A DNA stretch of 64,000 bases from Roseovarius pelagicus. GTDB lineage: Bacteria; Pseudomonadota; Alphaproteobacteria; Rhodobacterales; Rhodobacteraceae. The number at the start of each line of letters is the position of its first letter. Position 1 is the stretch's first letter. The translations under genes were made by a program, and so were the position numbers. The stretch lies in assembly GCF_025639885.1 (NCBI RefSeq), contig NZ_CP106738.1, forward strand, positions 3,782,001-3,846,000, in the 5' to 3' direction. The notes under the pieces were generated by a model. The model was not told the DNA's origin and did not search any database. It worked only from the letters and a program-made list of their open reading frames with translations. This document shows, piece by piece, positions 1 through 64,000 of the stretch.

Positions 1-479
1 TTCTGAACACCAGCCGGGCCAATTTCAAACACTCGATGGATATATCGTGCTATTCGTTCATCGAAGTGGCGCGACGTGCGCATCCGCTGATGTGTGAAAA
101 TGGCGGCACGCTACTGACGCTGACCTATCAGGGCAGCAACCGGGTTGTGCCGAACTACAATGTCATGGGCGTGGCCAAGGCTGCATTGGAGAGCGCGACG
201 CGCTATCTGGCCAATGACCTGGGCCCGGACGGTATTCGGGTGAACGCGATCAGCCCCGGACCGATGAAGACCCTTGCCGGTGCGGCGATCGGTGGCGCGC
301 GCAAGACCTACAAACACACGGATATGAACGCACCGCTGCGTGCCAACGCAACATTAGAGGCGGTGGGCGGCACTGCGGTCTATCTGGCATCTGACGCCGG
401 GGCCTGCACCACGGGAGAAGTGATCCGGGTCGATGGCGGGTTTCATGTTCTTGGGATGCCGCAGGCCGATAATCTTTGA
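1..479 (+). CDS. fabI: Enoyl-ACP reductase FabI, C-terminal part (5' end cut by window edge)
   Basis: NADH-dependent enoyl-[acyl-carrier-protein] reductase, the last reduction step of each fatty acid elongation cycle, in the cytoplasm. The open frame runs from base 3 with no start, so the N-terminal Rossmann half lies outside the window. The visible part has the FabI catalytic arrangement: a Tyr in TLTYQG, a second Tyr ten residues later in NYNVMGVAK, and the Lys seven residues after that. These match Tyr146, Tyr156 and Lys163 of E. coli FabI. The RVNAISPGP and GEVIRVDGGF segments are standard for FabI-type short-chain dehydrogenases. The gene converges on a reverse-strand gene about 100 bases downstream. 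Confidence 0.93.
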   Translation, partial: LNTSRANFKHSMDISCYSFIEVARRAHPLMCENGGTLLTLTYQGSNRVVPNYNVMGVAKAALESATRYLANDLGPDGIRVNAISPGPMKTLAGAAIGGARKTYKHTDMNAPLRANATLEAVGGTAVYLASDAGACTTGEVIRVDGGFHVLGMPQADNL

Positions 480-550
480 TCACTGCCAGTTTTTTTCTGC
501 GAAAAACTATGCCTGCTTCTTTTTAGGAAAGCGTTCTACCGACCGCGCAA

Positions 551-575
551 GAGTATTTTCGCAAAAAAGAAGCTG
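551..575 (+). repeat. Dispersed intergenic motif, copy 1 (with inverted repeat)
   Basis: A GAGTATTTTCGC-AAAAAAGAAGC type element lies between the convergent fabI and glycosyltransferase-like genes. Its AAAAAGAAGC end (564-573) is the reverse complement of GCTTCTTTTT at 515-524, so the spacer could fold into a hairpin with a 39-base loop. That hairpin could act as a two-way terminator. Similar elements recur in other gaps of this window. Confidence 0.5.
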
Positions 576-582
576 CGGGTAT

Positions 583-1464
583 TCAGAACCACTGGCCGGG
601 TTCCATCAAACCAAGGTCGAGAAGCTGGCGCGAATGCCACTCGAATTGCGTCGAGTTGTGCCATTTGAACGTCTGGATATCAAACGTTGAACCGGGATTG
701 CGCTTTAGCGCCTTGGCCGTGCGGAATGACACGATCGCTGCGGTCAGATTATTGTGCCAGGGGCAGGCGTAGGTGTTATATTCTTCGTCGTTGAAAGTGT
801 GGTCGTCGCGCAGTGTCAGCCCCTGTTTGGCACGGAAGAGAGCGATGCGGTCGATTTTACGGCGCGGCGCCGGGATGTGTTCTTCATAGCGCCAGCGCAA
901 CCCGCCAAAGAAGTCCAACTGTCGTTCCTTAGGGTGGTTGTGGTTGGCGGGATCGAGCCGGGCGAGAGCGTAGTAACCGGATTTATCCATATGCGCGTCT
1001 TCTAACGAGACGGCAATTGGATGACTGTCCAGATCGCCCGCGTAAAGGTCGATCACATAGGTCAGCATCGCGTCGCGACGTTCTTCGGTGTGATAGGCCA
1101 GCATCTCGCTGACGGTGCGGGTCTCGCAGAATGGGTAAAAGAGATATTCGGCGTTGTAGCAATAATATAGCCACTCTCCCGGTGCCATCGCGATAACGGC
1201 GTTGATCGCGTTTATTGCGTTATCTCCACGGCTGAGATCAAAATCGACACGCAATGTCTGGTCTGCCACATCCTCGGGCAGCGTAAACGAGGGCGGTACA
1301 AATACGATCAATGCGCGAAACCCTGCATCGAGATGATGGCGCAGTGTCGTGTCGATCTCGACGTCGTCCTCGACAAAGATCAGTGCGATCGGGCCTTTGG
1401 CCAGTGCTGGCTTCCCTCGGGTGGTGAAATCGTCAAGTCCGGTGAACTGCACGTCAGGCCTCAT
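583..1464 (-). CDS. Glycosyltransferase family 2-like protein, function unknown
   Basis: A protein of about 293 residues with no signal peptide. The N-terminal region resembles the start of GT-A glycosyltransferases of the GT2 type (PIALIFVEDDVEID, then a run of short strand/helix units). The middle is rich in aromatic residues (EWLYYCYNAEYLFYPFCETRT) and is followed by an acidic ...DLYAGDLD stretch. I recognise the type from Rhodobacteraceae genomes, where it is labelled a GT2-like protein, but no canonical DXD can be assigned with confidence. The start was placed at the ATG at 1464; an upstream ATG at 1506 would add 14 residues, and neither has a clear ribosome binding site. It diverges from miaB. 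Confidence 0.6.
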   Translation of the reverse strand: MRPDVQFTGLDDFTTRGKPALAKGPIALIFVEDDVEIDTTLRHHLDAGFRALIVFVPPSFTLPEDVADQTLRVDFDLSRGDNAINAINAVIAMAPGEWLYYCYNAEYLFYPFCETRTVSEMLAYHTEERRDAMLTYVIDLYAGDLDSHPIAVSLEDAHMDKSGYYALARLDPANHNHPKERQLDFFGGLRWRYEEHIPAPRRKIDRIALFRAKQGLTLRDDHTFNDEEYNTYACPWHNNLTAAIVSFRTAKALKRNPGSTFDIQTFKWHNSTQFEWHSRQLLDLGLMEPGQWF

Positions 1465-1575
1465 GTGATTTTGCGTCAAACTCGGGTAAATTGCAGCGCA
1501 TTGCAAGAACCCCCTGCCTTGGTATAGGCAGGCGCACGTCCGCCAACCGCAAACCGCTAGTCAGAGGCGCAGCCT

Positions 1576-2901
1576 ATGTCCGCACCCAAGAAGCTTTTTA
1601 TCAAGACCTACGGCTGTCAGATGAACGTCTACGACAGCGAGCGCATGGCCGAGACTATGGGCGGTGCGGGCTATGTCGAGACGCAGAATGTAAACGATGC
1701 GGATATGATCTTGCTGAACACCTGTCACATCCGCGAGAAAGCCGCCGAAAAGGTCTATTCGGAACTGGGCCGGTTTCGCGATCTCAAGGATGCGCGTCCT
1801 GACCTGAAGATCGGTGTGGCTGGCTGTGTCGCACAGGCCGAGGGCGAAGAGATCATGCGCCGCCAGCCACTGGTTGATCTGGTGGTCGGACCACAAAGCT
1901 ACCATCGCCTGCCAGAGATGGAGGCAAAGCTGGCAACCGGGCAAAAGGCGCTCGATACTGATTTTCCCGAAGAGGACAAGTTCGAGAAACTCAAAGCGCG
2001 ACCAAAGGCCAAGCGCGGACCGACAGCGTTTTTGACCGTGCAGGAGGGCTGTGACAAATTCTGCGCCTTCTGCGTGGTGCCTTACACCCGCGGCTCCGAG
2101 GTCAGCCGCCCGGCGGACCGCATTCTGGATGAGGCGCGCGATCTGGTTGAGCGCGGGGTGCGTGAGATCACCTTGCTGGGGCAGAATGTGAATGCGTATC
2201 ACGGCGCGGGCGAGGGGGGCGATTGGTCATTGGCCCGGCTGATCTGGGCATTGAGTGACGTGGATGGGCTCGAGCGTATCCGCTTTACCACCAGCCACCC
2301 CAATGACATGAGCGATGATCTGATAGAGGCGCATGGATCCTGTGCCAAGCTGATGCCCTATCTGCATCTGCCGGTACAGTCCGGTAGTGATCGTATCCTC
2401 AAGCGGATGAACCGCAAGCATACCGCCGAAAGTTATCTGAAGGTGATCGAGCGGATCCGCGCGGCACGACCCGATATTCTGCTTTCGGGTGACTTCATTG
2501 TCGGCTTCCCCGAAGAGACCGATGCCGATTTCGAAGATACGCTGCGCCTGATCGAGGCCGTTGGTTATGGCACGGCCTATTCGTTTAAATACTCGACCCG
2601 TCCTGGCACGCCAGCGGCAAACCGCCCGCAGATCGATGTGGACGTCGCTGACGACAGGTTGCGGCGGCTTCAGGCGCTTTTGACCCGGCAGCAACAACAG
2701 ATACAGCAGAGCATGGTGGGGCGTGAGGTCAGCGTTCTGTTTGAGAAACCGGGCCGGCAACCGGGACAGATGGTCGGCAAATCCGAATACCTGCATGCGG
2801 TTCATGTGGTCGCACCGGATGTCAGGCCGGGGGATATTGCGCGTGTGCGGATCACCGAAAGCAGCACCAACTCGCTCGCCGGGGCATTGATCGCAGATTG
2901 A
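1576..2901 (+). CDS. miaB: tRNA-2-methylthio-N6-dimethylallyladenosine synthase MiaB
   Basis: A radical-SAM methylthiotransferase that converts i6A37 to ms2i6A37 in tRNAs reading UNN codons. The 441-residue length is typical. The N-terminal UPF0004 domain supplies three cluster cysteines (C14 in YGCQMN, C50 in [10 protein letters not shown]84 in VAGCVAQ). The radical-SAM motif CDKFCAFC gives C159, C163 and C166. A C-terminal TRAM domain covers roughly the last 65 residues. In E. coli miaB stands directly before ybeZ(phoH)-ybeY-ybeX(corC)-lnt. The same order is kept here, with other genes inserted between miaB and phoH. Confidence 0.96.
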
Positions 2902-3135
2902 TCCGGCGAGATCGAGGCTTGCTTTGCTCCATGCTCGGCCCTCGTATTCCCCCTCTATATAGTTAATCGTCGTGCAGTTGACGCCACTGGTAGGTTTTCG
3001 CGCGCGTTTCACCCCTTATTAGTACTTCACAACACCTGCAAAGCTGCTAAGGTTGAACGATAATTTACGATTTCGGCGGACTCGGGAAAACCCAAGCTGG
3101 CCGGGTGGGGGAACAGAAGAAGGAATTTGGCTGTG

Positions 3136-3711
3136 ATGACGAGACTGAGCAAGTCATGTCGCAATGCCCTGGGCGGGATAGCTGCTGCTGCCCTGGGTGC
3201 TGTGGTCGCGTTTTCGGGCGGGGCCGCCTTGGCCCAGCAAAAAACGGTTATCGGTGAAAACTACACACCGACGATCTGGGTCGACCCGGATGGGTGCGAG
3301 CATTGGGTTATGGATGACGGCTGGGAAGGGTATATGAGCCCGCACACCAATCGTCAGGGTATTCCGGTTTGTCGCCGGGGCAATGTCTGCGGCGTGATGA
3401 ATTCTGATCAACTCTTTGCGACGGATAGCGCGCGGATCAGTTCATCGGGCCAGCAATATCTGGCGAACTTTTTCCGCCAGACAGGGGCCGTTTCCTATAT
3501 TATAACCGGCCATACTGACAGCAGGGCGTCAGACCAGTACAACATGAACCTGTCGCTGCGCCGGGCCAATTCGGTCGCGCGGGTTGCTGCCAGCACCGGC
3601 GCACGAATCGCGGATGTACGTGGATATGGTGAGCGGATGCCAAAAGCATCGAACAACACGGCCGCGGGCATGCAGCAAAACCGCCGCGTCGAAATTATTT
3701 GCATACGCTAG
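3136..3711 (+). CDS. Secreted OmpA-family peptidoglycan-binding protein with a small Cys/Trp domain
   Basis: The product has an N-terminal signal peptide (SKSCRNALGG then an Ala-rich core, cleavage likely after ALA-QQ). A short domain IWVDPDGCEHW...DDGWEGYMS...IPVC follows at about residues 35-75. The C-terminus is an OmpA-like domain with the NMNLSLRRANSV and MQQNRRVEI segments that bind peptidoglycan. It probably sits in the periplasm or outer membrane and tethers the envelope. Three in-frame starts lie close together (TTG 3127, GTG 3133, ATG 3136). The AAGGA at 3120-3124 best suits GTG or ATG, so ATG was used. The small domain is repeated in the next gene, nine bases downstream, suggesting an operon and a shared partner. 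Confidence 0.85.
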   Translation: MTRLSKSCRNALGGIAAAALGAVVAFSGGAALAQQKTVIGENYTPTIWVDPDGCEHWVMDDGWEGYMSPHTNRQGIPVCRRGNVCGVMNSDQLFATDSARISSSGQQYLANFFRQTGAVSYIITGHTDSRASDQYNMNLSLRRANSVARVAASTGARIADVRGYGERMPKASNNTAAGMQQNRRVEIICIR

Positions 3712-3720
3712 GGGGCGGAC

Positions 3721-4020
3721 ATGACAACAGGAAAAGTGGTGCTTGCCCTTTGTGCAGCGATGTTGGTTTCGGGATGTCTTGGTGACAAACGGGACAAAAC
3801 CGTTGACCGCGGGTTTGACAGCAAACATTTGAGCCAGCTCAAGGCCGGTATCTGGATCGACCCCAACGGGTGCGATCACTGGATTATCGACGACGGGATC
3901 GAAGGATACCTGTCGCAGCGTCTGGATAAGTACGGCAAGCCGGTCTGCTCGGGCACGGCGCCGCCGAACACAGCGACAGGCGCGTTCAAGCGTGGCTCTC
4001 CGGTGTCGGACCCGATTTGA
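3721..4020 (+). CDS. Small lipoprotein sharing the IW(V/I)DPxGCxHW domain with its neighbour
   Basis: A 99-residue lipoprotein: the signal sequence ends in a lipobox (LVSG-C at Cys19), so it should be lipid-anchored and exported. The mature part is almost wholly the domain IWIDPNGCDHW-II-DDGIEGYLS-...-KPVC. This matches the N-terminal part of the OmpA-family protein encoded just upstream, including both cysteines, the paired tryptophans and the DDG-EGY core. The two genes are nine bases apart and end at a strong terminator. No function is known to me. The shared domain suggests that they bind the same target or each other. Confidence 0.8.
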   Translation: MTTGKVVLALCAAMLVSGCLGDKRDKTVDRGFDSKHLSQLKAGIWIDPNGCDHWIIDDGIEGYLSQRLDKYGKPVCSGTAPPNTATGAFKRGSPVSDPI

Positions 4021-4045
4021 TCACAGATCGTGTTGCCAGAAGATC

Positions 4046-4076
4046 AAAACCGCGGGCGCATCGCCCGCGGTTTTTT
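4046..4076 (+). terminator. Intrinsic terminator
   Basis: A perfect stem CCGCGGGCG (4050-4058) with CGCCCGCGG (4062-4070) and a three-base loop, flanked by AAAA on the left and a run of six T on the right. It closes the OmpA/lipoprotein transcription unit. Confidence 0.9.
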
Positions 4077-4180
4077 CGTGTCAACTGCATGACAATTGTC
4101 GAGAGGCGCTTGCACGCCCTGCCGCAACTTGGCACGATTGGAATAACCATCAGTAGCCCCACCAAATCCCGGAGAGTTGA

Positions 4181-5188
4181 TTGACCCAAATCGAGCTGCC
4201 CGATGCTGCCGCAGGTGACGCCATGCATCAGCAGACTGTCGAATTTCCCGACAATTTTCTGCTAATTGATCTGTGCGGCGAACATGATCGCAATCTGGCC
4301 GAAATCGAACAGACGCTGAGCGTGCAGATATTGCGCCGCGGCAACCAGCTGGCGGTACATGGCGAAGCGCAACAGGTGGCCGAGGCCGTAGATGTGCTGC
4401 GTGCCCTCTACGAGCGGCTGGAGGCGGGACGCGCGGTGGAGCATGGCGATATCGATCGAGAGCTGCGCATGGGGGGCTCCGATGCGGGCACAGGTGTACG
4501 AGACGGCGACCAGATGGAGCTGTTTCAGGGTGGCCGGGTCGAAATCAAGACCCGCAAGAAGCTGGTTGAACCACGCACAGATGCGCAAAAGGCCTATGTA
4601 CGCTCGTTATTCACCAATGAACTGGCGTTCGGGATCGGTCCCGCAGGCACGGGCAAGACGTATCTGGCTGTGGCCGTCGGCGTGGCTATGTTCATCGAGG
4701 GCCATGTTGATCGCATCATCCTGAGCCGCCCTGCGGTTGAGGCAGGCGAGAAGCTGGGTTATCTGCCGGGCGACATGAAGGACAAGGTCGATCCTTATAT
4801 GCAGCCCCTCTATGACGCGCTGAATGACTTCCTGCCGGGCAAGCAATTGGCCAAATTGGTCGAGGACAAGAAGATCGAGATCGCGCCGCTGGCCTTCATG
4901 CGGGGGCGGACGCTATCCAATGCCTTTGTTGTGCTGGATGAGGCGCAGAATGCCACGACCATGCAGATGAAGATGTTCCTGACGCGTCTGGGCGAGGGTA
5001 GCCGTATGGTGGTTACCGGGGACCGGACGCAGATCGACCTGCCGCGCGGGGTGACCAGCGGGCTGCATGACGCCGAACGCCTGCTAAAAACGATCCCGAG
5101 TATCAGCTTTAACTACTTCACCGCCGATGATGTCGTACGTCATCCGCTGGTTGCGGCGATCATCAAAGCCTACGAGGCGGATATCTGA
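4181..5188 (+). CDS. phoH: PhoH-family P-loop NTPase (YbeZ)
   Basis: A cytoplasmic ATPase of the PhoH/YbeZ family, usually encoded with the RNase YbeY and thought to act with it in RNA processing. An N-terminal KH-like region covers about residues 25-85. The P-loop GPAGTGKT is at 153-160 and the Walker B strand is VVLDEAQNA. The 335-residue length is normal. The start is a TTG preceded by GGAG at 4171-4174; the next in-frame ATG is at 4223 and lacks such a site. In this genome phoH is separated from ybeY by a reverse-strand SGNH hydrolase gene, which is unusual for the miaB-phoH-ybeY-corC-lnt series. Confidence 0.95.
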   Translation: MTQIELPDAAAGDAMHQQTVEFPDNFLLIDLCGEHDRNLAEIEQTLSVQILRRGNQLAVHGEAQQVAEAVDVLRALYERLEAGRAVEHGDIDRELRMGGSDAGTGVRDGDQMELFQGGRVEIKTRKKLVEPRTDAQKAYVRSLFTNELAFGIGPAGTGKTYLAVAVGVAMFIEGHVDRIILSRPAVEAGEKLGYLPGDMKDKVDPYMQPLYDALNDFLPGKQLAKLVEDKKIEIAPLAFMRGRTLSNAFVVLDEAQNATTMQMKMFLTRLGEGSRMVVTGDRTQIDLPRGVTSGLHDAERLLKTIPSISFNYFTADDVVRHPLVAAIIKAYEADI

Positions 5189-5213
5189 AGCAGAGTCGGG
5201 GCGCGCACGCAGG

Positions 5214-6317
5214 TCAGAACCCGTCCAGCACCTCTAGCTGATCGTGCAGGTAGCTGGCGATGCGCTTTGCACCTTCGGCGTTGGTGTGAACCTCGTCATA
5301 AAAGTCGCGGGCCAGATCGAATGTCACGTCCTGCATGAGGTCAAAACAAACGGCATCTGCCGTGTGGCAGGCGTCAAGGATCGCGGCAGCGATACGGCTT
5401 TCTATAGCATGGATATCGACACCGTTGATTGGGCCGAATCGTGCGGTATACCGGTTCAGAAATCCCGGCGATATCTGCTGTATCCCCACCACTCTTCCGT
5501 CCTGTCGTGTCCATGCCGTGCTGCGCTGGGTGACGAAAATGGGTATCGCATTCATCTCACGCGTGAGCGCGGCGAGGGTCGTGATATTATCGCGCAGCGT
5601 CTGCAACGCCTGCGTCACCTCGTGCGTATCCAGTGCGTCGGGGGAAAGTGTCGAGCGATCAGTCAGTGCAGAGCCCGGCAGCGCGAAATTGTCGTGGCTG
5701 AGCTGATGGCTTTCTTCCGCAGGTCGCATGGCCTGTTTTCCGATGAGGTATAGCTGATAGAACGCTGATTTTTCGCGAATAAACAGTTGGATGCGACGCA
5801 GCTTTCCGGTTGCCTCAATCGCATCATATTCCGGCTTGGACGACACGATCAGCGCATCATTGATACCTACGTAGAACAGGATATAGCGCGGCGTCAGCCC
5901 CTTCACATGGCTAAACCATGAAGAGAAGTTCGCGATATGACCAAAGGTGGATTGCCCGTCTATGCCTGCGTTGGCGATAATGATGTCGCGCCCATCCTCG
6001 GCAAAGCGTTTAGCCAACTGCGCCTGAAAGGTCGCTGTGTCGTCGAGGTAGCGTTGATCGGTGGTGCTGCCCCCCACGGTCAGCAGATCGATTTCGGACA
6101 CATCCGACGTCAGACCACGAAATCCGTTGGCATCCCGCGTGTAGTGAACAACCGGTGGCACGTCACCCAACGGATTGGCGCGCTCCAGCGCAATATTGCG
6201 CGGTTTGGTGAACTGGTGCAGCGCATGTGTGCTGGAAAACCATGTGCCAAAGATCAATTCCAGCCCAATGAGCAAACAGGTGAATATGATCAGGTTAATT
6301 GTGACGATACGCAGCAC
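5214..6317 (-). CDS. Membrane-anchored SGNH/GDSL-type hydrolase
   Basis: A 367-residue protein with one N-terminal membrane segment (residues about 4-24) and an SGNH hydrolase domain. Block I is VGGSTTD with the nucleophile Ser at about 84, followed by NAGIDGQST, the block III-like YVGINDA, and block V DEVHTN with Asp and His near the C-terminus. Such proteins are esterases or acyl-transfer enzymes acting on polysaccharide or lipid substrates outside the membrane; the substrate cannot be predicted. It lies on the strand opposite to phoH and ybeY and splits that conserved pair, so it looks like an insertion into the operon. It converges on phoH with only 25 bases between stops. Confidence 0.82.
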   Translation of the reverse strand: MLRIVTINLIIFTCLLIGLELIFGTWFSSTHALHQFTKPRNIALERANPLGDVPPVVHYTRDANGFRGLTSDVSEIDLLTVGGSTTDQRYLDDTATFQAQLAKRFAEDGRDIIIANAGIDGQSTFGHIANFSSWFSHVKGLTPRYILFYVGINDALIVSSKPEYDAIEATGKLRRIQLFIREKSAFYQLYLIGKQAMRPAEESHQLSHDNFALPGSALTDRSTLSPDALDTHEVTQALQTLRDNITTLAALTREMNAIPIFVTQRSTAWTRQDGRVVGIQQISPGFLNRYTARFGPINGVDIHAIESRIAAAILDACHTADAVCFDLMQDVTFDLARDFYDEVHTNAEGAKRIASYLHDQLEVLDGF

Positions 6318-6470
6318 AGCAGATTGCCTCCGGTGGTTACACCCGCATGTCTAGCGCAAGGTCAGACAAAGCTGAACCGCCAGTGAAAGGGCATCGGTCA
6401 AAATCCCTGAAACCGCTCTCTGTGTTTGTGCAGACTTGCCGTAGTCGCTCTGCAACTTCATAACAGCTGA

Positions 6471-6959
6471 ATGAGCGTGGATATCATCATAGAGGATGCC
6501 CGTTGGGAGCGATTGGACATCGAGCCATTATGCACTGCGGCAGCTGATACGACACTGACCTGTCTCGGGCTGGATGCACACGCATTCGAGATCAGCGTCC
6601 TCGCCTGCGATGATGCGCGTATTGCTGCGCTCAACACTGCCTTTCGCGACAAACCGCAACCGACCAATGTGTTAAGCTGGCCTAGCGCCGAGCGTGGCGT
6701 GTCTGCGCCGGGCGGCATCCCGATTTTACCAGAGCAGGATTGGGATTCTGAACTGGGTGATATCGCCATCGCATATGATACCTGCGCCGCCGAAGCGGCT
6801 GCCGCTGATAAACCGCTGCGCGATCATGCCACGCATCTGATTGTGCATGCGGTCTTGCATTTGCTGGGTTATGACCACATGCGTGACGCAGATGCCACGT
6901 TGATGGAATCGCTTGAGATTGAAATACTTGGCAAAATGGGCCTGAACAGCCCATATTAA
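6471..6959 (+). CDS. ybeY: Endoribonuclease YbeY
   Basis: A single-strand-specific, zinc-dependent endoribonuclease needed for 16S rRNA 3'-end maturation and ribosome quality control. The 162 residues carry the diagnostic zinc motif H-x3-H-x5-H in HAVLHLLGYDH (His 126, 130 and 136). The TNVLSWPS segment and a GDIAIAYDT strand are typical of the family. The gene starts a run of same-strand genes, ybeY-corC-lnt, which keeps the E. coli order. Upstream is a reverse-strand gene, so its promoter must lie in the 150-base gap 6318-6470. Confidence 0.96.
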   Translation: MSVDIIIEDARWERLDIEPLCTAAADTTLTCLGLDAHAFEISVLACDDARIAALNTAFRDKPQPTNVLSWPSAERGVSAPGGIPILPEQDWDSELGDIAIAYDTCAAEAAAADKPLRDHATHLIVHAVLHLLGYDHMRDADATLMESLEIEILGKMGLNSPY

Positions 6960-7001
6960 ACCGCGTCGGGGCTGGCCCTCGCGGAATATGGAAAAGGAAC
7001 G

Positions 7002-7908
7002 ATGGGCGACAGTAACGAAGACTCCTCTAGCGCAGCGCAGGGCGCGCAGATGGAAGAGGACGATCAGGGCGGGTTTTTCCGCCGTTTCATCGGGGCGTTC
7101 GCCTCGAGCGATACGGATGACGAGGATGAGGGCCAGTCGAATGGCACCACGGCGGCAAGTCCCCGAGGCATGCTCAACCTCCGCAATATGGTGGTCGAGG
7201 ACGTATCAATCCCCAAGGCCGACATCATTTCGGTCGCATCAGACATCACCAAGGACGAATTGGTGCAGGTATTCCGCGATAGCGGGCTGACGCGTCTGCC
7301 AGTGTACAAGGGCACACTGGATACGCCGATCGGATTGGCACACCTCAAGGATTTTGCTCTCAAACATGGCTTTAACGGCAATGGCGGGCGCTTTTCGCTC
7401 AAAAACATGCTGCGCCCGTTGCTTTATGTACCGCCGTCTATGCCTATCGGGGTCCTACTGCAAAAGATGCAGAGTGACCGACGGCATATGGCGCTGGTCA
7501 TCGACGAATACGGCGGTGTTGACGGATTGGTGACCATCGAAGACCTGATCGAGCAGGTCGTCGGTGAGATCGAGGACGAGCATGACATCGGCGAGGGCGC
7601 GCTATGGTCCGAGGAAACTCCGGGCTGTTATCTTGCGCTGGCCAAAACGCCGCTGGAAGAGTTCGAAGCCGAGATCGGCCAGTCGTTGACCGATGTTGAG
7701 GACGTGAAGGAAGAGGAGATCGACACGTTGGGCGGGTTGGTCTTTATGCTGGTAGGCAGGGTTCCGGTGCGCGGCGAGGTGATTGAACACCCCGGTGGCA
7801 CCTCTTTCGAAGTCATCGAGGCTGATCCAAGGCGAGATCAAGCGTCTGCGTGTGCGGGTATCGGGCCTATCTGGTTCAGCGACAGCATCGTCGTCAGAGA
7901 ATGGCTGA
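7002..7908 (+). CDS. corC: CorC/HlyC-type CBS-domain protein, frameshifted near its C-terminus
   Basis: CorC family: two CBS domains (about residues 70-190) followed by a CorC_HlyC transporter-associated domain, implicated in magnesium/cobalt handling. From 7002 the frame reads normally to SFEVIEADPRR at 7827-7835, where the family expects IKRLRVRV to follow. Those residues are present, but in the +1 frame, from 7837 to a TGA at 7906-7908. Removing one base in CGAGATC (7833-7839) gives a normal protein of about 301 residues. As read, translation runs on out of frame to 8036 (344 residues) and overlaps lnt for 136 bases. This is either a sequencing error or a real one-base insertion. The domains themselves are complete. 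Confidence 0.85.
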
Positions 7909-9448
7909 GAACGGCGCGCCGGACCGTTTCGCGACGTGGGTCTGCGGACTACGGCCCCGAGGGCGGTTCGCGATATGCGCTGCACTGGGGGCGGTGGCCG
8001 GGTTGGGGCAGGCACCATTCGGTTTATGGCCCCTGACAGTGCTGGCGTTGGCTGGCATCTACGGTATTTTCGGACAACGTTGGCGCGTGTCTCAGGCGGC
8101 TCTTATCGGGCTGGCCTCTGGCACCGGGTATTTTCTGGTGGCCTTGGCATGGATGGTCGAGCCGTTTCTGGTGGATGCGGCGCGGCATGGCTGGATGGCA
8201 CCCTTTGCACTGATCCTGTGCGCACTGGGGTTTGGCCTGTTCTGGGCGGCGGCATTCGGGCTGGCGCGATGGGTCGCGCGGCATAGCGCGACAGGCAATG
8301 CTCTGGCATGGATCGGGACTGGTGTATTGGCTGAATGGCTGCGCGGTACGTTGTTTACCGGGTTTCCATGGGCACAGACCGGACACGTGTGGATCGGAAC
8401 GCCGATGATGCACTGGGCAGCCATAGGCGGTGCGCTGTTGCTGTGTGCAATCAGTCTAGGGGCTGGCGTCGCGCTATGGCACACGCTGATCGGGTCCTCT
8501 CGCGTCGCAGGCGGGCTAGGGATCGCGGCGCTGTCGGCGGCCTATGCCTTTGGGCCGCGGCTAACCGCACCAACTGAAACTGGGCTACAGGCCCCGGTGG
8601 TCCGGCTGGTCCAACCCAATGCCGCGCAACGTGACAAGTGGAACCCGGACAAAATGCAGGGGTTTTTTGATCGACAGGTTAGCTATACCGGCGCAGCTAC
8701 GCCGCCCGATCTGGTGGTATGGCCGGAAACATCGGTGCCTGTACTGTTGAATAATGCGACAGAAACATTGGGCTATATCGCGGATGCAGCGCGCGGCGCG
8801 CCGGTGGTTCTGGGGTTTCAGCGACGCGACGGACTGCAATACTACAATACGGCTGTGTTGCTGGGTGCCGACGGTACGGTGACAGCGCAGTATGACAAGC
8901 ACCATCTTGTACCGTTCGGCGAATACATGCCGCTGGGGGATTTGCTGGCGAAAGTTGGGATTCACGGGCTTGCCTCCAAGCATGGTGGCGGGTTCTCGGC
9001 GGGACCGGGGCCGACGTTGATCGAGGTGCCGGGGGTCGGAGAGGCGTTGCCGCTGATTTGCTACGAAGGGATTTTTGCGCGCAACGTGTCCGGTGTGGCC
9101 GGTCGCCCCGATTTCCTGCTGATGATTACCAATGATGCGTGGTTTGGCCGCGTTTCCGGGCCCTATCAACACTTGGCACAGGCGCAGTTGCGCAGCGTTG
9201 AGCAAGGCTTGCCGATGGTCCGTGCGGCCAACACGGGTATTTCTGCTGTGATTGATCCGCGTGGACAGATTATGGCGCAGATTGCGCTGGGGCAGGCCGG
9301 CTGGATCGACGCACCTTTGCCCCGCGCGGCGCCCCCCACACCCTATGCCCTGCTGGGGGATTGGCTGGTACTGACCGCGATGGTGCTGATGGTTGGGGCG
9401 GGGGCGTATTGCGGTGCAGGTCGCCGCAGGCCAACACTTAACGATTGA
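7901..9448 (+). CDS. lnt: Apolipoprotein N-acyltransferase Lnt
   Basis: An inner-membrane enzyme that adds the third acyl chain to lipoproteins, from phospholipid. The 515-residue protein has several N-terminal membrane helices and then a periplasmic nitrilase domain. The catalytic triad is visible: Glu about 276 in VVWPETS, Lys about 333 in YDKHHLVPFGEY, and Cys about 387 in LICYEGIF. The start was placed at ATG 7901 (MAENGAPDRF), which overlaps the restored end of corC by eight bases. The open frame extends further upstream, but those residues are the antisense-like continuation of corC. It closes the ybeY-corC-lnt operon. Confidence 0.94.
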   Translation: MAENGAPDRFATWVCGLRPRGRFAICAALGAVAGLGQAPFGLWPLTVLALAGIYGIFGQRWRVSQAALIGLASGTGYFLVALAWMVEPFLVDAARHGWMAPFALILCALGFGLFWAAAFGLARWVARHSATGNALAWIGTGVLAEWLRGTLFTGFPWAQTGHVWIGTPMMHWAAIGGALLLCAISLGAGVALWHTLIGSSRVAGGLGIAALSAAYAFGPRLTAPTETGLQAPVVRLVQPNAAQRDKWNPDKMQGFFDRQVSYTGAATPPDLVVWPETSVPVLLNNATETLGYIADAARGAPVVLGFQRRDGLQYYNTAVLLGADGTVTAQYDKHHLVPFGEYMPLGDLLAKVGIHGLASKHGGGFSAGPGPTLIEVPGVGEALPLICYEGIFARNVSGVAGRPDFLLMITNDAWFGRVSGPYQHLAQAQLRSVEQGLPMVRAANTGISAVIDPRGQIMAQIALGQAGWIDAPLPRAAPPTPYALLGDWLVLTAMVLMVGAGAYCGAGRRRPTLND

Positions 9449-9474
9449 CGTTATGCGTAGCAGCGCGCTAGCTA
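9445..9474 (+). promoter_or_regulatory. Likely sigma-70 promoter of metK
   Basis: TTGACG (9445-9450) overlaps the lnt stop codon and is followed after 18 bases by TAGCTA (9469-9474). That would start transcription near 9481, just before the riboswitch. The -10 region lies inside the perfect palindrome GCGCTAGCTAGCGC (9465-9478), which could be an operator. Confidence 0.45.
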
Positions 9475-9483
9475 GCGCAAATT

Positions 9484-9528
9484 CGTCACAACGGCTTCCT
9501 GACGTGGCGATTTCATATGATTGGAGCA
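9484..9528 (+). ncRNA. SAM/SAH riboswitch upstream of metK
   Basis: The sequence matches the small SAM/SAH riboswitch class described from Rhodobacterales metK leaders. Stem CGTCAC (9484-9489) pairs with GTGGCG (9504-9509). The loop AACGGCTTCCTGA is nearly that of the structurally studied examples. The downstream ATTGGAGCA (9520-9528) carries the GGAG ribosome binding site, which pairs with the loop CTTCC as a pseudoknot. Ligand binding would hide the GGAG, six bases before the metK ATG, and so lower SAM synthetase production when SAM or SAH is plentiful. The match comes from memory of the consensus, not from a covariance search. Confidence 0.85.
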
Positions 9529-9532
9529 TTTC

Positions 9533-10714
9533 ATGGCACGACAGAATTATACTTTCACTTCGGAATCCGTTTCCGAAGGGCATCCTGATAAGGTTTGCGA
9601 TCGCATTTCGGACGCGGTGCTGGATGCGCTATTGACCGAAGAACCCGAGGCGCGGGTAGCGGCGGAGACTTTTGCCACCACCAATCGGGTGGTTATCGGC
9701 GGCGAAGTGGGGTTGTCTGATCAGGAAAAGCTGCGCGATTACATGGCCGGGATGGAGGATATCATCCGCGCCTGCATCCGTGACATCGGGTACGAGCAAG
9801 AAAAATTCCACTGGAAAACCTGTGAGATAACCAACCTGCTGCATGAGCAGTCCGCGCATATTGCCCAAGGGGTCGATGCGGCCGCGGACAAGGAAGAAGG
9901 CGCCGGCGATCAGGGTATCATGTTCGGCTTTGCCACGGACGAGACCGAGGCACTGATGCCTGCACCGATCCAGTACAGTCACGCGATCCTGCGCCGTCTG
10001 GCTGAGGTGCGCAAGAATGGCACCGAGCCGGCGCTTGGCCCGGATGCCAAGAGCCAATTGTCGGTCAGTTATCGCAACGGCAAGCCGGTCGGCATCAGCT
10101 CGGTCGTGCTGAGCACGCAGCACCTGGATGAGGCGCTGACCAGTGCGGACATCTACGACATCGTCAGTCCCTATATCCACGAAGTGCTGCCCGAAGGCTG
10201 GCTGACGGATGCGACTGAATGGCATGTGAACCCCACTGGCAAGTTCGTGATTGGCGGGCCTGACGGCGACGCGGGTCTGACGGGCCGCAAGATTATCGTG
10301 GACACCTATGGCGGTTCCGCCCCACATGGCGGCGGAGCGTTCTCGGGTAAGGACCCGACCAAGGTGGACCGTTCGGCGGCCTATGCCGCGCGCTATCTGG
10401 CCAAGAACGTCGTGGCGGCTGGCATGGCTCAGAAATGCACCATCCAGTTGAGCTATGCGATTGGCGTCAGCAAACCACTGTCGGTCTATGCAGACACCCA
10501 CGGCACAGGTGACATAGCACCTGCACAGATCGAAAAAGCGATCTCGAAATGCATGGACCTCAGCCCGCGTGGTATTCGCGAGCATCTGCAACTGAACAAG
10601 CCGATTTATCAGCGCACGGCGGCGTATGGTCATTTTGGACGCGCACCCGAGGCCGATGGTGGCTTTAGCTGGGAGCAGACCGATCTGGTGGATGCGCTGA
10701 ATAAGGCGATCTGA
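9533..10714 (+). CDS. metK: S-adenosylmethionine synthetase MetK
   Basis: Makes S-adenosylmethionine from methionine and ATP in the cytoplasm. The product has 393 residues. Visible motifs are [18 protein letters not shown] at the N-terminus (ATP and metal site), [10 protein letters not shown] in the middle, and [16 protein letters not shown] towards the C-terminus. The ATG at 9533 is used because GGAG at 9523-9526 is correctly spaced for it; the TTG at 9521 lies within the riboswitch. Expression is likely controlled by the SAM/SAH riboswitch directly upstream. Confidence 0.97.
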
Positions 10715-10741
10715 TCGGCCTGCCGACAGGTCTGTGTCGAT

Positions 10742-10768
10742 AGCGGCGGCTCGATCAGAGCCGCCGCT
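10742..10768 (+). terminator. Hairpin after metK, probable terminator
   Basis: An 11-bp perfect stem AGCGGCGGCTC (10742-10752) with GAGCCGCCGCT (10758-10768) and a five-base loop, 28 bases after the metK stop. The T-rich tail is weak (TCGCGTTTCT), so termination may be partial. Confidence 0.6.
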
Positions 10769-10792
10769 TCGCGTTTCTCGCGCGTGTGCTTT

Positions 10793-10816
10793 GAGTATTT
10801 TGAGAACACTGAGAGG
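10793..10816 (+). repeat. Diverged copy of the dispersed intergenic motif
   Basis: GAGTATTTT is followed by GAGAACACTGAGAGG between metK and trmB. The first half matches the other copies; the AAGAAG half is degraded. Confidence 0.3.
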
Positions 10817-10878
10817 ATGGGCTGCGCGCCTGTCTGAGTGTTTGCGCTTGGACCGGGAGCACGGTAAAGGCAGCGACC

Positions 10879-11592
10879 ATGGCAACGCTCAAACATCCTT
10901 CTGGCGCCCCTTGGCGCAATTTTTACGGCCGCTTCAAGGGCAAGTCGCTGCGCGCCTCGCAGGAAGTGTTGCTGGATGAGGATCTGGAGGGGTTGTCGCC
11001 GGGTGCCGTCGGCTGGGATGTGAATCCCGACCGCGTGCCGCTTGATCTGGCCGCACGGTTTGGGGAGCGACCCATCTGGCTGGAAATTGGATTCGGTGCG
11101 GGCGAACATCTGGTGCATCAGGCAACGTCCGAACCCGATGTGGGTTTTATCGGCTGTGAACCTTATCTCAACGGCGTAGCGATGTTGCTGGCCAAACTGC
11201 GCAAAGCTGATGTGTCCAATGTGTCGGTGCATCCCGGTGATGCGCGCGATCTTTTTGATGTATTGCCTGAGGCGAGCGTTGCGCGGGCATTTCTGCTCTA
11301 TCCCGATCCGTGGCCGAAAAAGCGCCATCATCGCCGCCGGTTCGTGACGCAGGAACATCTTGTGCCGCTGGCAACGGTGATGCAGCCGGGCGCGATCCTG
11401 AGAGTGGCGACGGATATCGAGGACTATGTGCGTCAGACGCTGGAAGAGGTTCCCAAGGCCGGATTTGAATGGTTGGCCGAGAGGCGTTCTGACTGGCAGA
11501 CACCGTGGGAGGACTGGACCCGCACCCGGTACGAGGCCAAGGCGCTGCGCGAGGGCCGAGTGCCGCATTACCTGACATTCAGACGTGTTTGA
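10879..11592 (+). CDS. trmB: tRNA (guanine-N7-)-methyltransferase TrmB
   Basis: Methylates N7 of G46 in tRNA using S-adenosylmethionine. It has 237 residues. The SAM-binding Rossmann motif is WLEIGFGAGEHL, and the family signature is YPDPWPKKRHHRRR. A conserved acidic residue sits in the RVATDIEDY strand, and the C-terminal TRYEAKALREGR is typical. It lies downstream of metK, the source of its co-substrate; that pairing is common in related bacteria, although a hairpin stands between them. Confidence 0.95.
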   Translation: MATLKHPSGAPWRNFYGRFKGKSLRASQEVLLDEDLEGLSPGAVGWDVNPDRVPLDLAARFGERPIWLEIGFGAGEHLVHQATSEPDVGFIGCEPYLNGVAMLLAKLRKADVSNVSVHPGDARDLFDVLPEASVARAFLLYPDPWPKKRHHRRRFVTQEHLVPLATVMQPGAILRVATDIEDYVRQTLEEVPKAGFEWLAERRSDWQTPWEDWTRTRYEAKALREGRVPHYLTFRRV

Positions 11593-11744
11593 TTATCCGG
11601 CGCTGTAGCCCATGCTTTAGAGAACGCATTGTTTCCAAATGAGAAACTTGCCGCAAAGGCAGCAGTCCAGTAGTGTTAATGTGTATTAACACGTATCCTA
11701 AGCGGAACTGGGCCGCTCAGGAACAATGTACTGGGGGTACTGCC

Positions 11745-13343
11745 ATGATCTGGGCAATTGCGTTGACCGCACTGGTTGGCTGGGGTCTGTTTGAGTTATT
11801 CGATGATGACGATGATAATGCAGGCGCACCTCCGCCGGATATGGGGGGCGATGCGGTTGGCCCGACGGATGACACCACCGTAGAGGGCACCAGCATCAGC
11901 GAGGTAATCTTTGGCGGCGATACCGATCAGTCGATAAACGGCCGAGGTGGTGACGATACCATCGAAGGTCGTGGTGGTGATGATGTTATCGTGACCGGTG
12001 CCGGTGATGACGTGGTCGACGCCGGGGCAGGCGATGACCGGGTATATGTGCGCGAGGGCGACGATCAGGTGGTTGGCGGTCCGGGTGATGATCAGATCTA
12101 TGGTCGCGAGGGCAATGATACCATGAACGGACAGGAGGGCGATGATGCTCTCTTTGGCAACGAAGGCGACGACAACCTGCGCGGCGCGGCGGGCGATGAC
12201 ACACTGAACGGCGGCGATGGCGATGACAGGTTGAGCGGGCGTGACGATGATGATCGCCTGAACGGTGCCGATGGGGATGATACGTTGCTGGGCGGTGCTG
12301 GCAATGACCTGCTACTGGGCGGGAACGGGATGGATTCGTTGGAAGGCTACAGCGGAGACGATACGCTGAACGGCGGTGATGACGACGATATGCTGAAAGG
12401 CGGCAGCGGCGATGATGACATCAGTGGCGGTGCGACCGGTGCCGATACGCTGTTGGGTCAGGCGGGCAACGACATGCTGCGTGGCCTGCTGGGGGCTGAC
12501 AGCCTAGATGGCGGCGACGGTGCCGACACGTTGGATGGTGGCGAGGGCGCTGATACACTCTTGGGCGCGGAGGGTGATGATCTCTTGCAGGGCCGTGGTG
12601 GCGACGATGCGCTGCACGGGGGCAGGGGGGCTGATCTGGTCTTCGGCCACGAAGGCAATGACACGCTCTTTGGCGATGAAGGCTCTGATACGTTGAACGG
12701 CGGCGGCGGCGATGATGAGCTTGCCGGGGGCGCTGACGACGACCGGCTACGCGGTGACGTCGGCGACGATACCTTGGCTGGTAATGGCGGCGATGATGAG
12801 ATTTTTGCTGATGGCGGTGATGACCTTCTGTTAGGCGGTGACGGCGCAGATACCCTGAATGGCGGTACTGGTCTTGATACGTTGGAAGGTGGTGCAGGAA
12901 CAGACCGGCTAAACGGTGCGGGTGGTAATGATCTTATCGACGGGCGCGACGGGATTTCGGCGTCGCAGGATACCCTGATCGGTGGCGAGGGAGATGACCG
13001 GCTGATTGGTGACGATGGCGATATCCTGTGGGGGGATGGCGGCGTCGACGTGTTCGAGGTTGTGGTCGGTCCGGTAGGATCAGATCCGGTGGTGATCCGC
13101 GATTTGTTCGAGGGCGGAGCCGCGGAACAAGTGCTGTTCTCCAACCCCGACGGATCGTTCCTGTCGGCGGCGCAGGTGTCGGGCGGTGCGCTCGGGATCG
13201 TGGCGCAGGGATCGGGATCGGCGATTCAGCTTGGCGGTACAACGGTGGCTGTCGTTTCAGGCGTGACACCGGCGACACTGATGGCGGACGACGCCTGGAT
13301 TGCCAATCTGGCTCCGGGCGGGCTGGTGCCGGTCACGGCCTGA
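11745..13343 (+). CDS. RTX repeat calcium-binding protein with N-terminal membrane anchor
   Basis: A 532-residue, very acidic protein. It starts with one hydrophobic helix (MIWAIALTALVGWGLFELF), then an Asp run and a Pro/Gly linker. From about residue 55 to 440 there are roughly forty nonapeptide units of the GGxGxDxLx type, which fold as calcium-binding beta-rolls in RTX proteins. The last 90 residues are non-repetitive and may hold a type I secretion signal. The start at ATG 11745 was chosen because the helix follows at once; in-frame codons further upstream add an implausible leader. A type I secretion system is encoded 5 kb downstream. An N-terminal anchor together with RTX repeats is not the classical toxin layout, so a surface or periplasmic calcium-binding role is possible. 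Confidence 0.8.
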   Translation: MIWAIALTALVGWGLFELFDDDDDNAGAPPPDMGGDAVGPTDDTTVEGTSISEVIFGGDTDQSINGRGGDDTIEGRGGDDVIVTGAGDDVVDAGAGDDRVYVREGDDQVVGGPGDDQIYGREGNDTMNGQEGDDALFGNEGDDNLRGAAGDDTLNGGDGDDRLSGRDDDDRLNGADGDDTLLGGAGNDLLLGGNGMDSLEGYSGDDTLNGGDDDDMLKGGSGDDDISGGATGADTLLGQAGNDMLRGLLGADSLDGGDGADTLDGGEGADTLLGAEGDDLLQGRGGDDALHGGRGADLVFGHEGNDTLFGDEGSDTLNGGGGDDELAGGADDDRLRGDVGDDTLAGNGGDDEIFADGGDDLLLGGDGADTLNGGTGLDTLEGGAGTDRLNGAGGNDLIDGRDGISASQDTLIGGEGDDRLIGDDGDILWGDGGVDVFEVVVGPVGSDPVVIRDLFEGGAAEQVLFSNPDGSFLSAAQVSGGALGIVAQGSGSAIQLGGTTVAVVSGVTPATLMADDAWIANLAPGGLVPVTA

Positions 13344-13353
13344 CATTACCTGA

Positions 13354-13389
13354 TTTCGCGCCGCGGATAGCTAAAGGCCGGGCGCGAAA
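13354..13389. terminator. Hairpin between convergent genes
   Basis: TTTCGCGCC (13354-13362) can pair with GGCGCGAAA (13381-13389) across an 18-base loop between the RTX gene and argE stops. There is no strong T-tract on either side, so a bidirectional terminator role is only possible. Confidence 0.35.
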
Positions 13390-13393
13390 CCGT

Positions 13394-14566
13394 TCAGCCG
13401 GCCTTGGTGTCCAACCGGTGCGAGAGACGCTCCAGCATGTCGAGGCATTCGGTCATCTGACCCACACTGACAAATTCATCAGCCTTGTGTGCCTGATCTA
13501 TTGATCCCGGTCCGCACACCACTGCTGACATCCCGTAAGCCTGAAAAATGCCGGCTTCGGTGCCAAAGGGCACTGTGCTGGCGCCGTTCGCGCCGGTCAG
13601 TTCCATCATGATGTTGCGGGCTTCGTTGGGATCGGTTGGGACCAGTCCCGCCACCTCGCCGATAATCTCTGTGTCGATGTCGGCGTCCGGGTAGATGGCG
13701 CGCATTTCAGGCAACAGGGTTTCGACGCAGTAGCGATGCAGATCGTCCTTGACGAATGCGGCATCGCTTAGTTGCACGGGGCGCATCTCCCAGTCTATGC
13801 GCGCCTGACTGGGGATGACGTTATGCGCAACGCCACCTGTGAGTGCGCCGGTGTTAATCGTGGTCCACGGCGGATCAAATCGGCTGCCTTCGGGCGCGCG
13901 GCTGCGCAGCTGATCCTTGAGCATCAGAAGTCGCGTGACAAATCGTGCCGCGTATTCGACCGCATTGACGCCCTTGTCGGGTCCTGATCCATGCCCGGCC
14001 AACCCGTGAAAATGGGTGGAGTATTCATAGCACCCCTTATGCCCTTCGATGACGCGCATCATTGTTGGCTCGCCGATCAAGGCGACGCCCGGGCGTAGAT
14101 CCAGCGCGCGCAGGCTGTCGACCAAAGCGCCCGCACCGAAACAGCCGGTTTCCTCGTCATAGGTAAAGCTGAAATGCAGTGGTCTGTCTTTGACCCGTTG
14201 AGCAAAGATCGGTGCCATGGTTGTGGCTGCAGCGATGAACCCTTTCATGTCACAACTGCCGCGCCCATAAAGCAGTCCGTCAGTCTCATGCATCTCAAAA
14301 GGATCGCCGGTCCAGTCCTGATCCGCGACGGGAACCACATCCGAGTGTCCTGACAAGACGATCCCGCCGTCGCATTCCGGCCCAAGGGTGGCAAAGAGGT
14401 TGGCCTTCTGGCCGGTCGCATCGGGGAAGATATGGACGCGCGCGCCAGCACCCTCCAGCCGTTCCGCCAGATGATCAATCATCGCCATGTTGCTGCGTTC
14501 AGAGATGGTAGGGAAGGCGATCAGCTCTGACAGGAGTTGCGTCGTATCAGTGATTTGCGCGTTCAT
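13394..14566 (-). CDS. argE: Acetylornithine deacetylase (M20 family)
   Basis: An M20 metallopeptidase that hydrolyses N-acetyl-L-ornithine to ornithine in arginine synthesis. The product has 390 residues. The metal ligands and catalytic residues are visible in SGHSDVVPV (His, then Asp), GRGSCDMKG (Asp) and YDEETGCFGA (Glu pair); the H-x-(A/K)-D-E-F end HKADEF supplies the last His. The ATG at 14566 is used because GGGAGG lies just upstream. Its position between two exported proteins does not suggest a shared role; in this family argE is often a lone gene. Confidence 0.88.
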   Translation of the reverse strand: MNAQITDTTQLLSELIAFPTISERSNMAMIDHLAERLEGAGARVHIFPDATGQKANLFATLGPECDGGIVLSGHSDVVPVADQDWTGDPFEMHETDGLLYGRGSCDMKGFIAAATTMAPIFAQRVKDRPLHFSFTYDEETGCFGAGALVDSLRALDLRPGVALIGEPTMMRVIEGHKGCYEYSTHFHGLAGHGSGPDKGVNAVEYAARFVTRLLMLKDQLRSRAPEGSRFDPPWTTINTGALTGGVAHNVIPSQARIDWEMRPVQLSDAAFVKDDLHRYCVETLLPEMRAIYPDADIDTEIIGEVAGLVPTDPNEARNIMMELTGANGASTVPFGTEAGIFQAYGMSAVVCGPGSIDQAHKADEFVSVGQMTECLDMLERLSHRLDTKAG

Positions 14567-14918
14567 CCTGCCCTCCCATGACTGCATCGGTAAACATTGC
14601 TGCGCGCGGATGACGGCGTCAAGCGTGCGGGGAGGTCCTGATCGCGGGGCAGAACACGCATTACGTGAATTTCTGGTGCGTCAACCTCCTTAGACGAAAG
14701 CGGTGTTGCAAAATTGACTCTGCATGACTTGGGGTAAGATGCCCAGATTTGGCCTAAATTCGCGGAATAGTCCGCAAATACCGGAAATGTACGGATTTTT
14801 AAAAGGTACGTAAAAAAACACACTAGCGGTATTTCACGAAGTCGGTTATTTTTTGGGCAATTAAAAAACGTGGCGACCTCGAAAACGGGGCGCCGATTGA
14901 GGTAGAGTGGTGGTGATT
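14567..14918. other. AT-rich divergent intergenic region between argE and the adhesin gene
   Basis: About 350 bases without a gene and clearly more AT-rich than the surroundings. It must hold promoters for argE and for the adhesin operon. TTGACT (14714-14719) followed after 15 bases by TAAGAT (14735-14740) is a possible forward promoter with a short spacer. GCGGA-ATAG-TCCGC (14762-14775) is a small perfect hairpin. Poly-A and poly-T runs lie at 14778-14821 and 14850-14869. No riboswitch is recognised. Confidence 0.5.
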
Positions 14919-15323
14919 ATGAGCGCGATTAATTTCGTAGTACGTACACGTACGGGCGATTCCCGACATGGCAATGTGACAATGGATGGCGAGAACGCGC
15001 TTCTCGACGTCACGCAGGCCCATGAAGTTTCATTGAACATGCGGCAAAGCGATATTCGCGGGTATCAACGGTTCGGCGAGGACTTGGAGATAACCTTGGC
15101 GGATGGGCGCATTCTGGTCCTCAAGAACTACTTTTCTGACGCTGGCGGTGAAAGTCGGCTCTTTATCAGTGCCGATGGTTATCTAAACGAAGTCGCTTTG
15201 TCCGAAGACGCGGATGGGACGCTCTATGCACAATACAGCCCGGCAGCCGAGTGGGGTAAGTGGAGCCCGTCCGATGATCTGATTTTCCTTGGGAGCAGTG
15301 AAGTCGCCAGCGTCGAGATCTGA
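14919..15323 (+). CDS. BapA/LapF-type prefix domain, N-terminal fragment of the adhesin
   Basis: A 134-residue fragment beginning MSAINFVVRTR, with SLNMRQSDIRGYQRFGEDLEI and RLFISADGYLNEV. These are hallmarks of the prefix-like domain at the N-terminus of large BapA/Bap/LapF-type adhesins. It ends at a TGA (15321-15323). The following adhesin frame overlaps it in the +1 frame and continues where a normal fused protein would (EDDGETVTMLG then a Gly/Ala-rich hydrophobic stretch). I infer one gene, 14919-18696, broken by one extra base in CGAGATC at 15314-15320. Restored, it would encode about 1258 residues. A possible GTG start at 14907 exists, but ATG fits the conserved N-terminus. Confidence 0.75.
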   Translation: MSAINFVVRTRTGDSRHGNVTMDGENALLDVTQAHEVSLNMRQSDIRGYQRFGEDLEITLADGRILVLKNYFSDAGGESRLFISADGYLNEVALSEDADGTLYAQYSPAAEWGKWSPSDDLIFLGSSEVASVEI

Positions 15324-18300
15324 AGATGATGGCGAAACGGTCACGATGCTTGGCGCCGCAGCCGGAATCCTTGGTGGGACGGGGCTGCTGGGCGCCGCCG
15401 GAGCCGGAGCTGCAGTTATCGCGGCCACACAGGTGGTCGGCGCGGGCGATGACACCCCGGCGCGGATCGAACCCAGTATTGATCAGGATACCGATATTTC
15501 TATTGGTGGCGACGACGGGGGTGACGGCAGCATCACAATCTCGGGCAAGGCACAGCCCGGTTCTGATGTCGCAGTGACAATTGGCGACAAGACTGTTGAG
15601 ACTCAGGCTGGTCCGGATGGCAATTGGAATGTCGTTTTTCAGGGTGATACCTTTCCATCGGACGGCGATCACACCGTCACCGTCGTGGTGACGGAGCCGG
15701 GTGGCACCAAATCCGATCTGACCGGCCCTGTCGTGGCCATCGACACCACGCCCCCGGCGACGGACGTGACCGAAGGCACCGTCACCACCGGCGATATCAC
15801 CAATGCCGCCGAATACGACGCGGGTGTTCAGGTTTCCGGCACGGGCGAGGCTGGATCGATTGTATCCGTTACCATTCAGGAGGTTATCCGCGAAACCGTC
15901 GTGACCGAGAGTGGCAATTGGACGGTCACTTTTGAGAAAGGCACTCTGGCAGAGGGCGAATACGATTCCGAAGTGACCGTTGTGGCGCGCGATGCGGCGG
16001 GCAACAGCACCACCATCACGGATACCATCCGGATCGACACAGTGGCCAATGATGTCACGATTTCAACAGCGACGATCGAAGGCGATGGTGTCGTCAATGG
16101 CACCGAAATGGCTGGTGGGCTGGATGTGACTGGCACTGCAACGCCGGGTGCCGAAATTGTCGTGACTGTCGAAGGTGTCGAACGGACCGTCGTGGCCAAT
16201 GCAGGTGGCGAATGGGTCGCGACATACGCGGCGGGCAGCTTGCCGAATGGCACTTACGATGCGGCTATCACCGCCACGACCACCGATGTGGCGGGAAATG
16301 TGAACAGCACTACCGGCACGATCCGGGTCGATACTTCGGTTGAAAATTTCAGCATCACCAGCCAGTCCGGCGGGGCCGACGGCGTCATCAACGCTGCCGA
16401 GGCGCAGGCAGGATTGACCGTAACGGGCACCAGTGAGCCGGGCAGCACCGTGACGGTAGAACTGGGGGGCGCAATCGTAAATGCGGTTGTGGGAGCTGAT
16501 GGGTCCTGGGCCGCCACGTTCAATGCCGGACAGATCGCGGCGGGCACCTATACTGCCGATATGGTGGCAACAGCCACTGACGCAGCGGGCAATATCAGCA
16601 CTCTGACTAATGCTGTGAATGTCGATACGGACGCAGGCGCGCTGAGCATAAATACCGCCGCAGTGGGCGGCGATGGCACAGTGAACGCGGCTGAAACGGC
16701 CGCCGGAGTAAGCGTCACTGGTACGGCTGATCCGGGCGCAACGGTTGTTGTGTCCCTCGCAGGGGTCGAGCGGACAGTAATCGCGGGCGCGGGTGGCACA
16801 TGGACGGCGATTTACGCGCCCGGCAGCCTGCCGGATGGCCAATATGATGCCCCGGTGACGGCCACCACGTCCGACAGCGCCGGTAACAGCACGACGACGT
16901 CCGGCACCATTCAGGTCGACACATTCGTTGAGAACTTTGCCGTGACCAGTCAGGCGGGTGGCGCGGATGGCGTTCTCAATGCCGCCGAAGCAACCTCTGG
17001 TCTGACGGTCAGCGGCACCGGTGAGCCGGGGTCGAGCGTTTCGGTACAACTGGGCGGCGTTACCGTACAGGCGGTCGTTGCGGCGAATGGATCGTGGACC
17101 GCGGGCTTTGCCGCAGGTCAGATCGCGCAGGGCACCTATGTGACGGATCTGGTGGCGACCGCTACAGATGCCGCAGGCAACGTCAGCACGCGCACCAGCC
17201 AGGTGCAGGTTGATACCGAGGCAGGCACGCTGACGCTGAACACCGCGCAGATCGGTGGGGATGGCACAATCAATGCCGCCGAAGCACAAGCCGGTGTGGT
17301 GGTCAGCGGCACTGCCAATCCGGGCGCGACTGTCACGGTCACGTTGGATGGCGTCGCACATCAGGCTGTCGCGGGTGCCAATGGGGTCTGGCAAACCACT
17401 TATGCCCAACATGAAATCATTGCCGGCGTGCATGATCCACAGGTCACAGCAACGATCACTGATGCGGCGGGCAACACTGCCAGCGTCGATGGCACGGTAC
17501 ATGTCGATACTCGGGTGGACAATTTGAACCTGACGCCACCACGGATCGGCGTTGCTGCGGACGGCCAGGATCTGATCAACAACGCGATCGCTTCGGCTGG
17601 GTTCGACATCACCGGCACAGTCGAGCCGGGATCAACCGTCGTAGTGACAATCGCAGGCGTGCCGCAGCAGGCGGTCGTGGATGCAAACGGTAACTGGACA
17701 GCGCATTTCCCCCCCGGGTCCATTCCGCCGGGTGAATATGATGCACCACTGTCCGTCGATGTGACCGATGCTGCGGGCAATACATCCAGCATCAACGACA
17801 CCGTGCGCGTGGATACGCTAGTCAATCAACTGGAGCGAGCCGGTGCGATTGAGACCGACAATGTTGTGAATGCGGCAGAGGCGCTGGATGGCGTCACCTT
17901 GACGGGGACGGTAGAGCCGGGATCGACCGTGCAACTGACAGTTCTGGGCAAAACCTATAATGCGGTTGTTGATGCAGCAGGGAATTGGTCGGTAGATATC
18001 CCGGCGGGTGATATTCCGCAGGTCGAACAGGATTTCGCCATGGTCATTACCGCGACAGACAACGCGGGCAATGTAACCACGGTGAACGACACACTGAGCA
18101 TAGACACAGTCGTCCCGGATCAACCTGATATCGTCGGGTATTTCCGTGAGGGTGGCGGGTATCGCTCGGTCACACTGGACACTCCGGATGACCCGGTCAC
18201 GATCCACCAGATCGACGGGGGTGGCAATGTGAACGAACTGTCACTGCATGCCTCTGCTGATCCGTTCCTTGGCGAGACGGATTATCACTTTCTCGATGGT

Positions 18301-18696
18301 GCGGGCGCACCGACGCGCATCCCGGACGGGTCGCAACTGATTGTCACCAGTTCAGATGCGGCAGGCAACGCATCCAGTACCTTTGTGGTGCTCGATGAAA
18401 CAGACACGGCAGTGGTGAATGTAAGCAATGCGAACCTTGCGAACTTCCAGATCGAGACGATCGACCTGCGGTTCGGCGATCAGAGCGACCTGACCCTGAC
18501 CGATGCCCAGATTCGCGGGCTGTCGGATAGCACGGATACCGTGGTCGTGCATGGCGGGGCCGATGACAAGCTGACCATCGCGGGCGGGCAACAGACCGGC
18601 CAGACCCAAGTGGATGGTCAGACCCATGACATCTACACGCTGGGCAACAACGGTGCGACCATCGTGGTCGACGATGACATCAACGTAATCACCTGA
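15289..18696 (+). CDS. Large Ig-like repeat adhesin, type I secretion substrate (main part)
   Basis: A readable frame of 1135 residues, probably the body of the adhesin whose prefix domain lies just upstream in another frame. After an Ala/Gly-rich hydrophobic stretch it has about nine Ig-like units of about 98 residues. They share V.GT..PG..V.V, .G.W...F..G....G.Y, ..ATD.AGN.S and .VDT. From about residue 970 a non-repeat region leads to a C-terminus rich in Asp, Val and Ile that may be the secretion signal. Such proteins are exported by LapB/LapC/TolC systems and mediate surface attachment and biofilm. The three secretion genes follow immediately, starting ten bases after its stop. The TTG at 15289 is formal only. 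Confidence 0.82.
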   Translation: MGAVKSPASRSEDDGETVTMLGAAAGILGGTGLLGAAGAGAAVIAATQVVGAGDDTPARIEPSIDQDTDISIGGDDGGDGSITISGKAQPGSDVAVTIGDKTVETQAGPDGNWNVVFQGDTFPSDGDHTVTVVVTEPGGTKSDLTGPVVAIDTTPPATDVTEGTVTTGDITNAAEYDAGVQVSGTGEAGSIVSVTIQEVIRETVVTESGNWTVTFEKGTLAEGEYDSEVTVVARDAAGNSTTITDTIRIDTVANDVTISTATIEGDGVVNGTEMAGGLDVTGTATPGAEIVVTVEGVERTVVANAGGEWVATYAAGSLPNGTYDAAITATTTDVAGNVNSTTGTIRVDTSVENFSITSQSGGADGVINAAEAQAGLTVTGTSEPGSTVTVELGGAIVNAVVGADGSWAATFNAGQIAAGTYTADMVATATDAAGNISTLTNAVNVDTDAGALSINTAAVGGDGTVNAAETAAGVSVTGTADPGATVVVSLAGVERTVIAGAGGTWTAIYAPGSLPDGQYDAPVTATTSDSAGNSTTTSGTIQVDTFVENFAVTSQAGGADGVLNAAEATSGLTVSGTGEPGSSVSVQLGGVTVQAVVAANGSWTAGFAAGQIAQGTYVTDLVATATDAAGNVSTRTSQVQVDTEAGTLTLNTAQIGGDGTINAAEAQAGVVVSGTANPGATVTVTLDGVAHQAVAGANGVWQTTYAQHEIIAGVHDPQVTATITDAAGNTASVDGTVHVDTRVDNLNLTPPRIGVAADGQDLINNAIASAGFDITGTVEPGSTVVVTIAGVPQQAVVDANGNWTAHFPPGSIPPGEYDAPLSVDVTDAAGNTSSINDTVRVDTLVNQLERAGAIETDNVVNAAEALDGVTLTGTVEPGSTVQLTVLGKTYNAVVDAAGNWSVDIPAGDIPQVEQDFAMVITATDNAGNVTTVNDTLSIDTVVPDQPDIVGYFREGGGYRSVTLDTPDDPVTIHQIDGGGNVNELSLHASADPFLGETDYHFLDGAGAPTRIPDGSQLIVTSSDAAGNASSTFVVLDETDTAVVNVSNANLANFQIETIDLRFGDQSDLTLTDAQIRGLSDSTDTVVVHGGADDKLTIAGGQQTGQTQVDGQTHDIYTLGNNGATIVVDDDINVIT

Positions 18697-18706
18697 CGGA
18701 GGTAAC

Positions 18707-20092
18707 ATGCGCGCGCGGTCGGAATCGCGCGCGCCAAGACGGACAAATAACAAGCTACCGGGTACAGGGGCGAAAAATATGGGGCAGAGGTACGGATCGG
18801 GACGGGGGGCCATGTTGGCCACGGCGGCGATGATCTTGAGTGGGTGCATGATGCAGAGCGGCGCGGACGAAGATGCGCCGGTTACGCGGTTCAAATCCAA
18901 TACTGACGGCGCGCCGATGACAGCGCGCGACAAAGAAGCGGCGACTTCGCCGATTATCACCGCGCTTCAGGCGCGGCGTAGCGTGCTGCCGGACGGCAGC
19001 AGCTTTGATCAGGTGGCAAGTGCGGTTCTGGCCGCCAATAGCCGCACTGCCGAGGCCGACCTGCGCGCGGCACGCCTGCGTGCCGAGGCCGCGTCGAGAA
19101 ACTGGCTTCCCAAGATCGGGCCAAACATCAGTCTGACAAGCCTTTCTGAAGTCGTGGCCAATTTGATCGTTGAGCAGGTCTTGTTTGACCACGGACGGCT
19201 CAAGGCCGAGCGTGCGTTTGCCAAGGCTGATGTCGAAGTCGCCGCCGTCGGGCTGGCCGATGACACCAATGAACGGGTATACACTGCACTGAAGCTGTAT
19301 CTGGCGGCCGTGGAGGCGCGCGAACGCGTCGCGCTGGACGCTCGTACGCTCAAGGATATGGGCCAATTTGAATGGGTCATGGTCGAACGGGTGAAGGGTG
19401 GCGTCTCAGATCGGTCTGATCTGGCAGTGCTCCGCCAGAAGCTGGGTGAAATCCGGTCCGACATGGCCGCCAGTCGCGAAGCCGCAGATATCGCGTTGGC
19501 TGAACTGAGCGCGATGTCCGCCGTTCCGATCACCAGCGTCTCGGGACTGAGCGATCTGCGCGTCAAACCGGAAGATGCCAAACCGCTGTCGGTTCTGCGT
19601 GCCGAAGCAGAGCGGGATCGGTCCATCGCGCAAGCCAAAGTCAATCGCGCGGGGCTGCTGCCCGGTGTGACGGCCAGTGGTACCATCGGCGACACCACCG
19701 ATGGCGGCATCAATGTGGGCGGTGACCTGCTGGGTTTGGGGACCGGGGCCAGCCTAAAGGCTATAGAGAGCGAGAAGGACGCCGCCAATCGCAGGGTCGG
19801 GCAGGCGCAAGAAGACGCGGATCGCCAACTGCGTCGCTTGGGGCAGAGGCAGGGTGCCATCGCGCGACAAGTCACAGAAGCCAGCGCGCTGACCGCGCAA
19901 GCTCGGTCGAACCTTGATCTCTTTCAGGAGCAATACGAAGCCGGACAGCGACAAGTCATGGATGTAGTCGGTGTGTACGAGACATTCGCGACTCGTGAAA
20001 CCGCAGCCGTGGGACTTAAATACGAACTCAGCCGCACCCGTCTCGAAATTGCCCGCCTGTTGGGACTGCTCGCAGACGGGAGCGCGATTTGA
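18707..20092 (+). CDS. TolC/LapE-like outer-membrane efflux protein of the type I system
   Basis: A 461-residue TolC-family protein. It has two long-helix repeats with the coiled-coil character of outer-membrane factors, for example AVLAANSRTAEADLRAARLRAEAASR and the ALTAQARSNLDLFQEQYEAGQR region. A lipobox-like ILSGC at about residue 47 suggests an acylated N-terminus after a long N-region. The start at 18707 is fixed by a strong GGAGG four bases away; a shorter start at 18779 would give a more normal signal length but has a poor site. It would form the outer channel for the adhesin, together with the ABC transporter whose start overlaps its stop. Confidence 0.85.
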   Translation: MRARSESRAPRRTNNKLPGTGAKNMGQRYGSGRGAMLATAAMILSGCMMQSGADEDAPVTRFKSNTDGAPMTARDKEAATSPIITALQARRSVLPDGSSFDQVASAVLAANSRTAEADLRAARLRAEAASRNWLPKIGPNISLTSLSEVVANLIVEQVLFDHGRLKAERAFAKADVEVAAVGLADDTNERVYTALKLYLAAVEARERVALDARTLKDMGQFEWVMVERVKGGVSDRSDLAVLRQKLGEIRSDMAASREAADIALAELSAMSAVPITSVSGLSDLRVKPEDAKPLSVLRAEAERDRSIAQAKVNRAGLLPGVTASGTIGDTTDGGINVGGDLLGLGTGASLKAIESEKDAANRRVGQAQEDADRQLRRLGQRQGAIARQVTEASALTAQARSNLDLFQEQYEAGQRQVMDVVGVYETFATRETAAVGLKYELSRTRLEIARLLGLLADGSAI

Positions 20093-22323
20093 CGCAACCT
20101 CCTGTGACACTCACCATCACCGGAGGGACTGGCGCGCGTGTGGATGCCGCGTCGAATGCCGATGCTCCGCCGAGCGCGTCTGCCTCACGGTTCAGCAAAC
20201 GTGCCGAGGCGCGTGCTGATCTGGCGGCGACCTATGCTGCATTGCTGGGCGCCGACGTCATGGCGCGTGATATTCTGGAGGCGATGACTGCCAGCGATGT
20301 GCGTGGCGGGCGCGACCATGCGGACCAAATCCAGCCACAGGCGCTGGCGGATGGCTTGGCCGATTGTGGTCTGCTGACCGAAGTGCTGAGCGTGCCGCAT
20401 ATGATCGGCGATCACTGGCCAGCGCTGGCGCAGATGACCAGCGGCCAGTTTGTTCTGGTGCTAAAACAGCTCCGGGGTGATCTTCAGATTTACGACGCAA
20501 CATGCGTGGATAACCGCGCTGAAGTGGCGTTGGATGAGTTCGAGCCGTATTTCACCGGGATCATCGTCCGGGCAGAGGCACCGGTCCACGCGATTTCCAA
20601 GGCTCATGTCGCGCCTCAAGCAGCCCCCCATTGGTTTTGGGGCGAGTTTCGCAATTACCGCCGCCATTTCGCCGAGGTGGCGTTGGGGTCGTTCGTCGGC
20701 AACCTGTTGGCGGTGGCTGTCGCGCTCTTTAGCCTGCAGGTATATGACCGGGTGATCCCGCATCAGTCCAAGGCGACGCTGTGGGTTCTGGCGGCGGGGG
20801 TAGCGCTGGCAATCGTGATGGAGGCGTTTCTGAAGATCGCACGCGCGCGCCTGATGGACGGGGCCGGACGGCAGATCGAGGTCAAGATACAAGGACTGTT
20901 GATGGACCGATTGCTGGGCATGCGATCGGCTGCCGCCAGCCGCTCGCCCAGCAGTCTGTTCAGTGCGATGCGCGAGTTTGGCTCGGTACGAGAATTCTTT
21001 ACCGCGACCACGATCGGGACGCTGGCAGATATCCCGTTCCTGTTCGTCTTCTTGCTGCTGGTTGCGTCGATTGCGGGCAACGTCGTCTGGGTACTGGTGT
21101 TAGGGGCTGTGGTCATGGTCGTGCCGGGCTTTTTCCTGCAAAAGCGGATGATCCGGCTGACACAGGAAACCCAAGGGGCAGGAGCCAAAGCCTCGCGGCT
21201 GTTGCATGAAACGGTGTTTGAACTGGATACGGTCAAGACCCAGCGCGCCGAGGACCGGTTTCGCCGCCTCTGGGCCGAGTTGACGACGCTGAGCGCGCTG
21301 AAGTCCAGCGATCAGCGCAAACTGGCCTCGGCTTTGACATTCTGGGCGCAGGGCGTACAGCAGGCAACCTATGTGACCGCCATCGTCACCTGTACCTATC
21401 TGGTTTTTGCCGGACAGTTCACGGTCGGGTCGATCATTGCCGTCAGCATCCTGACCAGCCGGACATTGGCACCGCTGTCGCAACTGGCGGGAACCATGGC
21501 GCGCTGGAGCAATGTCAAATCCGCGCTCGACGGACTGGAGGTCATTGCCGAGGCAGAACAGGACACATTGCCCGATCGCAGCTATCTGCGGCGTGACACG
21601 CTGGAAGGCGGGTTTTCACTGCATGAAGTGCAGTTTTGCTATGACGAGAATTCTGCACCGACTCTGGATATTCCGGCGGTGGCATTGCAATCAGGTCAGG
21701 CCGTGGCGGTCTTGGGTACAAACGGTTCGGGTAAATCGACATTGCTGCGGCTGCTGTCGGGTCTTTATGCACCCGATCGGGGCAGGGTGATGATTGACGG
21801 CACGGACATGAGCCAGATTGATCCGCGTGATTTGCGCCGGTTAATCGGATATCTGGGGCAGGACGTACGGCTGTTCACCGGCACTTTACGGGAAAACCTG
21901 AACCTGAATCTGCTGGAACGCGACGATGGCAGATTAATGCGGGCCTTGGATTTTGCCGGGTTGGGCCCGTTTGTCCGGGCACACCCCAAGGGGCTGGATC
22001 TGGAGATACTCGATGGTGGCCAAGGGTTGAGCCAAGGTCAGCGACAATCCATCGGATGGGCGCGGCTGTGGCTGCAGGACCCCAAGATCTGCCTTCTTGA
22101 TGAACCCACCGCAGCCTTGGATCAGACGCTGGAGCGCACCTTGGTCAGTCGGCTGGAAACGTGGCTACAGGGGCGCACGGCGATCATAGCGACCCATCGC
22201 ATGCCGATCCTGTCGCTAACCAGTCGTACGGTGATCCTGCAAAACGGGCGCATGGCTGTCGATGGCCCACGCGATCAGGTCTTGGCGCATCTGGCGCAGG
22301 CCGGTGCGCAGGGAGGCAACTGA
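20089..22323 (+). CDS. Type I secretion ABC transporter, LapB/HlyB-like
   Basis: The 744-residue inner-membrane ATPase energises export of the adhesin. Residues about 30-150 form a degenerate C39-peptidase-like domain with no catalytic Cys where one is expected. This domain type in LapB/HlyB binds substrate without cutting it. A six-helix ABC transmembrane domain follows (about 170-450). The nucleotide-binding domain has Walker A GTNGSGKST, signature LSQGQ and Walker B ICLLDEPTAALD. The start is a TTG whose bases overlap the TGA of the tolC-like gene, with GGGAG (20078-20082) in place, so the two genes are translationally coupled. Confidence 0.92.
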   Translation: MTQPPVTLTITGGTGARVDAASNADAPPSASASRFSKRAEARADLAATYAALLGADVMARDILEAMTASDVRGGRDHADQIQPQALADGLADCGLLTEVLSVPHMIGDHWPALAQMTSGQFVLVLKQLRGDLQIYDATCVDNRAEVALDEFEPYFTGIIVRAEAPVHAISKAHVAPQAAPHWFWGEFRNYRRHFAEVALGSFVGNLLAVAVALFSLQVYDRVIPHQSKATLWVLAAGVALAIVMEAFLKIARARLMDGAGRQIEVKIQGLLMDRLLGMRSAAASRSPSSLFSAMREFGSVREFFTATTIGTLADIPFLFVFLLLVASIAGNVVWVLVLGAVVMVVPGFFLQKRMIRLTQETQGAGAKASRLLHETVFELDTVKTQRAEDRFRRLWAELTTLSALKSSDQRKLASALTFWAQGVQQATYVTAIVTCTYLVFAGQFTVGSIIAVSILTSRTLAPLSQLAGTMARWSNVKSALDGLEVIAEAEQDTLPDRSYLRRDTLEGGFSLHEVQFCYDENSAPTLDIPAVALQSGQAVAVLGTNGSGKSTLLRLLSGLYAPDRGRVMIDGTDMSQIDPRDLRRLIGYLGQDVRLFTGTLRENLNLNLLERDDGRLMRALDFAGLGPFVRAHPKGLDLEILDGGQGLSQGQRQSIGWARLWLQDPKICLLDEPTAALDQTLERTLVSRLETWLQGRTAIIATHRMPILSLTSRTVILQNGRMAVDGPRDQVLAHLAQAGAQGGN

Positions 22324-22324
22324 G

Positions 22325-23512
22325 ATGGCGGTGAGCAGTACAAACCTTTCGGCGCAATTGGGGGACCGCCTGCGCGGACCCAGCCTGACCATTTGGCTAT
22401 GTGCCGCGACCGTCTGGCTGTTTATCCTATGGGCCGCCTTCGCCTGGCTGGACGAGATCGTGCGCGCTGATGGTGAATTTATTTCCAGTTCGCGCCCGCA
22501 GATTATCCAGAATCTGGAAGGCGGCATCCTGTCGGAGCTGCTGGTGCAGGAGGGTGATGTCGTACAACGCGGTGACGTTCTGGCGCGGCTGCATGGCACG
22601 CAGTTCAAATCATCGGTTGCAGACCTGCTTGATCAGATCAATGCACTGGAAATCCGACGTTTGCGGCTAGAGGCTGAGCTGGCAGGTCAGTTCGATTTTC
22701 AGGTGCCAACGGTCATGGCGGCGCGCACGCCAGAGATCGTCGAATCTGAACGCGCGCTGTTGTCTGCACGACAGGCTGATTTCGTGAAACGTAGTGAAGG
22801 TGCAAAGAGTGTCCTTGATCAGGCGGCCGAAGAACGACAGCTGCTAGAGAACATGCTGGCGCGCAAAATTGTTGCGCTGATCGAAGTGACCCGCGCGCGC
22901 AAGGCGCATGCGGATGCGCAAAAGCGGTATGACGAGATCGTGACCCAGACTGAACTGGATCGCGCGCAGGAATTTTCCGAGACGCTCAAAGAACTTGCGA
23001 CCCTCAAACAGAACCTTAAGGCCAGCCAGGACCAACTGAACCGCACAACGCTGGTGAGCCCGATGCGCGGGATTGTGAACAACCTCAGCGTCACGACCAT
23101 TGGCGGCGTGGTGCGCCCCGGCGAGGAGATCGCGTCGATCATTCCGCTTGACGAAGAACTCTTTGTCGAGGCGCGCGTACCGCCCGAAGACATCGCGGGC
23201 CTGCGTCATGGACAGGAGGCCACGATTAAGCTGACAGCCTATGATTACACCATCTACGGCACGCTCAAGGGTGTGGTCGATTTTATCTCGGCTGATACGT
23301 TCAAGGAAGAGCGCGCGCGGGAGGCAGACAAGAATCCGCATTACCGCGTGACGTTACGGGTGGATATGACGGCACTGACTCCGCGTCAGGCCAGCATCGA
23401 AATGCGTCCGGGCATGCAGGCGCAGGTGGAGTTGCACACAGGGCAGAAAACGGTTCTGCAATACCTTCTCAAACCGCTCTACAAATCACAGGAAGCATTC
23501 CGCGAACCATAG
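22325..23512 (+). CDS. Type I secretion membrane fusion protein, LapC/HlyD-like
   Basis: A periplasmic adaptor of 395 residues linking the ABC transporter to the outer-membrane channel. One membrane helix lies at about residues 20-42. A biotinyl-lipoyl half (QIIQNLEGGILSELLVQEGDVV) is followed by long coiled-coil helices (LDQAAEERQLLENM... and ELATLKQNLKASQDQLN) and the second lipoyl half and beta-barrel (TLVSPMRGIVNNLSVTTIGG). The C-terminal GMQAQVELHTGQKTVLQYLLKPL is typical of HlyD. The ATG has GGGAGG eight bases upstream and lies two bases after the transporter stop. It is the last gene of the adhesin operon. Confidence 0.92.
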   Translation: MAVSSTNLSAQLGDRLRGPSLTIWLCAATVWLFILWAAFAWLDEIVRADGEFISSSRPQIIQNLEGGILSELLVQEGDVVQRGDVLARLHGTQFKSSVADLLDQINALEIRRLRLEAELAGQFDFQVPTVMAARTPEIVESERALLSARQADFVKRSEGAKSVLDQAAEERQLLENMLARKIVALIEVTRARKAHADAQKRYDEIVTQTELDRAQEFSETLKELATLKQNLKASQDQLNRTTLVSPMRGIVNNLSVTTIGGVVRPGEEIASIIPLDEELFVEARVPPEDIAGLRHGQEATIKLTAYDYTIYGTLKGVVDFISADTFKEERAREADKNPHYRVTLRVDMTALTPRQASIEMRPGMQAQVELHTGQKTVLQYLLKPLYKSQEAFREP

Positions 23513-23570
23513 AGTTCATAAAATCGGTCGAGTTTTACAGGTTAAGATTTTTCGCGACTAGTTTGCGATT

Positions 23571-24008
23571 TTAGACATCGAGCCAAATCGTTACCGGGCC
23601 ATCGTTGGTCAGGCTAACCTGCATATCCGCGCCGAATTTTCCAGTCTCGCAGGGAACGCCCTCTGCGCGCAGACTTTCGGTGAATAGCTGGTATAGCCGG
23701 TTGCCCTCGCTCGGTGGGGCGGCTTGGGAAAATCCGGGGCGATTGCCGCGCGAGGTATCTGCCGCCAATGTAAACTGACTGACCACCAGAGCCGTGCCTG
23801 CAATGTCGCGGACAGAGCGGTTCATTTTGCCTTCTGGGTCTGTGAATATTCGCAGTTTGGCGATCTTGGCTGCCATCGTGACGGCCGCCGTGTCATCGTC
23901 GTCCTGCATGGCGCAAATCAGGATCAGCAGACCGGGACCGGTTTCGCCAATGAGATGACCGTCCACATGGACGCGGGCTTGGGTCACACGTTGTATCAGA
24001 GCGCGCAT
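23571..24008 (-). CDS. dtd: D-aminoacyl-tRNA deacylase Dtd
   Basis: A chiral proofreading enzyme that removes D-amino acids (and glycine) from mischarged tRNAs. It has the family length of 145 residues. It begins [17 protein letters not shown] and has the [17 protein letters not shown] motif and the C-terminal GPVTIWLD, which carries the Gly-Pro used in substrate selection. It is transcribed away from the adhesin operon and precedes the DMT transporter on the same strand order, with a 57-base gap. Confidence 0.95.
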
Positions 24009-24065
24009 TCGCTTGTCCTCTCGGTGTTTTTCCCTTGATGCGCCGACGTGCGAGCGGGCGCAAGG

Positions 24066-24968
24066 CTATCTTCGGAACACTTGCAAAGCCCGCCCGTCGG
24101 TCACCAGAATCCCGAGCGCAATCACACCAAAGCCTGCCATGGCAGTTGGGCCTAGGGTTTCGTTCAGGAACGCGCTGCCCAGACCGATGGCAAAGGGTGG
24201 TATCAACAAGGTGACGAGCATCAGGTTCGCGGCCCCGGCACGGGTCAGAATAGCGAAATACAGCATATAGGCGATGGCTGTGGACAGGATAGAAAGCCCC
24301 AGTAGTGCGGCCCATGTGCCACCCGACAGCGACAACTGCGGCGTGCCGTCCACGCATAGGGCAACTGGGGCCATGACGACGGCACTTCCCATAAGCATTC
24401 CCAGTGCGTTCATCTGGGGTGACTGGCCACGCAGGTGCATCTTGGCCCAGACACCAGCCAGTGAGTAACACAACGCCGCCCCAAGAATTGCCAGTTGCGC
24501 AAGGTTACGCAGATCAAGCCCGCCCAGCGTTTCTGGTCCCATGACGATGGCCACGCCGACCAATCCGAGCAGCGCGCCTATTACCTTGCGTGGGGTCAGA
24601 CGCTCATCCGCCAGCAGCAGTCCGGCGACAACTGCGCCAAACACGGCGGTAGTGCCGTTGAGGATCGAGGCAAGGCCGCTTTCGATTTGGGTCTGACCCC
24701 AAAAAATTAGCGAAAAGGGCAGCGCGTTATTAAGTGTCCCCATCACGACATAAGCCCCCCAGACCCGCGGGCTGCGGGGCAGGCTCTGGCCTTGCCACCA
24801 GATCACGATAGCAAGAACCGGTATCGCCCAGACAACGCGATGTAGGGTGATGGTCAGCGGCGGCACTTCGCGCAAGACAAGCTCGGCAAAGAAGAATGAC
24901 CCGCCCCAGACGGCAGCAAGGGCCAGCAACATTACAGTGGCAGCGGGTGTGAGAGAAGCTTGGGTCAT
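24066..24968 (-). CDS. DMT-superfamily (EamA) transporter
   Basis: About 300 residues forming ten hydrophobic segments in two EamA repeats, with the Gly-rich AAVWGGSFFFAEL at the first helix and ILNGTTAVFGAVVAGLLLADERLT in the fourth. Members export amino acids, purines or other metabolites across the inner membrane; the substrate cannot be told from sequence. The start was placed at MTQASLTPA (24968), because the upstream frame has a charged leader that would not fit a membrane protein. Confidence 0.85.
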   Translation of the reverse strand: MTQASLTPAATVMLLALAAVWGGSFFFAELVLREVPPLTITLHRVVWAIPVLAIVIWWQGQSLPRSPRVWGAYVVMGTLNNALPFSLIFWGQTQIESGLASILNGTTAVFGAVVAGLLLADERLTPRKVIGALLGLVGVAIVMGPETLGGLDLRNLAQLAILGAALCYSLAGVWAKMHLRGQSPQMNALGMLMGSAVVMAPVALCVDGTPQLSLSGGTWAALLGLSILSTAIAYMLYFAILTRAGAANLMLVTLLIPPFAIGLGSAFLNETLGPTAMAGFGVIALGILVTDGRALQVFRR

Positions 24969-25042
24969 ATGGGCATCTAGAACCGGCCGACCCATGCAGG
25001 CGACCCGTTTCTTGCGCAAGACGCTACACGGTTTTACAAATC

Positions 25043-25729
25043 TCAGCCGCGCGGGTCGTAAATATCGGACAGGTCCGCCCGTTGGGTGCGAAACCCGTTA
25101 GCAGGGTGATCCGGGTCGGCATATCCAAAGGAAATGGCGCATAGGACGTTGCGGTCATCGGGCAGGTCAAAATGCGCCCGGATCATGGCCGGAAAGGCGG
25201 CAACCGATGCTTGAGCGATGGTGGCGACGCCCCGCGCGGTGGCCGCCAGGCAGAATGCCGTCACGAATCCGCCCGTATCCATTGCCGCATAGGGACCAAG
25301 GTCCGCATCGGCATGCACGATTGCGACATGCGGTGCGCCAAAGAGGTGATAGTTTTGCATGGTCTGGGCTGCACGCCCAGTACGATCGCCGCGCTCAATT
25401 CCTACCGCTTCGTAAAGTTGAAAGCCGCAGGTCCGGCGGCGTTCGCCGTAGGCCCCTTTATAGGCGGTCGGCCATGGCATGTCGGGGGCAGGTTCGGCCG
25501 CTTTTGCCGTTTCGACCAATGCAGTGCGGAATCTGTCAGTGGCCACGCCGTGTGTCACGGTCACCTGCCACGGTTGCGCATTGCACCATGACGGCGCGCG
25601 ACCGGCGTCGCGGATGATTCCACTGATGGTCTCGTCAGGCACGCTTTGCGACAGAAAGGCGCGGCAGCTATAACGCGCAGTCAGAAGATCGCGCAGGATC
25701 GCGGCACGATCGGCGTCGTAATCTTTCAT
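25043..25729 (-). CDS. Nitroreductase-family flavoprotein
   Basis: A 228-residue member of the nitroreductase family, FMN-dependent NAD(P)H oxidoreductases. RYSCRAFLSQSVPDETI matches the FMN-binding N-terminus, GRAPSWCNAQPWQVTV the second conserved block, and TARGVATIAQASVAAFP the later helix. The physiological substrate is unknown. Its ATG overlaps the stop of the upstream zinc-ribbon gene (TGATG), so it is translationally coupled to the XpaC/TelA cluster and may be its last gene. Confidence 0.88.
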   Translation of the reverse strand: MKDYDADRAAILRDLLTARYSCRAFLSQSVPDETISGIIRDAGRAPSWCNAQPWQVTVTHGVATDRFRTALVETAKAAEPAPDMPWPTAYKGAYGERRRTCGFQLYEAVGIERGDRTGRAAQTMQNYHLFGAPHVAIVHADADLGPYAAMDTGGFVTAFCLAATARGVATIAQASVAAFPAMIRAHFDLPDDRNVLCAISFGYADPDHPANGFRTQRADLSDIYDPRG

Positions 25730-26847
25730 CACATCGCCCCTTCGTTCAGCGCCAGTGCAAAGCCGACGGCTCCGGCGATCAGAAGTCCGATCAAGACTGC
25801 AAAACCGATTTTCCACGCGGACCAGGGTCGTGCGCCCTGAACACGACCCGTGCGGCCATTGACCACGAACCGATAAGATTTGCCACGATATTTGTATGCG
25901 GCGAGCCATACCGGTAGCAGGATATGCTTGAACGTTACGTCATTGACCTGTGTCTGGATGTCGTGAATGCGCTGGCGGTCACCGCCGATATCGAACCTGA
26001 CATCGCGCGTGATGATGCTGTCCATATGGCTGCGTGCCTGCACAAAGCCTTCTTCGAGAGGCACAGAGTAAGCCTCGGCGCGGAAACCTGCAAGGAATTC
26101 AGGGCGATAAGGTTCCAGCGCCCCGAGGTCCCATGGTTGCAGGCCGTCTGTGTACTGCTTTGGCAATGACCGCGAGGCAAGCACCAGTACGTCGTCGAAG
26201 AACCGCGCGACCCGGCCGGTAACGCCTCGCCAGCGCACCTTGGCCACGCGGACCTGCTGGCGTTTGCCATTGCGCATGACAGTGCGGGTTTCATAGTAGA
26301 CAGTGCCGCGCTCGCCGCGGTAGGCGGATTTCGTATCGGCATCGAAGGTCCAGTAGGGCACATAGATGCCCTGTAGCTTGCGCCCCTTGCGGGCGTATTC
26401 CTGCAGGCCATTGGGGGCGAACCACAGTTTGCCAAGCCAATCGGTCATGGCGGCACGCGCGGTTTTTTCATCAAGGGCAAAGGGCAGCACACCACGCGGC
26501 TTAATATGGCGGCTGGTGCCTGTGTCTGTCACCACAGGGGTTGCGCAAAAGGGGCATTCGGCAGCGTGATGACCGGGGTCGAATTCGACCTGTGCCGCGC
26601 AATTGGGACATTGCAGAACCCGCGTTTCTTCCATGTCCTGATCGGGCAGATCGACGGCGATGGCACGATCAAAATTAAGCTCTGCCAAGGGATTGGCCCA
26701 AGGGCTGTCATCGGCGACAGGTTCGGTGTTGCCGCAGTGGTCGCACACCAATTGACTCGTTTCAGGAGAAAAGCGGAAATCCGAGCCGCAGTTATCGCAG
26801 GGGAAGCGGTGGGTTTCAGATGGCGTGTCAGCGACGGGCGAGGGCAT
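25729..26847 (-). CDS. Zinc-ribbon membrane protein (TFIIB-type zinc finger, YdjG-like)
   Basis: A 372-residue protein. Two zinc ribbons open it: CDNCG...CDHCGN (residues about 17-39) and CPNCA...CPFCATP (about 80-103). A long soluble middle has TFDADTKSAYRGERG and HILLPVWLAAYKYRGKSYRFVVNGRTG. The C-terminus is a single membrane helix (IGFAVLIGLLIAGAVGFALA). This layout recalls B. subtilis YdjG, which is encoded beside the SPFH protein YdjI and a PspA homologue in a membrane-stress operon. Here too an SPFH gene is directly upstream. The role is probably membrane surveillance, but that is inference. Confidence 0.75.
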   Translation of the reverse strand: MPSPVADTPSETHRFPCDNCGSDFRFSPETSQLVCDHCGNTEPVADDSPWANPLAELNFDRAIAVDLPDQDMEETRVLQCPNCAAQVEFDPGHHAAECPFCATPVVTDTGTSRHIKPRGVLPFALDEKTARAAMTDWLGKLWFAPNGLQEYARKGRKLQGIYVPYWTFDADTKSAYRGERGTVYYETRTVMRNGKRQQVRVAKVRWRGVTGRVARFFDDVLVLASRSLPKQYTDGLQPWDLGALEPYRPEFLAGFRAEAYSVPLEEGFVQARSHMDSIITRDVRFDIGGDRQRIHDIQTQVNDVTFKHILLPVWLAAYKYRGKSYRFVVNGRTGRVQGARPWSAWKIGFAVLIGLLIAGAVGFALALNEGAM

Positions 26848-26869
26848 AGTGTGGTTGTCCTTGGAATTT

Positions 26870-26892
26870 GAGTATTTTTACCAAGAAGAATG
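26870..26892 (+). repeat. Dispersed intergenic motif, copy inside the reverse-strand operon
   Basis: GAGTATTTTTACCAAGAAGAA lies in the 95-base gap between the SPFH and zinc-ribbon genes, oriented against transcription of both. It resembles the copies near 551, 33757, 38457 and 53908. Confidence 0.55.
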
Positions 26893-26942
26893 GCAAGGAC
26901 CACGCGATCTGTCTGAAGACATATGCGCGGACCTTGCGAGGG

Positions 26943-28064
26943 TTAACCAGCGGGCGGGGGCGGCGGCATCACGGTAAAGAGCTGGGCCAGTTCGGCCACG
27001 TCCTCTGCTTGCAGCCAGCCGTCCTGTCCGGCGGTCCAGACGTGACTTTGTCGGGTCAGTTTGCCGTCACGCACCATGCGGCCCATGGCTGCCTTGGAGT
27101 AGGGGCCGTGAGTCTCGCCATTTTCTGCGATGTGCCATACACGCTCGACCGGCGGCGGGGGCGGCATCTGGGACGAGGGCGCGTTCGTGGCAGGGGCTGT
27201 GCCCCATGGGCCGCTCTGATCGGCCATCTGCTGCGCCATGGCAATGCCCATACCGGCGCCCATGCCCGCAGCCATGCCGCCACCAGCCGGGTTACGGGCG
27301 GCCTCTGTCATCGCCTCGGCGGCGCTATATTGAGTGTAGCGCCCCAGATCACCGGCCACCCCGACGGATGTGCGTTTATCCAATGCGGCCTCGACCGCGG
27401 GTGGCAGTGAGATATTCTCGATGTAAAGCTCGGGGATAGAGAGACCGTATCCGGCGACTGTCTGGCTGATTGCAGCGGCCACCAGCTTGCCCAGATCAGC
27501 GGTGTTGGCGGCCATGTCGAGGACCGGAATACCCGACGAGGCGATGACGCGGGAAAACTCCTGCACAATGATATTGCGGATTTGATAGCTGATCTCGTCC
27601 ATGGTGAATTCGCCATCGGTGCCGACGATTTCCAGCAGGAATTTGGCCGGGTCAGCCACGCGCACGGAATAGGTTCCGAAGGCGCGCAGGCGTGTGGGGC
27701 CGAACTCCGGGTCGCGCAACATGATCGGGTTCTTGGTGCCCCATTTCAGATCGTTGAAACGGGTGGTGTTGACGTAATAAATCTCGGACTTGAACGGGCT
27801 TTTAAAACCATGATCCCAGTGTTGCAGTGTTGTCATGATCGGCATGTTGTTGGTTTCGAGCATGTAGAGACCGGGGGTGAAGACATCCGCCAGTTGCCCC
27901 TCGTGGACAAAAACCGCCGCCTGTCCTTCGCGCACGGTCAGCTTGGCGCCGTACTTGATTTCGTGTCCTTCGCGCTGGAACCGCCAAACCATCGTATCAC
28001 GGGTGTCGTCGGTCCAGTGGATGACGTCGATGAATTCGCCGGTGAGAAAATCGAAAATACCCAT
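26943..28064 (-). CDS. SPFH-domain protein with C-terminal GYF_2 (DUF4339) domain, YdjI-like
   Basis: A 373-residue protein. Residues about 10-250 are an SPFH/band-7-like domain of the kind named virion core protein/YdjI, with FGTYSVRVADPAKFLLEIVG and the long helix region ending in AALDKRTSVGVAGDLGRYTQY. A Gly/Met-rich linker (GGGMAAGMGAGMGIAMA) and a Pro run lead to a GYF_2 module, WHIAENGETHGPYSK...HVWTAGQDGWLQAEDV. SPFH proteins form membrane scaffolds; GYF_2 modules probably bind proline-rich partners. The protein itself ends in a Pro run. The start has AGGAG at normal spacing. It belongs to the xpaC-telA operon. Confidence 0.85.
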   Translation of the reverse strand: MGIFDFLTGEFIDVIHWTDDTRDTMVWRFQREGHEIKYGAKLTVREGQAAVFVHEGQLADVFTPGLYMLETNNMPIMTTLQHWDHGFKSPFKSEIYYVNTTRFNDLKWGTKNPIMLRDPEFGPTRLRAFGTYSVRVADPAKFLLEIVGTDGEFTMDEISYQIRNIIVQEFSRVIASSGIPVLDMAANTADLGKLVAAAISQTVAGYGLSIPELYIENISLPPAVEAALDKRTSVGVAGDLGRYTQYSAAEAMTEAARNPAGGGMAAGMGAGMGIAMAQQMADQSGPWGTAPATNAPSSQMPPPPPVERVWHIAENGETHGPYSKAAMGRMVRDGKLTRQSHVWTAGQDGWLQAEDVAELAQLFTVMPPPPPAG

Positions 28065-28085
28065 CTGGTGATCTCCTGTTTGTAA

Positions 28086-29084
28086 TTAGCTGGGGCCGAT
28101 GCCGCGTTGCGCGATCAATTCGCGTAGTATCGGCCGTGCCTCTTCGGCAGTCATGCCGGGCGTCAGGCGGGGCGAGTAGAGCAGGCGCAGCAGTTCTTCG
28201 TCGTGGGTGGTCAGCAGCGCAAATTCATCGTCATCGTTAAAGATCGATGGTCGCGCGCGCGGGCTGTCGTTGGCGAGGCCAAGCCCTTGGGCGAGTTCCT
28301 CGTGGATGCACGAGCGGCGCATCAGGTCCGGGTGTTCCGCCCGGATAAAGGCGATGGCGCGGCGATAGGTGTGATCGTCCTTGGTGTCCGAGAACGCGAC
28401 CACCAGACAGTGGATCGAGCGCGGCAGTGTCTGGAACAGCAGCACCGACGACTGGTTGATGTTGGGCACCAGTTGCTGAATGCGCGTCACAGCAGCGCCG
28501 CGGTCATCTTCGCCTACGATCAGCACGTGAAAATTGGCATCCTGAGTGGTGCCTGCCGAAATCGGGTGCCCGGTGATCCGTGCCAGACGGTCGGCATAGG
28601 CCACGACGTTTTGCACGTCGGTCTTGCGCTGTGCCTCGGGTACGGAATCGCCGAATTCGACCTTCATGCGTACCGGCGTCGTCCATTTGCGCAGCCCGCC
28701 CGCCTGACCGTTGGATCGGGCGAGGCCGCGATTGCGTTCGTATTCGTCATAGAATGCGATGCGTTCGAAATTGCGCAACAAATCGTTGTCGGAATAGGGG
28801 GTATCGACACCGCCACCACCGCTGCGCAGCAGACCCTGAGCCAGCAGGTTCGCCTGAACCCGACTGTAGTATCGCGCCATGTTCTGGCTGCGCACTGATG
28901 GGCCGGTGGCATGCGGAGTGGGAGTGGGTTTCAGGTTCGTTGGGCGCGCCTTTGGCGATGTGGACGGTGGTGTCACGGGCATATCGCACGCAGCCAGAGC
29001 CACGAGCCCAACGCCCATAACCGCCGCCCTTATGATCGCCACGATGCCCAAGCCGCGGTTACGCACCGGCTGCCGTGCCGACAT
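28086..29084 (-). CDS. DUF2927 lipoprotein, possible metalloprotease
   Basis: A 332-residue exported lipoprotein: signal helix then lipobox ALAA-C (Cys about 33). A Pro/Thr/Ser-rich linker precedes the DUF2927 domain. Near its end it has CIHEELAQGLGLANDSP, a HExx-type motif, followed by SIFNDDDEFALLTTHDE. This could form a zinc peptidase site, but the second His of HExxH is absent and no activity is proven. GTG at 29090 and ATG at 29084 are both possible starts; ATG was used. It overlaps the telA 3' end by 26 bases, so the two are coupled in one operon. Confidence 0.78.
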   Translation of the reverse strand: MSARQPVRNRGLGIVAIIRAAVMGVGLVALAACDMPVTPPSTSPKARPTNLKPTPTPHATGPSVRSQNMARYYSRVQANLLAQGLLRSGGGGVDTPYSDNDLLRNFERIAFYDEYERNRGLARSNGQAGGLRKWTTPVRMKVEFGDSVPEAQRKTDVQNVVAYADRLARITGHPISAGTTQDANFHVLIVGEDDRGAAVTRIQQLVPNINQSSVLLFQTLPRSIHCLVVAFSDTKDDHTYRRAIAFIRAEHPDLMRRSCIHEELAQGLGLANDSPRARPSIFNDDDEFALLTTHDEELLRLLYSPRLTPGMTAEEARPILRELIAQRGIGPS

Positions 29085-30256
29085 TGTCACCGGTGCCGTC
29101 GCCGCGTGCCTTGGCCGATGCCAGCGTGTCGCGCAGATCGGCTTCCATCTTCTTGAGGTCGGTTTCGGCAGCGGCGCGGCGGGCCTTGCCCTCGTCTGCT
29201 ATTTGCAGGGACTCCTCGATCGTGCCGATGAGGTCGGCATTGGCCTGTTTCACGGCCTCTATGTCGAACACACCACGCTCCATCTCGGTGCGAGATCATC
29301 TTGTTGCTCTCGCGCAGATTTTTTGCGTTCGCGGTCAGCAACTCGTTGGTCAGGTCGTTGGCATCACGAACGGCAGCGGCAGCTTCGGCAGAGCGTTGGA
29401 TGGTCACCGCCTGTGCCAGCTGAGTTTCCCACAGAGGCACGGTGTTCACGAGGGTCGAGTTGATTTTGGTTACGAGGCTTTTGTCGTTTTCCTGCACCAA
29501 TCGGATCGAGGGCAGGGATTGCATCGTCACCTGACGTGTTAGTTTCAGATCGTGCACCCGGCGTTCCAAATCATCGCGCGCGGCGCGAAGATCGCGCAGT
29601 TCCTGCGCTTTCATTACCTGATCTTTTTCGGGCGCCTTGGACACTTTGGCTTCCATTGCGGGGATGTCTTTTTCGTCCAGTACCCGCAGCTTCTCTTCGC
29701 CTGCCGCGATGTAGAGCGCCAGCTCGTCATAGAAGGCCAGAGTTTTCTCATAGAGCATGTCGAGCGATTTGATGTCTTTGAGCAGCGTGTGCTCGTGCTG
29801 GTGCAGATCTTCAGTCACCTTGTCGATCTGGCCCTGTACTTCTTCAAACCGTGCTGTGAACTTGGCGAAGGGGGCCGCACGGCCCAGCAGACGCTCCCAC
29901 CATGTGCGTTTGCGCCGCACATCCAGTTCTGAGACGGAAAAGCCGCGGATCGTGGTAACGATCCCGCGCAGGCTGTCGCCCGCGGGGCCAACATCCTTGT
30001 TGCGCACGCCCTGAAGCATGGACTGTGAAATGACTTGTAACTCTGCCTGCGCGGCAGACCCGAAGGAGACGATTGATTGCGTATCCTCCATGTCGATCTC
30101 GCCCATGCGCTTCTTGATCGCATCGCTAAGGGGTTTGTCGGCATCCTTGAGTAACACGATATCAGTGGCGCCTTTGGGCTCTGGCAGCACGACGGCGCTG
30201 ATCTCTTCGACTTGGGTCAGTGTGGCAGCGGCCTTTTGACGGACTGTGTCGGACAT
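29059..30256 (-). pseudogene. telA: TelA-family toxic anion resistance protein, frameshifted
   Basis: TelA/KlaA family (tellurite resistance and, more broadly, envelope stress). From ATG 30256 the frame is normal for about 319 residues, rich in long helices (for example GKFTARFEEVQGQIDKV-like segments and AQELRDLRAARDDLERRVHDLK). At SNKMI the frame breaks. The expected RTEMERGVFDIEAVKQAN continues in another frame down to TAA at 29059. Removing one base in CGAGATC (plus strand 29291-29297) restores a protein of about 398 residues, the usual family length. As read, translation ends out of frame at 29087. It lies between xpaC and a DUF2927 lipoprotein. A sequencing error is a real alternative to a mutation. 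Confidence 0.83.
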
Positions 30257-30269
30257 GTGATGTTTCCTC

Positions 30270-31166
30270 TCAACTCGGGGAATTATGCGTGAGGTGAACG
30301 CCTTCGCGCTCAAGGCGTTCGCGCAGCACTTCGATTTCGACCTCGAGATCACTGTGGCTGTCGCGTAGGAGTTTCTGGGTTTTGGCGTCGAAATTCGTCT
30401 CAAGATCGCGCAGCAGGGTGAGATAATCCTCTCGCGCCTGTTTATCGGCGCTGCGAGCATAGATATCCGCAAACTTGATCGTCGCATCACGCGCACCCAT
30501 CAGATAGACGCCCATGTACTTGCGGGCGGCTGTCAGGTCGCGTGGGTCTTCCTCAACAGTGCGGAGCATATCGCGGACTGCGTCCTGAAACCGCTCCAGC
30601 CGGGCTTCGATCTGACGATCGCCCGCGCGTTTGATCGCGTCACTCATTGCCGCCAGATGGGCCTCGGCCTTTTCAACCGCACGAGCGACACGATCCGTCT
30701 GGAACTGGTCAATGCCTTCCATGCCTTTTGATTTCATCGGATCGATGCCGAACGAGAAAATATGCAATCCGGTGGTGACGCCGCCAAACAGCAGCGGCGC
30801 GACCAGACCGGGCTCGACCTTGTAAGCTGCGATGGCGATACCCAGACCGGCCAGCGCGGATGAGAACATCTTGCGCGGGATGCCGGGCGCGCGCGCCACC
30901 TTGCGACTGGCGAATTCGGCCTCGGCGCGCAAACCATCGCGCAAGAGCCACGCCGACAGGGCCAGTAGCCCCGCGGCGACAACGCCCAGCGTCAGTCCCG
31001 CCGCACCGGACGTGAGCGAGGTAAACAACACCAGAGCAGCCGGCAGGAACATCAGGTTCGACCGAGCACCTGCGGGGTCCACCCGTACAGATGCGCGGCG
31101 TGGTCCTGCGCCGTCAGATGCGTCGGATCCATCCGGGCTGAACTTACCACCGTATTTCTGGGCCAT
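30270..31166 (-). CDS. XpaC-family (5-bromo-4-chloroindolyl phosphate hydrolysis) membrane protein
   Basis: A 298-residue protein of the XpaC family, which is nearly always encoded next to TelA. The N-terminus is polar (MAQKYGGKFSPDG). Two or three membrane segments follow at about residues 35-80 (NLMFLPAALVLFTSLTSGAAGL...) and near AGLGIAIAAYKV. A charged, helical C-terminal half ends LRERLEREGVHL. It has no known enzymatic residues; the family name comes from a phenotype. The start at 31166 was chosen because the upstream frame belongs to other genes. The stop is 14 bases before telA. It is the second gene of the operon, after a small membrane peptide. Confidence 0.85.
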   Translation of the reverse strand: MAQKYGGKFSPDGSDASDGAGPRRASVRVDPAGARSNLMFLPAALVLFTSLTSGAAGLTLGVVAAGLLALSAWLLRDGLRAEAEFASRKVARAPGIPRKMFSSALAGLGIAIAAYKVEPGLVAPLLFGGVTTGLHIFSFGIDPMKSKGMEGIDQFQTDRVARAVEKAEAHLAAMSDAIKRAGDRQIEARLERFQDAVRDMLRTVEEDPRDLTAARKYMGVYLMGARDATIKFADIYARSADKQAREDYLTLLRDLETNFDAKTQKLLRDSHSDLEVEIEVLRERLEREGVHLTHNSPS

Positions 31167-31171
31167 ACCCG

Positions 31172-31390
31172 TCAAAGCCCCCCGAGAAAGCCGCTGGTCA
31201 CACCCAGCATAAGCACAAGTAGCGCCACAAAACCGACTTTCTGCATTGTCGTTCTCCTTGCGATACTTCCTGACAGTCCACGCACGGCAGTTTGACTGTC
31301 TTCGGTTGCACGCGAAACCGATGAGACGACCATAGCAGCCAATGCAATCAATACCATGATTGCGCAAACCAATAAAAATGCACGTCCCAT
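31172..31390 (-). CDS. Small membrane protein preceding xpaC, with an internal start
   Basis: An open frame of 72 codons with two hydrophobic helices. The second half, from ATG 31246, is a 24-residue peptide (MQKVGFVALL...GGL) with its own excellent ribosome site, AAGGAGA, eight bases upstream. The upstream start at 31390 (MGRAFLLV) has no clear site. The short product alone is therefore a serious alternative to the full one. The stop is five bases before the xpaC start, implying coupling. I do not recognise a family; a short Gly-rich helix suggests a partner or regulator of the XpaC/TelA membrane proteins. Confidence 0.55.
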   Translation of the reverse strand: MGRAFLLVCAIMVLIALAAMVVSSVSRATEDSQTAVRGLSGSIARRTTMQKVGFVALLVLMLGVTSGFLGGL

Positions 31391-31507
31391 TCGGTATCTG
31401 GTTTCCGTTTCTGACCTTTATCGCCTTGGTTAAAACCTAAGTGATGGAGGGACTGGTTGCTAGGGGGAACCTGCGTGACCGGTCCCCCCTGTTTTCTGCG
31501 CTGCGAT

Positions 31508-32326
31508 TCAGTGCGATTTACCGGCGCGACGTTCGGCGTTCAATTTTCGGGTATAGCCCGATTGGATGACTTCGACCGCAACCAGAACCACCACGCTGAA
31601 ATAGAATGTCGTCTTGGACATTGGCACCACTTCGTAACCAAAGAACTTTAACGCCAATGTGTCGTCATGCATGGCATGCGCGGCCGCTTGCCCGGCCTCG
31701 CCTAACAAAACGACGCCGACGATCAGCAGGATGAAGAGGCCCAGAACCTCGTACATCCGGTTTTTCTCTAGAAAACGGGTGACTCCATCGGCCAGCACCA
31801 GCATCGCCAGCCCTGACAGGATGATCGCAAAGGCCAGAATCGGAAAGACATCCGTGATGGCTAGCGCTGACAGCACGGAATCGAACGAAAAGATCAGATT
31901 GGTGAGAACAATAAGCGCGATCACTTTGGCCGCCGATTTGCCTCCCTTATCTGCCAGATCGGCATTCAGATGCTCGACGCTCAGCATGTGTGCGATTTCC
32001 TGAACCGCCGTATGTATGATGAAAACACCTCCGAACACAAAAACGCAGGTGGCGAAATTCACCCCGCCCTCGATCACGCCGGTCCAGTTGAGTATGAAAA
32101 ACGGCTCTGCCATCGCGTCGATCAGCCGGATCATCACGAACAGCAGCACCACCCGCAGCACAACCGCGATGATGATCCCCCACATGCGCACCGCCTTTTG
32201 CATGGCCACAGGTGCACGTTGCGATTCGATCGAGATGTAGAGAAGATTGTCAAAGCCTAGAACAGCCTGAAGAAAACATAGCATCAACAGATTGCCGAGG
32301 TTTTCAGCGGTCAGAAGGTCTGCCAT
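31508..32326 (-). CDS. TerC/YjbE-family integral membrane protein
   Basis: A 272-residue TerC-family protein with about seven to eight membrane helices. The family pattern is clear: NLLMLCFLQAVLGFDNLLYISIES carries the conserved acidic residue in an early helix, and VLTNLIFSFDSVLSALAIT the matching one in the second half. TerC proteins are linked to tellurite resistance, and some members to manganese export during exoenzyme metallation. Its position beside xpaC/telA, on the same strand but about 120 bases upstream of that cluster, supports a common stress role. The start was set at MADLLTAENL. Confidence 0.88.
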   Translation of the reverse strand: MADLLTAENLGNLLMLCFLQAVLGFDNLLYISIESQRAPVAMQKAVRMWGIIIAVVLRVVLLFVMIRLIDAMAEPFFILNWTGVIEGGVNFATCVFVFGGVFIIHTAVQEIAHMLSVEHLNADLADKGGKSAAKVIALIVLTNLIFSFDSVLSALAITDVFPILAFAIILSGLAMLVLADGVTRFLEKNRMYEVLGLFILLIVGVVLLGEAGQAAAHAMHDDTLALKFFGYEVVPMSKTTFYFSVVVLVAVEVIQSGYTRKLNAERRAGKSH

Positions 32327-32427
32327 CGGTAAGGTCCCCAAAGTCGTGTCACTTGATCATCGGTTTGACCCGGGAACGCGCCGGGTTGTCAAACCCTAAC
32401 TTTGCTGGGGACGTGTCTGTTCCCGTG

Positions 32428-33219
32428 TCAGTCGGACCGACGCTTGCGCTTGGGTGTGGGGCGTTGTGTCTTTGGCTTGGCGCCCTTGTCCTCCATCCCC
32501 AGTTGGTCACGCATGACACGCGGGCGCACCTCTTCGACCTCGCCGGGTTTGAGCTGCGCCAGTTGGAACGGCCCATAGGAGACACGGATCAGACGGTTCA
32601 CGGCCAGTCCGACGGACTCCATCGCGCGGCGCACTTCGCGGTTCTTGCCCTCGCGCAGCGCCACGGTGGCCCATGCGTTCGCGCCGGTCTGTCGGTCCAG
32701 CGTGACAGTCATGGGCTGAAAGCGTTCACCGTCCAAGGTTAGTCCCTGACGCAACGGTGCAAACGTGTCGTCCGTCGGGCGGCCTTTGACCCGCACGCGG
32801 TATTTGCGCAGCCAACCGGTGCTGGGCAATTCCAGCTTGCGTTTTATGCCACCATCATTGGTCAGCAGGATCAACCCCTCGGAACTGATGTCGAGCCGCC
32901 CGACACTCATCACGCGGGGCATGTCCTCGGGCAGTTCGTCAAAAATCGTTGCCCGGCCTTGTTCATCGCGGGCCGTGGTAACCAGCCCGGTTGGCTTGTG
33001 ATAGAGCCAGAGGCGCGCGGGCTCAGGCGCATTTAACGGTTTGCCGTCGACGGTGATGCGGTCCTTGTCGGTCACGTTCAGCGCAGCGCGGTCAATCTTG
33101 ACGCCGTTGACTGTGACGCGACCTGTCTCAATCAGTCGTTCAGCCTCGCGGCGGCTGGCGACACCGGCGCGGGCAATGACCTTGGCGATACGGTCGCCGG
33201 GAGGGGGCTTTTGGCTCAT
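32428..33219 (-). CDS. rRNA pseudouridine synthase, RsuA/RluB family
   Basis: A 263-residue enzyme isomerising a uridine in rRNA. An N-terminal S4 RNA-binding domain ([30 protein letters not shown]) precedes the synthase domain with the catalytic Asp in [18 protein letters not shown]. The C-terminal tail is basic ([16 protein letters not shown]). RluB and RsuA/RluF cannot be separated by eye; the tail and length favour RluB. It diverges from tadA with about 60 bases between starts. Confidence 0.9.
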
Positions 33220-33282
33220 CCGCCCCGCTTAGCCGAAACGGGGCCCTTGCGAAAGCGCAGATCGTGCGGCAGGACAAGGCGC

Positions 33283-33738
33283 ATGAGTTTTACCAGCCAT
33301 ATGGATATCGCCCTGACCGAGGCGCGCGCGGCGGCCCAACGCGGCGAGGTGCCGGTGGGCGCGGTGTTAATTGCGCCGGATGGGAAAGTGGTTGCGCAGG
33401 CAGGCAATCGGACCCGGGAATGGGCCGATCCTACTGCCCATGCCGAAATTCTGGTGATTCGTGCGGCCTGTTCTGCGCTGGGGTCAGAACGGCTGCCGGG
33501 GTATGCGCTCTATGTGACGCTGGAACCTTGCGCGATGTGCGCAGCCGCGATCGCCGCAGCGCGTGTGGCTCGGCTCTATTTTGGTGCGTCTGATCCCAAA
33601 TCGGGCGGTGTTCTGCACGGTGCGCGGGTTTTTTCGCACAGCCAAAGCCACCATATACCCGAGGTGTATGATGGAATCGCAGCAGACGAAGCTGAAGGCC
33701 TGCTCAAGAGCTTCTTTTCCGCCCGCCGAGCGCAATAG
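33283..33738 (+). CDS. tadA: tRNA-specific adenosine deaminase TadA
   Basis: Deaminates A34 to inosine in the anticodon of tRNA-Arg(ACG). The 151-residue cytidine-deaminase fold has the zinc and catalytic motif HAE (in DPTAHAEILV) and PCAMC (in LEPCAMCAAA), plus the substrate loop LYFGASDPKSGG. The start at 33283 (MSFTSHMDIAL) was preferred because the upstream frame runs into the divergent neighbour. It stands alone, with an intergenic motif copy after it. Confidence 0.94.
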   Translation: MSFTSHMDIALTEARAAAQRGEVPVGAVLIAPDGKVVAQAGNRTREWADPTAHAEILVIRAACSALGSERLPGYALYVTLEPCAMCAAAIAAARVARLYFGASDPKSGGVLHGARVFSHSQSHHIPEVYDGIAADEAEGLLKSFFSARRAQ

Positions 33739-33756
33739 GTTTTCGTGCCTCCGGCG

Positions 33757-33781
33757 GGGGTATTTTCGGCCAAGAAAAAGC
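33757..33781 (+). repeat. Dispersed intergenic motif, copy after tadA
   Basis: GGGGTATTTTCGGCCAAGA then AAAAGC, 18 bases after the tadA stop and between convergent genes. It is the best-formed copy of the motif in this window, together with that at 53908. Confidence 0.6.
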
Positions 33782-33821
33782 GGATGGTTTTCACCCGTTC
33801 CAAATACCTGCATCTCTCTAC

Positions 33822-34514
33822 CTAGATATCTATGGCCTCCATCACCTGAGGTTCGATTACACGGGTACCCGGCAGCGCGTTGATCAGCGTTTCGGCGGAT
33901 TGTTCCAGCAGGGGAAATGTCCGGTAGTGGCAGGGAATTACCGTTTTGAAATTAAAGAACCTCTTGGCGGCGTAGGCGGCACGGCGCATGTCCATGGTGA
34001 AATGCCCACCGGCACACAGAATGCCAATCTCGGGCGTATGCAGGTCGTTGAACACCTTCATGTCCGCCATGACGTCCGTATCGCCGCTGACATAGATCGT
34101 GCGGTCTTTGTGTTCGATCATGTATCCACACTCGGTGCCCGGCACGTTGGGGCCATTGGCACCGCCAAAGCTGCTGGAATGCACAGCATGCACCATGGTG
34201 ACATTCACGCCGCCTAGGTCAACTGTGCCACCCTTGTTAAATCCAACGGTTGCAATCTTCTCATGTTCTTCCCAATGAGACATAAGATCATACTGACCGA
34301 CTACGGGGATATTCAGATTTCGCGCCAGATCCAGCGTGTCAGCGACGTGATCGAAATGCGCGTGAGTGAGCAGGATATGCGTGGCCCCTGCCGTGGCCGC
34401 TGTGTGCTGATCCTCGGCCAGCATCGGGTTGCCGGTGAGCCAAGGATCGATAAGCAGCACCTTCCCGCCGATCTCGATACGAAATGAGCTGTGTCCTAGC
34501 CAAGTGATTTTCAT
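33822..34514 (-). CDS. UPF0173 metallo-beta-lactamase-fold hydrolase
   Basis: A 230-residue protein of the UPF0173 family. MKITWLGHSSFRIEIGGKVLLIDPWL opens it. The zinc motif HAHFDHVAD gives the H-x-H-x-D-H signature, and further metal ligands are likely in VHAVHSSSFGG, SGDTDVMADM and PCHYRTFP. The biochemical substrate is not known. The start has GGAGG five bases upstream. It diverges from gatC. Confidence 0.9.
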   Translation of the reverse strand: MKITWLGHSSFRIEIGGKVLLIDPWLTGNPMLAEDQHTAATAGATHILLTHAHFDHVADTLDLARNLNIPVVGQYDLMSHWEEHEKIATVGFNKGGTVDLGGVNVTMVHAVHSSSFGGANGPNVPGTECGYMIEHKDRTIYVSGDTDVMADMKVFNDLHTPEIGILCAGGHFTMDMRRAAYAAKRFFNFKTVIPCHYRTFPLLEQSAETLINALPGTRVIEPQVMEAIDI

Positions 34515-34709
34515 GGTTGCCTCCTATTTTGTGTCTCACTCTAGCGAATGGTGATCCGGAGAAAAGCAATCAGTGCCATAATGGACTGATCGTCCGACGC
34601 GGGCTTGACCCCAGTCGGGCTGGATGATCGCGCTTTACCGCACGCATGTGGTTGCGCGCCGCAGCGTCGAGGGATAAATGCAAAAGCCAGCAACGACCGG
34701 AGATTAGTC

Positions 34710-34997
34710 ATGTCCATCGATCTGGAAACAGCCGCCAAGGTGGCCAAGCTCGCGCGCATCCGCGTCGAGAAGGAGGCGCTGCCCGCACTGGCGGACGAGT
34801 TCAACACGATCCTCGGCTTTATCGAGCAGTTGAGTGAGGTCGATGTGGAGGGCGTAGAGCCGATGGTCAGTGTCACGCCGATGCGCCTCAAGCGGCGGGT
34901 CGATACCGTGACCGATGGCGATCAGCAGGCGGCGGTGCTGTCGAACGCGCCAGATGCGCGCGAAGGGTTTTTTGCAGTTCCGAAGGTGGTTGAATAA
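34710..34997 (+). CDS. gatC: Glutamyl-tRNA(Gln) amidotransferase subunit C
   Basis: The small 95-residue subunit of the GatCAB transamidase, which turns Glu-tRNA(Gln) into Gln-tRNA(Gln) in bacteria without a glutaminyl-tRNA synthetase. The pattern [32 protein letters not shown]...VEPM is characteristic. Its ATG has GGAG seven bases before it, and its stop overlaps the gatA start (TAATG), so the two are coupled. Confidence 0.95.
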
Positions 34998-36487
34998 TGT
35001 CGGGTCTGAACACGCTTACCATTGCCGAGGCGCGCGACAAGTTGCGTGCCAAGGATATCACCAGCACTGAGCTGACCGAGGCATGTCTGGCGCAGATTGA
35101 CACTGCCGGCGCATTGAACGCGTTCGTGCATGGCACAGCCGATCTGGCGCGCCAGCAGGCCGCGCGCGCGGATGAGCGTCTGCAGGGGGCTGATGAAACC
35201 CCAGCGATGTGTGGCATTCCGCTGGGCATCAAAGACCTTTTTTGCACCAAGGGTGTCGCCAGCCAAGCGGGCAGCGCGATCCTGAATGGGTTCCAGCCGG
35301 AATATGAATCGACGGTTACGCAGAACCTCTTTGATGCGGGCTCTGTCATGCTGGGCAAGCTCAACATGGATGAATTTGCCATGGGGTCGAGCAATGAGAC
35401 CAGCACATATGGCAACGCGGTCAACCCGTGGCGGCGTGGCAATGACGATGCGGCCCTGACGCCGGGCGGATCATCTGGCGGCTCGGCCAGTGCGGTCGCT
35501 GCCGATCTCTGTCTCGGGGCGACCGGTACTGATACCGGCGGGTCAATCCGTCAGCCAGCGGCATTTACCGGAATTACCGGGATCAAGCCGACCTATGGTC
35601 GCTGCTCTCGCTGGGGGATCGTCGCATTTGCCTCTTCATTGGATCAGGCCGGACCCATGACCAAGGATGTCCGCGACGCCGCGATCATGCTTGAGGCGAT
35701 GTGTGGACATGATCCCAAGGACAGCACCAGCGCCGATCTGGCCGTGCCCAATTTCGAGGCGATGCTGACAGGTGACATCAAGGGCAAGGTGATTGGCATC
35801 CCGCGCGAGTACCGGATGGATGGTATGCCGGACGAGATCGAAAAGCTGTGGGCGGATGGCACCGCGATGATGAAGGATGCGGGTGCGACAGTCCGCGATA
35901 TCAGCCTGCCACACACCAAATATGCGCTGCCCACCTATTACGTGATCGCCCCTGCCGAGGCGTCCAGCAATCTGGCGCGTTATGATGGTGTGCGTTACGG
36001 TCATCGTGCGACATTGGCGCAGGGCGATGGCATTACGGAAATGTACGAAAAGACCCGCGCCGAAGGATTCGGCCCCGAAGTGCAGCGCCGTGTCATGGTG
36101 GGCACCTATGTACTGTCCGCCGGATTTTACGATGCCTACTACAACCGGGCGCGCAAGGTGCGCACGCTGATCAAGCGTGACTTCGAGAATGTGTTCGCCG
36201 ATGGGATCGACGCGATCCTGACCCCTGCCACGCCGTCGGCGGCGTTCGGTCTGGGAGAGATGGCGGATGCCGATCCGGTGGCGATGTATCTCAACGATGT
36301 GTTCACCGTCACGGTGAATTTGGCCGGTTTGCCGGGTATTTCCGTGCCTGCGGGGCTGGATCGTCAGGGGCTGCCGTTGGGGCTGCAATTGATCGGTCGC
36401 CCGTGGGAAGAGGGCGACCTGCTGAATTGCGCCTACGCGTTGGAAGGCGCTGCCGGTTTTGTAGCCAAGCCCGGAAAATGGTGGTAG
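34997..36487 (+). CDS. gatA: Glutamyl-tRNA(Gln) amidotransferase subunit A
   Basis: The amidase subunit that frees ammonia from glutamine for the transamidation. The 496 residues follow the amidase-signature family, with the Ser-cisSer-Lys triad recognisable as Lys in [10 protein letters not shown], and the two Ser in [10 protein letters not shown] and [12 protein letters not shown]. It is directly coupled to gatC. gatB is not present in the window, as is common in this family, where it sits elsewhere. Confidence 0.96.
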
Positions 36488-36517
36488 ACCGCCCGCAAAC
36501 AGCATGTTGCAGGACAA

Positions 36518-37249
36518 ATGATGCATAAATTTTGTGGATTCGTTGCCGTCGCGGCATTGGCGGCTTGCGGAACGTCCATCCCCGAGAGTGGCCCCAACAC
36601 TGGCGCTGGTGTCGGTTTTGGTAACTATGACGAGTATCAGGCCCGGCAGGATGCCGCATTGGCTGGTGATCCTGTACCTGCTCCCTCCGTGGTCAGTACC
36701 ACGGCGCTGGATGGTACATCGGAAAGCGAGCAGATCGCGGCGCAGGCCCGCGCGGCGCTGGATAATGACGATCAGGTTGAAGAGCGCGCCGCCAATTCCG
36801 GCGAGCGGGTCGTTCAGGCCAGCCCGGATAATGCACCGCCTGCCGTGGTAAACAGTGTCGGCATTTCGAACGAGAATAATTTCGATGCGGTCGGCAATCA
36901 ACGGACGATCGAGGATGACGCGGCGCGGATCGCGGTAAACCGGCAGCAATATCAGGTTGCCGCGGTCGAGGCGCTGCCCAGCCGTTCTGGCGGGCAGGGG
37001 GCCAATATCGTGGCCTATGCGCTTAAGACCAAGCATCCGGTGGGCACGCAGGTCTATCGCCGCGTTGGTGTGAACAAAAGCGGTCGTTACGCCAAGAATT
37101 GCGCAAAATACACCGGGCCGGATCTGGCGCAGATCGATTTTCTTGACAAGGGTGGACCCGAGCGTGACCGTCTCGGGCTGGACCCTGACGGGGATGGATA
37201 TGCCTGTGGCTGGGATCCTCGCCCGTTCCGCAAGGCACAGGGCGGCTGA
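36518..37249 (+). CDS. Lipoprotein with C-terminal Excalibur calcium-binding motif
   Basis: A 243-residue lipoprotein with signal helix and lipobox ALAA-C (Cys17). The middle is low-complexity and acidic (EQIAAQARAALDNDDQVEERAANSG). The C-terminal 60 residues contain two cysteines and end in GLDPDGDGYACGWDPRPF, which matches the Excalibur motif DxDxDGxAC, an EF-hand-like calcium loop seen in extracellular proteins. The function is unknown. It precedes an amidase gene by seven bases, so the two may form a unit acting on the cell wall. Confidence 0.78.
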   Translation: MMHKFCGFVAVAALAACGTSIPESGPNTGAGVGFGNYDEYQARQDAALAGDPVPAPSVVSTTALDGTSESEQIAAQARAALDNDDQVEERAANSGERVVQASPDNAPPAVVNSVGISNENNFDAVGNQRTIEDDAARIAVNRQQYQVAAVEALPSRSGGQGANIVAYALKTKHPVGTQVYRRVGVNKSGRYAKNCAKYTGPDLAQIDFLDKGGPERDRLGLDPDGDGYACGWDPRPFRKAQGG

Positions 37250-37255
37250 TCCGGC

Positions 37256-37960
37256 GTGAGTCCTGATCTGCCCGAGGTCATCCAGCGGACTTCGCCCAAC
37301 ATGAATGCGCGGCGGGGTGGGGTGCGTCCCGACATCCTGCTACTGCACTTCACTAACATGGATACCGCCGAGGACGCGGTTGAGCGGCTCTGCGATCCAA
37401 CTGTTACGCCGCCGGTATCGTGCCACTATGTCATCGCCGAAGATGGACGACTGTGGCAATTGGTGCCCGAGGAAATGCGTGCATGGCATGCCGGTCTGGG
37501 GTGCTGGGGGGCGGTGGACGAGGTCAATTCACGCGCCATCGGGATCGAACTGGCCAATCAGGGCGATCATCCTTTTCCTGACCCGCAGATGCGTGTGCTC
37601 GAGCGGCTTGCGCAAGACATCATGGAGCGTTGGGCGATCCCGCCCGAGCGGGTCATAGGCCATTCGGACATGGCGCCGGACCGAAAGGACGACCCCGGCC
37701 CGCGCTTTGATTGGCGTCGGCTTGCCTTGCGGGGGTTGGCGGTTTGGCCGCAACCGGGGGCGGATGCGCCGCTGAGCGCGTTTCGTGCGCTGACAGGGCG
37801 CATCGGCTATGGCGCTGCATTTTCCGACGCCGACGTGCTCAAAGCGGTACGCCTGCGCTATCGCCCGTGGGGGCGTGGGCCGCTTTGTGCGGACGATATG
37901 GCGGTGCTGGCGGATATTGCCGCACGCTTTCCCGTTGACCCCGGTGGGGCGGATGCTTAA
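37256..37960 (+). CDS. N-acetylmuramoyl-L-alanine amidase, AmpD-like (amidase_2)
   Basis: A 234-residue amidase_2 enzyme that cuts the MurNAc-L-Ala bond of muropeptides. Zinc ligands are probably His in LLLHFTNM, His in VIGHSDMAPDRKDDPG and the following Asp, and SRAIGIELAN carries the conserved Glu. No signal peptide is present, so it is probably cytoplasmic in peptidoglycan recycling, like AmpD. The GTG start at 37256 is seven bases after the previous stop. rnpB begins right after its end. Confidence 0.88.
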   Translation: MSPDLPEVIQRTSPNMNARRGGVRPDILLLHFTNMDTAEDAVERLCDPTVTPPVSCHYVIAEDGRLWQLVPEEMRAWHAGLGCWGAVDEVNSRAIGIELANQGDHPFPDPQMRVLERLAQDIMERWAIPPERVIGHSDMAPDRKDDPGPRFDWRRLALRGLAVWPQPGADAPLSAFRALTGRIGYGAAFSDADVLKAVRLRYRPWGRGPLCADDMAVLADIAARFPVDPGGADA

Positions 37961-37968
37961 CTGAGCGA

Positions 37969-38377
37969 CGCGCGGAGGGCCGGATGGCCGCTTGGACGGG
38001 TTTCGGCCTGTTTGGGAGGAAAGTCCGGACTCCACAGGACAACGGTGCCGGGTAACGCCCGGCCGGGGCAACCCGAGGGAAAGCGCCACAGAAAACAAAC
38101 CGCGTCAGAGCAATCTGGCGTAAGGGTGAAACGGTGGGGTAAGGGCCCACCGCGGGGCTGGCAACAGCACCGGCATGGCAAGCCCCACCGGGAGCAATGC
38201 CAAATAGGGACCGCGCGCGGGGCTGGTCGGGCAACCGAAACCGCCCGCAGGCACGTCTTGGCCCGGCGGTCCGGGTTGGCAGCTAGAGGGGGATCGGCAA
38301 CGGTGCCTTTAGATGAATGGTCATCCATGGGGACCTAGGTCCTCGGGACAGAATCCGGCTTATAGGCCCTCCGCGCA
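37969..38377 (+). ncRNA. rnpB: RNase P RNA (rnpB), class A
   Basis: The catalytic RNA of RNase P, which matures tRNA 5' ends. The ends form stem P1: GCGCGGAGGGCC near 37970 with GGCCCTCCGCGC near 38376. The universally conserved elements are present: GAGGAAAGTCCGGACT (about 38015-38031) in the 5' part and ACAGAATCCGGCTTA (about 38348-38362) at the 3' end, with the P4 pairing they form. About 409 bases is normal for alphaproteobacteria. The gene follows the amidase directly, so its own promoter would lie inside that coding region. Confidence 0.95.
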
Positions 38378-38456
38378 AATTCACCGACATGCCGGGAAAC
38401 CTGCGAATTTCGCGCGCGTATGCGAGATGTGCGTGTCGAAATTGGGCCTGCGGGCA

Positions 38457-38482
38457 TGTGAGTATTTGTCCAACGAAGAAAG
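38457..38482 (+). repeat. Dispersed intergenic motif, copy after rnpB
   Basis: GTGAGTATTTGTCCAACGA then AGAAAGC, 80 bases after rnpB. It is a diverged copy of the motif at 551, 26870, 33757 and 53908. Confidence 0.4.
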
Positions 38483-38517
38483 CGAGCGCACTGCGTACGA
38501 CATTTGCACAATCGTGG

Positions 38518-38545
38518 TTGACTCGGGCGCGCTGGCGGGTAAAAG
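38518..38545 (+). promoter_or_regulatory. Likely sigma-70 promoter of rpmG
   Basis: TTGACT (38518-38523) is followed, after a very GC-rich 16-base spacer, by TAAAAG (38540-38545). A perfect -35 box with a GC-rich spacer is typical of strong translation-gene promoters in this group. The start of rpmG is 58 bases downstream. Confidence 0.4.
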
Positions 38546-38602
38546 GCGGGGTTCATACCGAATTCACGGGGCGGCTTGGCCCCCCGGCGCAGGAGAACAC
38601 CA

Positions 38603-38770
38603 ATGGCGAAGCCGACGACCATCAAGATCCGTCTGAACTCGACCGCGGGCACGGGCCATTTCTACGTGACCAAGAAAAATGCGCGCACCATGACCGAAAA
38701 GATGACGGTTCGTAAATACGACCCGGTTGTGCGCAAGCATGTCGAATACAAAGAAGGCAAGATCAAGTAA
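38603..38770 (+). CDS. rpmG: 50S ribosomal protein L33
   Basis: A 55-residue ribosomal protein beginning [18 protein letters not shown], with [29 protein letters not shown], standard L33. It lacks the paired CxxC cysteines, so it is the zinc-free form. AGGAG at 38591-38595 is correctly placed for the ATG at 38603. It is followed by a hairpin terminator. Confidence 0.96.
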
Positions 38771-38805
38771 GATCACTGCTTGTCTGTCTGCCATGACAGA
38801 TTTTG

Positions 38806-38832
38806 AAAGCCGCGCCTTCTGAGCGCGGCTTT
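38806..38832. terminator. Terminator hairpin after rpmG
   Basis: AAAGCCGCGC (38806-38815) pairs perfectly with GCGCGGCTTT (38823-38832) over a seven-base loop. The AAA/TTT ends make it usable from both strands; a reverse-strand gene ends just beyond it. Confidence 0.7.
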
Positions 38833-38839
38833 ATCTGTT

Positions 38840-39610
38840 CTACGCGCGCTTTTGCAAGTGCCAGACCTGCTCGCACGGATAGGCCTTGGCCCACTCTGCG
38901 GGGATGCCATATGCATCCTCTGTGGCGTTTTCAGGCGCGTATAGCTCTTGGTAGCGAACAACGCTAAAGCCGATCTTTTCAAACAGCGCCATCCAATCTG
39001 ATACTGGCATGTTGAATTCGATCCCGCCGGGATCAACCGAGACTTCTGTGTAATCCTGCCGATTCATACCACGATAGGGAACGTGCAGAACCCGCTCGCA
39101 ATCGGCACCACTGGGCGGAATGCACGCGACCATCAGCGGGTGATGGCCCAGAAAGACCAACCTGCCGCCGGGTCGCAGCAGGCGGTGTGCCTCGGGTAAC
39201 CAAACCGTCGGGTCGCACCAGATCGCAGCCCCATATTCCGAGATGGCGAAATCGAATGCTGACGCCGGCCGATCGACGCTCTCGGCATTGCCGTGCGCAA
39301 AGTTCATCTGCGCACAGTGTTCTGCTGCCAGCCGCCGGGCGGTGTCCAGTTGTCCCTCCGACATGTCGATGCCCGTCACCCGCGCCCCACGTCGCGCCAT
39401 CCACGCCGAAACATAACCGGTGCCGCAGCCCAATTCGATCGCGTCCATGCCTGTCATGTCCTCAGGCAGCAGCCGCAGGTCGTGCTCTGGCAGGCTCCAT
39501 GCACCCCAATATGGTACATCGCTGGCCCAAGCGCGCGCGCCCTCAGCGGCCCAGTCAGAGGCCATTGCGTTCCAGTGATCCCGGTTGATCGTGACATGAG
39601 AATGGGTCAT
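38840..39610 (-). CDS. Class I SAM-dependent methyltransferase
   Basis: A 256-residue methyltransferase with the Rossmann SAM motif AIELGCGTGYVSAWMARRGARVTGIDMS, the acidic residue after beta-2 in GIDMS, and motif post II FDFAISEYGAAIW. The methyl acceptor is not predictable. The MTHSHVTINRDHW start has AGGAG six bases upstream. It stands alone between two terminators. Confidence 0.85.
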   Translation of the reverse strand: MTHSHVTINRDHWNAMASDWAAEGARAWASDVPYWGAWSLPEHDLRLLPEDMTGMDAIELGCGTGYVSAWMARRGARVTGIDMSEGQLDTARRLAAEHCAQMNFAHGNAESVDRPASAFDFAISEYGAAIWCDPTVWLPEAHRLLRPGGRLVFLGHHPLMVACIPPSGADCERVLHVPYRGMNRQDYTEVSVDPGGIEFNMPVSDWMALFEKIGFSVVRYQELYAPENATEDAYGIPAEWAKAYPCEQVWHLQKRA

Positions 39611-39694
39611 AGGGCGCTCCTGCATTCGGTGTGGCGAAAGGTTAGGTTCTCGCCGAATGTGATGCCAGCCAATTGATCAAATAATCGGCCCCAC

Positions 39695-39723
39695 AAAAAA
39701 GCCGGTCACTATGGACCGGCTTT
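39695..39723 (-). terminator. Intrinsic terminator of the BAX-inhibitor-1 gene
   Basis: AAAGCCGGTC (39698-39707) pairs with GACCGGCTTT (39714-39723) over six bases. On the reverse strand it is followed by six T, making a strong terminator 23 bases past the stop of the BI-1 family gene. Confidence 0.88.
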
Positions 39724-39745
39724 GGTTTTTGTTATGCGCTGCTGG

Positions 39746-40465
39746 TTATTCGCGATTGCCGAGAAGTTGCAGCAGGAACATGAACATGTTGATGAAGTCG
39801 AGGTAGAGACGCAGCGCGCCCATGATTGCCGACTTACCCAGCCATTCACTGTCGCCGTGATGCGCGTGCGCCAGATACTCGTTCTTGATCGACTGAGTGT
39901 CGTAGGCTGTGAGGCCTGCAAAGATCAGCACACCAATGATCGAAATCGCGAACATGATCGCCGGGCTGCCGATAAAGATGTTGATGATCGACGCCACGAT
40001 GATGCCGATCAGGCCCATGATCAGAAAACTGCCCCAGCCAGAGATGTCTTTCTTCGTGGTGTAGCCCCAGAAGGACAGACCTGCAAAGGCGATTGAGGTT
40101 GTTAGGAAGATTTGCGCGATCGAGTAATCCGTGAAGACTACGAAAATGTAGCTGATTGAGACGCCCATAACAGCTGCGAAAGCATAGAAAAAGAGCTGTG
40201 CCGCTGCTGCCGATAGCTTGTTAATCACGGCACCGAAAGCAAAGACCATGATCAGAGGGGCGAACATGACAACCCAGCGCGTCATGCCTGTAAACAGTGT
40301 CTGCATCATGTATGCGTTGTTACCCACGGCCCAAGCCGCGAGGAATGTAAGAAGCATGCCCACGGACATGGTCCCGTAGACCTTGTTCATATGGGCGCGC
40401 AGCCCTTGGTCAATCTGGGCAGTGCGGCTGCCTGCCGCCGTCCGGATCGTGTCAAATTCAGCCAT
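39746..40465 (-). CDS. BAX inhibitor-1/YccA-family membrane protein
   Basis: A 239-residue protein with seven membrane helices. The family signature is spread over INKLSAAAAQLFFYAFAAVMGVSISYIF and the C-terminal ISIIGVLIFAGLTAYDTQSIKNEYLA. Members include YccA, an inhibitor or substrate of FtsH, and YetJ, a pH-sensitive calcium leak channel. The start at 40465 has GGAGG five bases before it; the upstream frame is not used. Confidence 0.92.
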   Translation of the reverse strand: MAEFDTIRTAAGSRTAQIDQGLRAHMNKVYGTMSVGMLLTFLAAWAVGNNAYMMQTLFTGMTRWVVMFAPLIMVFAFGAVINKLSAAAAQLFFYAFAAVMGVSISYIFVVFTDYSIAQIFLTTSIAFAGLSFWGYTTKKDISGWGSFLIMGLIGIIVASIINIFIGSPAIMFAISIIGVLIFAGLTAYDTQSIKNEYLAHAHHGDSEWLGKSAIMGALRLYLDFINMFMFLLQLLGNRE

Positions 40466-40604
40466 CAATGCCTCCGATATGTATGTTGGCAAGCCCCGTG
40501 GTGGGGCTTTGCCGTCAATATCGGGTGGGTGGCGCGCCAATTCAAGTGTTCATGTCACTTGATTGGCTGGGATTTTATCCAGACGGACGGCGTGCTTGCC
40601 GTGT

Positions 40605-40814
40605 TTAGCGTGCCCAGCGGCGCGGCAGGTCCCATGCGGGACGATTTGCTTCGCGTAGAGCAGCGTCACGGTTGATGCCGATATCGGCCAGAGCTTCCGG
40701 GCTGAGACCGGCGAGCGCACGGCGCGAGCGATAGAGCGCCACGAGTGTGGAGAAGGTCCAGCCATGCGTACGCGCTGGGTGGCAGGTGGCGTGGGAGTGA
40801 GAGACGTAGGTCAT
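40605..40814 (-). CDS. DUF1127 small protein
   Basis: A 69-residue basic protein whose C-terminal half has the DUF1127 pattern ALYRSRRALAGLSPEALADIGINRDAALREANRPAWD. Such small Arg-rich proteins are numerous in alphaproteobacteria. Some bind RNA and affect phosphate and carbon metabolism; the role of this one is unknown. AGGAAAGGA precedes the ATG. It diverges from a LysR regulator, so the two may share the AT-rich control region 40815-40937. Confidence 0.85.
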   Translation of the reverse strand: MTYVSHSHATCHPARTHGWTFSTLVALYRSRRALAGLSPEALADIGINRDAALREANRPAWDLPRRWAR

Positions 40815-40937
40815 GGTCGTCCTTTCCTAAATGTGATGTTTCATGCTGGTTGCATTTCCTATGTTGATGTTAATGCCAGAAGGTGCTTAATATTGAAAAT
40901 GAATGTTTATGGATGACATCATCAAGGAATGTGATGA

Positions 40938-41813
40938 ATGCGTAATTTGGATATGACCACCCTCCGCTCTTTTGTCGCTGTCTCGGACCACGGCGGTGTC
41001 ACCCGTGCTGCTGCTGCGCTCAACCTGACGCAATCGGCGGTGTCGATGCAGCTTAAAAGGCTGGAAGAGTTATTGGGAATTGACCTGATGGACCGCTCGA
41101 ACCGTAAGATCGCGCTGACGGGTGCAGGTGATCAGCTACTGACCTACGCGCGTCGGCTGGTTGCGATGAATGATGAGGTGGTCGGACGGTTGACCGATCA
41201 GGTTTGGGAGGGCGAGATTAGTCTCGGGGTGCCGCACGACATCATTTACCCATCGATTCCACGAGTGTTGAAGCAGTTCAATGCAGCCTTTCCACGGGTT
41301 CGGGTGCATCTGACATCATCTTATTCCACGAACCTGATAGAGCTTTATGGACGCGGCGAAATCGATCTGATCCTGACCACCGAAAGCGTTGTTGGTCCGG
41401 GCGGTGAGACGCTGATTGAAATGCCGCTGAAATGGTATGGCGCGCCCGGCGGGGAGGTCTGGAAACAGCGCCCTCTCCCAATTGCGCATTGCCGAAACTG
41501 TCTGTTCCGGCCGGGGGTGATCAAGCATCTCGATGCTGTTGGGATTGACTGGGATCAGGCGATCGATTCGGATTCCGATGGCGCGATCGAGGCAACGGTA
41601 AGTGCCGATCTGGCCGTGACTGTAGGGCTGGAGGGCAGCGCACCACGTCATTTCGATCCAGTGCCGCATCAGGGCGCTTTGCCCGACCTGGGCAAGCAAA
41701 AGATCAACCTCTATGGCGCGCGAACGCCAAGGGATACGCTGGTGGAGCAGTTGGCCATCATGGTGCGGTCCGGGTTCGCGTCGCCCGCAGCCAAAGCTGT
41801 GAGCAGTGGTTGA
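40938..41813 (+). CDS. LysR-family transcriptional regulator
   Basis: A 291-residue regulator. The N-terminal winged helix-turn-helix is typical: RNLDMTTLRSFVAVSDHGGVTRAAAALNLTQSAVSMQLKRLEELLGIDLMDR. The effector-binding domain follows, with RNCLFRPGVIKHLDAVGIDWDQAIDSDSDGAIEATVSADLAVTVGLEGS, a segment shared by a subgroup common in Rhodobacteraceae. The target is probably the divergent DUF1127 gene or its own promoter. Confidence 0.92.
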   Translation: MRNLDMTTLRSFVAVSDHGGVTRAAAALNLTQSAVSMQLKRLEELLGIDLMDRSNRKIALTGAGDQLLTYARRLVAMNDEVVGRLTDQVWEGEISLGVPHDIIYPSIPRVLKQFNAAFPRVRVHLTSSYSTNLIELYGRGEIDLILTTESVVGPGGETLIEMPLKWYGAPGGEVWKQRPLPIAHCRNCLFRPGVIKHLDAVGIDWDQAIDSDSDGAIEATVSADLAVTVGLEGSAPRHFDPVPHQGALPDLGKQKINLYGARTPRDTLVEQLAIMVRSGFASPAAKAVSSG

Positions 41814-41863
41814 TCGCCCGTGAAGGGCTGCGATCCGCGTGCGCCCGATCGGATCATCTTGAT

Positions 41864-42826
41864 CTATGAAACCGTCACGACCACTTTACCTGTGGATTTA
41901 CGCGCGCGCAGGAGCGCCAGTGCATCGCTGGCCTGATCAAGCGAATAGGTATGACTGACATGTGGCGTGATGCGCCCTGCGCGGTGCCAGTCCAGCAAAG
42001 TGGCAAGCGATCCGGTCACGACCTCGGGGCGGAACGCCAGATACCCGCCCCAATACAGCCCCATGACACTGATATTCTTAACCAGCAGGTGGTTGGCGGG
42101 GATTTGAGGCACCTCACCGCTGGCAAAGCCAATCGATAGGATTCGCGCTTCGGGGCGGCAAGCGCGGAACGCGGCGGTGAACTGATCCCCTCCCACCGGA
42201 TCATAGATCACATCGACGCCACCAAGTGCGCGGCAGGTTTCGCGAATATCATCTGTTTTCGCATCAATCAGGTGATCGGCACCCGCAGCCTTGGCGACGG
42301 ACAGTTTGTCAGCGCCACGCGCGCAGGCGATCACCCGCGCGCCCATGAGCTTGCCAATTTCGACGGCTGTCAGGCCAACGCCGCCTGCAGCCCCCAGCAC
42401 CAGCAGTGTTTCGCCGGGCTGCAACCGCGCCTTGTGATCCAGGGCGACGTGGCTGGTGCCATAGGCGATCTGAAAGGCGGCTGCACTGACATCATCCATC
42501 GCATCTGGCAACACCACTGCGCGGGCCGCGTCAAAACATCCGTACTCGGCCAGACCTCCGTGACCGCCGAACACGGCGACACGGGTGCCGACCGCAGGTG
42601 CCTCGGTGTCCGGGCCGATGGCATCAACCGTACCCGCCACCTCCATGCCCAGCGTGAAGGGCAGGGCGGGGGTATCCTGATACCTGCCCGTCATCATCAG
42701 CAGATCGGCGAAGTTCAACCCGCAAGCATGAATACGCAACCGTATCTGCCCCGGTCCGGGTGTCGGCACAGGACACTCGACGATCTTTGGCGGGCTCTCG
42801 AAAGAAGTTATGTGAAAGGCGCGCAT
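41864..42826 (-). CDS. NADPH:quinone oxidoreductase-like zinc-free alcohol dehydrogenase (MDR)
   Basis: A 320-residue medium-chain reductase. The GroES-like N-terminal half (LRIHACGLNFADLLMMTGRYQDTP) precedes the nucleotide-binding half with LLVLGAAGGVGLTAVEIGKLMGARVIACARGADKL. It lacks the zinc-binding GHE and Cys cluster of true alcohol dehydrogenases, so it belongs with quinone or enoyl reductases using NADPH. It converges on the LysR gene. Confidence 0.88.
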   Translation of the reverse strand: MRAFHITSFESPPKIVECPVPTPGPGQIRLRIHACGLNFADLLMMTGRYQDTPALPFTLGMEVAGTVDAIGPDTEAPAVGTRVAVFGGHGGLAEYGCFDAARAVVLPDAMDDVSAAAFQIAYGTSHVALDHKARLQPGETLLVLGAAGGVGLTAVEIGKLMGARVIACARGADKLSVAKAAGADHLIDAKTDDIRETCRALGGVDVIYDPVGGDQFTAAFRACRPEARILSIGFASGEVPQIPANHLLVKNISVMGLYWGGYLAFRPEVVTGSLATLLDWHRAGRITPHVSHTYSLDQASDALALLRARKSTGKVVVTVS

Positions 42827-43129
42827 GGGAAATCTTTCGACGGTAGGCAGTTGAAACAGGAACGTGCCGACCGGACGTAATCTCATGGCATAACGCTGTC
42901 AAACCCTTGGCCACAGCAGGAGCTGAATACGTTTACGTATGGTTTCTCCCTAAAATTGTTCACAACTTGATCAAATAACTCGCCAATTGCGATACTTCTT
43001 GTATATTGAGACTAGGATGGTACCATCCCTCGACTGACAAAAGGTCGTGCGGAATTGATGCTTGAGTAATAGTAAACCTGCCACAGTAATGTACCGCACA
43101 GGGCAGGACACAGTAGGAAGGACGTTGTA
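42827..43129. other. Divergent intergenic region upstream of the XRE regulator
   Basis: About 300 bases without a convincing gene, AT-rich for this genome. It holds the perfect 14-base palindrome GGATGGTACCATCC (43015-43028), about 100 bases before the XRE start, which is a candidate operator. A TATATT at 43002-43007 could be a -10 box. Short open frames here have no coding character. Confidence 0.5.
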
Positions 43130-43501
43130 ATGCCCCATCCAGTAGACATGCACGTAGGCAAACGAATCCGGCATCGCCGTTGGCTGGTTGGCATGACCCA
43201 GCAGCAGCTGGCCGAAAGCGTTGGAATAAAATTTCAGCAGATTCAGAAATACGAAACCGGCGCAAATCGAGTCAGCGCATCGCGCTTATGGGATATCGCC
43301 GCATCAATGGATGTCGATGTCAGCTTTTTCTTCGAGGGAATCGAGGCGCAACAGGTCGACGCGCAAGCGGCCGGCGCAGGCCCATCGGATATCTTGGGTG
43401 ATAAAGAGGCGCTTGATCTGGTGCGTTCCTACTACGCTATCCCGGAAAACCAGCGCCGCCGTCTGTTTGATCTGGCGCGGGTGCTGAGCGACGTCGCTTG
43501 A
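43130..43501 (+). CDS. XRE-family helix-turn-helix regulator
   Basis: A 123-residue protein. The Cro/CI-type helix-turn-helix is at about residues 10-65 (VGKRIRHRRWLVGMTQQQLAESVGIKFQQIQKYETGANRVSASRLWDIAASMDVDVSFFF). The C-terminal part (KEALDLVRSYYAIPENQRRRLFDLARVLSDV) is a short helical module. The type is very common and conserved in alphaproteobacteria. AGGAAGGA precedes the ATG. The 14-base palindrome upstream suggests autoregulation. Confidence 0.9.
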   Translation: MPHPVDMHVGKRIRHRRWLVGMTQQQLAESVGIKFQQIQKYETGANRVSASRLWDIAASMDVDVSFFFEGIEAQQVDAQAAGAGPSDILGDKEALDLVRSYYAIPENQRRRLFDLARVLSDVA

Positions 43502-43556
43502 GTTGACGTGCGGGCCGGGCTACTCGTGTCGTCGTTGACGACATGGGGAGTAGGCA

Positions 43557-44345
43557 GTGGACATTCAGGCGATTTCTGAAACGGCACATGCGTTGGCGAA
43601 TGCTGCGCGTGCGGCTATCCTCCCTCATTTTCGTACGGACGGTCTGAAAGCCGAGAACAAGGATTCTGTCGGTTTCGACCCTGTCACTGTCGCAGATCGT
43701 GCCGCTGAGAGGGCGATGCGCGACATTCTGGCCGTTCATCGCCCGGATGATGCCATCCTCGGCGAAGAGTTTGGCGCAAAACACGGCAATTCCGGCCTGA
43801 AATGGGTGCTTGATCCGATTGACGGTACGCGCGCCTTTGTCTCTGGTGCGCCGACTTGGGGCGTTTTGATCGCTGTCGCGGATAGCAGTGGCCCGATCTA
43901 TGGGCTGATCGATCAACCATACATAGGCGAACGGTTCGAGGGGGGATTTGGTCGCGCGCAGATGCGTGGACCACTCGGAGAGAGGCCGCTCGCAGTGCGT
44001 GGCAGTCGGGCGCTGGCAGCCTCGACATTGATGACCACCTTCCCAGAGGTCGGAACAGCGCAAGAAGGTGCAGCCTTTGCTGCGGTAGCAAAGACAGTTC
44101 AACTGACCCGCTATGGCATGGATTGCTACGCTTATGCGATGCTGGCCGCTGGACAGATTGATCTGGTTATTGAGGCCGGCCTGAATGCCTATGACATTCA
44201 GGCCCCGATCGCGGTAATCGAAGCGGCAGGTGGTATTGTCACTGATTGGCAAGGTGGTCCGGCCCATGAGGGGGGGCGCGCGATTGCTGCTGCGGGGGCT
44301 GAACAGCACGCGGCGGCTCTGGCGATACTAAGAGCGTTCGCATGA
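43557..44345 (+). CDS. Inositol monophosphatase-family phosphatase, HisN-like
   Basis: A 262-residue Mg-dependent phosphatase. Metal motifs are GEEFGAKHG (acidic pair) and WVLDPIDGTRAFVSGAPTWGVLIA, and the second half has the IEAAGGIVTDWQGG motif. The family includes myo-inositol-1-phosphatase and the histidinol phosphatase HisN, which the GTRAF form favours. The start is GTG at 43557 after GGGAG. It overlaps the next gene by four bases (ATGA). Confidence 0.85.
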   Translation: MDIQAISETAHALANAARAAILPHFRTDGLKAENKDSVGFDPVTVADRAAERAMRDILAVHRPDDAILGEEFGAKHGNSGLKWVLDPIDGTRAFVSGAPTWGVLIAVADSSGPIYGLIDQPYIGERFEGGFGRAQMRGPLGERPLAVRGSRALAASTLMTTFPEVGTAQEGAAFAAVAKTVQLTRYGMDCYAYAMLAAGQIDLVIEAGLNAYDIQAPIAVIEAAGGIVTDWQGGPAHEGGRAIAAAGAEQHAAALAILRAFA

Positions 44346-45679
44346 CTTCCATACTTGTCCAGGGCGCCACACTGATCGTGACGATGGACGACAATCGGCG
44401 CGAGATTTCCGGCGCCGATATTTTGATCAAAAACGGCGTGATTTCTGACATCGGCCACAACCTTGCGGTGCCGGACACTGTCATTGACGCGACGGGGTGT
44501 GTGGTGACGCCGGGCTTGGTGAACACACATCACCACCTCTACCAGACCCTGACGCGGGCAGTGCCGGGGGCGCAGGACGCGCTACTGTTTGGTTGGCTCA
44601 GAACACTTTACCCCATCTGGGCGCGGTTCGGTCCGGACGAAATGTTCACTTCGGCTCAGATCGGTCTGGCGGAACTGGCGCTAAGCGGATGCAGCCTGAG
44701 TGCGGACCACCTCTATCTCTATCCCAATGGCGCGCGGTTGGAGGACACGATTCACGCTGCCGCAGAGATCGGCTTGCGGTTTCACCCCACACGCGGCGCG
44801 ATGAGCATCGGCGAAAGCGCCGGTGGCCTGCCCCCCGATACGTTGGTCGAAGAAGAGGCTGCAATACTCGAAGATTGCATTCGCGTAATTGATGCCTTCC
44901 ACGATCCGCGCGAGGGATCGATGTGCCGGGTCGGGATTGCGCCGTGTTCGCCGTTTTCCGTCAGCCGCGACCTGATGCGCGATGCGGCTCTGTTGGCGCG
45001 GGACAAGGGGGTGATGCTGCACACCCATTTGGCTGAGAACGCCGAAGACATTGCATATTCCGAGGCGCAATTCGGCTGCCGCCCCGGACAATATGTCGAA
45101 GATTTGGGTTGGACGGGGTCAGATGTCTGGCACGCGCATTGTGTCAAACTGAACCAATCCGAGATTGATCTGTTTGCCCGATCGCGTACTGGCGTGGCGC
45201 ATTGTCCATGCTCCAATTGTCGATTGGGCAGTGGAATTGCCCCGGTCCGCGCCATGCGCGATGCCGGAGTGCCGGTCGGCTTGGGTGTCGATGGATCCGC
45301 CAGCAACGACGCAGGCAATATCTTGGCTGAGGCGCGGCAAACTATGTTGCTGCAACGAGTGGCAAGCGGTGCTGACGCCATGAGCGCGCGTGAGGCACTG
45401 GAAATAGCGACGCGCGGCGGGGCCGATGTGCTGGGGCGGCCAGATTGCGGGCGAATTGCACCGGGAAAATGCGCCGACATTGCGATCTGGGATGTTTCGG
45501 GGGTTGCGAGCGCGGGCAGCTGGGACCCGGCGGCGTTACTGCTGGCTGGCCCGATGCAGGTGCGCGATTTGCTGGTCAATGGGCGGCAAGTGGTTCGGGA
45601 CGGACGGCTGGTCACGGTCGATCTGGACGCTGCGCTACACCGGCAAAGAGGACTGGCTCGCCGCCTCATGGATGGCTAA
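44342..45679 (+). CDS. 8-oxoguanine deaminase-type amidohydrolase
   Basis: A 445-residue amidohydrolase-superfamily enzyme. Metal binding is shown by VVTPGLVNTHHHLYQTLTRAVPGAQDALLFGWLRTLYP, the form found in bacterial 8-oxoguanine deaminases and related atrazine-type hydrolases. A further metal His is in LHTHLAENAED, and the catalytic Asp is in LGVDGSASNDAGN. The likely reaction converts 8-oxoguanine to urate. A guanine deaminase lies 1.8 kb away on the other strand, which supports a purine role. It is coupled to the HisN-like gene. Confidence 0.8.
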   Translation: MTSILVQGATLIVTMDDNRREISGADILIKNGVISDIGHNLAVPDTVIDATGCVVTPGLVNTHHHLYQTLTRAVPGAQDALLFGWLRTLYPIWARFGPDEMFTSAQIGLAELALSGCSLSADHLYLYPNGARLEDTIHAAAEIGLRFHPTRGAMSIGESAGGLPPDTLVEEEAAILEDCIRVIDAFHDPREGSMCRVGIAPCSPFSVSRDLMRDAALLARDKGVMLHTHLAENAEDIAYSEAQFGCRPGQYVEDLGWTGSDVWHAHCVKLNQSEIDLFARSRTGVAHCPCSNCRLGSGIAPVRAMRDAGVPVGLGVDGSASNDAGNILAEARQTMLLQRVASGADAMSAREALEIATRGGADVLGRPDCGRIAPGKCADIAIWDVSGVASAGSWDPAALLLAGPMQVRDLLVNGRQVVRDGRLVTVDLDAALHRQRGLARRLMDG

Positions 45680-45713
45680 GTGTGGGCACCGCTTGATTTG
45701 AAAGGTACGTACT

Positions 45714-46154
45714 ATGCAATACGCCCTGATTTTCCTGCTGGGTCTCATGTGTTTACCTGCCTCGGCGCAGCAGGTCGAAAACCTTGGCCCGGCTGCACTA
45801 CAGCAGATGAATACAATCCGCGCGACGAATGGCTTGGGATCAGTGCAGGTCGACAAGAAGCTGACCGAGGCGGCGACAGCCCATGCGCGCGACATGGCAA
45901 AGAAAGGTTTCTTTAGCCATACGGGATCGAATGGATCAAGCATTGGCGATCGCGCGAGAAAGGCCCGCTATGGCTTTTGCTTCATTGCCGAAAATATCGC
46001 CAAGGGACATGGATCGCTGACACAGGTTCTGACCGGTTGGCTGAATTCGCCGGGGCATCGCGCCAACATGCTGCATGTTCAGGTGACCGAGTTCGGTCTG
46101 GTACGCGGGCCGGGCAACCATTGGGTCATGGTGCTGGGGCGGCCCGGCTGCTGA
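45714..46154 (+). CDS. Secreted CAP (SCP/PR-1) domain protein
   Basis: A 146-residue exported protein with signal peptide MQYALIFLLGLMCLPASAQ. The mature part is one CAP domain: ALQQMNTIRATNGLGSVQVDKKLTEAATAHARDMAKKGFFSHTGSNG, then ENIAKGHGSLTQVLTGWLNSPGHRANML with the conserved His and Glu of the CAP cavity. Bacterial CAP proteins are extracellular and of unknown activity. It lies between two purine deaminase genes and is only two bases from the convergent guaD stop. Confidence 0.88.
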   Translation: MQYALIFLLGLMCLPASAQQVENLGPAALQQMNTIRATNGLGSVQVDKKLTEAATAHARDMAKKGFFSHTGSNGSSIGDRARKARYGFCFIAENIAKGHGSLTQVLTGWLNSPGHRANMLHVQVTEFGLVRGPGNHWVMVLGRPGC

Positions 46155-46156
46155 GG

Positions 46157-47446
46157 TCAGGCGGACATCCGTGATCCGTTCACCCAAACTTCGCGCATGG
46201 CACGGTCGTCCCCCATCATAATGGTTGGAAAAAGCGCCTCCCAGATGTCCTCGGCACGGGCGTGCCGCTGGGCGATGGCGGGGGTCGATGCCAGATCGAG
46301 AACCACGATGTCGGCCTCCATCCCCGGTGTCAGATTCCCGATCCGGTCGCCCAGATGCAGCGCCTCAGCCGATCCCGCTGTCGCCAGCCACAGCAATTGG
46401 GCCGGGTGCAGCGGTGTCCCGGTCAACTGGCCGATCTCATAGGCCGCCGCCATCGTCCGCAGCATTGAGAAGCTGGAACCGCCACCGGTGTCAGTGGCCA
46501 ACCCGACGCGCATCCCTTCGGTCTTGCGCACGGCCGTATTGAACAGGCCAGATCCGATAAACGTGTTCGAGGTTGGACAATGCACCAACGCGCCCCCGGT
46601 CTCGCAAAGGCGATCGCGCTCTCGTGGCTCCAGGTGGATCGCATGGCCATAGAGACCGCGTGCACCCAGAAGCCCATGCATCTCGTAAGTATCCAGATAG
46701 TCGCGCGCCTGCGGATAGAGGTCACGCACCCATGCAATCTCATCCACCTGCTCACTCAGATGGGTCTGCATCAGGCAATCGGGATGTTCGGCCCACAACG
46801 CCCCGAGCGCGGCGAGCTGTTCAGGCGTAGAAGTGGGCGAAAAACGCGGTGTAATGACGTATTCCAGACGGCCACGCCCATGCCATTCACGCAACAACGC
46901 GCGGCTGTCGTCATAGGCCGATTGCGCAGTGTCGCACAGCCCTTCCGGGGCATTGCGGTCCATGCAGGTCTTACCCGCCAGCGCGCGCATGCCACGGGTT
47001 TGTGCCGCCTCAAAGAATGCGGTGACGCTCGCAGGGTGGATCGTGCAATAGCTGGCCATCGTGGTCGTGCCATTGGACAGTGCCAGATCAAGGTAGCGAC
47101 CTGCGATCTCTGACGCATAGACAGGATCGGCAAAGCGCATTTCCTCGGGGAAGGTATAGCTGTTTAGCCAATCAATCAGGCGCTTGCCCCAACTGGCGAT
47201 CATGGCGGTCTGCGGGTAGTGGACATGCGCATCTACAAAACCTGCGGTGATCAGTGCATCGGGATGATGAATCACGTCTGCGTCCGGGGCCGATGCTCTC
47301 AATTGCGCCAATGGGCCGAGTGCTGCGATATGGCCGCCGCTGATGTGCACGGCTTCATGCAGTTTGGCGGCGCCCGTCGCATCGTCGTCGAACGGGCTGG
47401 CTGCAAAACTGAGAACTTGACCGGTCAGGATGGTATTAGAGGGCAT
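46157..47446 (-). CDS. guaD: Guanine deaminase
   Basis: Hydrolyses guanine to xanthine in purine catabolism. The product has 429 residues. Metal ligands are in ITAGFVDAHVHYPQTAMIASWGKRLIDWLNSYTFPEE, LMQTHLSEQVDEIAWVRDLYP and LATDTGGGSSFSMLRTM, all in the guanine deaminase form. The start was placed at MPSNTILTGQ (47446). It converges on the CAP gene and diverges from mgtE. Confidence 0.92.
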   Translation of the reverse strand: MPSNTILTGQVLSFAASPFDDDATGAAKLHEAVHISGGHIAALGPLAQLRASAPDADVIHHPDALITAGFVDAHVHYPQTAMIASWGKRLIDWLNSYTFPEEMRFADPVYASEIAGRYLDLALSNGTTTMASYCTIHPASVTAFFEAAQTRGMRALAGKTCMDRNAPEGLCDTAQSAYDDSRALLREWHGRGRLEYVITPRFSPTSTPEQLAALGALWAEHPDCLMQTHLSEQVDEIAWVRDLYPQARDYLDTYEMHGLLGARGLYGHAIHLEPRERDRLCETGGALVHCPTSNTFIGSGLFNTAVRKTEGMRVGLATDTGGGSSFSMLRTMAAAYEIGQLTGTPLHPAQLLWLATAGSAEALHLGDRIGNLTPGMEADIVVLDLASTPAIAQRHARAEDIWEALFPTIMMGDDRAMREVWVNGSRMSA

Positions 47447-47579
47447 CGGGCCTATCCGTGTTGGTGTAGGGGCCAAGGATAAGCGTATGCCGGAAAGGCG
47501 TAAATCACCCTATTGTCATTGTTTTTCGCAAGGAGCTTCTTTAATCCTGCGAAGGCAACACCGCGCGAACGGGAGCAAC

Positions 47580-48983
47580 ATGGCCGACGAGAGCAACCAG
47601 ACCGATCGGAGCAATCAGGAATCCGAGCGCGACGAGGACGATTTCTATGCCCTTGATCCGTCGGCAGTGGCGCGGATCATCTATGCGGTCGACATCGGTG
47701 ACCGTGAGCGTCTGATCGCAGAGATGGAGCCGCTGCACCCGGCCGACATCGCTGACCTTCTGGAACAAAGTAACGCTTTTGATCGCCGCCGGATCATCGA
47801 GCTGTATGGGCCCGAGTTCGACGGTGACATTCTGTCCGAGCTCGACGAGTCGATCCGCGAAGAAGTGATTGGGCTTCTACATCCCGAAGTTCTGGCCGAG
47901 GCGGTGCGCGAGCTGGACAGCGATGATGTGGTGGACTTGGTCGAAGATCTGGAAGACCACCAGCAAGAAGCTATTCTGGAGGTTCTGGAAGACAGTGACC
48001 GTGTTGCGGTTCGCCAATCGCTGACCTATCCCGAATATTCTGCCGGACGCCTCATGCAGCGCGAAGTCGTCATGGCGCCAGAGCATTGGAATGTCGGAGA
48101 AGCTATTGATTTTCTTCGCAATCAGGATGACCTTCCCGAACAGTTCTATCACATAATTTTGGTCGACCCACGCTTGCACCCGGTGGGGAATGTGACGCTG
48201 GGAAAATTGATGGGCTCGCGCCGCGAAGTGATGTTGTCCTCGCTTGTCGAAGAGATGTTTCACATCATCCCTGTCACGCGGGATGAGGGTGAAGTCGCAT
48301 ATGCGTTCAATCAGTACCATCTGATTTCTGCGCCTGTTGTCGACGAAAATGACCGACTCGTGGGCGTGATCACGATAGATGATGCGATGGCGGTGCTGGA
48401 CGAAGAGCACGAGGAAGACATCATGCGTCTTGCCGGTGTCGGTGAAAGTGGCATCAACGACAAAGTGTTCGAAACCACCAAGGCGCGGTTTCCGTGGCTT
48501 GCGGTTAATCTGGTCACGGCGATCCTTGCGTCATTGGTCATCGCTCAATTCGAGGTCATCATCGCGCAATTCGTGGCTTTGGCCGTGTTGATGCCGATCG
48601 TGGCGTCGATGGGGGGGAATGCAGGCACACAAAGCCTGACAGTGGCCGTGCGGGCGATTGCAACCAAGGATTTGACCGGAAGTAACGTCTGGCGGGTTAT
48701 TCGGCGCGAAGTGCTGGTCGGGTTGGTCAATGGTCTGATCTTTGCCGTGGTGATGGGCATTGTCGGCATGTTGTGGTTCGGTGGACCTGCGCTGGGCTAT
48801 GTCATTGCGGCGGCAATGGTGATCAATCTGGTGATGGCTGGTCTGGCGGGAACTGTCATTCCCGTGCTGCTGGAGAAGGCCGGCGTCGACCCCGCGCTGG
48901 CCTCGGGTGCGTTTGTGACGACGGTGACGGATGTGGTCGGTTTCTTTGCCTTTCTCGGGTTGGCAGCGGTGGTGCTGTTGTGA
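47580..48983 (+). CDS. mgtE: Magnesium transporter MgtE
   Basis: A Mg2+-selective channel of 467 residues. The cytosolic MgtE_N domain (DPSAVARIIYAVD...LHPADIADLLEQ) and two CBS domains (AGRLMQREVVMAP and SSLVEEMFHIIPV) form the magnesium gate. Five membrane helices follow, with MPIVASMGGNAGTQSLTVAVRAIA, the pore signature. GGGAG five bases before ATG 47580 fixes the start. No Mg-sensing leader is recognised in the 133 bases upstream. Its stop overlaps the GTG start of the next gene. Confidence 0.95.
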   Translation: MADESNQTDRSNQESERDEDDFYALDPSAVARIIYAVDIGDRERLIAEMEPLHPADIADLLEQSNAFDRRRIIELYGPEFDGDILSELDESIREEVIGLLHPEVLAEAVRELDSDDVVDLVEDLEDHQQEAILEVLEDSDRVAVRQSLTYPEYSAGRLMQREVVMAPEHWNVGEAIDFLRNQDDLPEQFYHIILVDPRLHPVGNVTLGKLMGSRREVMLSSLVEEMFHIIPVTRDEGEVAYAFNQYHLISAPVVDENDRLVGVITIDDAMAVLDEEHEEDIMRLAGVGESGINDKVFETTKARFPWLAVNLVTAILASLVIAQFEVIIAQFVALAVLMPIVASMGGNAGTQSLTVAVRAIATKDLTGSNVWRVIRREVLVGLVNGLIFAVVMGIVGMLWFGGPALGYVIAAAMVINLVMAGLAGTVIPVLLEKAGVDPALASGAFVTTVTDVVGFFAFLGLAAVVLL

Positions 48984-49537
48984 CGGATTTGACGGCTATC
49001 AAGGCGGCAGCGCGCAAGGCGGCGCTGGCCCGGCGCAGGGACGCGCATGATGCGGCAGGTGCCGGGCGGGCCTCTCTGCTGTCAGGGGTTTTGGCCGGAT
49101 ACCGGGGCGTACCGCTGGCGGGTTACATGGCAATCCGGACAGAGATTGATCCGCTTCCCGCCATGGAAGAAGCTGCTGCGCACGGCCCGGTTGGCGTGCC
49201 GGTGATCACGGGGGAAGGGTTGCCGCTGGTCTTTTCCCGTTGGGAGCCGGGATGTGTATTAAAGGACGGACCGTTCGGTGCGCGAATTCCCGAAGTGGAT
49301 GACCTTTTTGAGCCTGAAATCCTGATTGTGCCGTTGGTTGCGTTTGACCGAAACGGCGGACGGCTGGGGTATGGCGGCGGCTTTTATGACCGCACGCTGG
49401 AGAAGCTGCGCGCACGTCGCGCGACATTGGCCATCGGCTTTGCCTATGCGATGCAAGAGGCGAACGACTTGCCGTTGGAACCGACAGACCAGCCGCTGGA
49501 TATGCTGGTGACGGAAACTGAAGTGATCACGTTTTAG
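48980..49537 (+). CDS. 5-formyltetrahydrofolate cyclo-ligase
   Basis: Converts 5-formyl-THF to 5,10-methenyl-THF using ATP. The product has 185 residues. The conserved VPLVAFDRNGGRLGYGGGFYDRTLEKLR is the phosphate-binding loop, and the LAGYMAIRTEIDP segment also matches. The GTG start overlaps the mgtE stop (GTGA). In many proteobacteria this gene (ygfA/fau) is next to the 6S RNA gene and, in alphaproteobacteria, to ymdB. Here ymdB is nearby, with an OsmC gene inserted. Confidence 0.92.
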   Translation: MTDLTAIKAAARKAALARRRDAHDAAGAGRASLLSGVLAGYRGVPLAGYMAIRTEIDPLPAMEEAAAHGPVGVPVITGEGLPLVFSRWEPGCVLKDGPFGARIPEVDDLFEPEILIVPLVAFDRNGGRLGYGGGFYDRTLEKLRARRATLAIGFAYAMQEANDLPLEPTDQPLDMLVTETEVITF

Positions 49538-49573
49538 TCGAGGCGGGTTTGCGACACCTTTGGAGGAGAGATC

Positions 49574-50044
49574 TTGGCGATACATGATTATACGGCGCGC
49601 GTGGTCTGGACGGGCAATCTTGGGGCAGGCACCGAAAGTTACGGCGGCTATGACCGCACTTGGAATGTAGAGACAGCGGGCAAGCCAGTCATTCAATGCT
49701 CGAACGATCCGCTCTTGGGGGGTGATCCGACGATGCACAATCCTGAGGATATGCTGGTCGCGGCACTTTCGGCCTGTCACATGCTGTGGTTCCTACATCT
49801 GGCGAGCAATGCAGGCATCAATGTTCTGGGGTATTCGGACGACCCACTGGTTGTCGGCGAATCCGAGATGAGTGGCGCAAGTCGGTTTTTGCGCGCGACG
49901 CTACGCCCGCTGATCGTTCTGGCCGAGGGCAGCGACGAGGCGAAGGCAGATGCCGTGCATTCGCAGATACACAAGGTCTGTTTCATTGCCAGATCTGTGA
50001 ATTTTCCGGTCGAGATCGACGCCCGCTATCGGATCGGTGCGTGA
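49574..50044 (+). CDS. OsmC-family peroxide-detoxifying protein
   Basis: A 156-residue OsmC-family protein that probably reduces organic hydroperoxides with two cysteines. One Cys is in ALSACHMLWF and the second in IHKVCFIARSVNFPV, the usual spacing. The start is TTG at 49574 with GGAGGAGAG upstream; ATG codons within the frame come too late. It sits between the folate cyclo-ligase and ymdB genes. Confidence 0.88.
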   Translation: MAIHDYTARVVWTGNLGAGTESYGGYDRTWNVETAGKPVIQCSNDPLLGGDPTMHNPEDMLVAALSACHMLWFLHLASNAGINVLGYSDDPLVVGESEMSGASRFLRATLRPLIVLAEGSDEAKADAVHSQIHKVCFIARSVNFPVEIDARYRIGA

Positions 50045-50064
50045 ACTGACCGCCTCGACCAAGG

Positions 50065-50220
50065 AAGCCGGGGATTGAAGAGGGTGTGGCGACCGAAACT
50101 CCGGTGGTTGGAGTGTAAGCCGCGCAGCTTTTCCTGTTCGTATTTCTGCCTCGTAGCGACGATCATGGGCCTCATCACTGGCGGAAGGGCACGCCATGCG
50201 AAACGCAGCTTGCTCTTGGG
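50065..50220 (+). ncRNA. Candidate 6S RNA (ssrS) between osmC and ymdB
   Basis: The 200-base gap before ymdB has no gene but can fold as a long nested rod. AAGAG (50078-50082) pairs with CTCTT (50213-50217), GTGTGGCG (50084-50091) with CGCCATGC (50192-50199), and CCGGTG (50101-50106) with CACTGG (50176-50181). An open central region and apical part remain, the general shape of 6S RNA. Neighbourhood with the folate cyclo-ligase and ymdB fits the usual 6S site. The pairings were found by hand and include GU pairs; the ends are uncertain. Confidence 0.35.
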
Positions 50221-50244
50221 CGCGCTGCGCCCTAACACCTCTAT

Positions 50245-51057
50245 ATGAAACTCTTATTTCTAGGCGATGTGGTTGGCCGTTCTGGTCGAAAGGCGATCAT
50301 CGAGACTCTGCCGCGCCTGCGCGCAGACTGGGGCCTCGATTTTGTCGTGGTGAATGGTGAAAACGCAACCAGCGGCATGGGTTTGAACCCCGATCATGCC
50401 AAGACGCTGCTGGACGCAGGTGCCGACTGTCTGACGTTGGGGGACCATGCGTTTGACCAGAAGGGCATGTTGCAATTCATTGAGACCGAACCACGTATCG
50501 TGCGCCCGATTAATTTTGCCAAAAGCGCGCCGGGACGCGGGCACAAAGTGTTCTCGGACGCGCGTGGACGCAAGGTACTGGTGTGTCAGGCGCTGGGGCA
50601 GGTGTTTATGAAGCGCGCCTTTGACGACCCGTTTTCGGCACTGGATGCCGTGTTGCGTGCGCATACGCTGGGCGGCGCGGTACAGGCGTCCATCGTCGAT
50701 TTCCACTGTGAAGCCACCAGCGAGAAGATGGGGGCGGGCCATTTCTGTGACGGTCGTGCCAGTCTGGTGGCGGGCACACATACGCACGTTCCAACCGGGG
50801 ATGCGCAGATCCTGCCCGGCGGCACGGCTTATCTTAGTGATGCGGGGATGTGTGGCGACTACCTGAGTGTGATCGGCATGGATAAGACCGAGCCGATGCG
50901 CCGCTTTGTCACCGGCATGTCTAAGGGACGTTTCGAACCGGCTCAGGGCGAAGCGACACTGAGCGGTGTCTACGTCGAAACCGATGACCGCACCGGCAAG
51001 GCGCAGCGTATCGAGATGGTCCGTCAAGGTGGGCGTTTGGCACAGGCCGGACCATGA
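50245..51057 (+). CDS. YmdB/TIGR00282-family metallophosphoesterase
   Basis: A 270-residue calcineurin-like phosphodiesterase of the YmdB family (cyclic nucleotide phosphodiesterase in B. subtilis, linked to biofilm and motility switching). Metal motifs are MKLLFLGDVVGRSGR, VNGENATSGMG, LTLGDHAFDQK, VDFHCEATSEK and VAGTHTHVPTGD. No good ribosome site is seen before the ATG. Its end overlaps the next gene start by four bases. Confidence 0.92.
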   Translation: MKLLFLGDVVGRSGRKAIIETLPRLRADWGLDFVVVNGENATSGMGLNPDHAKTLLDAGADCLTLGDHAFDQKGMLQFIETEPRIVRPINFAKSAPGRGHKVFSDARGRKVLVCQALGQVFMKRAFDDPFSALDAVLRAHTLGGAVQASIVDFHCEATSEKMGAGHFCDGRASLVAGTHTHVPTGDAQILPGGTAYLSDAGMCGDYLSVIGMDKTEPMRRFVTGMSKGRFEPAQGEATLSGVYVETDDRTGKAQRIEMVRQGGRLAQAGP

Positions 51058-52022
51058 GAGAAACGCCGTTTCTATATGCGGTGCTGTTCGTCATGGGGAT
51101 CGGTTGGGGTCTGACCGTGCCATTGGCCAAGATCGCGGTCAGCACCGGACATCAACCGATGGGCCTAATTTTCTGGCAACTGGTCGTTGTCGTCGTGTTT
51201 CTGGGGGGAATCACCCTGATACGTGGCAGGCGGTTGGTTCTCGGTCGGCAATATCTGCTGCTTTTCCTGATGGTCGCGCTCTGTGGTGCGGTCCTGCCGG
51301 ACATTTTTTTCTACCTCGCGGCGTCGCGGCTGCCCGGAGGGGTGATGTCGATTGTCGTCTCCAGTGTTGCGATGTTTTCACTGCCAATCGCGCTGTTGAT
51401 GGGGAATGAAAGGTTTGAGCCACGCCGTCTGTTTGGCGTGTTCGTCGGGATGATGGGGATTGTCCTTTTGATCGGGCCGGAAAACAGTTTGCCCGGCGGC
51501 ACCTCAGCGGGTTTTGTGTTGCTCGCCCTTTGTGCGCCTGCGCTCTATGCCACCGAAGGCAATCTGGTCATGAAATGGGGCACGCAGGGTCTGGATTCGA
51601 TGCAGGTCATTTTCGGCGCATCACTGCTGGGCATGGTGATTTCAGCGCCGATCGCGGTTGCCAGCGGTCAATGGATTGATCCGATGGACGGCTTTGGCAT
51701 CCCCGAGGCTGCTTTGGTGCTGGGGGCAGTCATCCACGCGGCAGTCTATGCCTGCCATGTCTGGTTGGTCGGGCGTGCCGGATCCGTCTTTACCGCTCAG
51801 ACCAGCTATGTGGTGACGGGATGCGGCGTGATCTGGTCTATGTTCCTGTTAAACGAGAGTTACTCCATCTGGGTCTGGCTGGCGTTGGGGGTGATGATGT
51901 TGGGTATGTTTCTGGTGCAGCCCCGATCAGCGCGTGTGCTGGTACCCGGGCGTGTGATAGAAGAGGCCGATGCTGGTGCGGGTGCTGAGCGTCTGCACAA
52001 TCAGGAGAGAACGCCAAGGTGA
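51054..52022 (+). CDS. DMT-superfamily (EamA) transporter
   Basis: A 322-residue membrane protein with ten hydrophobic segments in two EamA repeats, starting ETPFLYAVLFVMGIGWGLTVPLAKIAV. The substrate is unknown. It overlaps the stop of ymdB (ATGA) and the start of the following SLC13 gene (GTGA), so ymdB, this gene and the SLC13 transporter form one coupled unit. Confidence 0.87.
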   Translation: MRETPFLYAVLFVMGIGWGLTVPLAKIAVSTGHQPMGLIFWQLVVVVVFLGGITLIRGRRLVLGRQYLLLFLMVALCGAVLPDIFFYLAASRLPGGVMSIVVSSVAMFSLPIALLMGNERFEPRRLFGVFVGMMGIVLLIGPENSLPGGTSAGFVLLALCAPALYATEGNLVMKWGTQGLDSMQVIFGASLLGMVISAPIAVASGQWIDPMDGFGIPEAALVLGAVIHAAVYACHVWLVGRAGSVFTAQTSYVVTGCGVIWSMFLLNESYSIWVWLALGVMMLGMFLVQPRSARVLVPGRVIEEADAGAGAERLHNQERTPR

Positions 52023-53800
52023 TCGCATATCTCGATCTTTCACAGACCACGCAGGCGCTGATGACGCTCAGCGTTGTCGCCGTGATGTTCGCACTGTTTG
52101 TGCGCGAAACCTATCCGACCGAAGTGGTGGCGTTGGCCGGGGCGGGCACGATGCTGGCGCTTGGACTGTTGCCATACGATGCGGCGCTGGCGGTTCTGTC
52201 GAATCCGGCCCCTTGGACCATTGCGGTGATGTTTGTGATCATGGGCGCGCTGGTGCGCACTGGCGCGCTGGAGGCGTTCACCTCGCTGGCGGACCGGCAG
52301 GCGCGGACCAACCCGAAAGCCGCCATCGCGATGCTGCTGACGCTGGTGGTTTTCGGATCAGCTGTGATGAACAACACGCCGGTGGTGGTGGTGATGATAC
52401 CGGTCTTTGTACAATTGGCGCGCACCATGGGCATTTCGGCGTCGCGCTTGCTGATCCCGCTCAGCTATGCGGCCATTCTGGGCGGAACACTGACACTGAT
52501 CGGAACATCAACAAACCTGCTGGTGGACGGTGTGGCAAGGGCGCAGGGGTTAGAGGGGTTCACGATTTTCGAGATCACGCCGCTGGCGATCGTGCTGGTG
52601 ATCTGGGGGATGATATATCTGCGCTTCATCGGGCCGATGCTGTTGCCAGAGCGTGACAGCATGGCTGACATGCTGTCGGACCGCAGCCGGATGAAGTTCT
52701 TTACCGAGGCGGTGATCCCGCCCGACAGCAACCTCATTGGGCGTGAGGTCACCGGTGTGCAGCTGTTCAAGCGCGAGGGCGTGCGCCTGATAGACGTGGT
52801 GCGCGGTGACCTGTCGCTGCGCCGCAATCTGGCGGGCGTGGTGCTGGAGGTTGGCGACCGGGTAGTGCTGCGCACCCAGATGACGGAGCTGTTGAGCCTG
52901 CAACGGAACAAAAGTCTTAAACGGGTTGATCAGGTTTCTGCGGTCGAGACCTCGACCGTGGAAGTGCTGATCACACCGGGGTGCAAGATGGTCGGGCGCT
53001 CGCTGGGCGCGCTGCGCCTGCGGCGGCGTTACGGGGTTTATCCGCTGGCGGTACACCGTCGGAACCAGAACATCGGACGACAACTGGATGATCTGATTGT
53101 CCGGGTGGGCGATACGCTGCTGCTGGAAGGGGCGCCCGCCGATATACAGCGGTTGGCCAGTGACATGGACATGGTCGATGTTTCGCACCCCTCTGCGCGA
53201 GCGTTCCGACGTGGGCATGCGCCGCTGGCGATTCTGGCGCTGATGGGGATCGTGGTGTTGGCGGGGCTCGGTGTGGCGCCAATCCTGCTGTTGGCGGTAG
53301 TGGCGATGGCGGCAGTCCTGCTTCTGCGATGCATTGATGCGGACGAAGCGTTTTCCTTTGTCGACGGGCGGCTTCTGGCGCTGATTTTCTCGATGCTGGC
53401 AGTCGGAGCGGCGTTGCAGGAAAGTGGTGCGGTGGCATTGATCGTGGGTGGCATTGCGCCCTATCTGATGCTCTTGCCCGGTGTGGTTGTGATCTGGGCC
53501 GTTTATCTGCTGACTTCTGTGTTGACGGAGATGGTCAGCAACAACGCAGTCGCCGTCGTGGTGACGCCTATTGCTGTCGGGCTGGCAGCGGCGATGGGAA
53601 TTGATCCGCGCCCGTTGGTAGTGGCGGTGATGGTGGCGGCAAGCGCCAGTTTTGCCACGCCTATCGGCTATCAGACGAATACGCTGGTTTACGGGCCGGG
53701 CGGGTATCGCTTTACCGATTTTCTGCGGGTCGGTGTGCCACTGAACCTGAGTGTGGGGTTGCTGGCATCGGCGCTGATTCCGTATTTCTGGCCGCTTTGA
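52019..53800 (+). CDS. SLC13/DASS-type permease with two RCK_C (TrkA_C) domains
   Basis: A 593-residue transporter. Its first six helices include VMNNTPVVVVMIPVFVQLA and GGTLTLIGTSTNLLVDGVA. Two cytosolic RCK_C domains follow (about 225-290 and 310-385), then a second membrane half with TEMVSNNAVAVVVTPIAVGLA and ATPIGYQTNTLVYGPGGY. This split layout is that of the bacterial SLC13-type anion permeases, which move sulfate, dicarboxylates or other anions with sodium. The GTG start overlaps the previous stop. A paralogue converges on it. Confidence 0.9.
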   Translation: MIAYLDLSQTTQALMTLSVVAVMFALFVRETYPTEVVALAGAGTMLALGLLPYDAALAVLSNPAPWTIAVMFVIMGALVRTGALEAFTSLADRQARTNPKAAIAMLLTLVVFGSAVMNNTPVVVVMIPVFVQLARTMGISASRLLIPLSYAAILGGTLTLIGTSTNLLVDGVARAQGLEGFTIFEITPLAIVLVIWGMIYLRFIGPMLLPERDSMADMLSDRSRMKFFTEAVIPPDSNLIGREVTGVQLFKREGVRLIDVVRGDLSLRRNLAGVVLEVGDRVVLRTQMTELLSLQRNKSLKRVDQVSAVETSTVEVLITPGCKMVGRSLGALRLRRRYGVYPLAVHRRNQNIGRQLDDLIVRVGDTLLLEGAPADIQRLASDMDMVDVSHPSARAFRRGHAPLAILALMGIVVLAGLGVAPILLLAVVAMAAVLLLRCIDADEAFSFVDGRLLALIFSMLAVGAALQESGAVALIVGGIAPYLMLLPGVVVIWAVYLLTSVLTEMVSNNAVAVVVTPIAVGLAAAMGIDPRPLVVAVMVAASASFATPIGYQTNTLVYGPGGYRFTDFLRVGVPLNLSVGLLASALIPYFWPL

Positions 53801-53871
53801 TCTGACGGAGCACGCTACGCGTGCGCATCTTCATCATTTGCGTCCACGCAGGGTGGGGGGCTCTGCCCCTC

Positions 53872-53902
53872 GGCCTTGAAAATTCTTGGAATTTTCAAGG
53901 CC
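53872..53902. terminator. Perfect 14-bp hairpin between convergent transporters
   Basis: GGCCTTGAAAATTC (53872-53885) pairs completely with GAATTTTCAAGGCC (53889-53902) around a three-base loop. A GC hairpin GGGGC-TCT-GCCCC precedes it, and the dispersed motif follows. It is probably a two-way terminator, or a palindromic repeat unit of this bacterial family. Confidence 0.7.
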
Positions 53903-53907
53903 TCCCC

Positions 53908-53935
53908 CGGGATATTTTCGGCAAAAAGAAGCTGG
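53908..53935 (+). repeat. Dispersed intergenic motif, copy after the SLC13 gene
   Basis: GGGATATTTTCGGCAAAAA then GAAGCTGGG, between convergent transporter genes and directly after the hairpin. It is nearly identical in layout to the copies at 551 and 33757. Confidence 0.6.
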
Positions 53936-53945
53936 GACAGGTCGC

Positions 53946-55718
53946 TCAGAGAGGCCAAAAGATGAGGATCGCAGGAATTGAAACTGCTATGACGATGATT
54001 TCCAGCGGCAGTCCCATGCGCCAGTAGTCGCCGAACTGGTAGCTGCCGGGCCCGAGGATGAGGGTATTGTTCTTGTGGCCGATAGGGGTGAGGAAGGCCG
54101 AAGAGGCGGCGATGGCCACAGCCATCAGGAAGGGATCGGGTGAGACATTCAGCGACTGTGCCATCTGGATCCCCACCGGGGCCGCGACGATGGTGGTGGC
54201 GGTGTTGTTGAGAACGTCAGACAAGCTCATCGTGACGACCATCAGCACTGTCAGGATCACCCAAGGCGGCATGCCCTCCGTCAGGTCGTTCAGCGCGCCC
54301 GCGATCAGTTCAGTACCGCCTGCGTCCTGCAATGCCGCCCCAAGCGGGATCATAGAGCCCAAGAGGACGACCACGGGCCATTCTATGTGACTGTATAGTT
54401 CGTTCAGGGGAACAATCCGTGTGAGCACATAGGCAGTCACAACGAGGCCGAGCGCGACGGGCAGGTAGATGAGTCCAAAACTGGCGCCGGCGACGGCTGC
54501 GCCGAACAGGCCGATGGCGAGCCATGTCTTGCTGTCTTGGGTGACGCTAAGGCCGCGGGCAGCCAACGGTAGGGCCCCCAACCACTCTGCTACATCATCA
54601 CCGCGGTCCTTGGGGACGAGCAGCAGCAGAATATCACCGGGTTGGATGGTGGTTTTTCGCATCTGTTCGGTGATGCGTTTGCCCTGTCGTGAAAGGCCCA
54701 TGAGGACCGAACGCTGGCGCCAGTGCAGACCAATGGATTGGGCTGTTTTACCGGCGATGCGTGCGCCTTCGGGCACAACCAGTTCGAGGACATCGAGACC
54801 TTCGCCCTCGGCCTCCAACCGTTCCGTACGCTCGGCATCAGAAAAGGCGAGGGACAGGGCGGCGCGAAATTCGTCCAGCGCATCGGGCTGCGCCTCCAGC
54901 ACCAGAACATCGCCCGCGCGCAACACTGAATTCAGTGCCGTGCCATAGCGCCGTTTGCCATCGCGGATGAGACCGAGGAGGGCGACATCGGTTTTCTGTG
55001 CCGTTTCCTGCAATTCTGCCAAGCGTTTGCCGATCTGGTCCGAGTCTTCCGGCACAGTCAATTCGGCAATATAGCTGCCTATATCAGAGGTGGCGAGCAC
55101 GCTGCCTTCGCGTTGTGGAATGAACCGCCAGCCGATGAGGGCGACAAATGCGAGGCCGGCGATGGCCGCGACGCCGCCGACCGGGGCGAAATCGAACATT
55201 CTGAACGGTGCGCCCAACTGTTCTTCGCGGATCGCGGCGATGATGATGTTGGGCGGCGTGCCGATGAGGGTAACCATCCCGCCGAGGATGGTGGCAAAGC
55301 TGAGCGGCATCAGGCTAAGCCCCGGCGCGCGGCCGGCCTTGCGCGCGGTTTGCACATCGACAGGCATCAGCAGCGCCAGCGCGGCCACGTTGTTCATAAA
55401 GGCCGACAGCACGCCGCCGATCCCGCCCATCAAGGCGATATGCGTCCCGAGCGCCCGGGAACTGTCGACCATCGTGCGGGTAATCAGGAACACCGCGCCG
55501 GAACGTACAAGGCCTGCCGAGACCACCAGAACCAGCGCCACCACCAGCGTGGCGGGGTGGCCGAAGCCGGAAAAGGCGTCCTTGCTGGGAACGACGCCCA
55601 GCACGACGCCGGCCATGAGGGCGGCGAAGGCGACGATGTCATACCGCCACCGGCCCCAAAGCAGGAGGGCAAAGACGGCACCGAAGAGGGCGAAGAGGAT
55701 GATCTGATCTGTTGTCAT
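53946..55718 (-). CDS. SLC13/DASS-type permease with two RCK_C domains (paralogue)
   Basis: A 590-residue protein with the same layout as the neighbouring permease. The first membrane half has FMNNVAALALLMPVDV and LGGMVTLIGTPPNIIIAAIR. Two RCK_C domains follow (AELTVPEDSDQIGKRLAEL and LELVVPEGARIAGKTAQSI). The second half has SDVLNNTATTIVAAPVGIQMA and LTPIGHKNNTLILGPGSYQ. The start was set at MTTDQIILF; the open frame runs further upstream but the extra residues are basic and non-membrane. It faces its paralogue tail to tail, an arrangement consistent with inverted duplication followed by divergence, although the two differ a good deal. Confidence 0.9.
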   Translation of the reverse strand: MTTDQIILFALFGAVFALLLWGRWRYDIVAFAALMAGVVLGVVPSKDAFSGFGHPATLVVALVLVVSAGLVRSGAVFLITRTMVDSSRALGTHIALMGGIGGVLSAFMNNVAALALLMPVDVQTARKAGRAPGLSLMPLSFATILGGMVTLIGTPPNIIIAAIREEQLGAPFRMFDFAPVGGVAAIAGLAFVALIGWRFIPQREGSVLATSDIGSYIAELTVPEDSDQIGKRLAELQETAQKTDVALLGLIRDGKRRYGTALNSVLRAGDVLVLEAQPDALDEFRAALSLAFSDAERTERLEAEGEGLDVLELVVPEGARIAGKTAQSIGLHWRQRSVLMGLSRQGKRITEQMRKTTIQPGDILLLLVPKDRGDDVAEWLGALPLAARGLSVTQDSKTWLAIGLFGAAVAGASFGLIYLPVALGLVVTAYVLTRIVPLNELYSHIEWPVVVLLGSMIPLGAALQDAGGTELIAGALNDLTEGMPPWVILTVLMVVTMSLSDVLNNTATTIVAAPVGIQMAQSLNVSPDPFLMAVAIAASSAFLTPIGHKNNTLILGPGSYQFGDYWRMGLPLEIIVIAVSIPAILIFWPL

Positions 55719-55846
55719 GGAAAGGAGCCTAGACCGAGGTCGGGGGCGCGTCACGCGCGGAATGAAAGACGAGGTGCGCTCAGACATTGCTCCCTGCGGT
55801 GGGAGGCGATATGAGGGCGTTAAAATCGCATGACGGGAGCGTATCA

Positions 55847-56587
55847 ATGGCCGGCCACTCAAAATGGGCGAATATCCAACACCGCAAGGGGCGTCAGGAC
55901 GCGGCGCGCTCCAAGCTGTTTTCCAAGTTCTCAAAGGAGATCACCATCGCCGCCAAGATGGGCGATCCCGATCCAGAGAAAAATCCGCGTCTGCGACTGG
56001 CGGTCAAGGTGGCCAAGGCGCAGTCCATGCCGAACGACAATATCGATCGGGCGATCAAGAAATCGCAGGCCGGAGATGCGGAGGATTACGAGGAAATCCG
56101 CTATGAGGGCTATGGTCCCGGCGGCGTAGCCGTGATCGTCGAGGCGATGACCGACAACCGTAATCGCACGGCCAGTAACGTACGGAGTACATTCACAAAA
56201 CACGGCGGCAACCTGGGCGAGACCGGCAGTGTGGGGTTCATGTTCGAGCGCAAGGGGCAGGTCACTTATACCGCTGCGGCTGGCGATGCGGATACAGTGA
56301 TGATGGCTGCGATCGAGGCCGGTGCCGAGGACGTAGAAAGCGCCGAAGACGGCCATGTGATCTGGTGCGCGGACAGCGATCTGAACGAGGTGTCAGTCGC
56401 GCTGGAGGCCGAGCTGGGCGAGAGCGACGAGACGCAGTTGGTCTGGCGTCCGACCACATCCACCGAGATGGATCTGGAGGGCATGCAGAAGCTGATGAAG
56501 CTGATAGATGCGCTGGAGGACGACGACGATGTGCAGCGCGTCACGGCCAATTTCGAAGCCTCCGACGAGGTGATGGAACAGCTCTAA
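55847..56587 (+). CDS. yebC: YebC/PmpR-family transcription/translation factor
   Basis: A 246-residue YebC-family protein: [32 protein letters not shown] and the middle [18 protein letters not shown] are diagnostic. Family members act as DNA-binding regulators or as helpers for translation of difficult (proline-rich) sequences. GGGAG eight bases before ATG 55847 fixes the start. ruvC, often next to yebC, does not follow here; instead there is a long gene-poor stretch. Confidence 0.95.
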
Positions 56588-56605
56588 GAACGGCCCGGAT
56601 CCGGC

Positions 56606-56698
56606 GTCGGTATTGCGTCGGTAACACGTCGGTATTGCGTCGGTGGCTGCGTGTCGGGATACGGGGGCCCGGGCTGAAGCCCGACCTACAGAAGGTCG
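56606..56698. repeat. Tandem 11-base repeats followed by REP-like double hairpin
   Basis: Four tandem units: GTCGGTATTGC (56606), GTCGGTAACAC (56617), GTCGGTATTGC (56628) and GTCGGTGGCTGC (56639). Two touching hairpins follow: CGGGCT-GA-AGCCCG (56670-56683) and CGACCT-ACAGA-AGGTCG (56682-56698). The TGAAGCCCGACCTAC core resembles REP-like elements spread in many bacterial genomes. Confidence 0.65.
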
Positions 56699-57422
56699 CG
56701 GCGCGCGCCACGGTGAAACCTGTCCCGGCCGAGATCAATTGCACGTTTCTGCCATGCCCCGCCAGTGCCGCGCCGAGCGCGACCGCGGTACTGCAGAGCG
56801 CCCGACGCGCGGTGAGGTCGTTCATCTGACCGGCCTCGTCATGCAGAAAAGCGATGGTGGCGCGCAATGCGGACCGGTGACCCTGATGAAACTGGGACGA
56901 CCGGACTGGCCTGCACATGAGATTGCGACAATCCGACGGAACGGGTTTGTCGGAGAAACCTGCCATGTCAAAAATCCAGCTTGCCTTGTGATCTGGTGCC
57001 CTCTTCGCGGCTGGAGCATAAAACATGACCGAAACGATGCACGGGACCGATAGATTTTGCGGCAGTGTATTTTGCTGAAACAGTTTCCCTTGGCGTGTTC
57101 CAAACAAAGTGATCTGGAGATTTTACATAGAACTAGATGATGTCGGATGCGCGACGTCACGTCTTTGAACCGCTCTGCGTTGTTGTCCGCTTCCAAACAA
57201 TCTCATTCTCGTAGCTTCGTGCCCTAAACACCGCATGTCCGTTCCGCCCGTTTGAATTGGACTGCCTGAACTGGCCAGTCTGGATGTGCCCGTATCGTTA
57301 CGGGTGCGTGGTTAATGCCGAGTGTCGGCGGGTGGGGCTGATTGGGCAATCGCCGGGTGTGCAGGGTGTCACGGTGGTGTCACGCGGTTCCGTTACCCAA
57401 GCCCTAGATGTGCCATGAAATC

Positions 57423-57473
57423 GTGGCTTGTCAGGTAGCGAACACGATATATAGTGATCCCCAGACAAGCCAC
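57423..57473 (+). promoter_or_regulatory. Promoter of the HNH gene bracketed by an inverted repeat
   Basis: TTGTCA (57428-57433) and TATAGT (57450-57455), 16 bases apart, form a good sigma-70 promoter. The arms GTGGCTTGTC (57423-57432) and GACAAGCCAC (57464-57473) are a perfect 10-bp inverted repeat covering the -35 and the expected transcript start. That suits a repressor that loops or bridges the promoter, or a leader stem. Confidence 0.55.
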
Positions 57474-57497
57474 CTCAGATGGGAGCGGCGGGTGATC

Positions 57498-58082
57498 ATG
57501 GAAGGTGAGTTCCGAACCGAGTTTGTTCGCGCGCCGGGCGCGTTGAAACAGCATCCGGCATTGGTGCTGAATGCCGATTACCGTCCGCTGAGCTACTATC
57601 CGTTGTCGTTGTGGTCATGGCAGGACGCGGTTAAGGCGGCCTATCTGGACCGGGTGGATATCGTCGCGGAATACGACGAGGTGGTGCATTCGCCAACCCT
57701 GCAAATCAGGATACCGTCGGTCATTGTCCTGAAGGATTATGTCAAGCCGCAGCGGCGGGTCGCCTTTACCCGGTTCAATCTGTTTTTGCGCGATGAGTTC
57801 TGTTGTCAGTATTGCGGCAGTCGGGGCGATCTGACCTTTGACCATGTGGTGCCGCGCGCAAAGGGCGGCGTCACCAGCTGGGAGAATGTCGTGGCGGCGT
57901 GCAGCCCGTGCAACCTGAAGAAAGGTGCAAAGAGCCTGCATCGAACCGGTATGGCACTGCGCAAGCCGCCGCGTGCGCCCGAGGCCGAGCAGTTGCGTAA
58001 TCTGGGACGCAAGTTTCCGCCCGGACATCTGCATGAGAGCTGGGTCGATTTCCTGTACTGGGATGCCGAACTGGAAGCGTAG
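57498..58082 (+). CDS. HNH endonuclease-family protein
   Basis: A 194-residue protein. An N-terminal region (ALVLNADYRPLSYYPLSLWSWQDAVKAAYLDRVDIVAEYDEVV) is typical of the chromosomal HNH family found across alphaproteobacteria and cyanobacteria. The HNH domain has CQYCGSRGDLTFDHVVPRAKGGVTSWENVVAACSPCNLKKG, with two CxxC zinc pairs, the catalytic DHV and the Asn. Its biological role is not known; there is no methyltransferase or toxin partner beside it. ATG 57498 is used, but GTG 57492 fits the GGGAG at 57481-57485 better. Confidence 0.9.
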   Translation: MEGEFRTEFVRAPGALKQHPALVLNADYRPLSYYPLSLWSWQDAVKAAYLDRVDIVAEYDEVVHSPTLQIRIPSVIVLKDYVKPQRRVAFTRFNLFLRDEFCCQYCGSRGDLTFDHVVPRAKGGVTSWENVVAACSPCNLKKGAKSLHRTGMALRKPPRAPEAEQLRNLGRKFPPGHLHESWVDFLYWDAELEA

Positions 58083-58189
58083 GCGTCCTGCTGCCCTGTT
58101 GGGTCAGGTATTTCGGGAAAGATGAAAGGCGCGGGCATATCGGGCCGGGGCTCGCATATGCGATGGATCATGCGCTCGACGGCGCGAAC

Positions 58190-58227
58190 GAAAACCGCCC
58201 CACCCAGTCTATCTGGTGTGAGGCGGT
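58190..58227 (-). terminator. Terminator of the bactofilin operon
   Basis: ACCGCC (58194-58199) pairs with GGCGGT (58222-58227), and CACCCAG with CTGGTGTG inside it (one bulge), over a five-base loop. On the reverse strand four T follow. It sits 46 bases past the bactofilin stop and may also stop the HNH transcript. Confidence 0.55.
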
Positions 58228-58273
58228 GTTGTCGGTAGCGGGTAAGCACCACATAGAAGGGTTGAGAGCGAAT

Positions 58274-58816
58274 TCAGCTCTTGCTCTGGGCCGCACCTGA
58301 AGGCTGCGCCGCCGAAGGAGCCTGAGCCGGGGCTGCGGCTGCTTTGGATTTGCCGTTGAGCGGGTCATCCTGACGTTGCACCGAGCCCTCAAAATGAGCA
58401 CCGGATTCGATGGCGATCGTCTTGTGGATGATGTCGCCCTCGACACGGGCGGTCGAGGTCAGGCGCACCTTGAGGCCACGCACGCGACCGACGATGCGAC
58501 CGTTAATGACCACGTCATCTGCGATCACTTCACCCTTGATGGTGGCACTTTCGCCAATGGTCAGCAGGTGGGCGCGAATGTCGCCTTCTACGGTGCCTTC
58601 GACCTGAATATCGCCGGTGGTTTTCATGTTGCCGGTCACATGCAGGTCCGACGAGAGGACCGATGCGGGCGGTTTCGCCTTTGGGGCGGTCGCCTTGAAT
58701 TCGCCGGGGGCGGGTGCGGCGGGTTTCGGCGCATCCAGTGATTTGTCTGTGCCGGAGGGTTTCGGCGCATCGCCCGTCCGGGGGCTCGGGTCGTTGATTT
58801 TGCTTTTAGAAAACAT
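58274..58816 (-). CDS. Bactofilin-family cytoskeletal protein
   Basis: A 180-residue protein. The central bactofilin domain (about residues 53-145) is a run of beta-helix rungs: LSSDLHVTGNMKTTGDIQVEGTVEGDIRAHLLTIGESATIKGEV. It is flanked by Pro/Ala-rich disordered ends, as is usual. Bactofilins polymerise without nucleotides and position cell-wall enzymes. The start overlaps the 3' end of the M23 peptidase gene upstream by 11 bases, a conserved pairing with LytM peptidases in several lineages. Confidence 0.93.
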   Translation of the reverse strand: MFSKSKINDPSPRTGDAPKPSGTDKSLDAPKPAAPAPGEFKATAPKAKPPASVLSSDLHVTGNMKTTGDIQVEGTVEGDIRAHLLTIGESATIKGEVIADDVVINGRIVGRVRGLKVRLTSTARVEGDIIHKTIAIESGAHFEGSVQRQDDPLNGKSKAAAAPAQAPSAAQPSGAAQSKS

Positions 58817-60128
58817 CTCTCGCAGCCTTGATATAGATCATTGGGTTGATAGCTTTTCCACCTACACGAACCTCGTAGTGTAGGTGTGTGCCGGTCGAAC
58901 GTCCAGTGCTCCCCATATCACCGATACGGTCTCCGCGCGAGACCCTTTGGCCCTTTGTGACGCGGATTTTGGACATATGCGCATAGCGGGTTTCAATTCC
59001 GAACGCATGTTGGATTTTCACAAGGCGTCCATAGCCCGATTGCCAGCCGGCATGGATCACGACGCCATCGGCGGTGGAATGAATCGGTGTGCCGTGCGGC
59101 GCGGCGAAATCAGAGCCGCTGTGCATCCGGCCCCAGCGCATGCCAAAGCCCGAGGTGTAGCGGAAGGCGCTTTTGACTGGGACTGCGAAGGGCGCCTTTT
59201 GGGCGGCGATCCGGTAGAGGTTCAACCGATCCATCTGGTTGAGGATTTGGTTGGCGCGCATAGCGTCGGGCGAGGGGTCCTCGCCACGGGTGGAGAAACT
59301 GAGTGGCATCAGCGGGCCACCTTGACCGGAATAGCCGCCACGGACTGTATCAAGCAGGGATTTGGTGTTCATGCCGGCCGCGCGAAACATTTTGTCCAGC
59401 GGTTCGACCGAGATGCTCATTGCATCCTCGAGCTGGCGGAATATCTGATCGTTCTGATCCTGCATCAGACGGATCTGGTGGGTCATGTCCTCGGCCTGCA
59501 GGATTGCATCCTGAGCGTTGGCGGTGACTTTGTCGCGCTCCATCGCGGTGTCGGCCAGTGCGGCAGTGAGGAAATCGAGCGTCACGGCACCAGCGCCATC
59601 ATCAGTGGACAATACGCTGCCGCTGCCGGCGCTCTTGGCCATTTCCGCGGTCAGGGTCGCGGATTTATCGCGGGCGCTATCGCGCTCCTTCATCGTGCGG
59701 CGCAGGGTGCTCTGGATCACCTCGATGCCGGTTTCCATTTCGCGCCGCCGGGTCTCAGAGGCCAGCAATTCGGATTGCATGATCGAGATCTGTGCCAGCG
59801 CCGAGTTGAAGCGCGCCTGTGCATCATGTGCCTCTTGGGCGCGGGTGTCGCGTTCGCGCGACAGCGCGTTGAGGCGGTTCTCGTAGGTGCGCTGGTCGCG
59901 TTTGGCCTGTTCGCGGAAATTACCGGATCCGATGCTGTCCATCAGCAGGATGGCCGTGGCGATGATGGCCCAGGCAACAACGGCCGACGCCCCGGTAAAG
60001 GCGATTAGCTGAGTGCCCGACCGCAGCCGGATGAAGCGCGTGTCAGTATCCGACCGCAGAAAAACCCTGCGCTCGGGGAAATAACGCTCTAGCAGAGCGT
60101 GAATTTTGATCGCTATGCGTGTCCGCAA
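58806..60128 (-). CDS. M23 (LytM) peptidase-domain membrane protein
   Basis: A 440-residue protein: an N-terminal cytosolic stretch, one membrane helix at about residues 45-65 (GASAVVAWAIIATAILLMDS), a long coiled coil (QRTYENRLNALSRERDTRAQEAHDAQARFNSALAQI and later), and a C-terminal M23 domain. The zinc motifs HSGSDFAAP (HxxxD) and THLHYEVR (HxH) are intact, so it is likely an active DD-endopeptidase. The TTG start at 60128 is the only suitable start. It is co-transcribed with the bactofilin that overlaps its end, and should cut peptidoglycan at sites set by that scaffold. Confidence 0.92.
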   Translation of the reverse strand: MRTRIAIKIHALLERYFPERRVFLRSDTDTRFIRLRSGTQLIAFTGASAVVAWAIIATAILLMDSIGSGNFREQAKRDQRTYENRLNALSRERDTRAQEAHDAQARFNSALAQISIMQSELLASETRRREMETGIEVIQSTLRRTMKERDSARDKSATLTAEMAKSAGSGSVLSTDDGAGAVTLDFLTAALADTAMERDKVTANAQDAILQAEDMTHQIRLMQDQNDQIFRQLEDAMSISVEPLDKMFRAAGMNTKSLLDTVRGGYSGQGGPLMPLSFSTRGEDPSPDAMRANQILNQMDRLNLYRIAAQKAPFAVPVKSAFRYTSGFGMRWGRMHSGSDFAAPHGTPIHSTADGVVIHAGWQSGYGRLVKIQHAFGIETRYAHMSKIRVTKGQRVSRGDRIGDMGSTGRSTGTHLHYEVRVGGKAINPMIYIKAARDVF

Positions 60129-60494
60129 GTTGCCCTGTCCCTAGTTGTCCCTTCCGCCTGGCGTTCTATCTCCGTCGCGCAAGTGTTGCTCCGAAACGTC
60201 GCCTTGGCTGCGTCCTACCCTAGACCTTTACAATTCAGCAACTCTTTTGACCAGAATTATAGCCGAATCGTGGCCAGTTCATGCCGAATGGCAAAAAATC
60301 GCCGATATGCAACGGGTTGAAATGGGATTTTCACGCTTGGTCTGCGCCGGATTGCCGCAGGTTGCCAAATCGGTTGGTGGGGCTGGCAGGAGGAATACCC
60401 GGTGTCGGGGTTCCGTGTCGTGCCTGTTCTTGCTTTAGTGCGCATGAGGTATTCAGCCGCCGTCAGCGCGGCAAATCACACCAAAGGTATCACA
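60129..60494. other. Intergenic region between the M23 gene and the sulfotransferase gene
   Basis: About 366 bases without a defensible gene. It must hold divergent promoters. TTGACC at about 60247 with ATTATA ten or so bases later is a poorly spaced hint only. I see no conserved RNA or repeat. Confidence 0.45.
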
Positions 60495-61292
60495 ATGGCC
60501 AACGCACCTTATCCGATCATCGCCCTGTGGTCACATCCGCGATCCATGTCCACGGCAACCGAGCGGATCATGCGCGAGCGTGGCGATCTGGACTGCGCGC
60601 ATGAGCCGTTCATGTATGAGTATTACGTTGGTCGTCAGGCGGGGCAGACGCCGCATTTCGATGTGCAGCCGGGGCACCCGACGCGCTACGAGGATATCCG
60701 GGCGATGCTGCTGAAACGAGCGGAGGCGGGGCCGGTGTTTTTCAAAGATATGAGTTACTACGTGATGCCGCGTTTACTGGAGGACACAGCGTTTCTGGAG
60801 CGGCTGACACATGCGTTTCTGATCCGCTATCCGGAGGCAGCGATAGCGTCCTATCACAAGCTGGATGCGCAGGTGAGCGAAGAAGAGATCGGGATTGCTG
60901 CACAGTGGCAGCACTATCAGGGGTTGGTCGCGCGCGGGCTGACCCCGCCCGTATTGCGGGCCGAAGATATTCGAAATGATCCCAAGGGGATGATGGCGGC
61001 GTTCTGGGCGGCGGTGGACCTGCCATACACAGCGCAAGCATTTGACTGGGCAGGAGATGTGCCCGAGGACTGGGCGCAGGTCGAGGCATGGCATGGATCG
61101 GTGACCGACAGCCGCGCGATACGTCCCCTGCCAGAGGATTACCACGAAGCCGCGCAGGCAAGGTTTGACGCGGCAGCGGCAAAGGCACCGCAGTTGCGAG
61201 AGTATCTGGCGACGCATCGCCCGGCCTATGAGGCGCTGAGCGCATTGGCACTGGACCCGCTCAAGCGTCCGGGCGGCTGCCTTATGCTCTAG
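60495..61292 (+). CDS. Sulfotransferase-family protein
   Basis: A 265-residue protein. The N-terminal IIALWSHPRSMSTATERIMRERGDLDCAHEPFMYEYY matches the PAPS 5'-phosphosulfate loop of sulfotransferases (SHPRSxST). FFKDMSYYVMPRLL and THAFLIRYPEAAIASYHKL correspond to the 3'-phosphate-binding strand. The acceptor is unknown. The MANAPYPI start was chosen because upstream residues lack homology-like features. It converges on the choline-kinase-like gene with a four-base overlap of the coding ends. Confidence 0.83.
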   Translation: MANAPYPIIALWSHPRSMSTATERIMRERGDLDCAHEPFMYEYYVGRQAGQTPHFDVQPGHPTRYEDIRAMLLKRAEAGPVFFKDMSYYVMPRLLEDTAFLERLTHAFLIRYPEAAIASYHKLDAQVSEEEIGIAAQWQHYQGLVARGLTPPVLRAEDIRNDPKGMMAAFWAAVDLPYTAQAFDWAGDVPEDWAQVEAWHGSVTDSRAIRPLPEDYHEAAQARFDAAAAKAPQLREYLATHRPAYEALSALALDPLKRPGGCLML

Positions 61293-62218
61293 CCCGCGCG
61301 CACCGCTGCCACATGTGCGGCGAAGGCCGGGTCGTTCATCAGTGCCTTGCAGCGGTCAAAGCGGCCAGTGGCGTAAGCCCAGAAATCTTCGGCAGGGTTG
61401 CCATCGGCGTGCTGGATCAAGCCCCAGAGGGTCCATAGCAGATCGCACATCGCCTTGTAGATCACCACGCGGCCATGCTGTGCAGCACTGGGATCACCGT
61501 CGAAATAGGCGCGCATCAGGTCCATGTCCTGTGCATCCGTCAATCCGGCCTCTACCGACAGGTCGCCCACGTCCCAGAGCGGATCGTTCATGCCGGAATA
61601 TTCCCAATCGACGATCCACATGCGTGTCCCGTCGTCAAGGAAGTTCTCGCACAGCGGGTCGCAATGGCAAGGGGCGAGCGGCGTGGGATTGTCGGCAAGC
61701 GCCGCCTTGACCGGTTCGGCGGCGGCGACGATATCGTGGTAGCCGTCGGGCAGGTCCACATCTTTGGTGCTGAGGATCTTGAGATAATCGTCGATCATTG
61801 GAAACACATCGAAACGAAATTCGAATGTCTGGCCCGAGCCGTGCAGTTTCGCCAGCGCCTCGCCCGCGCGGGCAGGCGATCCGTCGCGTGTGGCGAACAG
61901 GTCAGGCGTCATCGTGACGATATCCGGAATTGTCCGGCTGATCATAATGCCAGAGGCGGCATCGGCCCAGAGCACATCGGCCGAGACGCCGGCCGCATGG
62001 GCGGCGTTCGCGTTCACGATCTCGATCCGGCGGTCGATGTAATCCTCGGTGCCGGGGCCGGGGATGCGCACAATCACCGACTGGCCGCGTGCCTCGACCC
62101 GGTGGACGAGGTTCGTGAGGCCGCCCAGACGGGTAAGGGTACAGTCCTGTACTGTGATGTCGGTGAAACCGGGGGCATTGCGCAGGGCGGCGATGACGTG
62201 GGTCGTATGCTCTGTCAT
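61289..62218 (-). CDS. Choline/ethanolamine kinase-family phosphotransferase
   Basis: A 309-residue kinase-fold protein. The catalytic loop is LAPCHCDPLCENFLDDG (HxDxxxxN) and the metal motif is MWIVDWEYSGMNDPLWDVGDLSVEAG (DxE). The N-terminal lobe reads GGLTNLVHRVEARGQSVIVRIPG. It probably phosphorylates choline, ethanolamine or a related amino alcohol. AAGGAAAG precedes the ATG, and it begins ten bases after the upstream dehydrogenase gene, so both belong to one operon, presumably for methylated-amine use. Confidence 0.88.
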   Translation of the reverse strand: MTEHTTHVIAALRNAPGFTDITVQDCTLTRLGGLTNLVHRVEARGQSVIVRIPGPGTEDYIDRRIEIVNANAAHAAGVSADVLWADAASGIMISRTIPDIVTMTPDLFATRDGSPARAGEALAKLHGSGQTFEFRFDVFPMIDDYLKILSTKDVDLPDGYHDIVAAAEPVKAALADNPTPLAPCHCDPLCENFLDDGTRMWIVDWEYSGMNDPLWDVGDLSVEAGLTDAQDMDLMRAYFDGDPSAAQHGRVVIYKAMCDLLWTLWGLIQHADGNPAEDFWAYATGRFDRCKALMNDPAFAAHVAAVRAG

Positions 62219-62228
62219 GGGCTTTCCT

Positions 62229-64000
62229 TCAGGATTTCAGGCGGACGTTTTCGGGATCATAAAGCGGCGCAGCGGTGTGTGTGATGCTGTGGCGCTGGCC
62301 AAAGACTTCGATTTCGAAGTCGGTTGCGTCCCAAAGGGTGCGCGGCAGATAGGCGTGGATGATCATCTGACCCACGCTATGGCCAAAACCCGAAGATGTC
62401 ACCAGCGACACCGGGGCACCTGCATGAACGATGGTTTCGCCGCCAAATAGCGGCAGCTTGTCAGGGCTGGTGAAGGTGCACAGCTTACGCTCTGGTCCGG
62501 CTGTCTTTTGCGCGGCAAGCACATCGCGCCCGATGAAGTCGCCGCCCGATTTCAGATGCACGCGGAACCCGAGGCCCGCCTCGATCGGGGTATAGTCGGG
62601 GGAAATGTCGCCTGACCAGTAGAGATACCCCTTTTCCATGCGCAGGCTGTCGATGGCGCGATAGCCAATGTCGGTCAGATCGCCTGCCTTGCGCAGCCTC
62701 TCCATCACATAGGCGGCAAATTCGGTGGGAATGTGCAATTCCCATCCCAGTTCGCCGACGAACCCGATCCGTACGGCGCGCACCGGGGCCGCGCCGATGG
62801 TGATTTCGCGTGCAGTGGCAAAGGGGAAGGCGGCGTTGCTGATGTCCTCTTCGCAGGCAGTGGCGAGGATTTCGCGCGATTTCGGCCCGCAGATGTTCAG
62901 CACCGCGCGGGCAGAGGTGACTTCGATCAACTGGACCGTGCCGTTTTCGGGCATATGACGGCGGATCCAGTCTGCATCATGGGTGCCAAAGCCAGCGCCG
63001 GTGACGATATAGAAATGGTCGGTTCCCAGACGGGTGATGGTCAGGTCTGCTTCGATCCCGCCCTGAGGGTTGCAGAACTGTGCGTAGATGACGGATCCGA
63101 CGGGTTTATCCATGTTGCAGGCCGCGAGGCGCTGGAGCGTGTCGAGCGTGCCGGGGCCGATCATCTCGAATTTGGCAAAGCTGCTCTGATCTATCAGCGC
63201 CGCACCTGTGCGCACTGCGCGGTGTTCCTCGGCGGCGAAGGTGTGCCAGCCGGGATCGAGGAAATCGAGCTGATCTACGGCGGGTGTTCCCTCGGGGGCG
63301 AACCACAGCGGGCGTTCCCAGCCGTTTTTCGAGCCGTAGACAGCGCCGCGTGCCTTGAGCGCGTCATAGAAAGGTGAGCGTCGCAGGCCGCGTGCTGTTT
63401 CGGCTTCGGCTCCGGGGTAGCGCATCTTGTAATGGTGCGCGTAATGTTCGACTGCGCGCGGATACATAAAGGCGCGGGTGCCGTGATGCGGGCCAAAGCG
63501 GCGTACATCCAGCGGCCAGAGGTCAAGACTGGGCCGACCTTCGGTGACCCACTCGGCGATCATTTCGCCCGCACCGCCACCTGCGGCGATACCGTAGAGG
63601 AATCCGGTGGCCATCATCAGGTTTTTATAGTCCGGGGCCCAGCCCATGACGAAATCGCCATCGGCGGAATAGGGGATCGGGCCGTTGATGACCTGCCGGA
63701 TGCCGACCTCGTTTACGACCGGCGTGACGCGCCCCGCGAGTTCGGCCAGCGGTGCAAAACGGTCTAGGTTATCTGGCAGAAGCTGACGCACGAACGCGCC
63801 GGGGATGCCATGATCGCCAAAGGGCAGGGTGCCTTCCTCGTAGCCGCCGATCACCATCCGCCCGCCTGCGTCGGGTTTGTAGTAAACCAGCCGCTCGGGA
63901 TCGCGTAGCGACGGCAGACCGCGCACCAGATCGGCGTCGGGCAGGGGTTCGGTCACGACATACTGGTGTTCGACTGCACAAGCGGGGACGCGCAGGCCCA
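62229..64000 (-). CDS. FAD-dependent dimethylglycine/sarcosine dehydrogenase-like protein (5' end outside window)
   Basis: The visible 590 codons hold the end of a DAO-type FAD oxidoreductase domain (VPACAVEHQYVVTEPLPD..., GGRMVIGGYEEG, GWAPDYKNLMMATGFLYGIAAGGGAGEMIAEW). A GcvT-like aminomethyl-folate domain follows (FAKFEMIGPGTLDTLQRLAACN, GFVGELGWELHIP, GYRAIDSLRMEKGYLYWSGDISPDYTPIEAGLGFRV). Such fused enzymes demethylate dimethylglycine or sarcosine and pass the one-carbon unit to tetrahydrofolate. The N-terminal FAD-binding GxGxxG lies beyond base 64000. The frame is open to the window edge, so the GTG at 63956 is not the start. It is co-transcribed with the choline-kinase-like gene. Confidence 0.9.
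   Translation of the reverse strand, partial: GLRVPACAVEHQYVVTEPLPDADLVRGLPSLRDPERLVYYKPDAGGRMVIGGYEEGTLPFGDHGIPGAFVRQLLPDNLDRFAPLAELAGRVTPVVNEVGIRQVINGPIPYSADGDFVMGWAPDYKNLMMATGFLYGIAAGGGAGEMIAEWVTEGRPSLDLWPLDVRRFGPHHGTRAFMYPRAVEHYAHHYKMRYPGAEAETARGLRRSPFYDALKARGAVYGSKNGWERPLWFAPEGTPAVDQLDFLDPGWHTFAAEEHRAVRTGAALIDQSSFAKFEMIGPGTLDTLQRLAACNMDKPVGSVIYAQFCNPQGGIEADLTITRLGTDHFYIVTGAGFGTHDADWIRRHMPENGTVQLIEVTSARAVLNICGPKSREILATACEEDISNAAFPFATAREITIGAAPVRAVRIGFVGELGWELHIPTEFAAYVMERLRKAGDLTDIGYRAIDSLRMEKGYLYWSGDISPDYTPIEAGLGFRVHLKSGGDFIGRDVLAAQKTAGPERKLCTFTSPDKLPLFGGETIVHAGAPVSLVTSSGFGHSVGQMIIHAYLPRTLWDATDFEIEVFGQRHSITHTAAPLYDPENVRLKS

Follow-up and report, generated by a model that had tools for sequence, protein, structure and literature searches.

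The closest described counterparts of the locus analysed here are the pspA-ydjGHI operon of Bacillus subtilis and the XpaC–TelA gene pair of the Firmicutes. YdjI, YdjG, YdjH and PspA of B. subtilis are described as a network, in which YdjI has no predicted membrane domain and depends on YdjG and YdjH for its placement at the membrane (PMC8581546); YdjG combines two zinc ribbons with another domain and a transmembrane segment (PMC11237479). In the second system xpaC adjoins telA, as in Listeria (lmo1966-1967) and Lactococcus lactis (llmg_1115-1116), with a response to envelope stress. A Listeria telA mutant is cited as having a 4-fold increase in sensitivity to nisin and a 2-fold increase to tellurite (PMC12791056), and the xpaC-like and telA genes of L. 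lactis have values of 10.3 and 3.44 in a transcriptome table from a membrane-protein overproduction study (PMC3139573). E. faecium xpaC is also reported to be up 7-fold in a liaR mutant (PMC10269926), and YceGHI overexpression is cited together with nisin resistance in B. subtilis (PMC7864038).

A cluster joining these two envelope-stress gene pairs, known separately from Firmicutes, is present in Roseovarius pelagicus. The window is a 64,000-nucleotide stretch of contig NZ_CP106738.1, and all coordinates below are counted within it. Among the matches listed from the open-licence literature we found no description of the combined gene set. If the function proposed below is correct, the cluster would reveal how PspA-free bacteria may protect their membranes. 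It would also place TelA and XpaC, whose names refer to toxic anions and whose mechanism is obscure, in a testable context, and DUF2927 would gain a fold and a mechanism class.

Composition of the R. pelagicus cluster

The cluster and its neighbours comprise the following features, with gene starts picked by eye.

31508..32326, minus strand: TerC-family membrane protein (PF03741, 119.9 bits), an optional neighbour
31172..31246, minus strand: microprotein of 24 residues with one transmembrane segment, the C-terminal part of a 72-aa ORF (31172-31390), with its own AAGGAG site
30270..31166, minus strand: XpaC-like protein (PF10112, 84.5 bits, cut-off 29.8)
29059..30256, minus strand: TelA in two frames with a break near 29283-29297 (PF05816, 299 and 50 bits on the two pieces)
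28086..29066, minus strand: DUF2927 lipoprotein, predicted pseudo-metzincin (PF11150, 227.9 bits; lipobox Cys at about 28988; GTG start)
26943..28064, minus strand: SPFH (Band_7_1) protein with a C-terminal GYF_2 domain (PF13421, 334.5 bits; PF14237, 71.3 bits)
25729..26847, minus strand: ZnR, with two N-terminal zinc ribbons (sub-threshold matches) and a C-terminal transmembrane-like segment, YdjG-like in architecture
25043..25729, minus strand: nitroreductase-family protein (PF00881, 93.3 bits), an optional neighbour

All genes from TerC through the nitroreductase lie on the minus strand, and all except the small ORF are named by Pfam. The gaps are 117 bp between TerC and the 72-aa ORF, 5 bp between the microprotein and XpaC, 13 bp between XpaC and TelA, 21 bp between DUF2927 and SPFH, and 95 bp between SPFH and ZnR; the DUF2927 GTG start overlaps the TelA stop, and ZnR overlaps the nitroreductase. 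The initial annotation had described overlapping or tightly spaced genes on one strand, and the two overlaps and gaps of 5-117 bp agree with this; the families it had named (TerC, XpaC, TelA, DUF2927, SPFH with GYF_2, and nitroreductase) were all matched. Its zinc-ribbon protein also has real-looking matches, but at 22.5 and 20 bits these fall below the Pfam cut-off. Two promoters are predicted across the cluster (shuffle mean 3.0) and ten terminators (shuffle mean 7.0). No anti-phage defence family was matched at E 0.001 when seven proteins were compared with PADLOC models. Among the nine cluster sequences scanned with Pfam there is no match to a TerD-type protein beside TerC, nor to a TPM-type (YdjH) protein, and no protease gene was found as a fixed member, either by Pfam on the cluster or at the loci of relatives.

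A conserved small protein is encoded upstream of XpaC, as had been supposed, but it corresponds to the last 24 residues (31172-31246), which have their own ribosome-binding site (AAGGAG), and not to the 72-aa form, which adds a first transmembrane segment present in some relatives only. A hydrophobic ORF ending just before the xpaC start is present at 75 of the 78 loci with enough upstream sequence under a looser hydrophobicity rule, which may admit chance ORFs, and at 24/78 under a stricter first pattern; among the 75, a Shine-Dalgarno-like site together with a start 22-32 codons ahead of the stop is seen in 57. Differences between 363 close pairs of these ORFs number 2970, 1676 and 4702 at codon positions 1, 2 and 3, a coding-like pattern. 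XpaC itself has the PF10112 domain of its family, with N-terminal hydrophobic segments and a helical C-terminal part as read from its sequence.

TelA has the PF05816 domain of its family, but the TelA of the initial annotation is in this assembly two pieces in different frames, with domain positions 4-275 on one and 278-331 on the other. The break sits at a short inverted repeat (29282-29296). R. pelagicus is the only genome among the listed rows of a 149-genome draw (see below) in which the domain is split over frames and, because the other listed genomes are unsplit, the break is confined to this assembly within the sample; it probably reflects either recent mutation or an error in sequencing. 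Programmed frameshifting as a general feature of TelA was considered and is ruled out, as in relatives the listed TelA matches contain no internal stop. The predicted structure model of TelA is poor.

The SPFH protein is of the Band_7_1 type with no evident transmembrane segment (PF13421 is also found in the B. subtilis control genome), and ZnR and its relatives combine two zinc ribbons with a transmembrane segment; at least four CxxC motifs are present in the first 160 residues of all 71 ZnR relatives, and a transmembrane-like end in 70 of them. The architecture of the pair is that described for B. subtilis YdjI and YdjG, in keeping with the initial annotation, and as in the pspA-ydjGHI operon the two proteins are encoded together (PMC8581546, PMC11237479). 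A middle domain of YpeB/NTF2-like type in YdjG and the TPM protein YdjH are further parts of the B. subtilis module. Unlike that operon, the R. pelagicus cluster has no TPM-type protein among those scanned and no PspA (PF04012) match elsewhere in the genome, it adds XpaC, TelA, the microprotein and DUF2927, and the C-terminus of its SPFH protein is a GYF domain where a zinc ribbon is described for B. subtilis. With no PspA match in R. pelagicus, and matches in 48 of the 149 genomes drawn, the earlier label 'PspA-type' is misleading. Similarly, the XpaC–TelA pair differs from its Firmicutes counterparts in being joined to SPFH-GYF, ZnR and DUF2927.

The GYF_2 domain lies between two poly-proline tracts. 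Its signature is present in 74 of 75 full-length SPFH relatives, with three or more prolines before the domain in 72/75 and at the protein end in 73/75. It is possible that GYF recruits proline-rich partners, and the nearest such tracts are those of the SPFH protein itself, which may self-assemble through binding of GYF to its own poly-proline.

Linkage and losses among relatives

We compared 80 loci, the best 80 of 581 TelA relatives, with record titles mostly from Rhodobacteraceae and with TelA present in all by construction. XpaC adjoins TelA at all 80. Where the flanking sequence is long enough, DUF2927 is present at 68/71, SPFH at 70/71 and ZnR at 69/71, and the four core genes lie on one strand at 69/71. 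The linkage of XpaC, TelA, SPFH and ZnR is more than chance at these loci, which were chosen by TelA likeness. TerC (37/73 loci) and the nitroreductase (12/71) had been treated as parts of the set and are better regarded as optional neighbours; the flanking genes RluB and Dtd are found at 60/73 and 52/71 loci.

A further 149 genomes were drawn at the order level, all from the family itself (Rhodobacteraceae) and overlapping with the named loci, so that this is not an independent draw. TelA is matched in 147, XpaC in 146, DUF2927 in 148 and SPFH in 146 (145 over the cut-off); because DUF2927 is multi-copy, the count of 148 does not by itself show the presence of the cluster copy. The two samples together show that the XpaC-TelA-DUF2927-SPFH-ZnR linkage, whose conservation in relatives the initial annotation had proposed to check, holds.

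TelA is rarer outside the family, with 11/115 genomes in a class draw (2 of the 11 from Rhodobacteraceae) and 39/199 in a phylum draw (12 of the 39 from Rhodobacteraceae). Of 33 stretches examined, three (L128-L130) are from the family and 30 are not. The four-gene core is present without DUF2927 in L119 (G204) and L126 (G211), from two other families of the class, and an XpaC-TelA-GYF triad is present in G420 (L131), whose SPFH part matches only weakly; the remaining outside stretches have TelA and XpaC, TelA alone or nothing by profiles that may be too narrow to recognise relatives this distant. A microprotein counterpart can be read in L165 and L167, and none is clear beside XpaC in L119, L126 and L163. 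In a separate study, TelA of Paracoccus was detected in a plastic biofilm (PMC11962581).

The losses tend to coincide. The TelA match is absent in G011 and G106, and the only one in G085 is to a diverged ORF with a weak score (44.8 bits); the XpaC match is absent in all three. Cluster-type SPFH is absent in these and in G081, with a 21-bit match under the cut-off in G011. Of nine genomes searched for ZnR, the same four lack it and the remaining five have it. These four genomes represent few events, and a single event may remove several neighbours. DUF2927 is retained at the locus in G011 (where the contig ends beside it), G106 and G081, despite its usual place between TelA and SPFH. G081 retains XpaC, TelA and DUF2927 with SPFH and ZnR gone, and XpaC is far from TelA in all six genomes of genus g7. 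SPFH and ZnR remain together in G124 and G048, though parted from TelA.

The DUF2927 lipoprotein

We found no description of DUF2927 in the open-licence literature. The initial annotation had described it as a lipoprotein with an HEE motif, adding an outer-envelope part; the lipoprotein assignment stands, but HEE is not a conserved motif, its H being replaced by Q or E in 9/76 cluster copies, and the invariant pattern is EExxQxxGxxND (76/76). The lipoprotein may sit in either membrane: the lipobox Cys is followed by Asp in R. pelagicus and by D or E in 35 of the 71 copies with a recognised lipobox.

The predicted DUF2927 model has the fold of a metzincin catalytic domain, aligning to matrix metalloprotease (MMP) domains over about 150 residues, with a best Foldseek E of 5e-3. 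The zinc-binding motif HExxHxxGxxH is absent, EExxQxxGxxND being read in all 76 cluster copies, and we infer the register of one motif onto the other. In this register DUF2927 would keep the catalytic Glu, the Gly and the final Asp of the matrix metalloprotease motif HExGHxxGxxHD and, unlike active metzincins, would have E, Q and N in place of the three histidines, with the Met of the Met-turn apparently missing; a PSIFND segment is at about the right distance for this turn. Pseudo-ADAMs such as ADAM23 QSLAQNLGIQWE likewise have histidine positions replaced, and DUF2927 would resemble them in this respect (PMC11266112). Profile searches of DUF2927 against solved structures returned no metzincin (best E 1.8 and 0.023, in each case to an unrelated protein), and no peptidase family appeared among Pfam matches out to E 10. 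The metzincin reading is suggested by the predicted fold together with the motif register.

Proposed function and alternatives

We propose that the cluster encodes a complex, conserved in the Rhodobacteraceae, for membrane surveillance independent of PspA, which we consider its most likely function in the wide sense, while giving it slightly less than an even chance. XpaC and the microprotein would hold helical TelA at the inner membrane, and SPFH-GYF would chain into a scaffold through attachment of GYF domains to poly-proline tracts on adjacent copies, with the ZnR membrane protein as its anchor. The metzincin-like cleft of DUF2927, without a zinc site, would bind and not cut polypeptide and so report envelope damage, and TelA would fill the effector place held by PspA in B. 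subtilis. The more specific version, in which DUF2927 is a bacterial pseudo-metzincin lipoprotein family that uses its rewritten zinc site to bind a periplasmic polypeptide, reads this as a sign of damage and feeds a PspA-free membrane-repair machine, with TelA, held by XpaC and the microprotein, replacing PspA on a self-polymerising SPFH-GYF/zinc-ribbon scaffold, is speculative and unlikely to hold in full. A surveillance complex is favoured by the linkage, the near-universality in the 149 genomes, the linked losses, the togetherness of SPFH and ZnR and the core in two other families, and also by the absence of PspA in R. pelagicus, the response of homologues to envelope stress and the metzincin-like fold with its rewritten motif. 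It is weakened by the part set kept in G081, the unlinked XpaC of genus g7 and the persistence of DUF2927 without the core, as well as by the small number of loss genomes, the 48 of 149 genomes that carry a PspA match and have both options, the poor TelA model, the failure of profiles to see the metzincin likeness of DUF2927, its best Foldseek E of no better than 5e-3 and the frameshifted TelA of R. pelagicus.

The nearest alternative is membrane-protein quality control, in which SPFH and ZnR organise the turnover of misfolded membrane proteins, the DUF2927 pseudo-protease presents or holds their periplasmic segments, and XpaC and TelA assist. HflK/C, which are also SPFH proteins, act together with a protease. 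The predicted pseudo-metzincin fold of DUF2927 would suit a role in quality control, as would the L. lactis transcript table of the membrane-protein overproduction study, where xpaC and telA rise (10.3 and 3.44; PMC3139573); however, no protease gene is fixed in the cluster, and we regard this explanation as improbable. It is equally doubtful that there is no single machine and that the genes act separately within a conserved neighbourhood. The RluB (60/73) and Dtd (52/71) flanks are conserved too, DUF2927 persists without the core and XpaC is unlinked in genus g7, but the losses coincide although DUF2927 is kept between the lost genes, SPFH and ZnR remain paired even where TelA lies elsewhere, and the same core recurs in other families. 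An operon for resistance to tellurite or other toxic anions seems very unlikely: it is suggested by the family names and by the 2-fold greater tellurite sensitivity of the Listeria telA mutant, whose nisin effect is however larger (4-fold; PMC12791056), and TelA is near-universal in the family (147/149), unlike a niche resistance, with TerC optional (37/73) and no TerD-type match in the nine scanned sequences.

Genes and sequences upstream of XpaC

In four of the loci fetched from relatives (L073, L091, L107 and L113; at ~7 kb), XpaC is directly preceded by another XpaC-like ORF of weak similarity. These ORFs score 98-114 bits against our own XpaC profile, and that of L073 has no Pfam match at 0.001. 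In L049 the place upstream of XpaC that is held by TerC in other relatives is occupied by a fatty-acid desaturase-family gene (PF00487; L049:6721-7842). Between TerC and the microprotein gene in the window, a possible 9-pair stem lacking a T-run was spotted by eye (~31440-31490, minus strand); it is absent from the list of the promoter/terminator scan, and could be regulatory.

Redox-type genes, DUF2927 paralogues and a TelA remnant

Several relatives carry cytochrome b561-like genes (PF01292) between the SPFH and ZnR genes:

L080:12363-12890, cytochrome b561-like gene (PF01292)
L111:12758-13360, cytochrome b561-like gene (PF01292)
L095:13597-14352, cytochrome b561-like gene (PF01292)

Together with the occasional nitroreductase, these hint at a redox link.

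DUF2927 paralogues are found away from the cluster (L151:3217-4671, L159:3254-4165 and L160:3435-4418) and retain the EE..Q..G pattern; one is a 485-aa frame with weak TPR matches C-terminal of the domain. Most of the cluster is lost in the own-family genome G085, where a weak TelA-like ORF is left (L128, 9.2-11.3 kb), flanked by RluB on one side and the nitroreductase and Dtd genes on the other.

A putative secretion locus in the window

Domain matches and reading of the ORFs identify one further gene group:

15289-23512, plus strand, Ig-like/efflux/ABC/membrane-fusion gene group

Bacterial Ig-like domains make up a 1135-aa protein, and an outer-membrane efflux protein is encoded next, followed by ABC transporter-like and membrane-fusion-like ORFs, both assigned by reading. 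The group resembles a locus for type I secretion together with its adhesin. Nearby, a 556-aa ORF (11673-13343, plus strand) contains RTX calcium-binding repeats (PF00353, 13 stretches).
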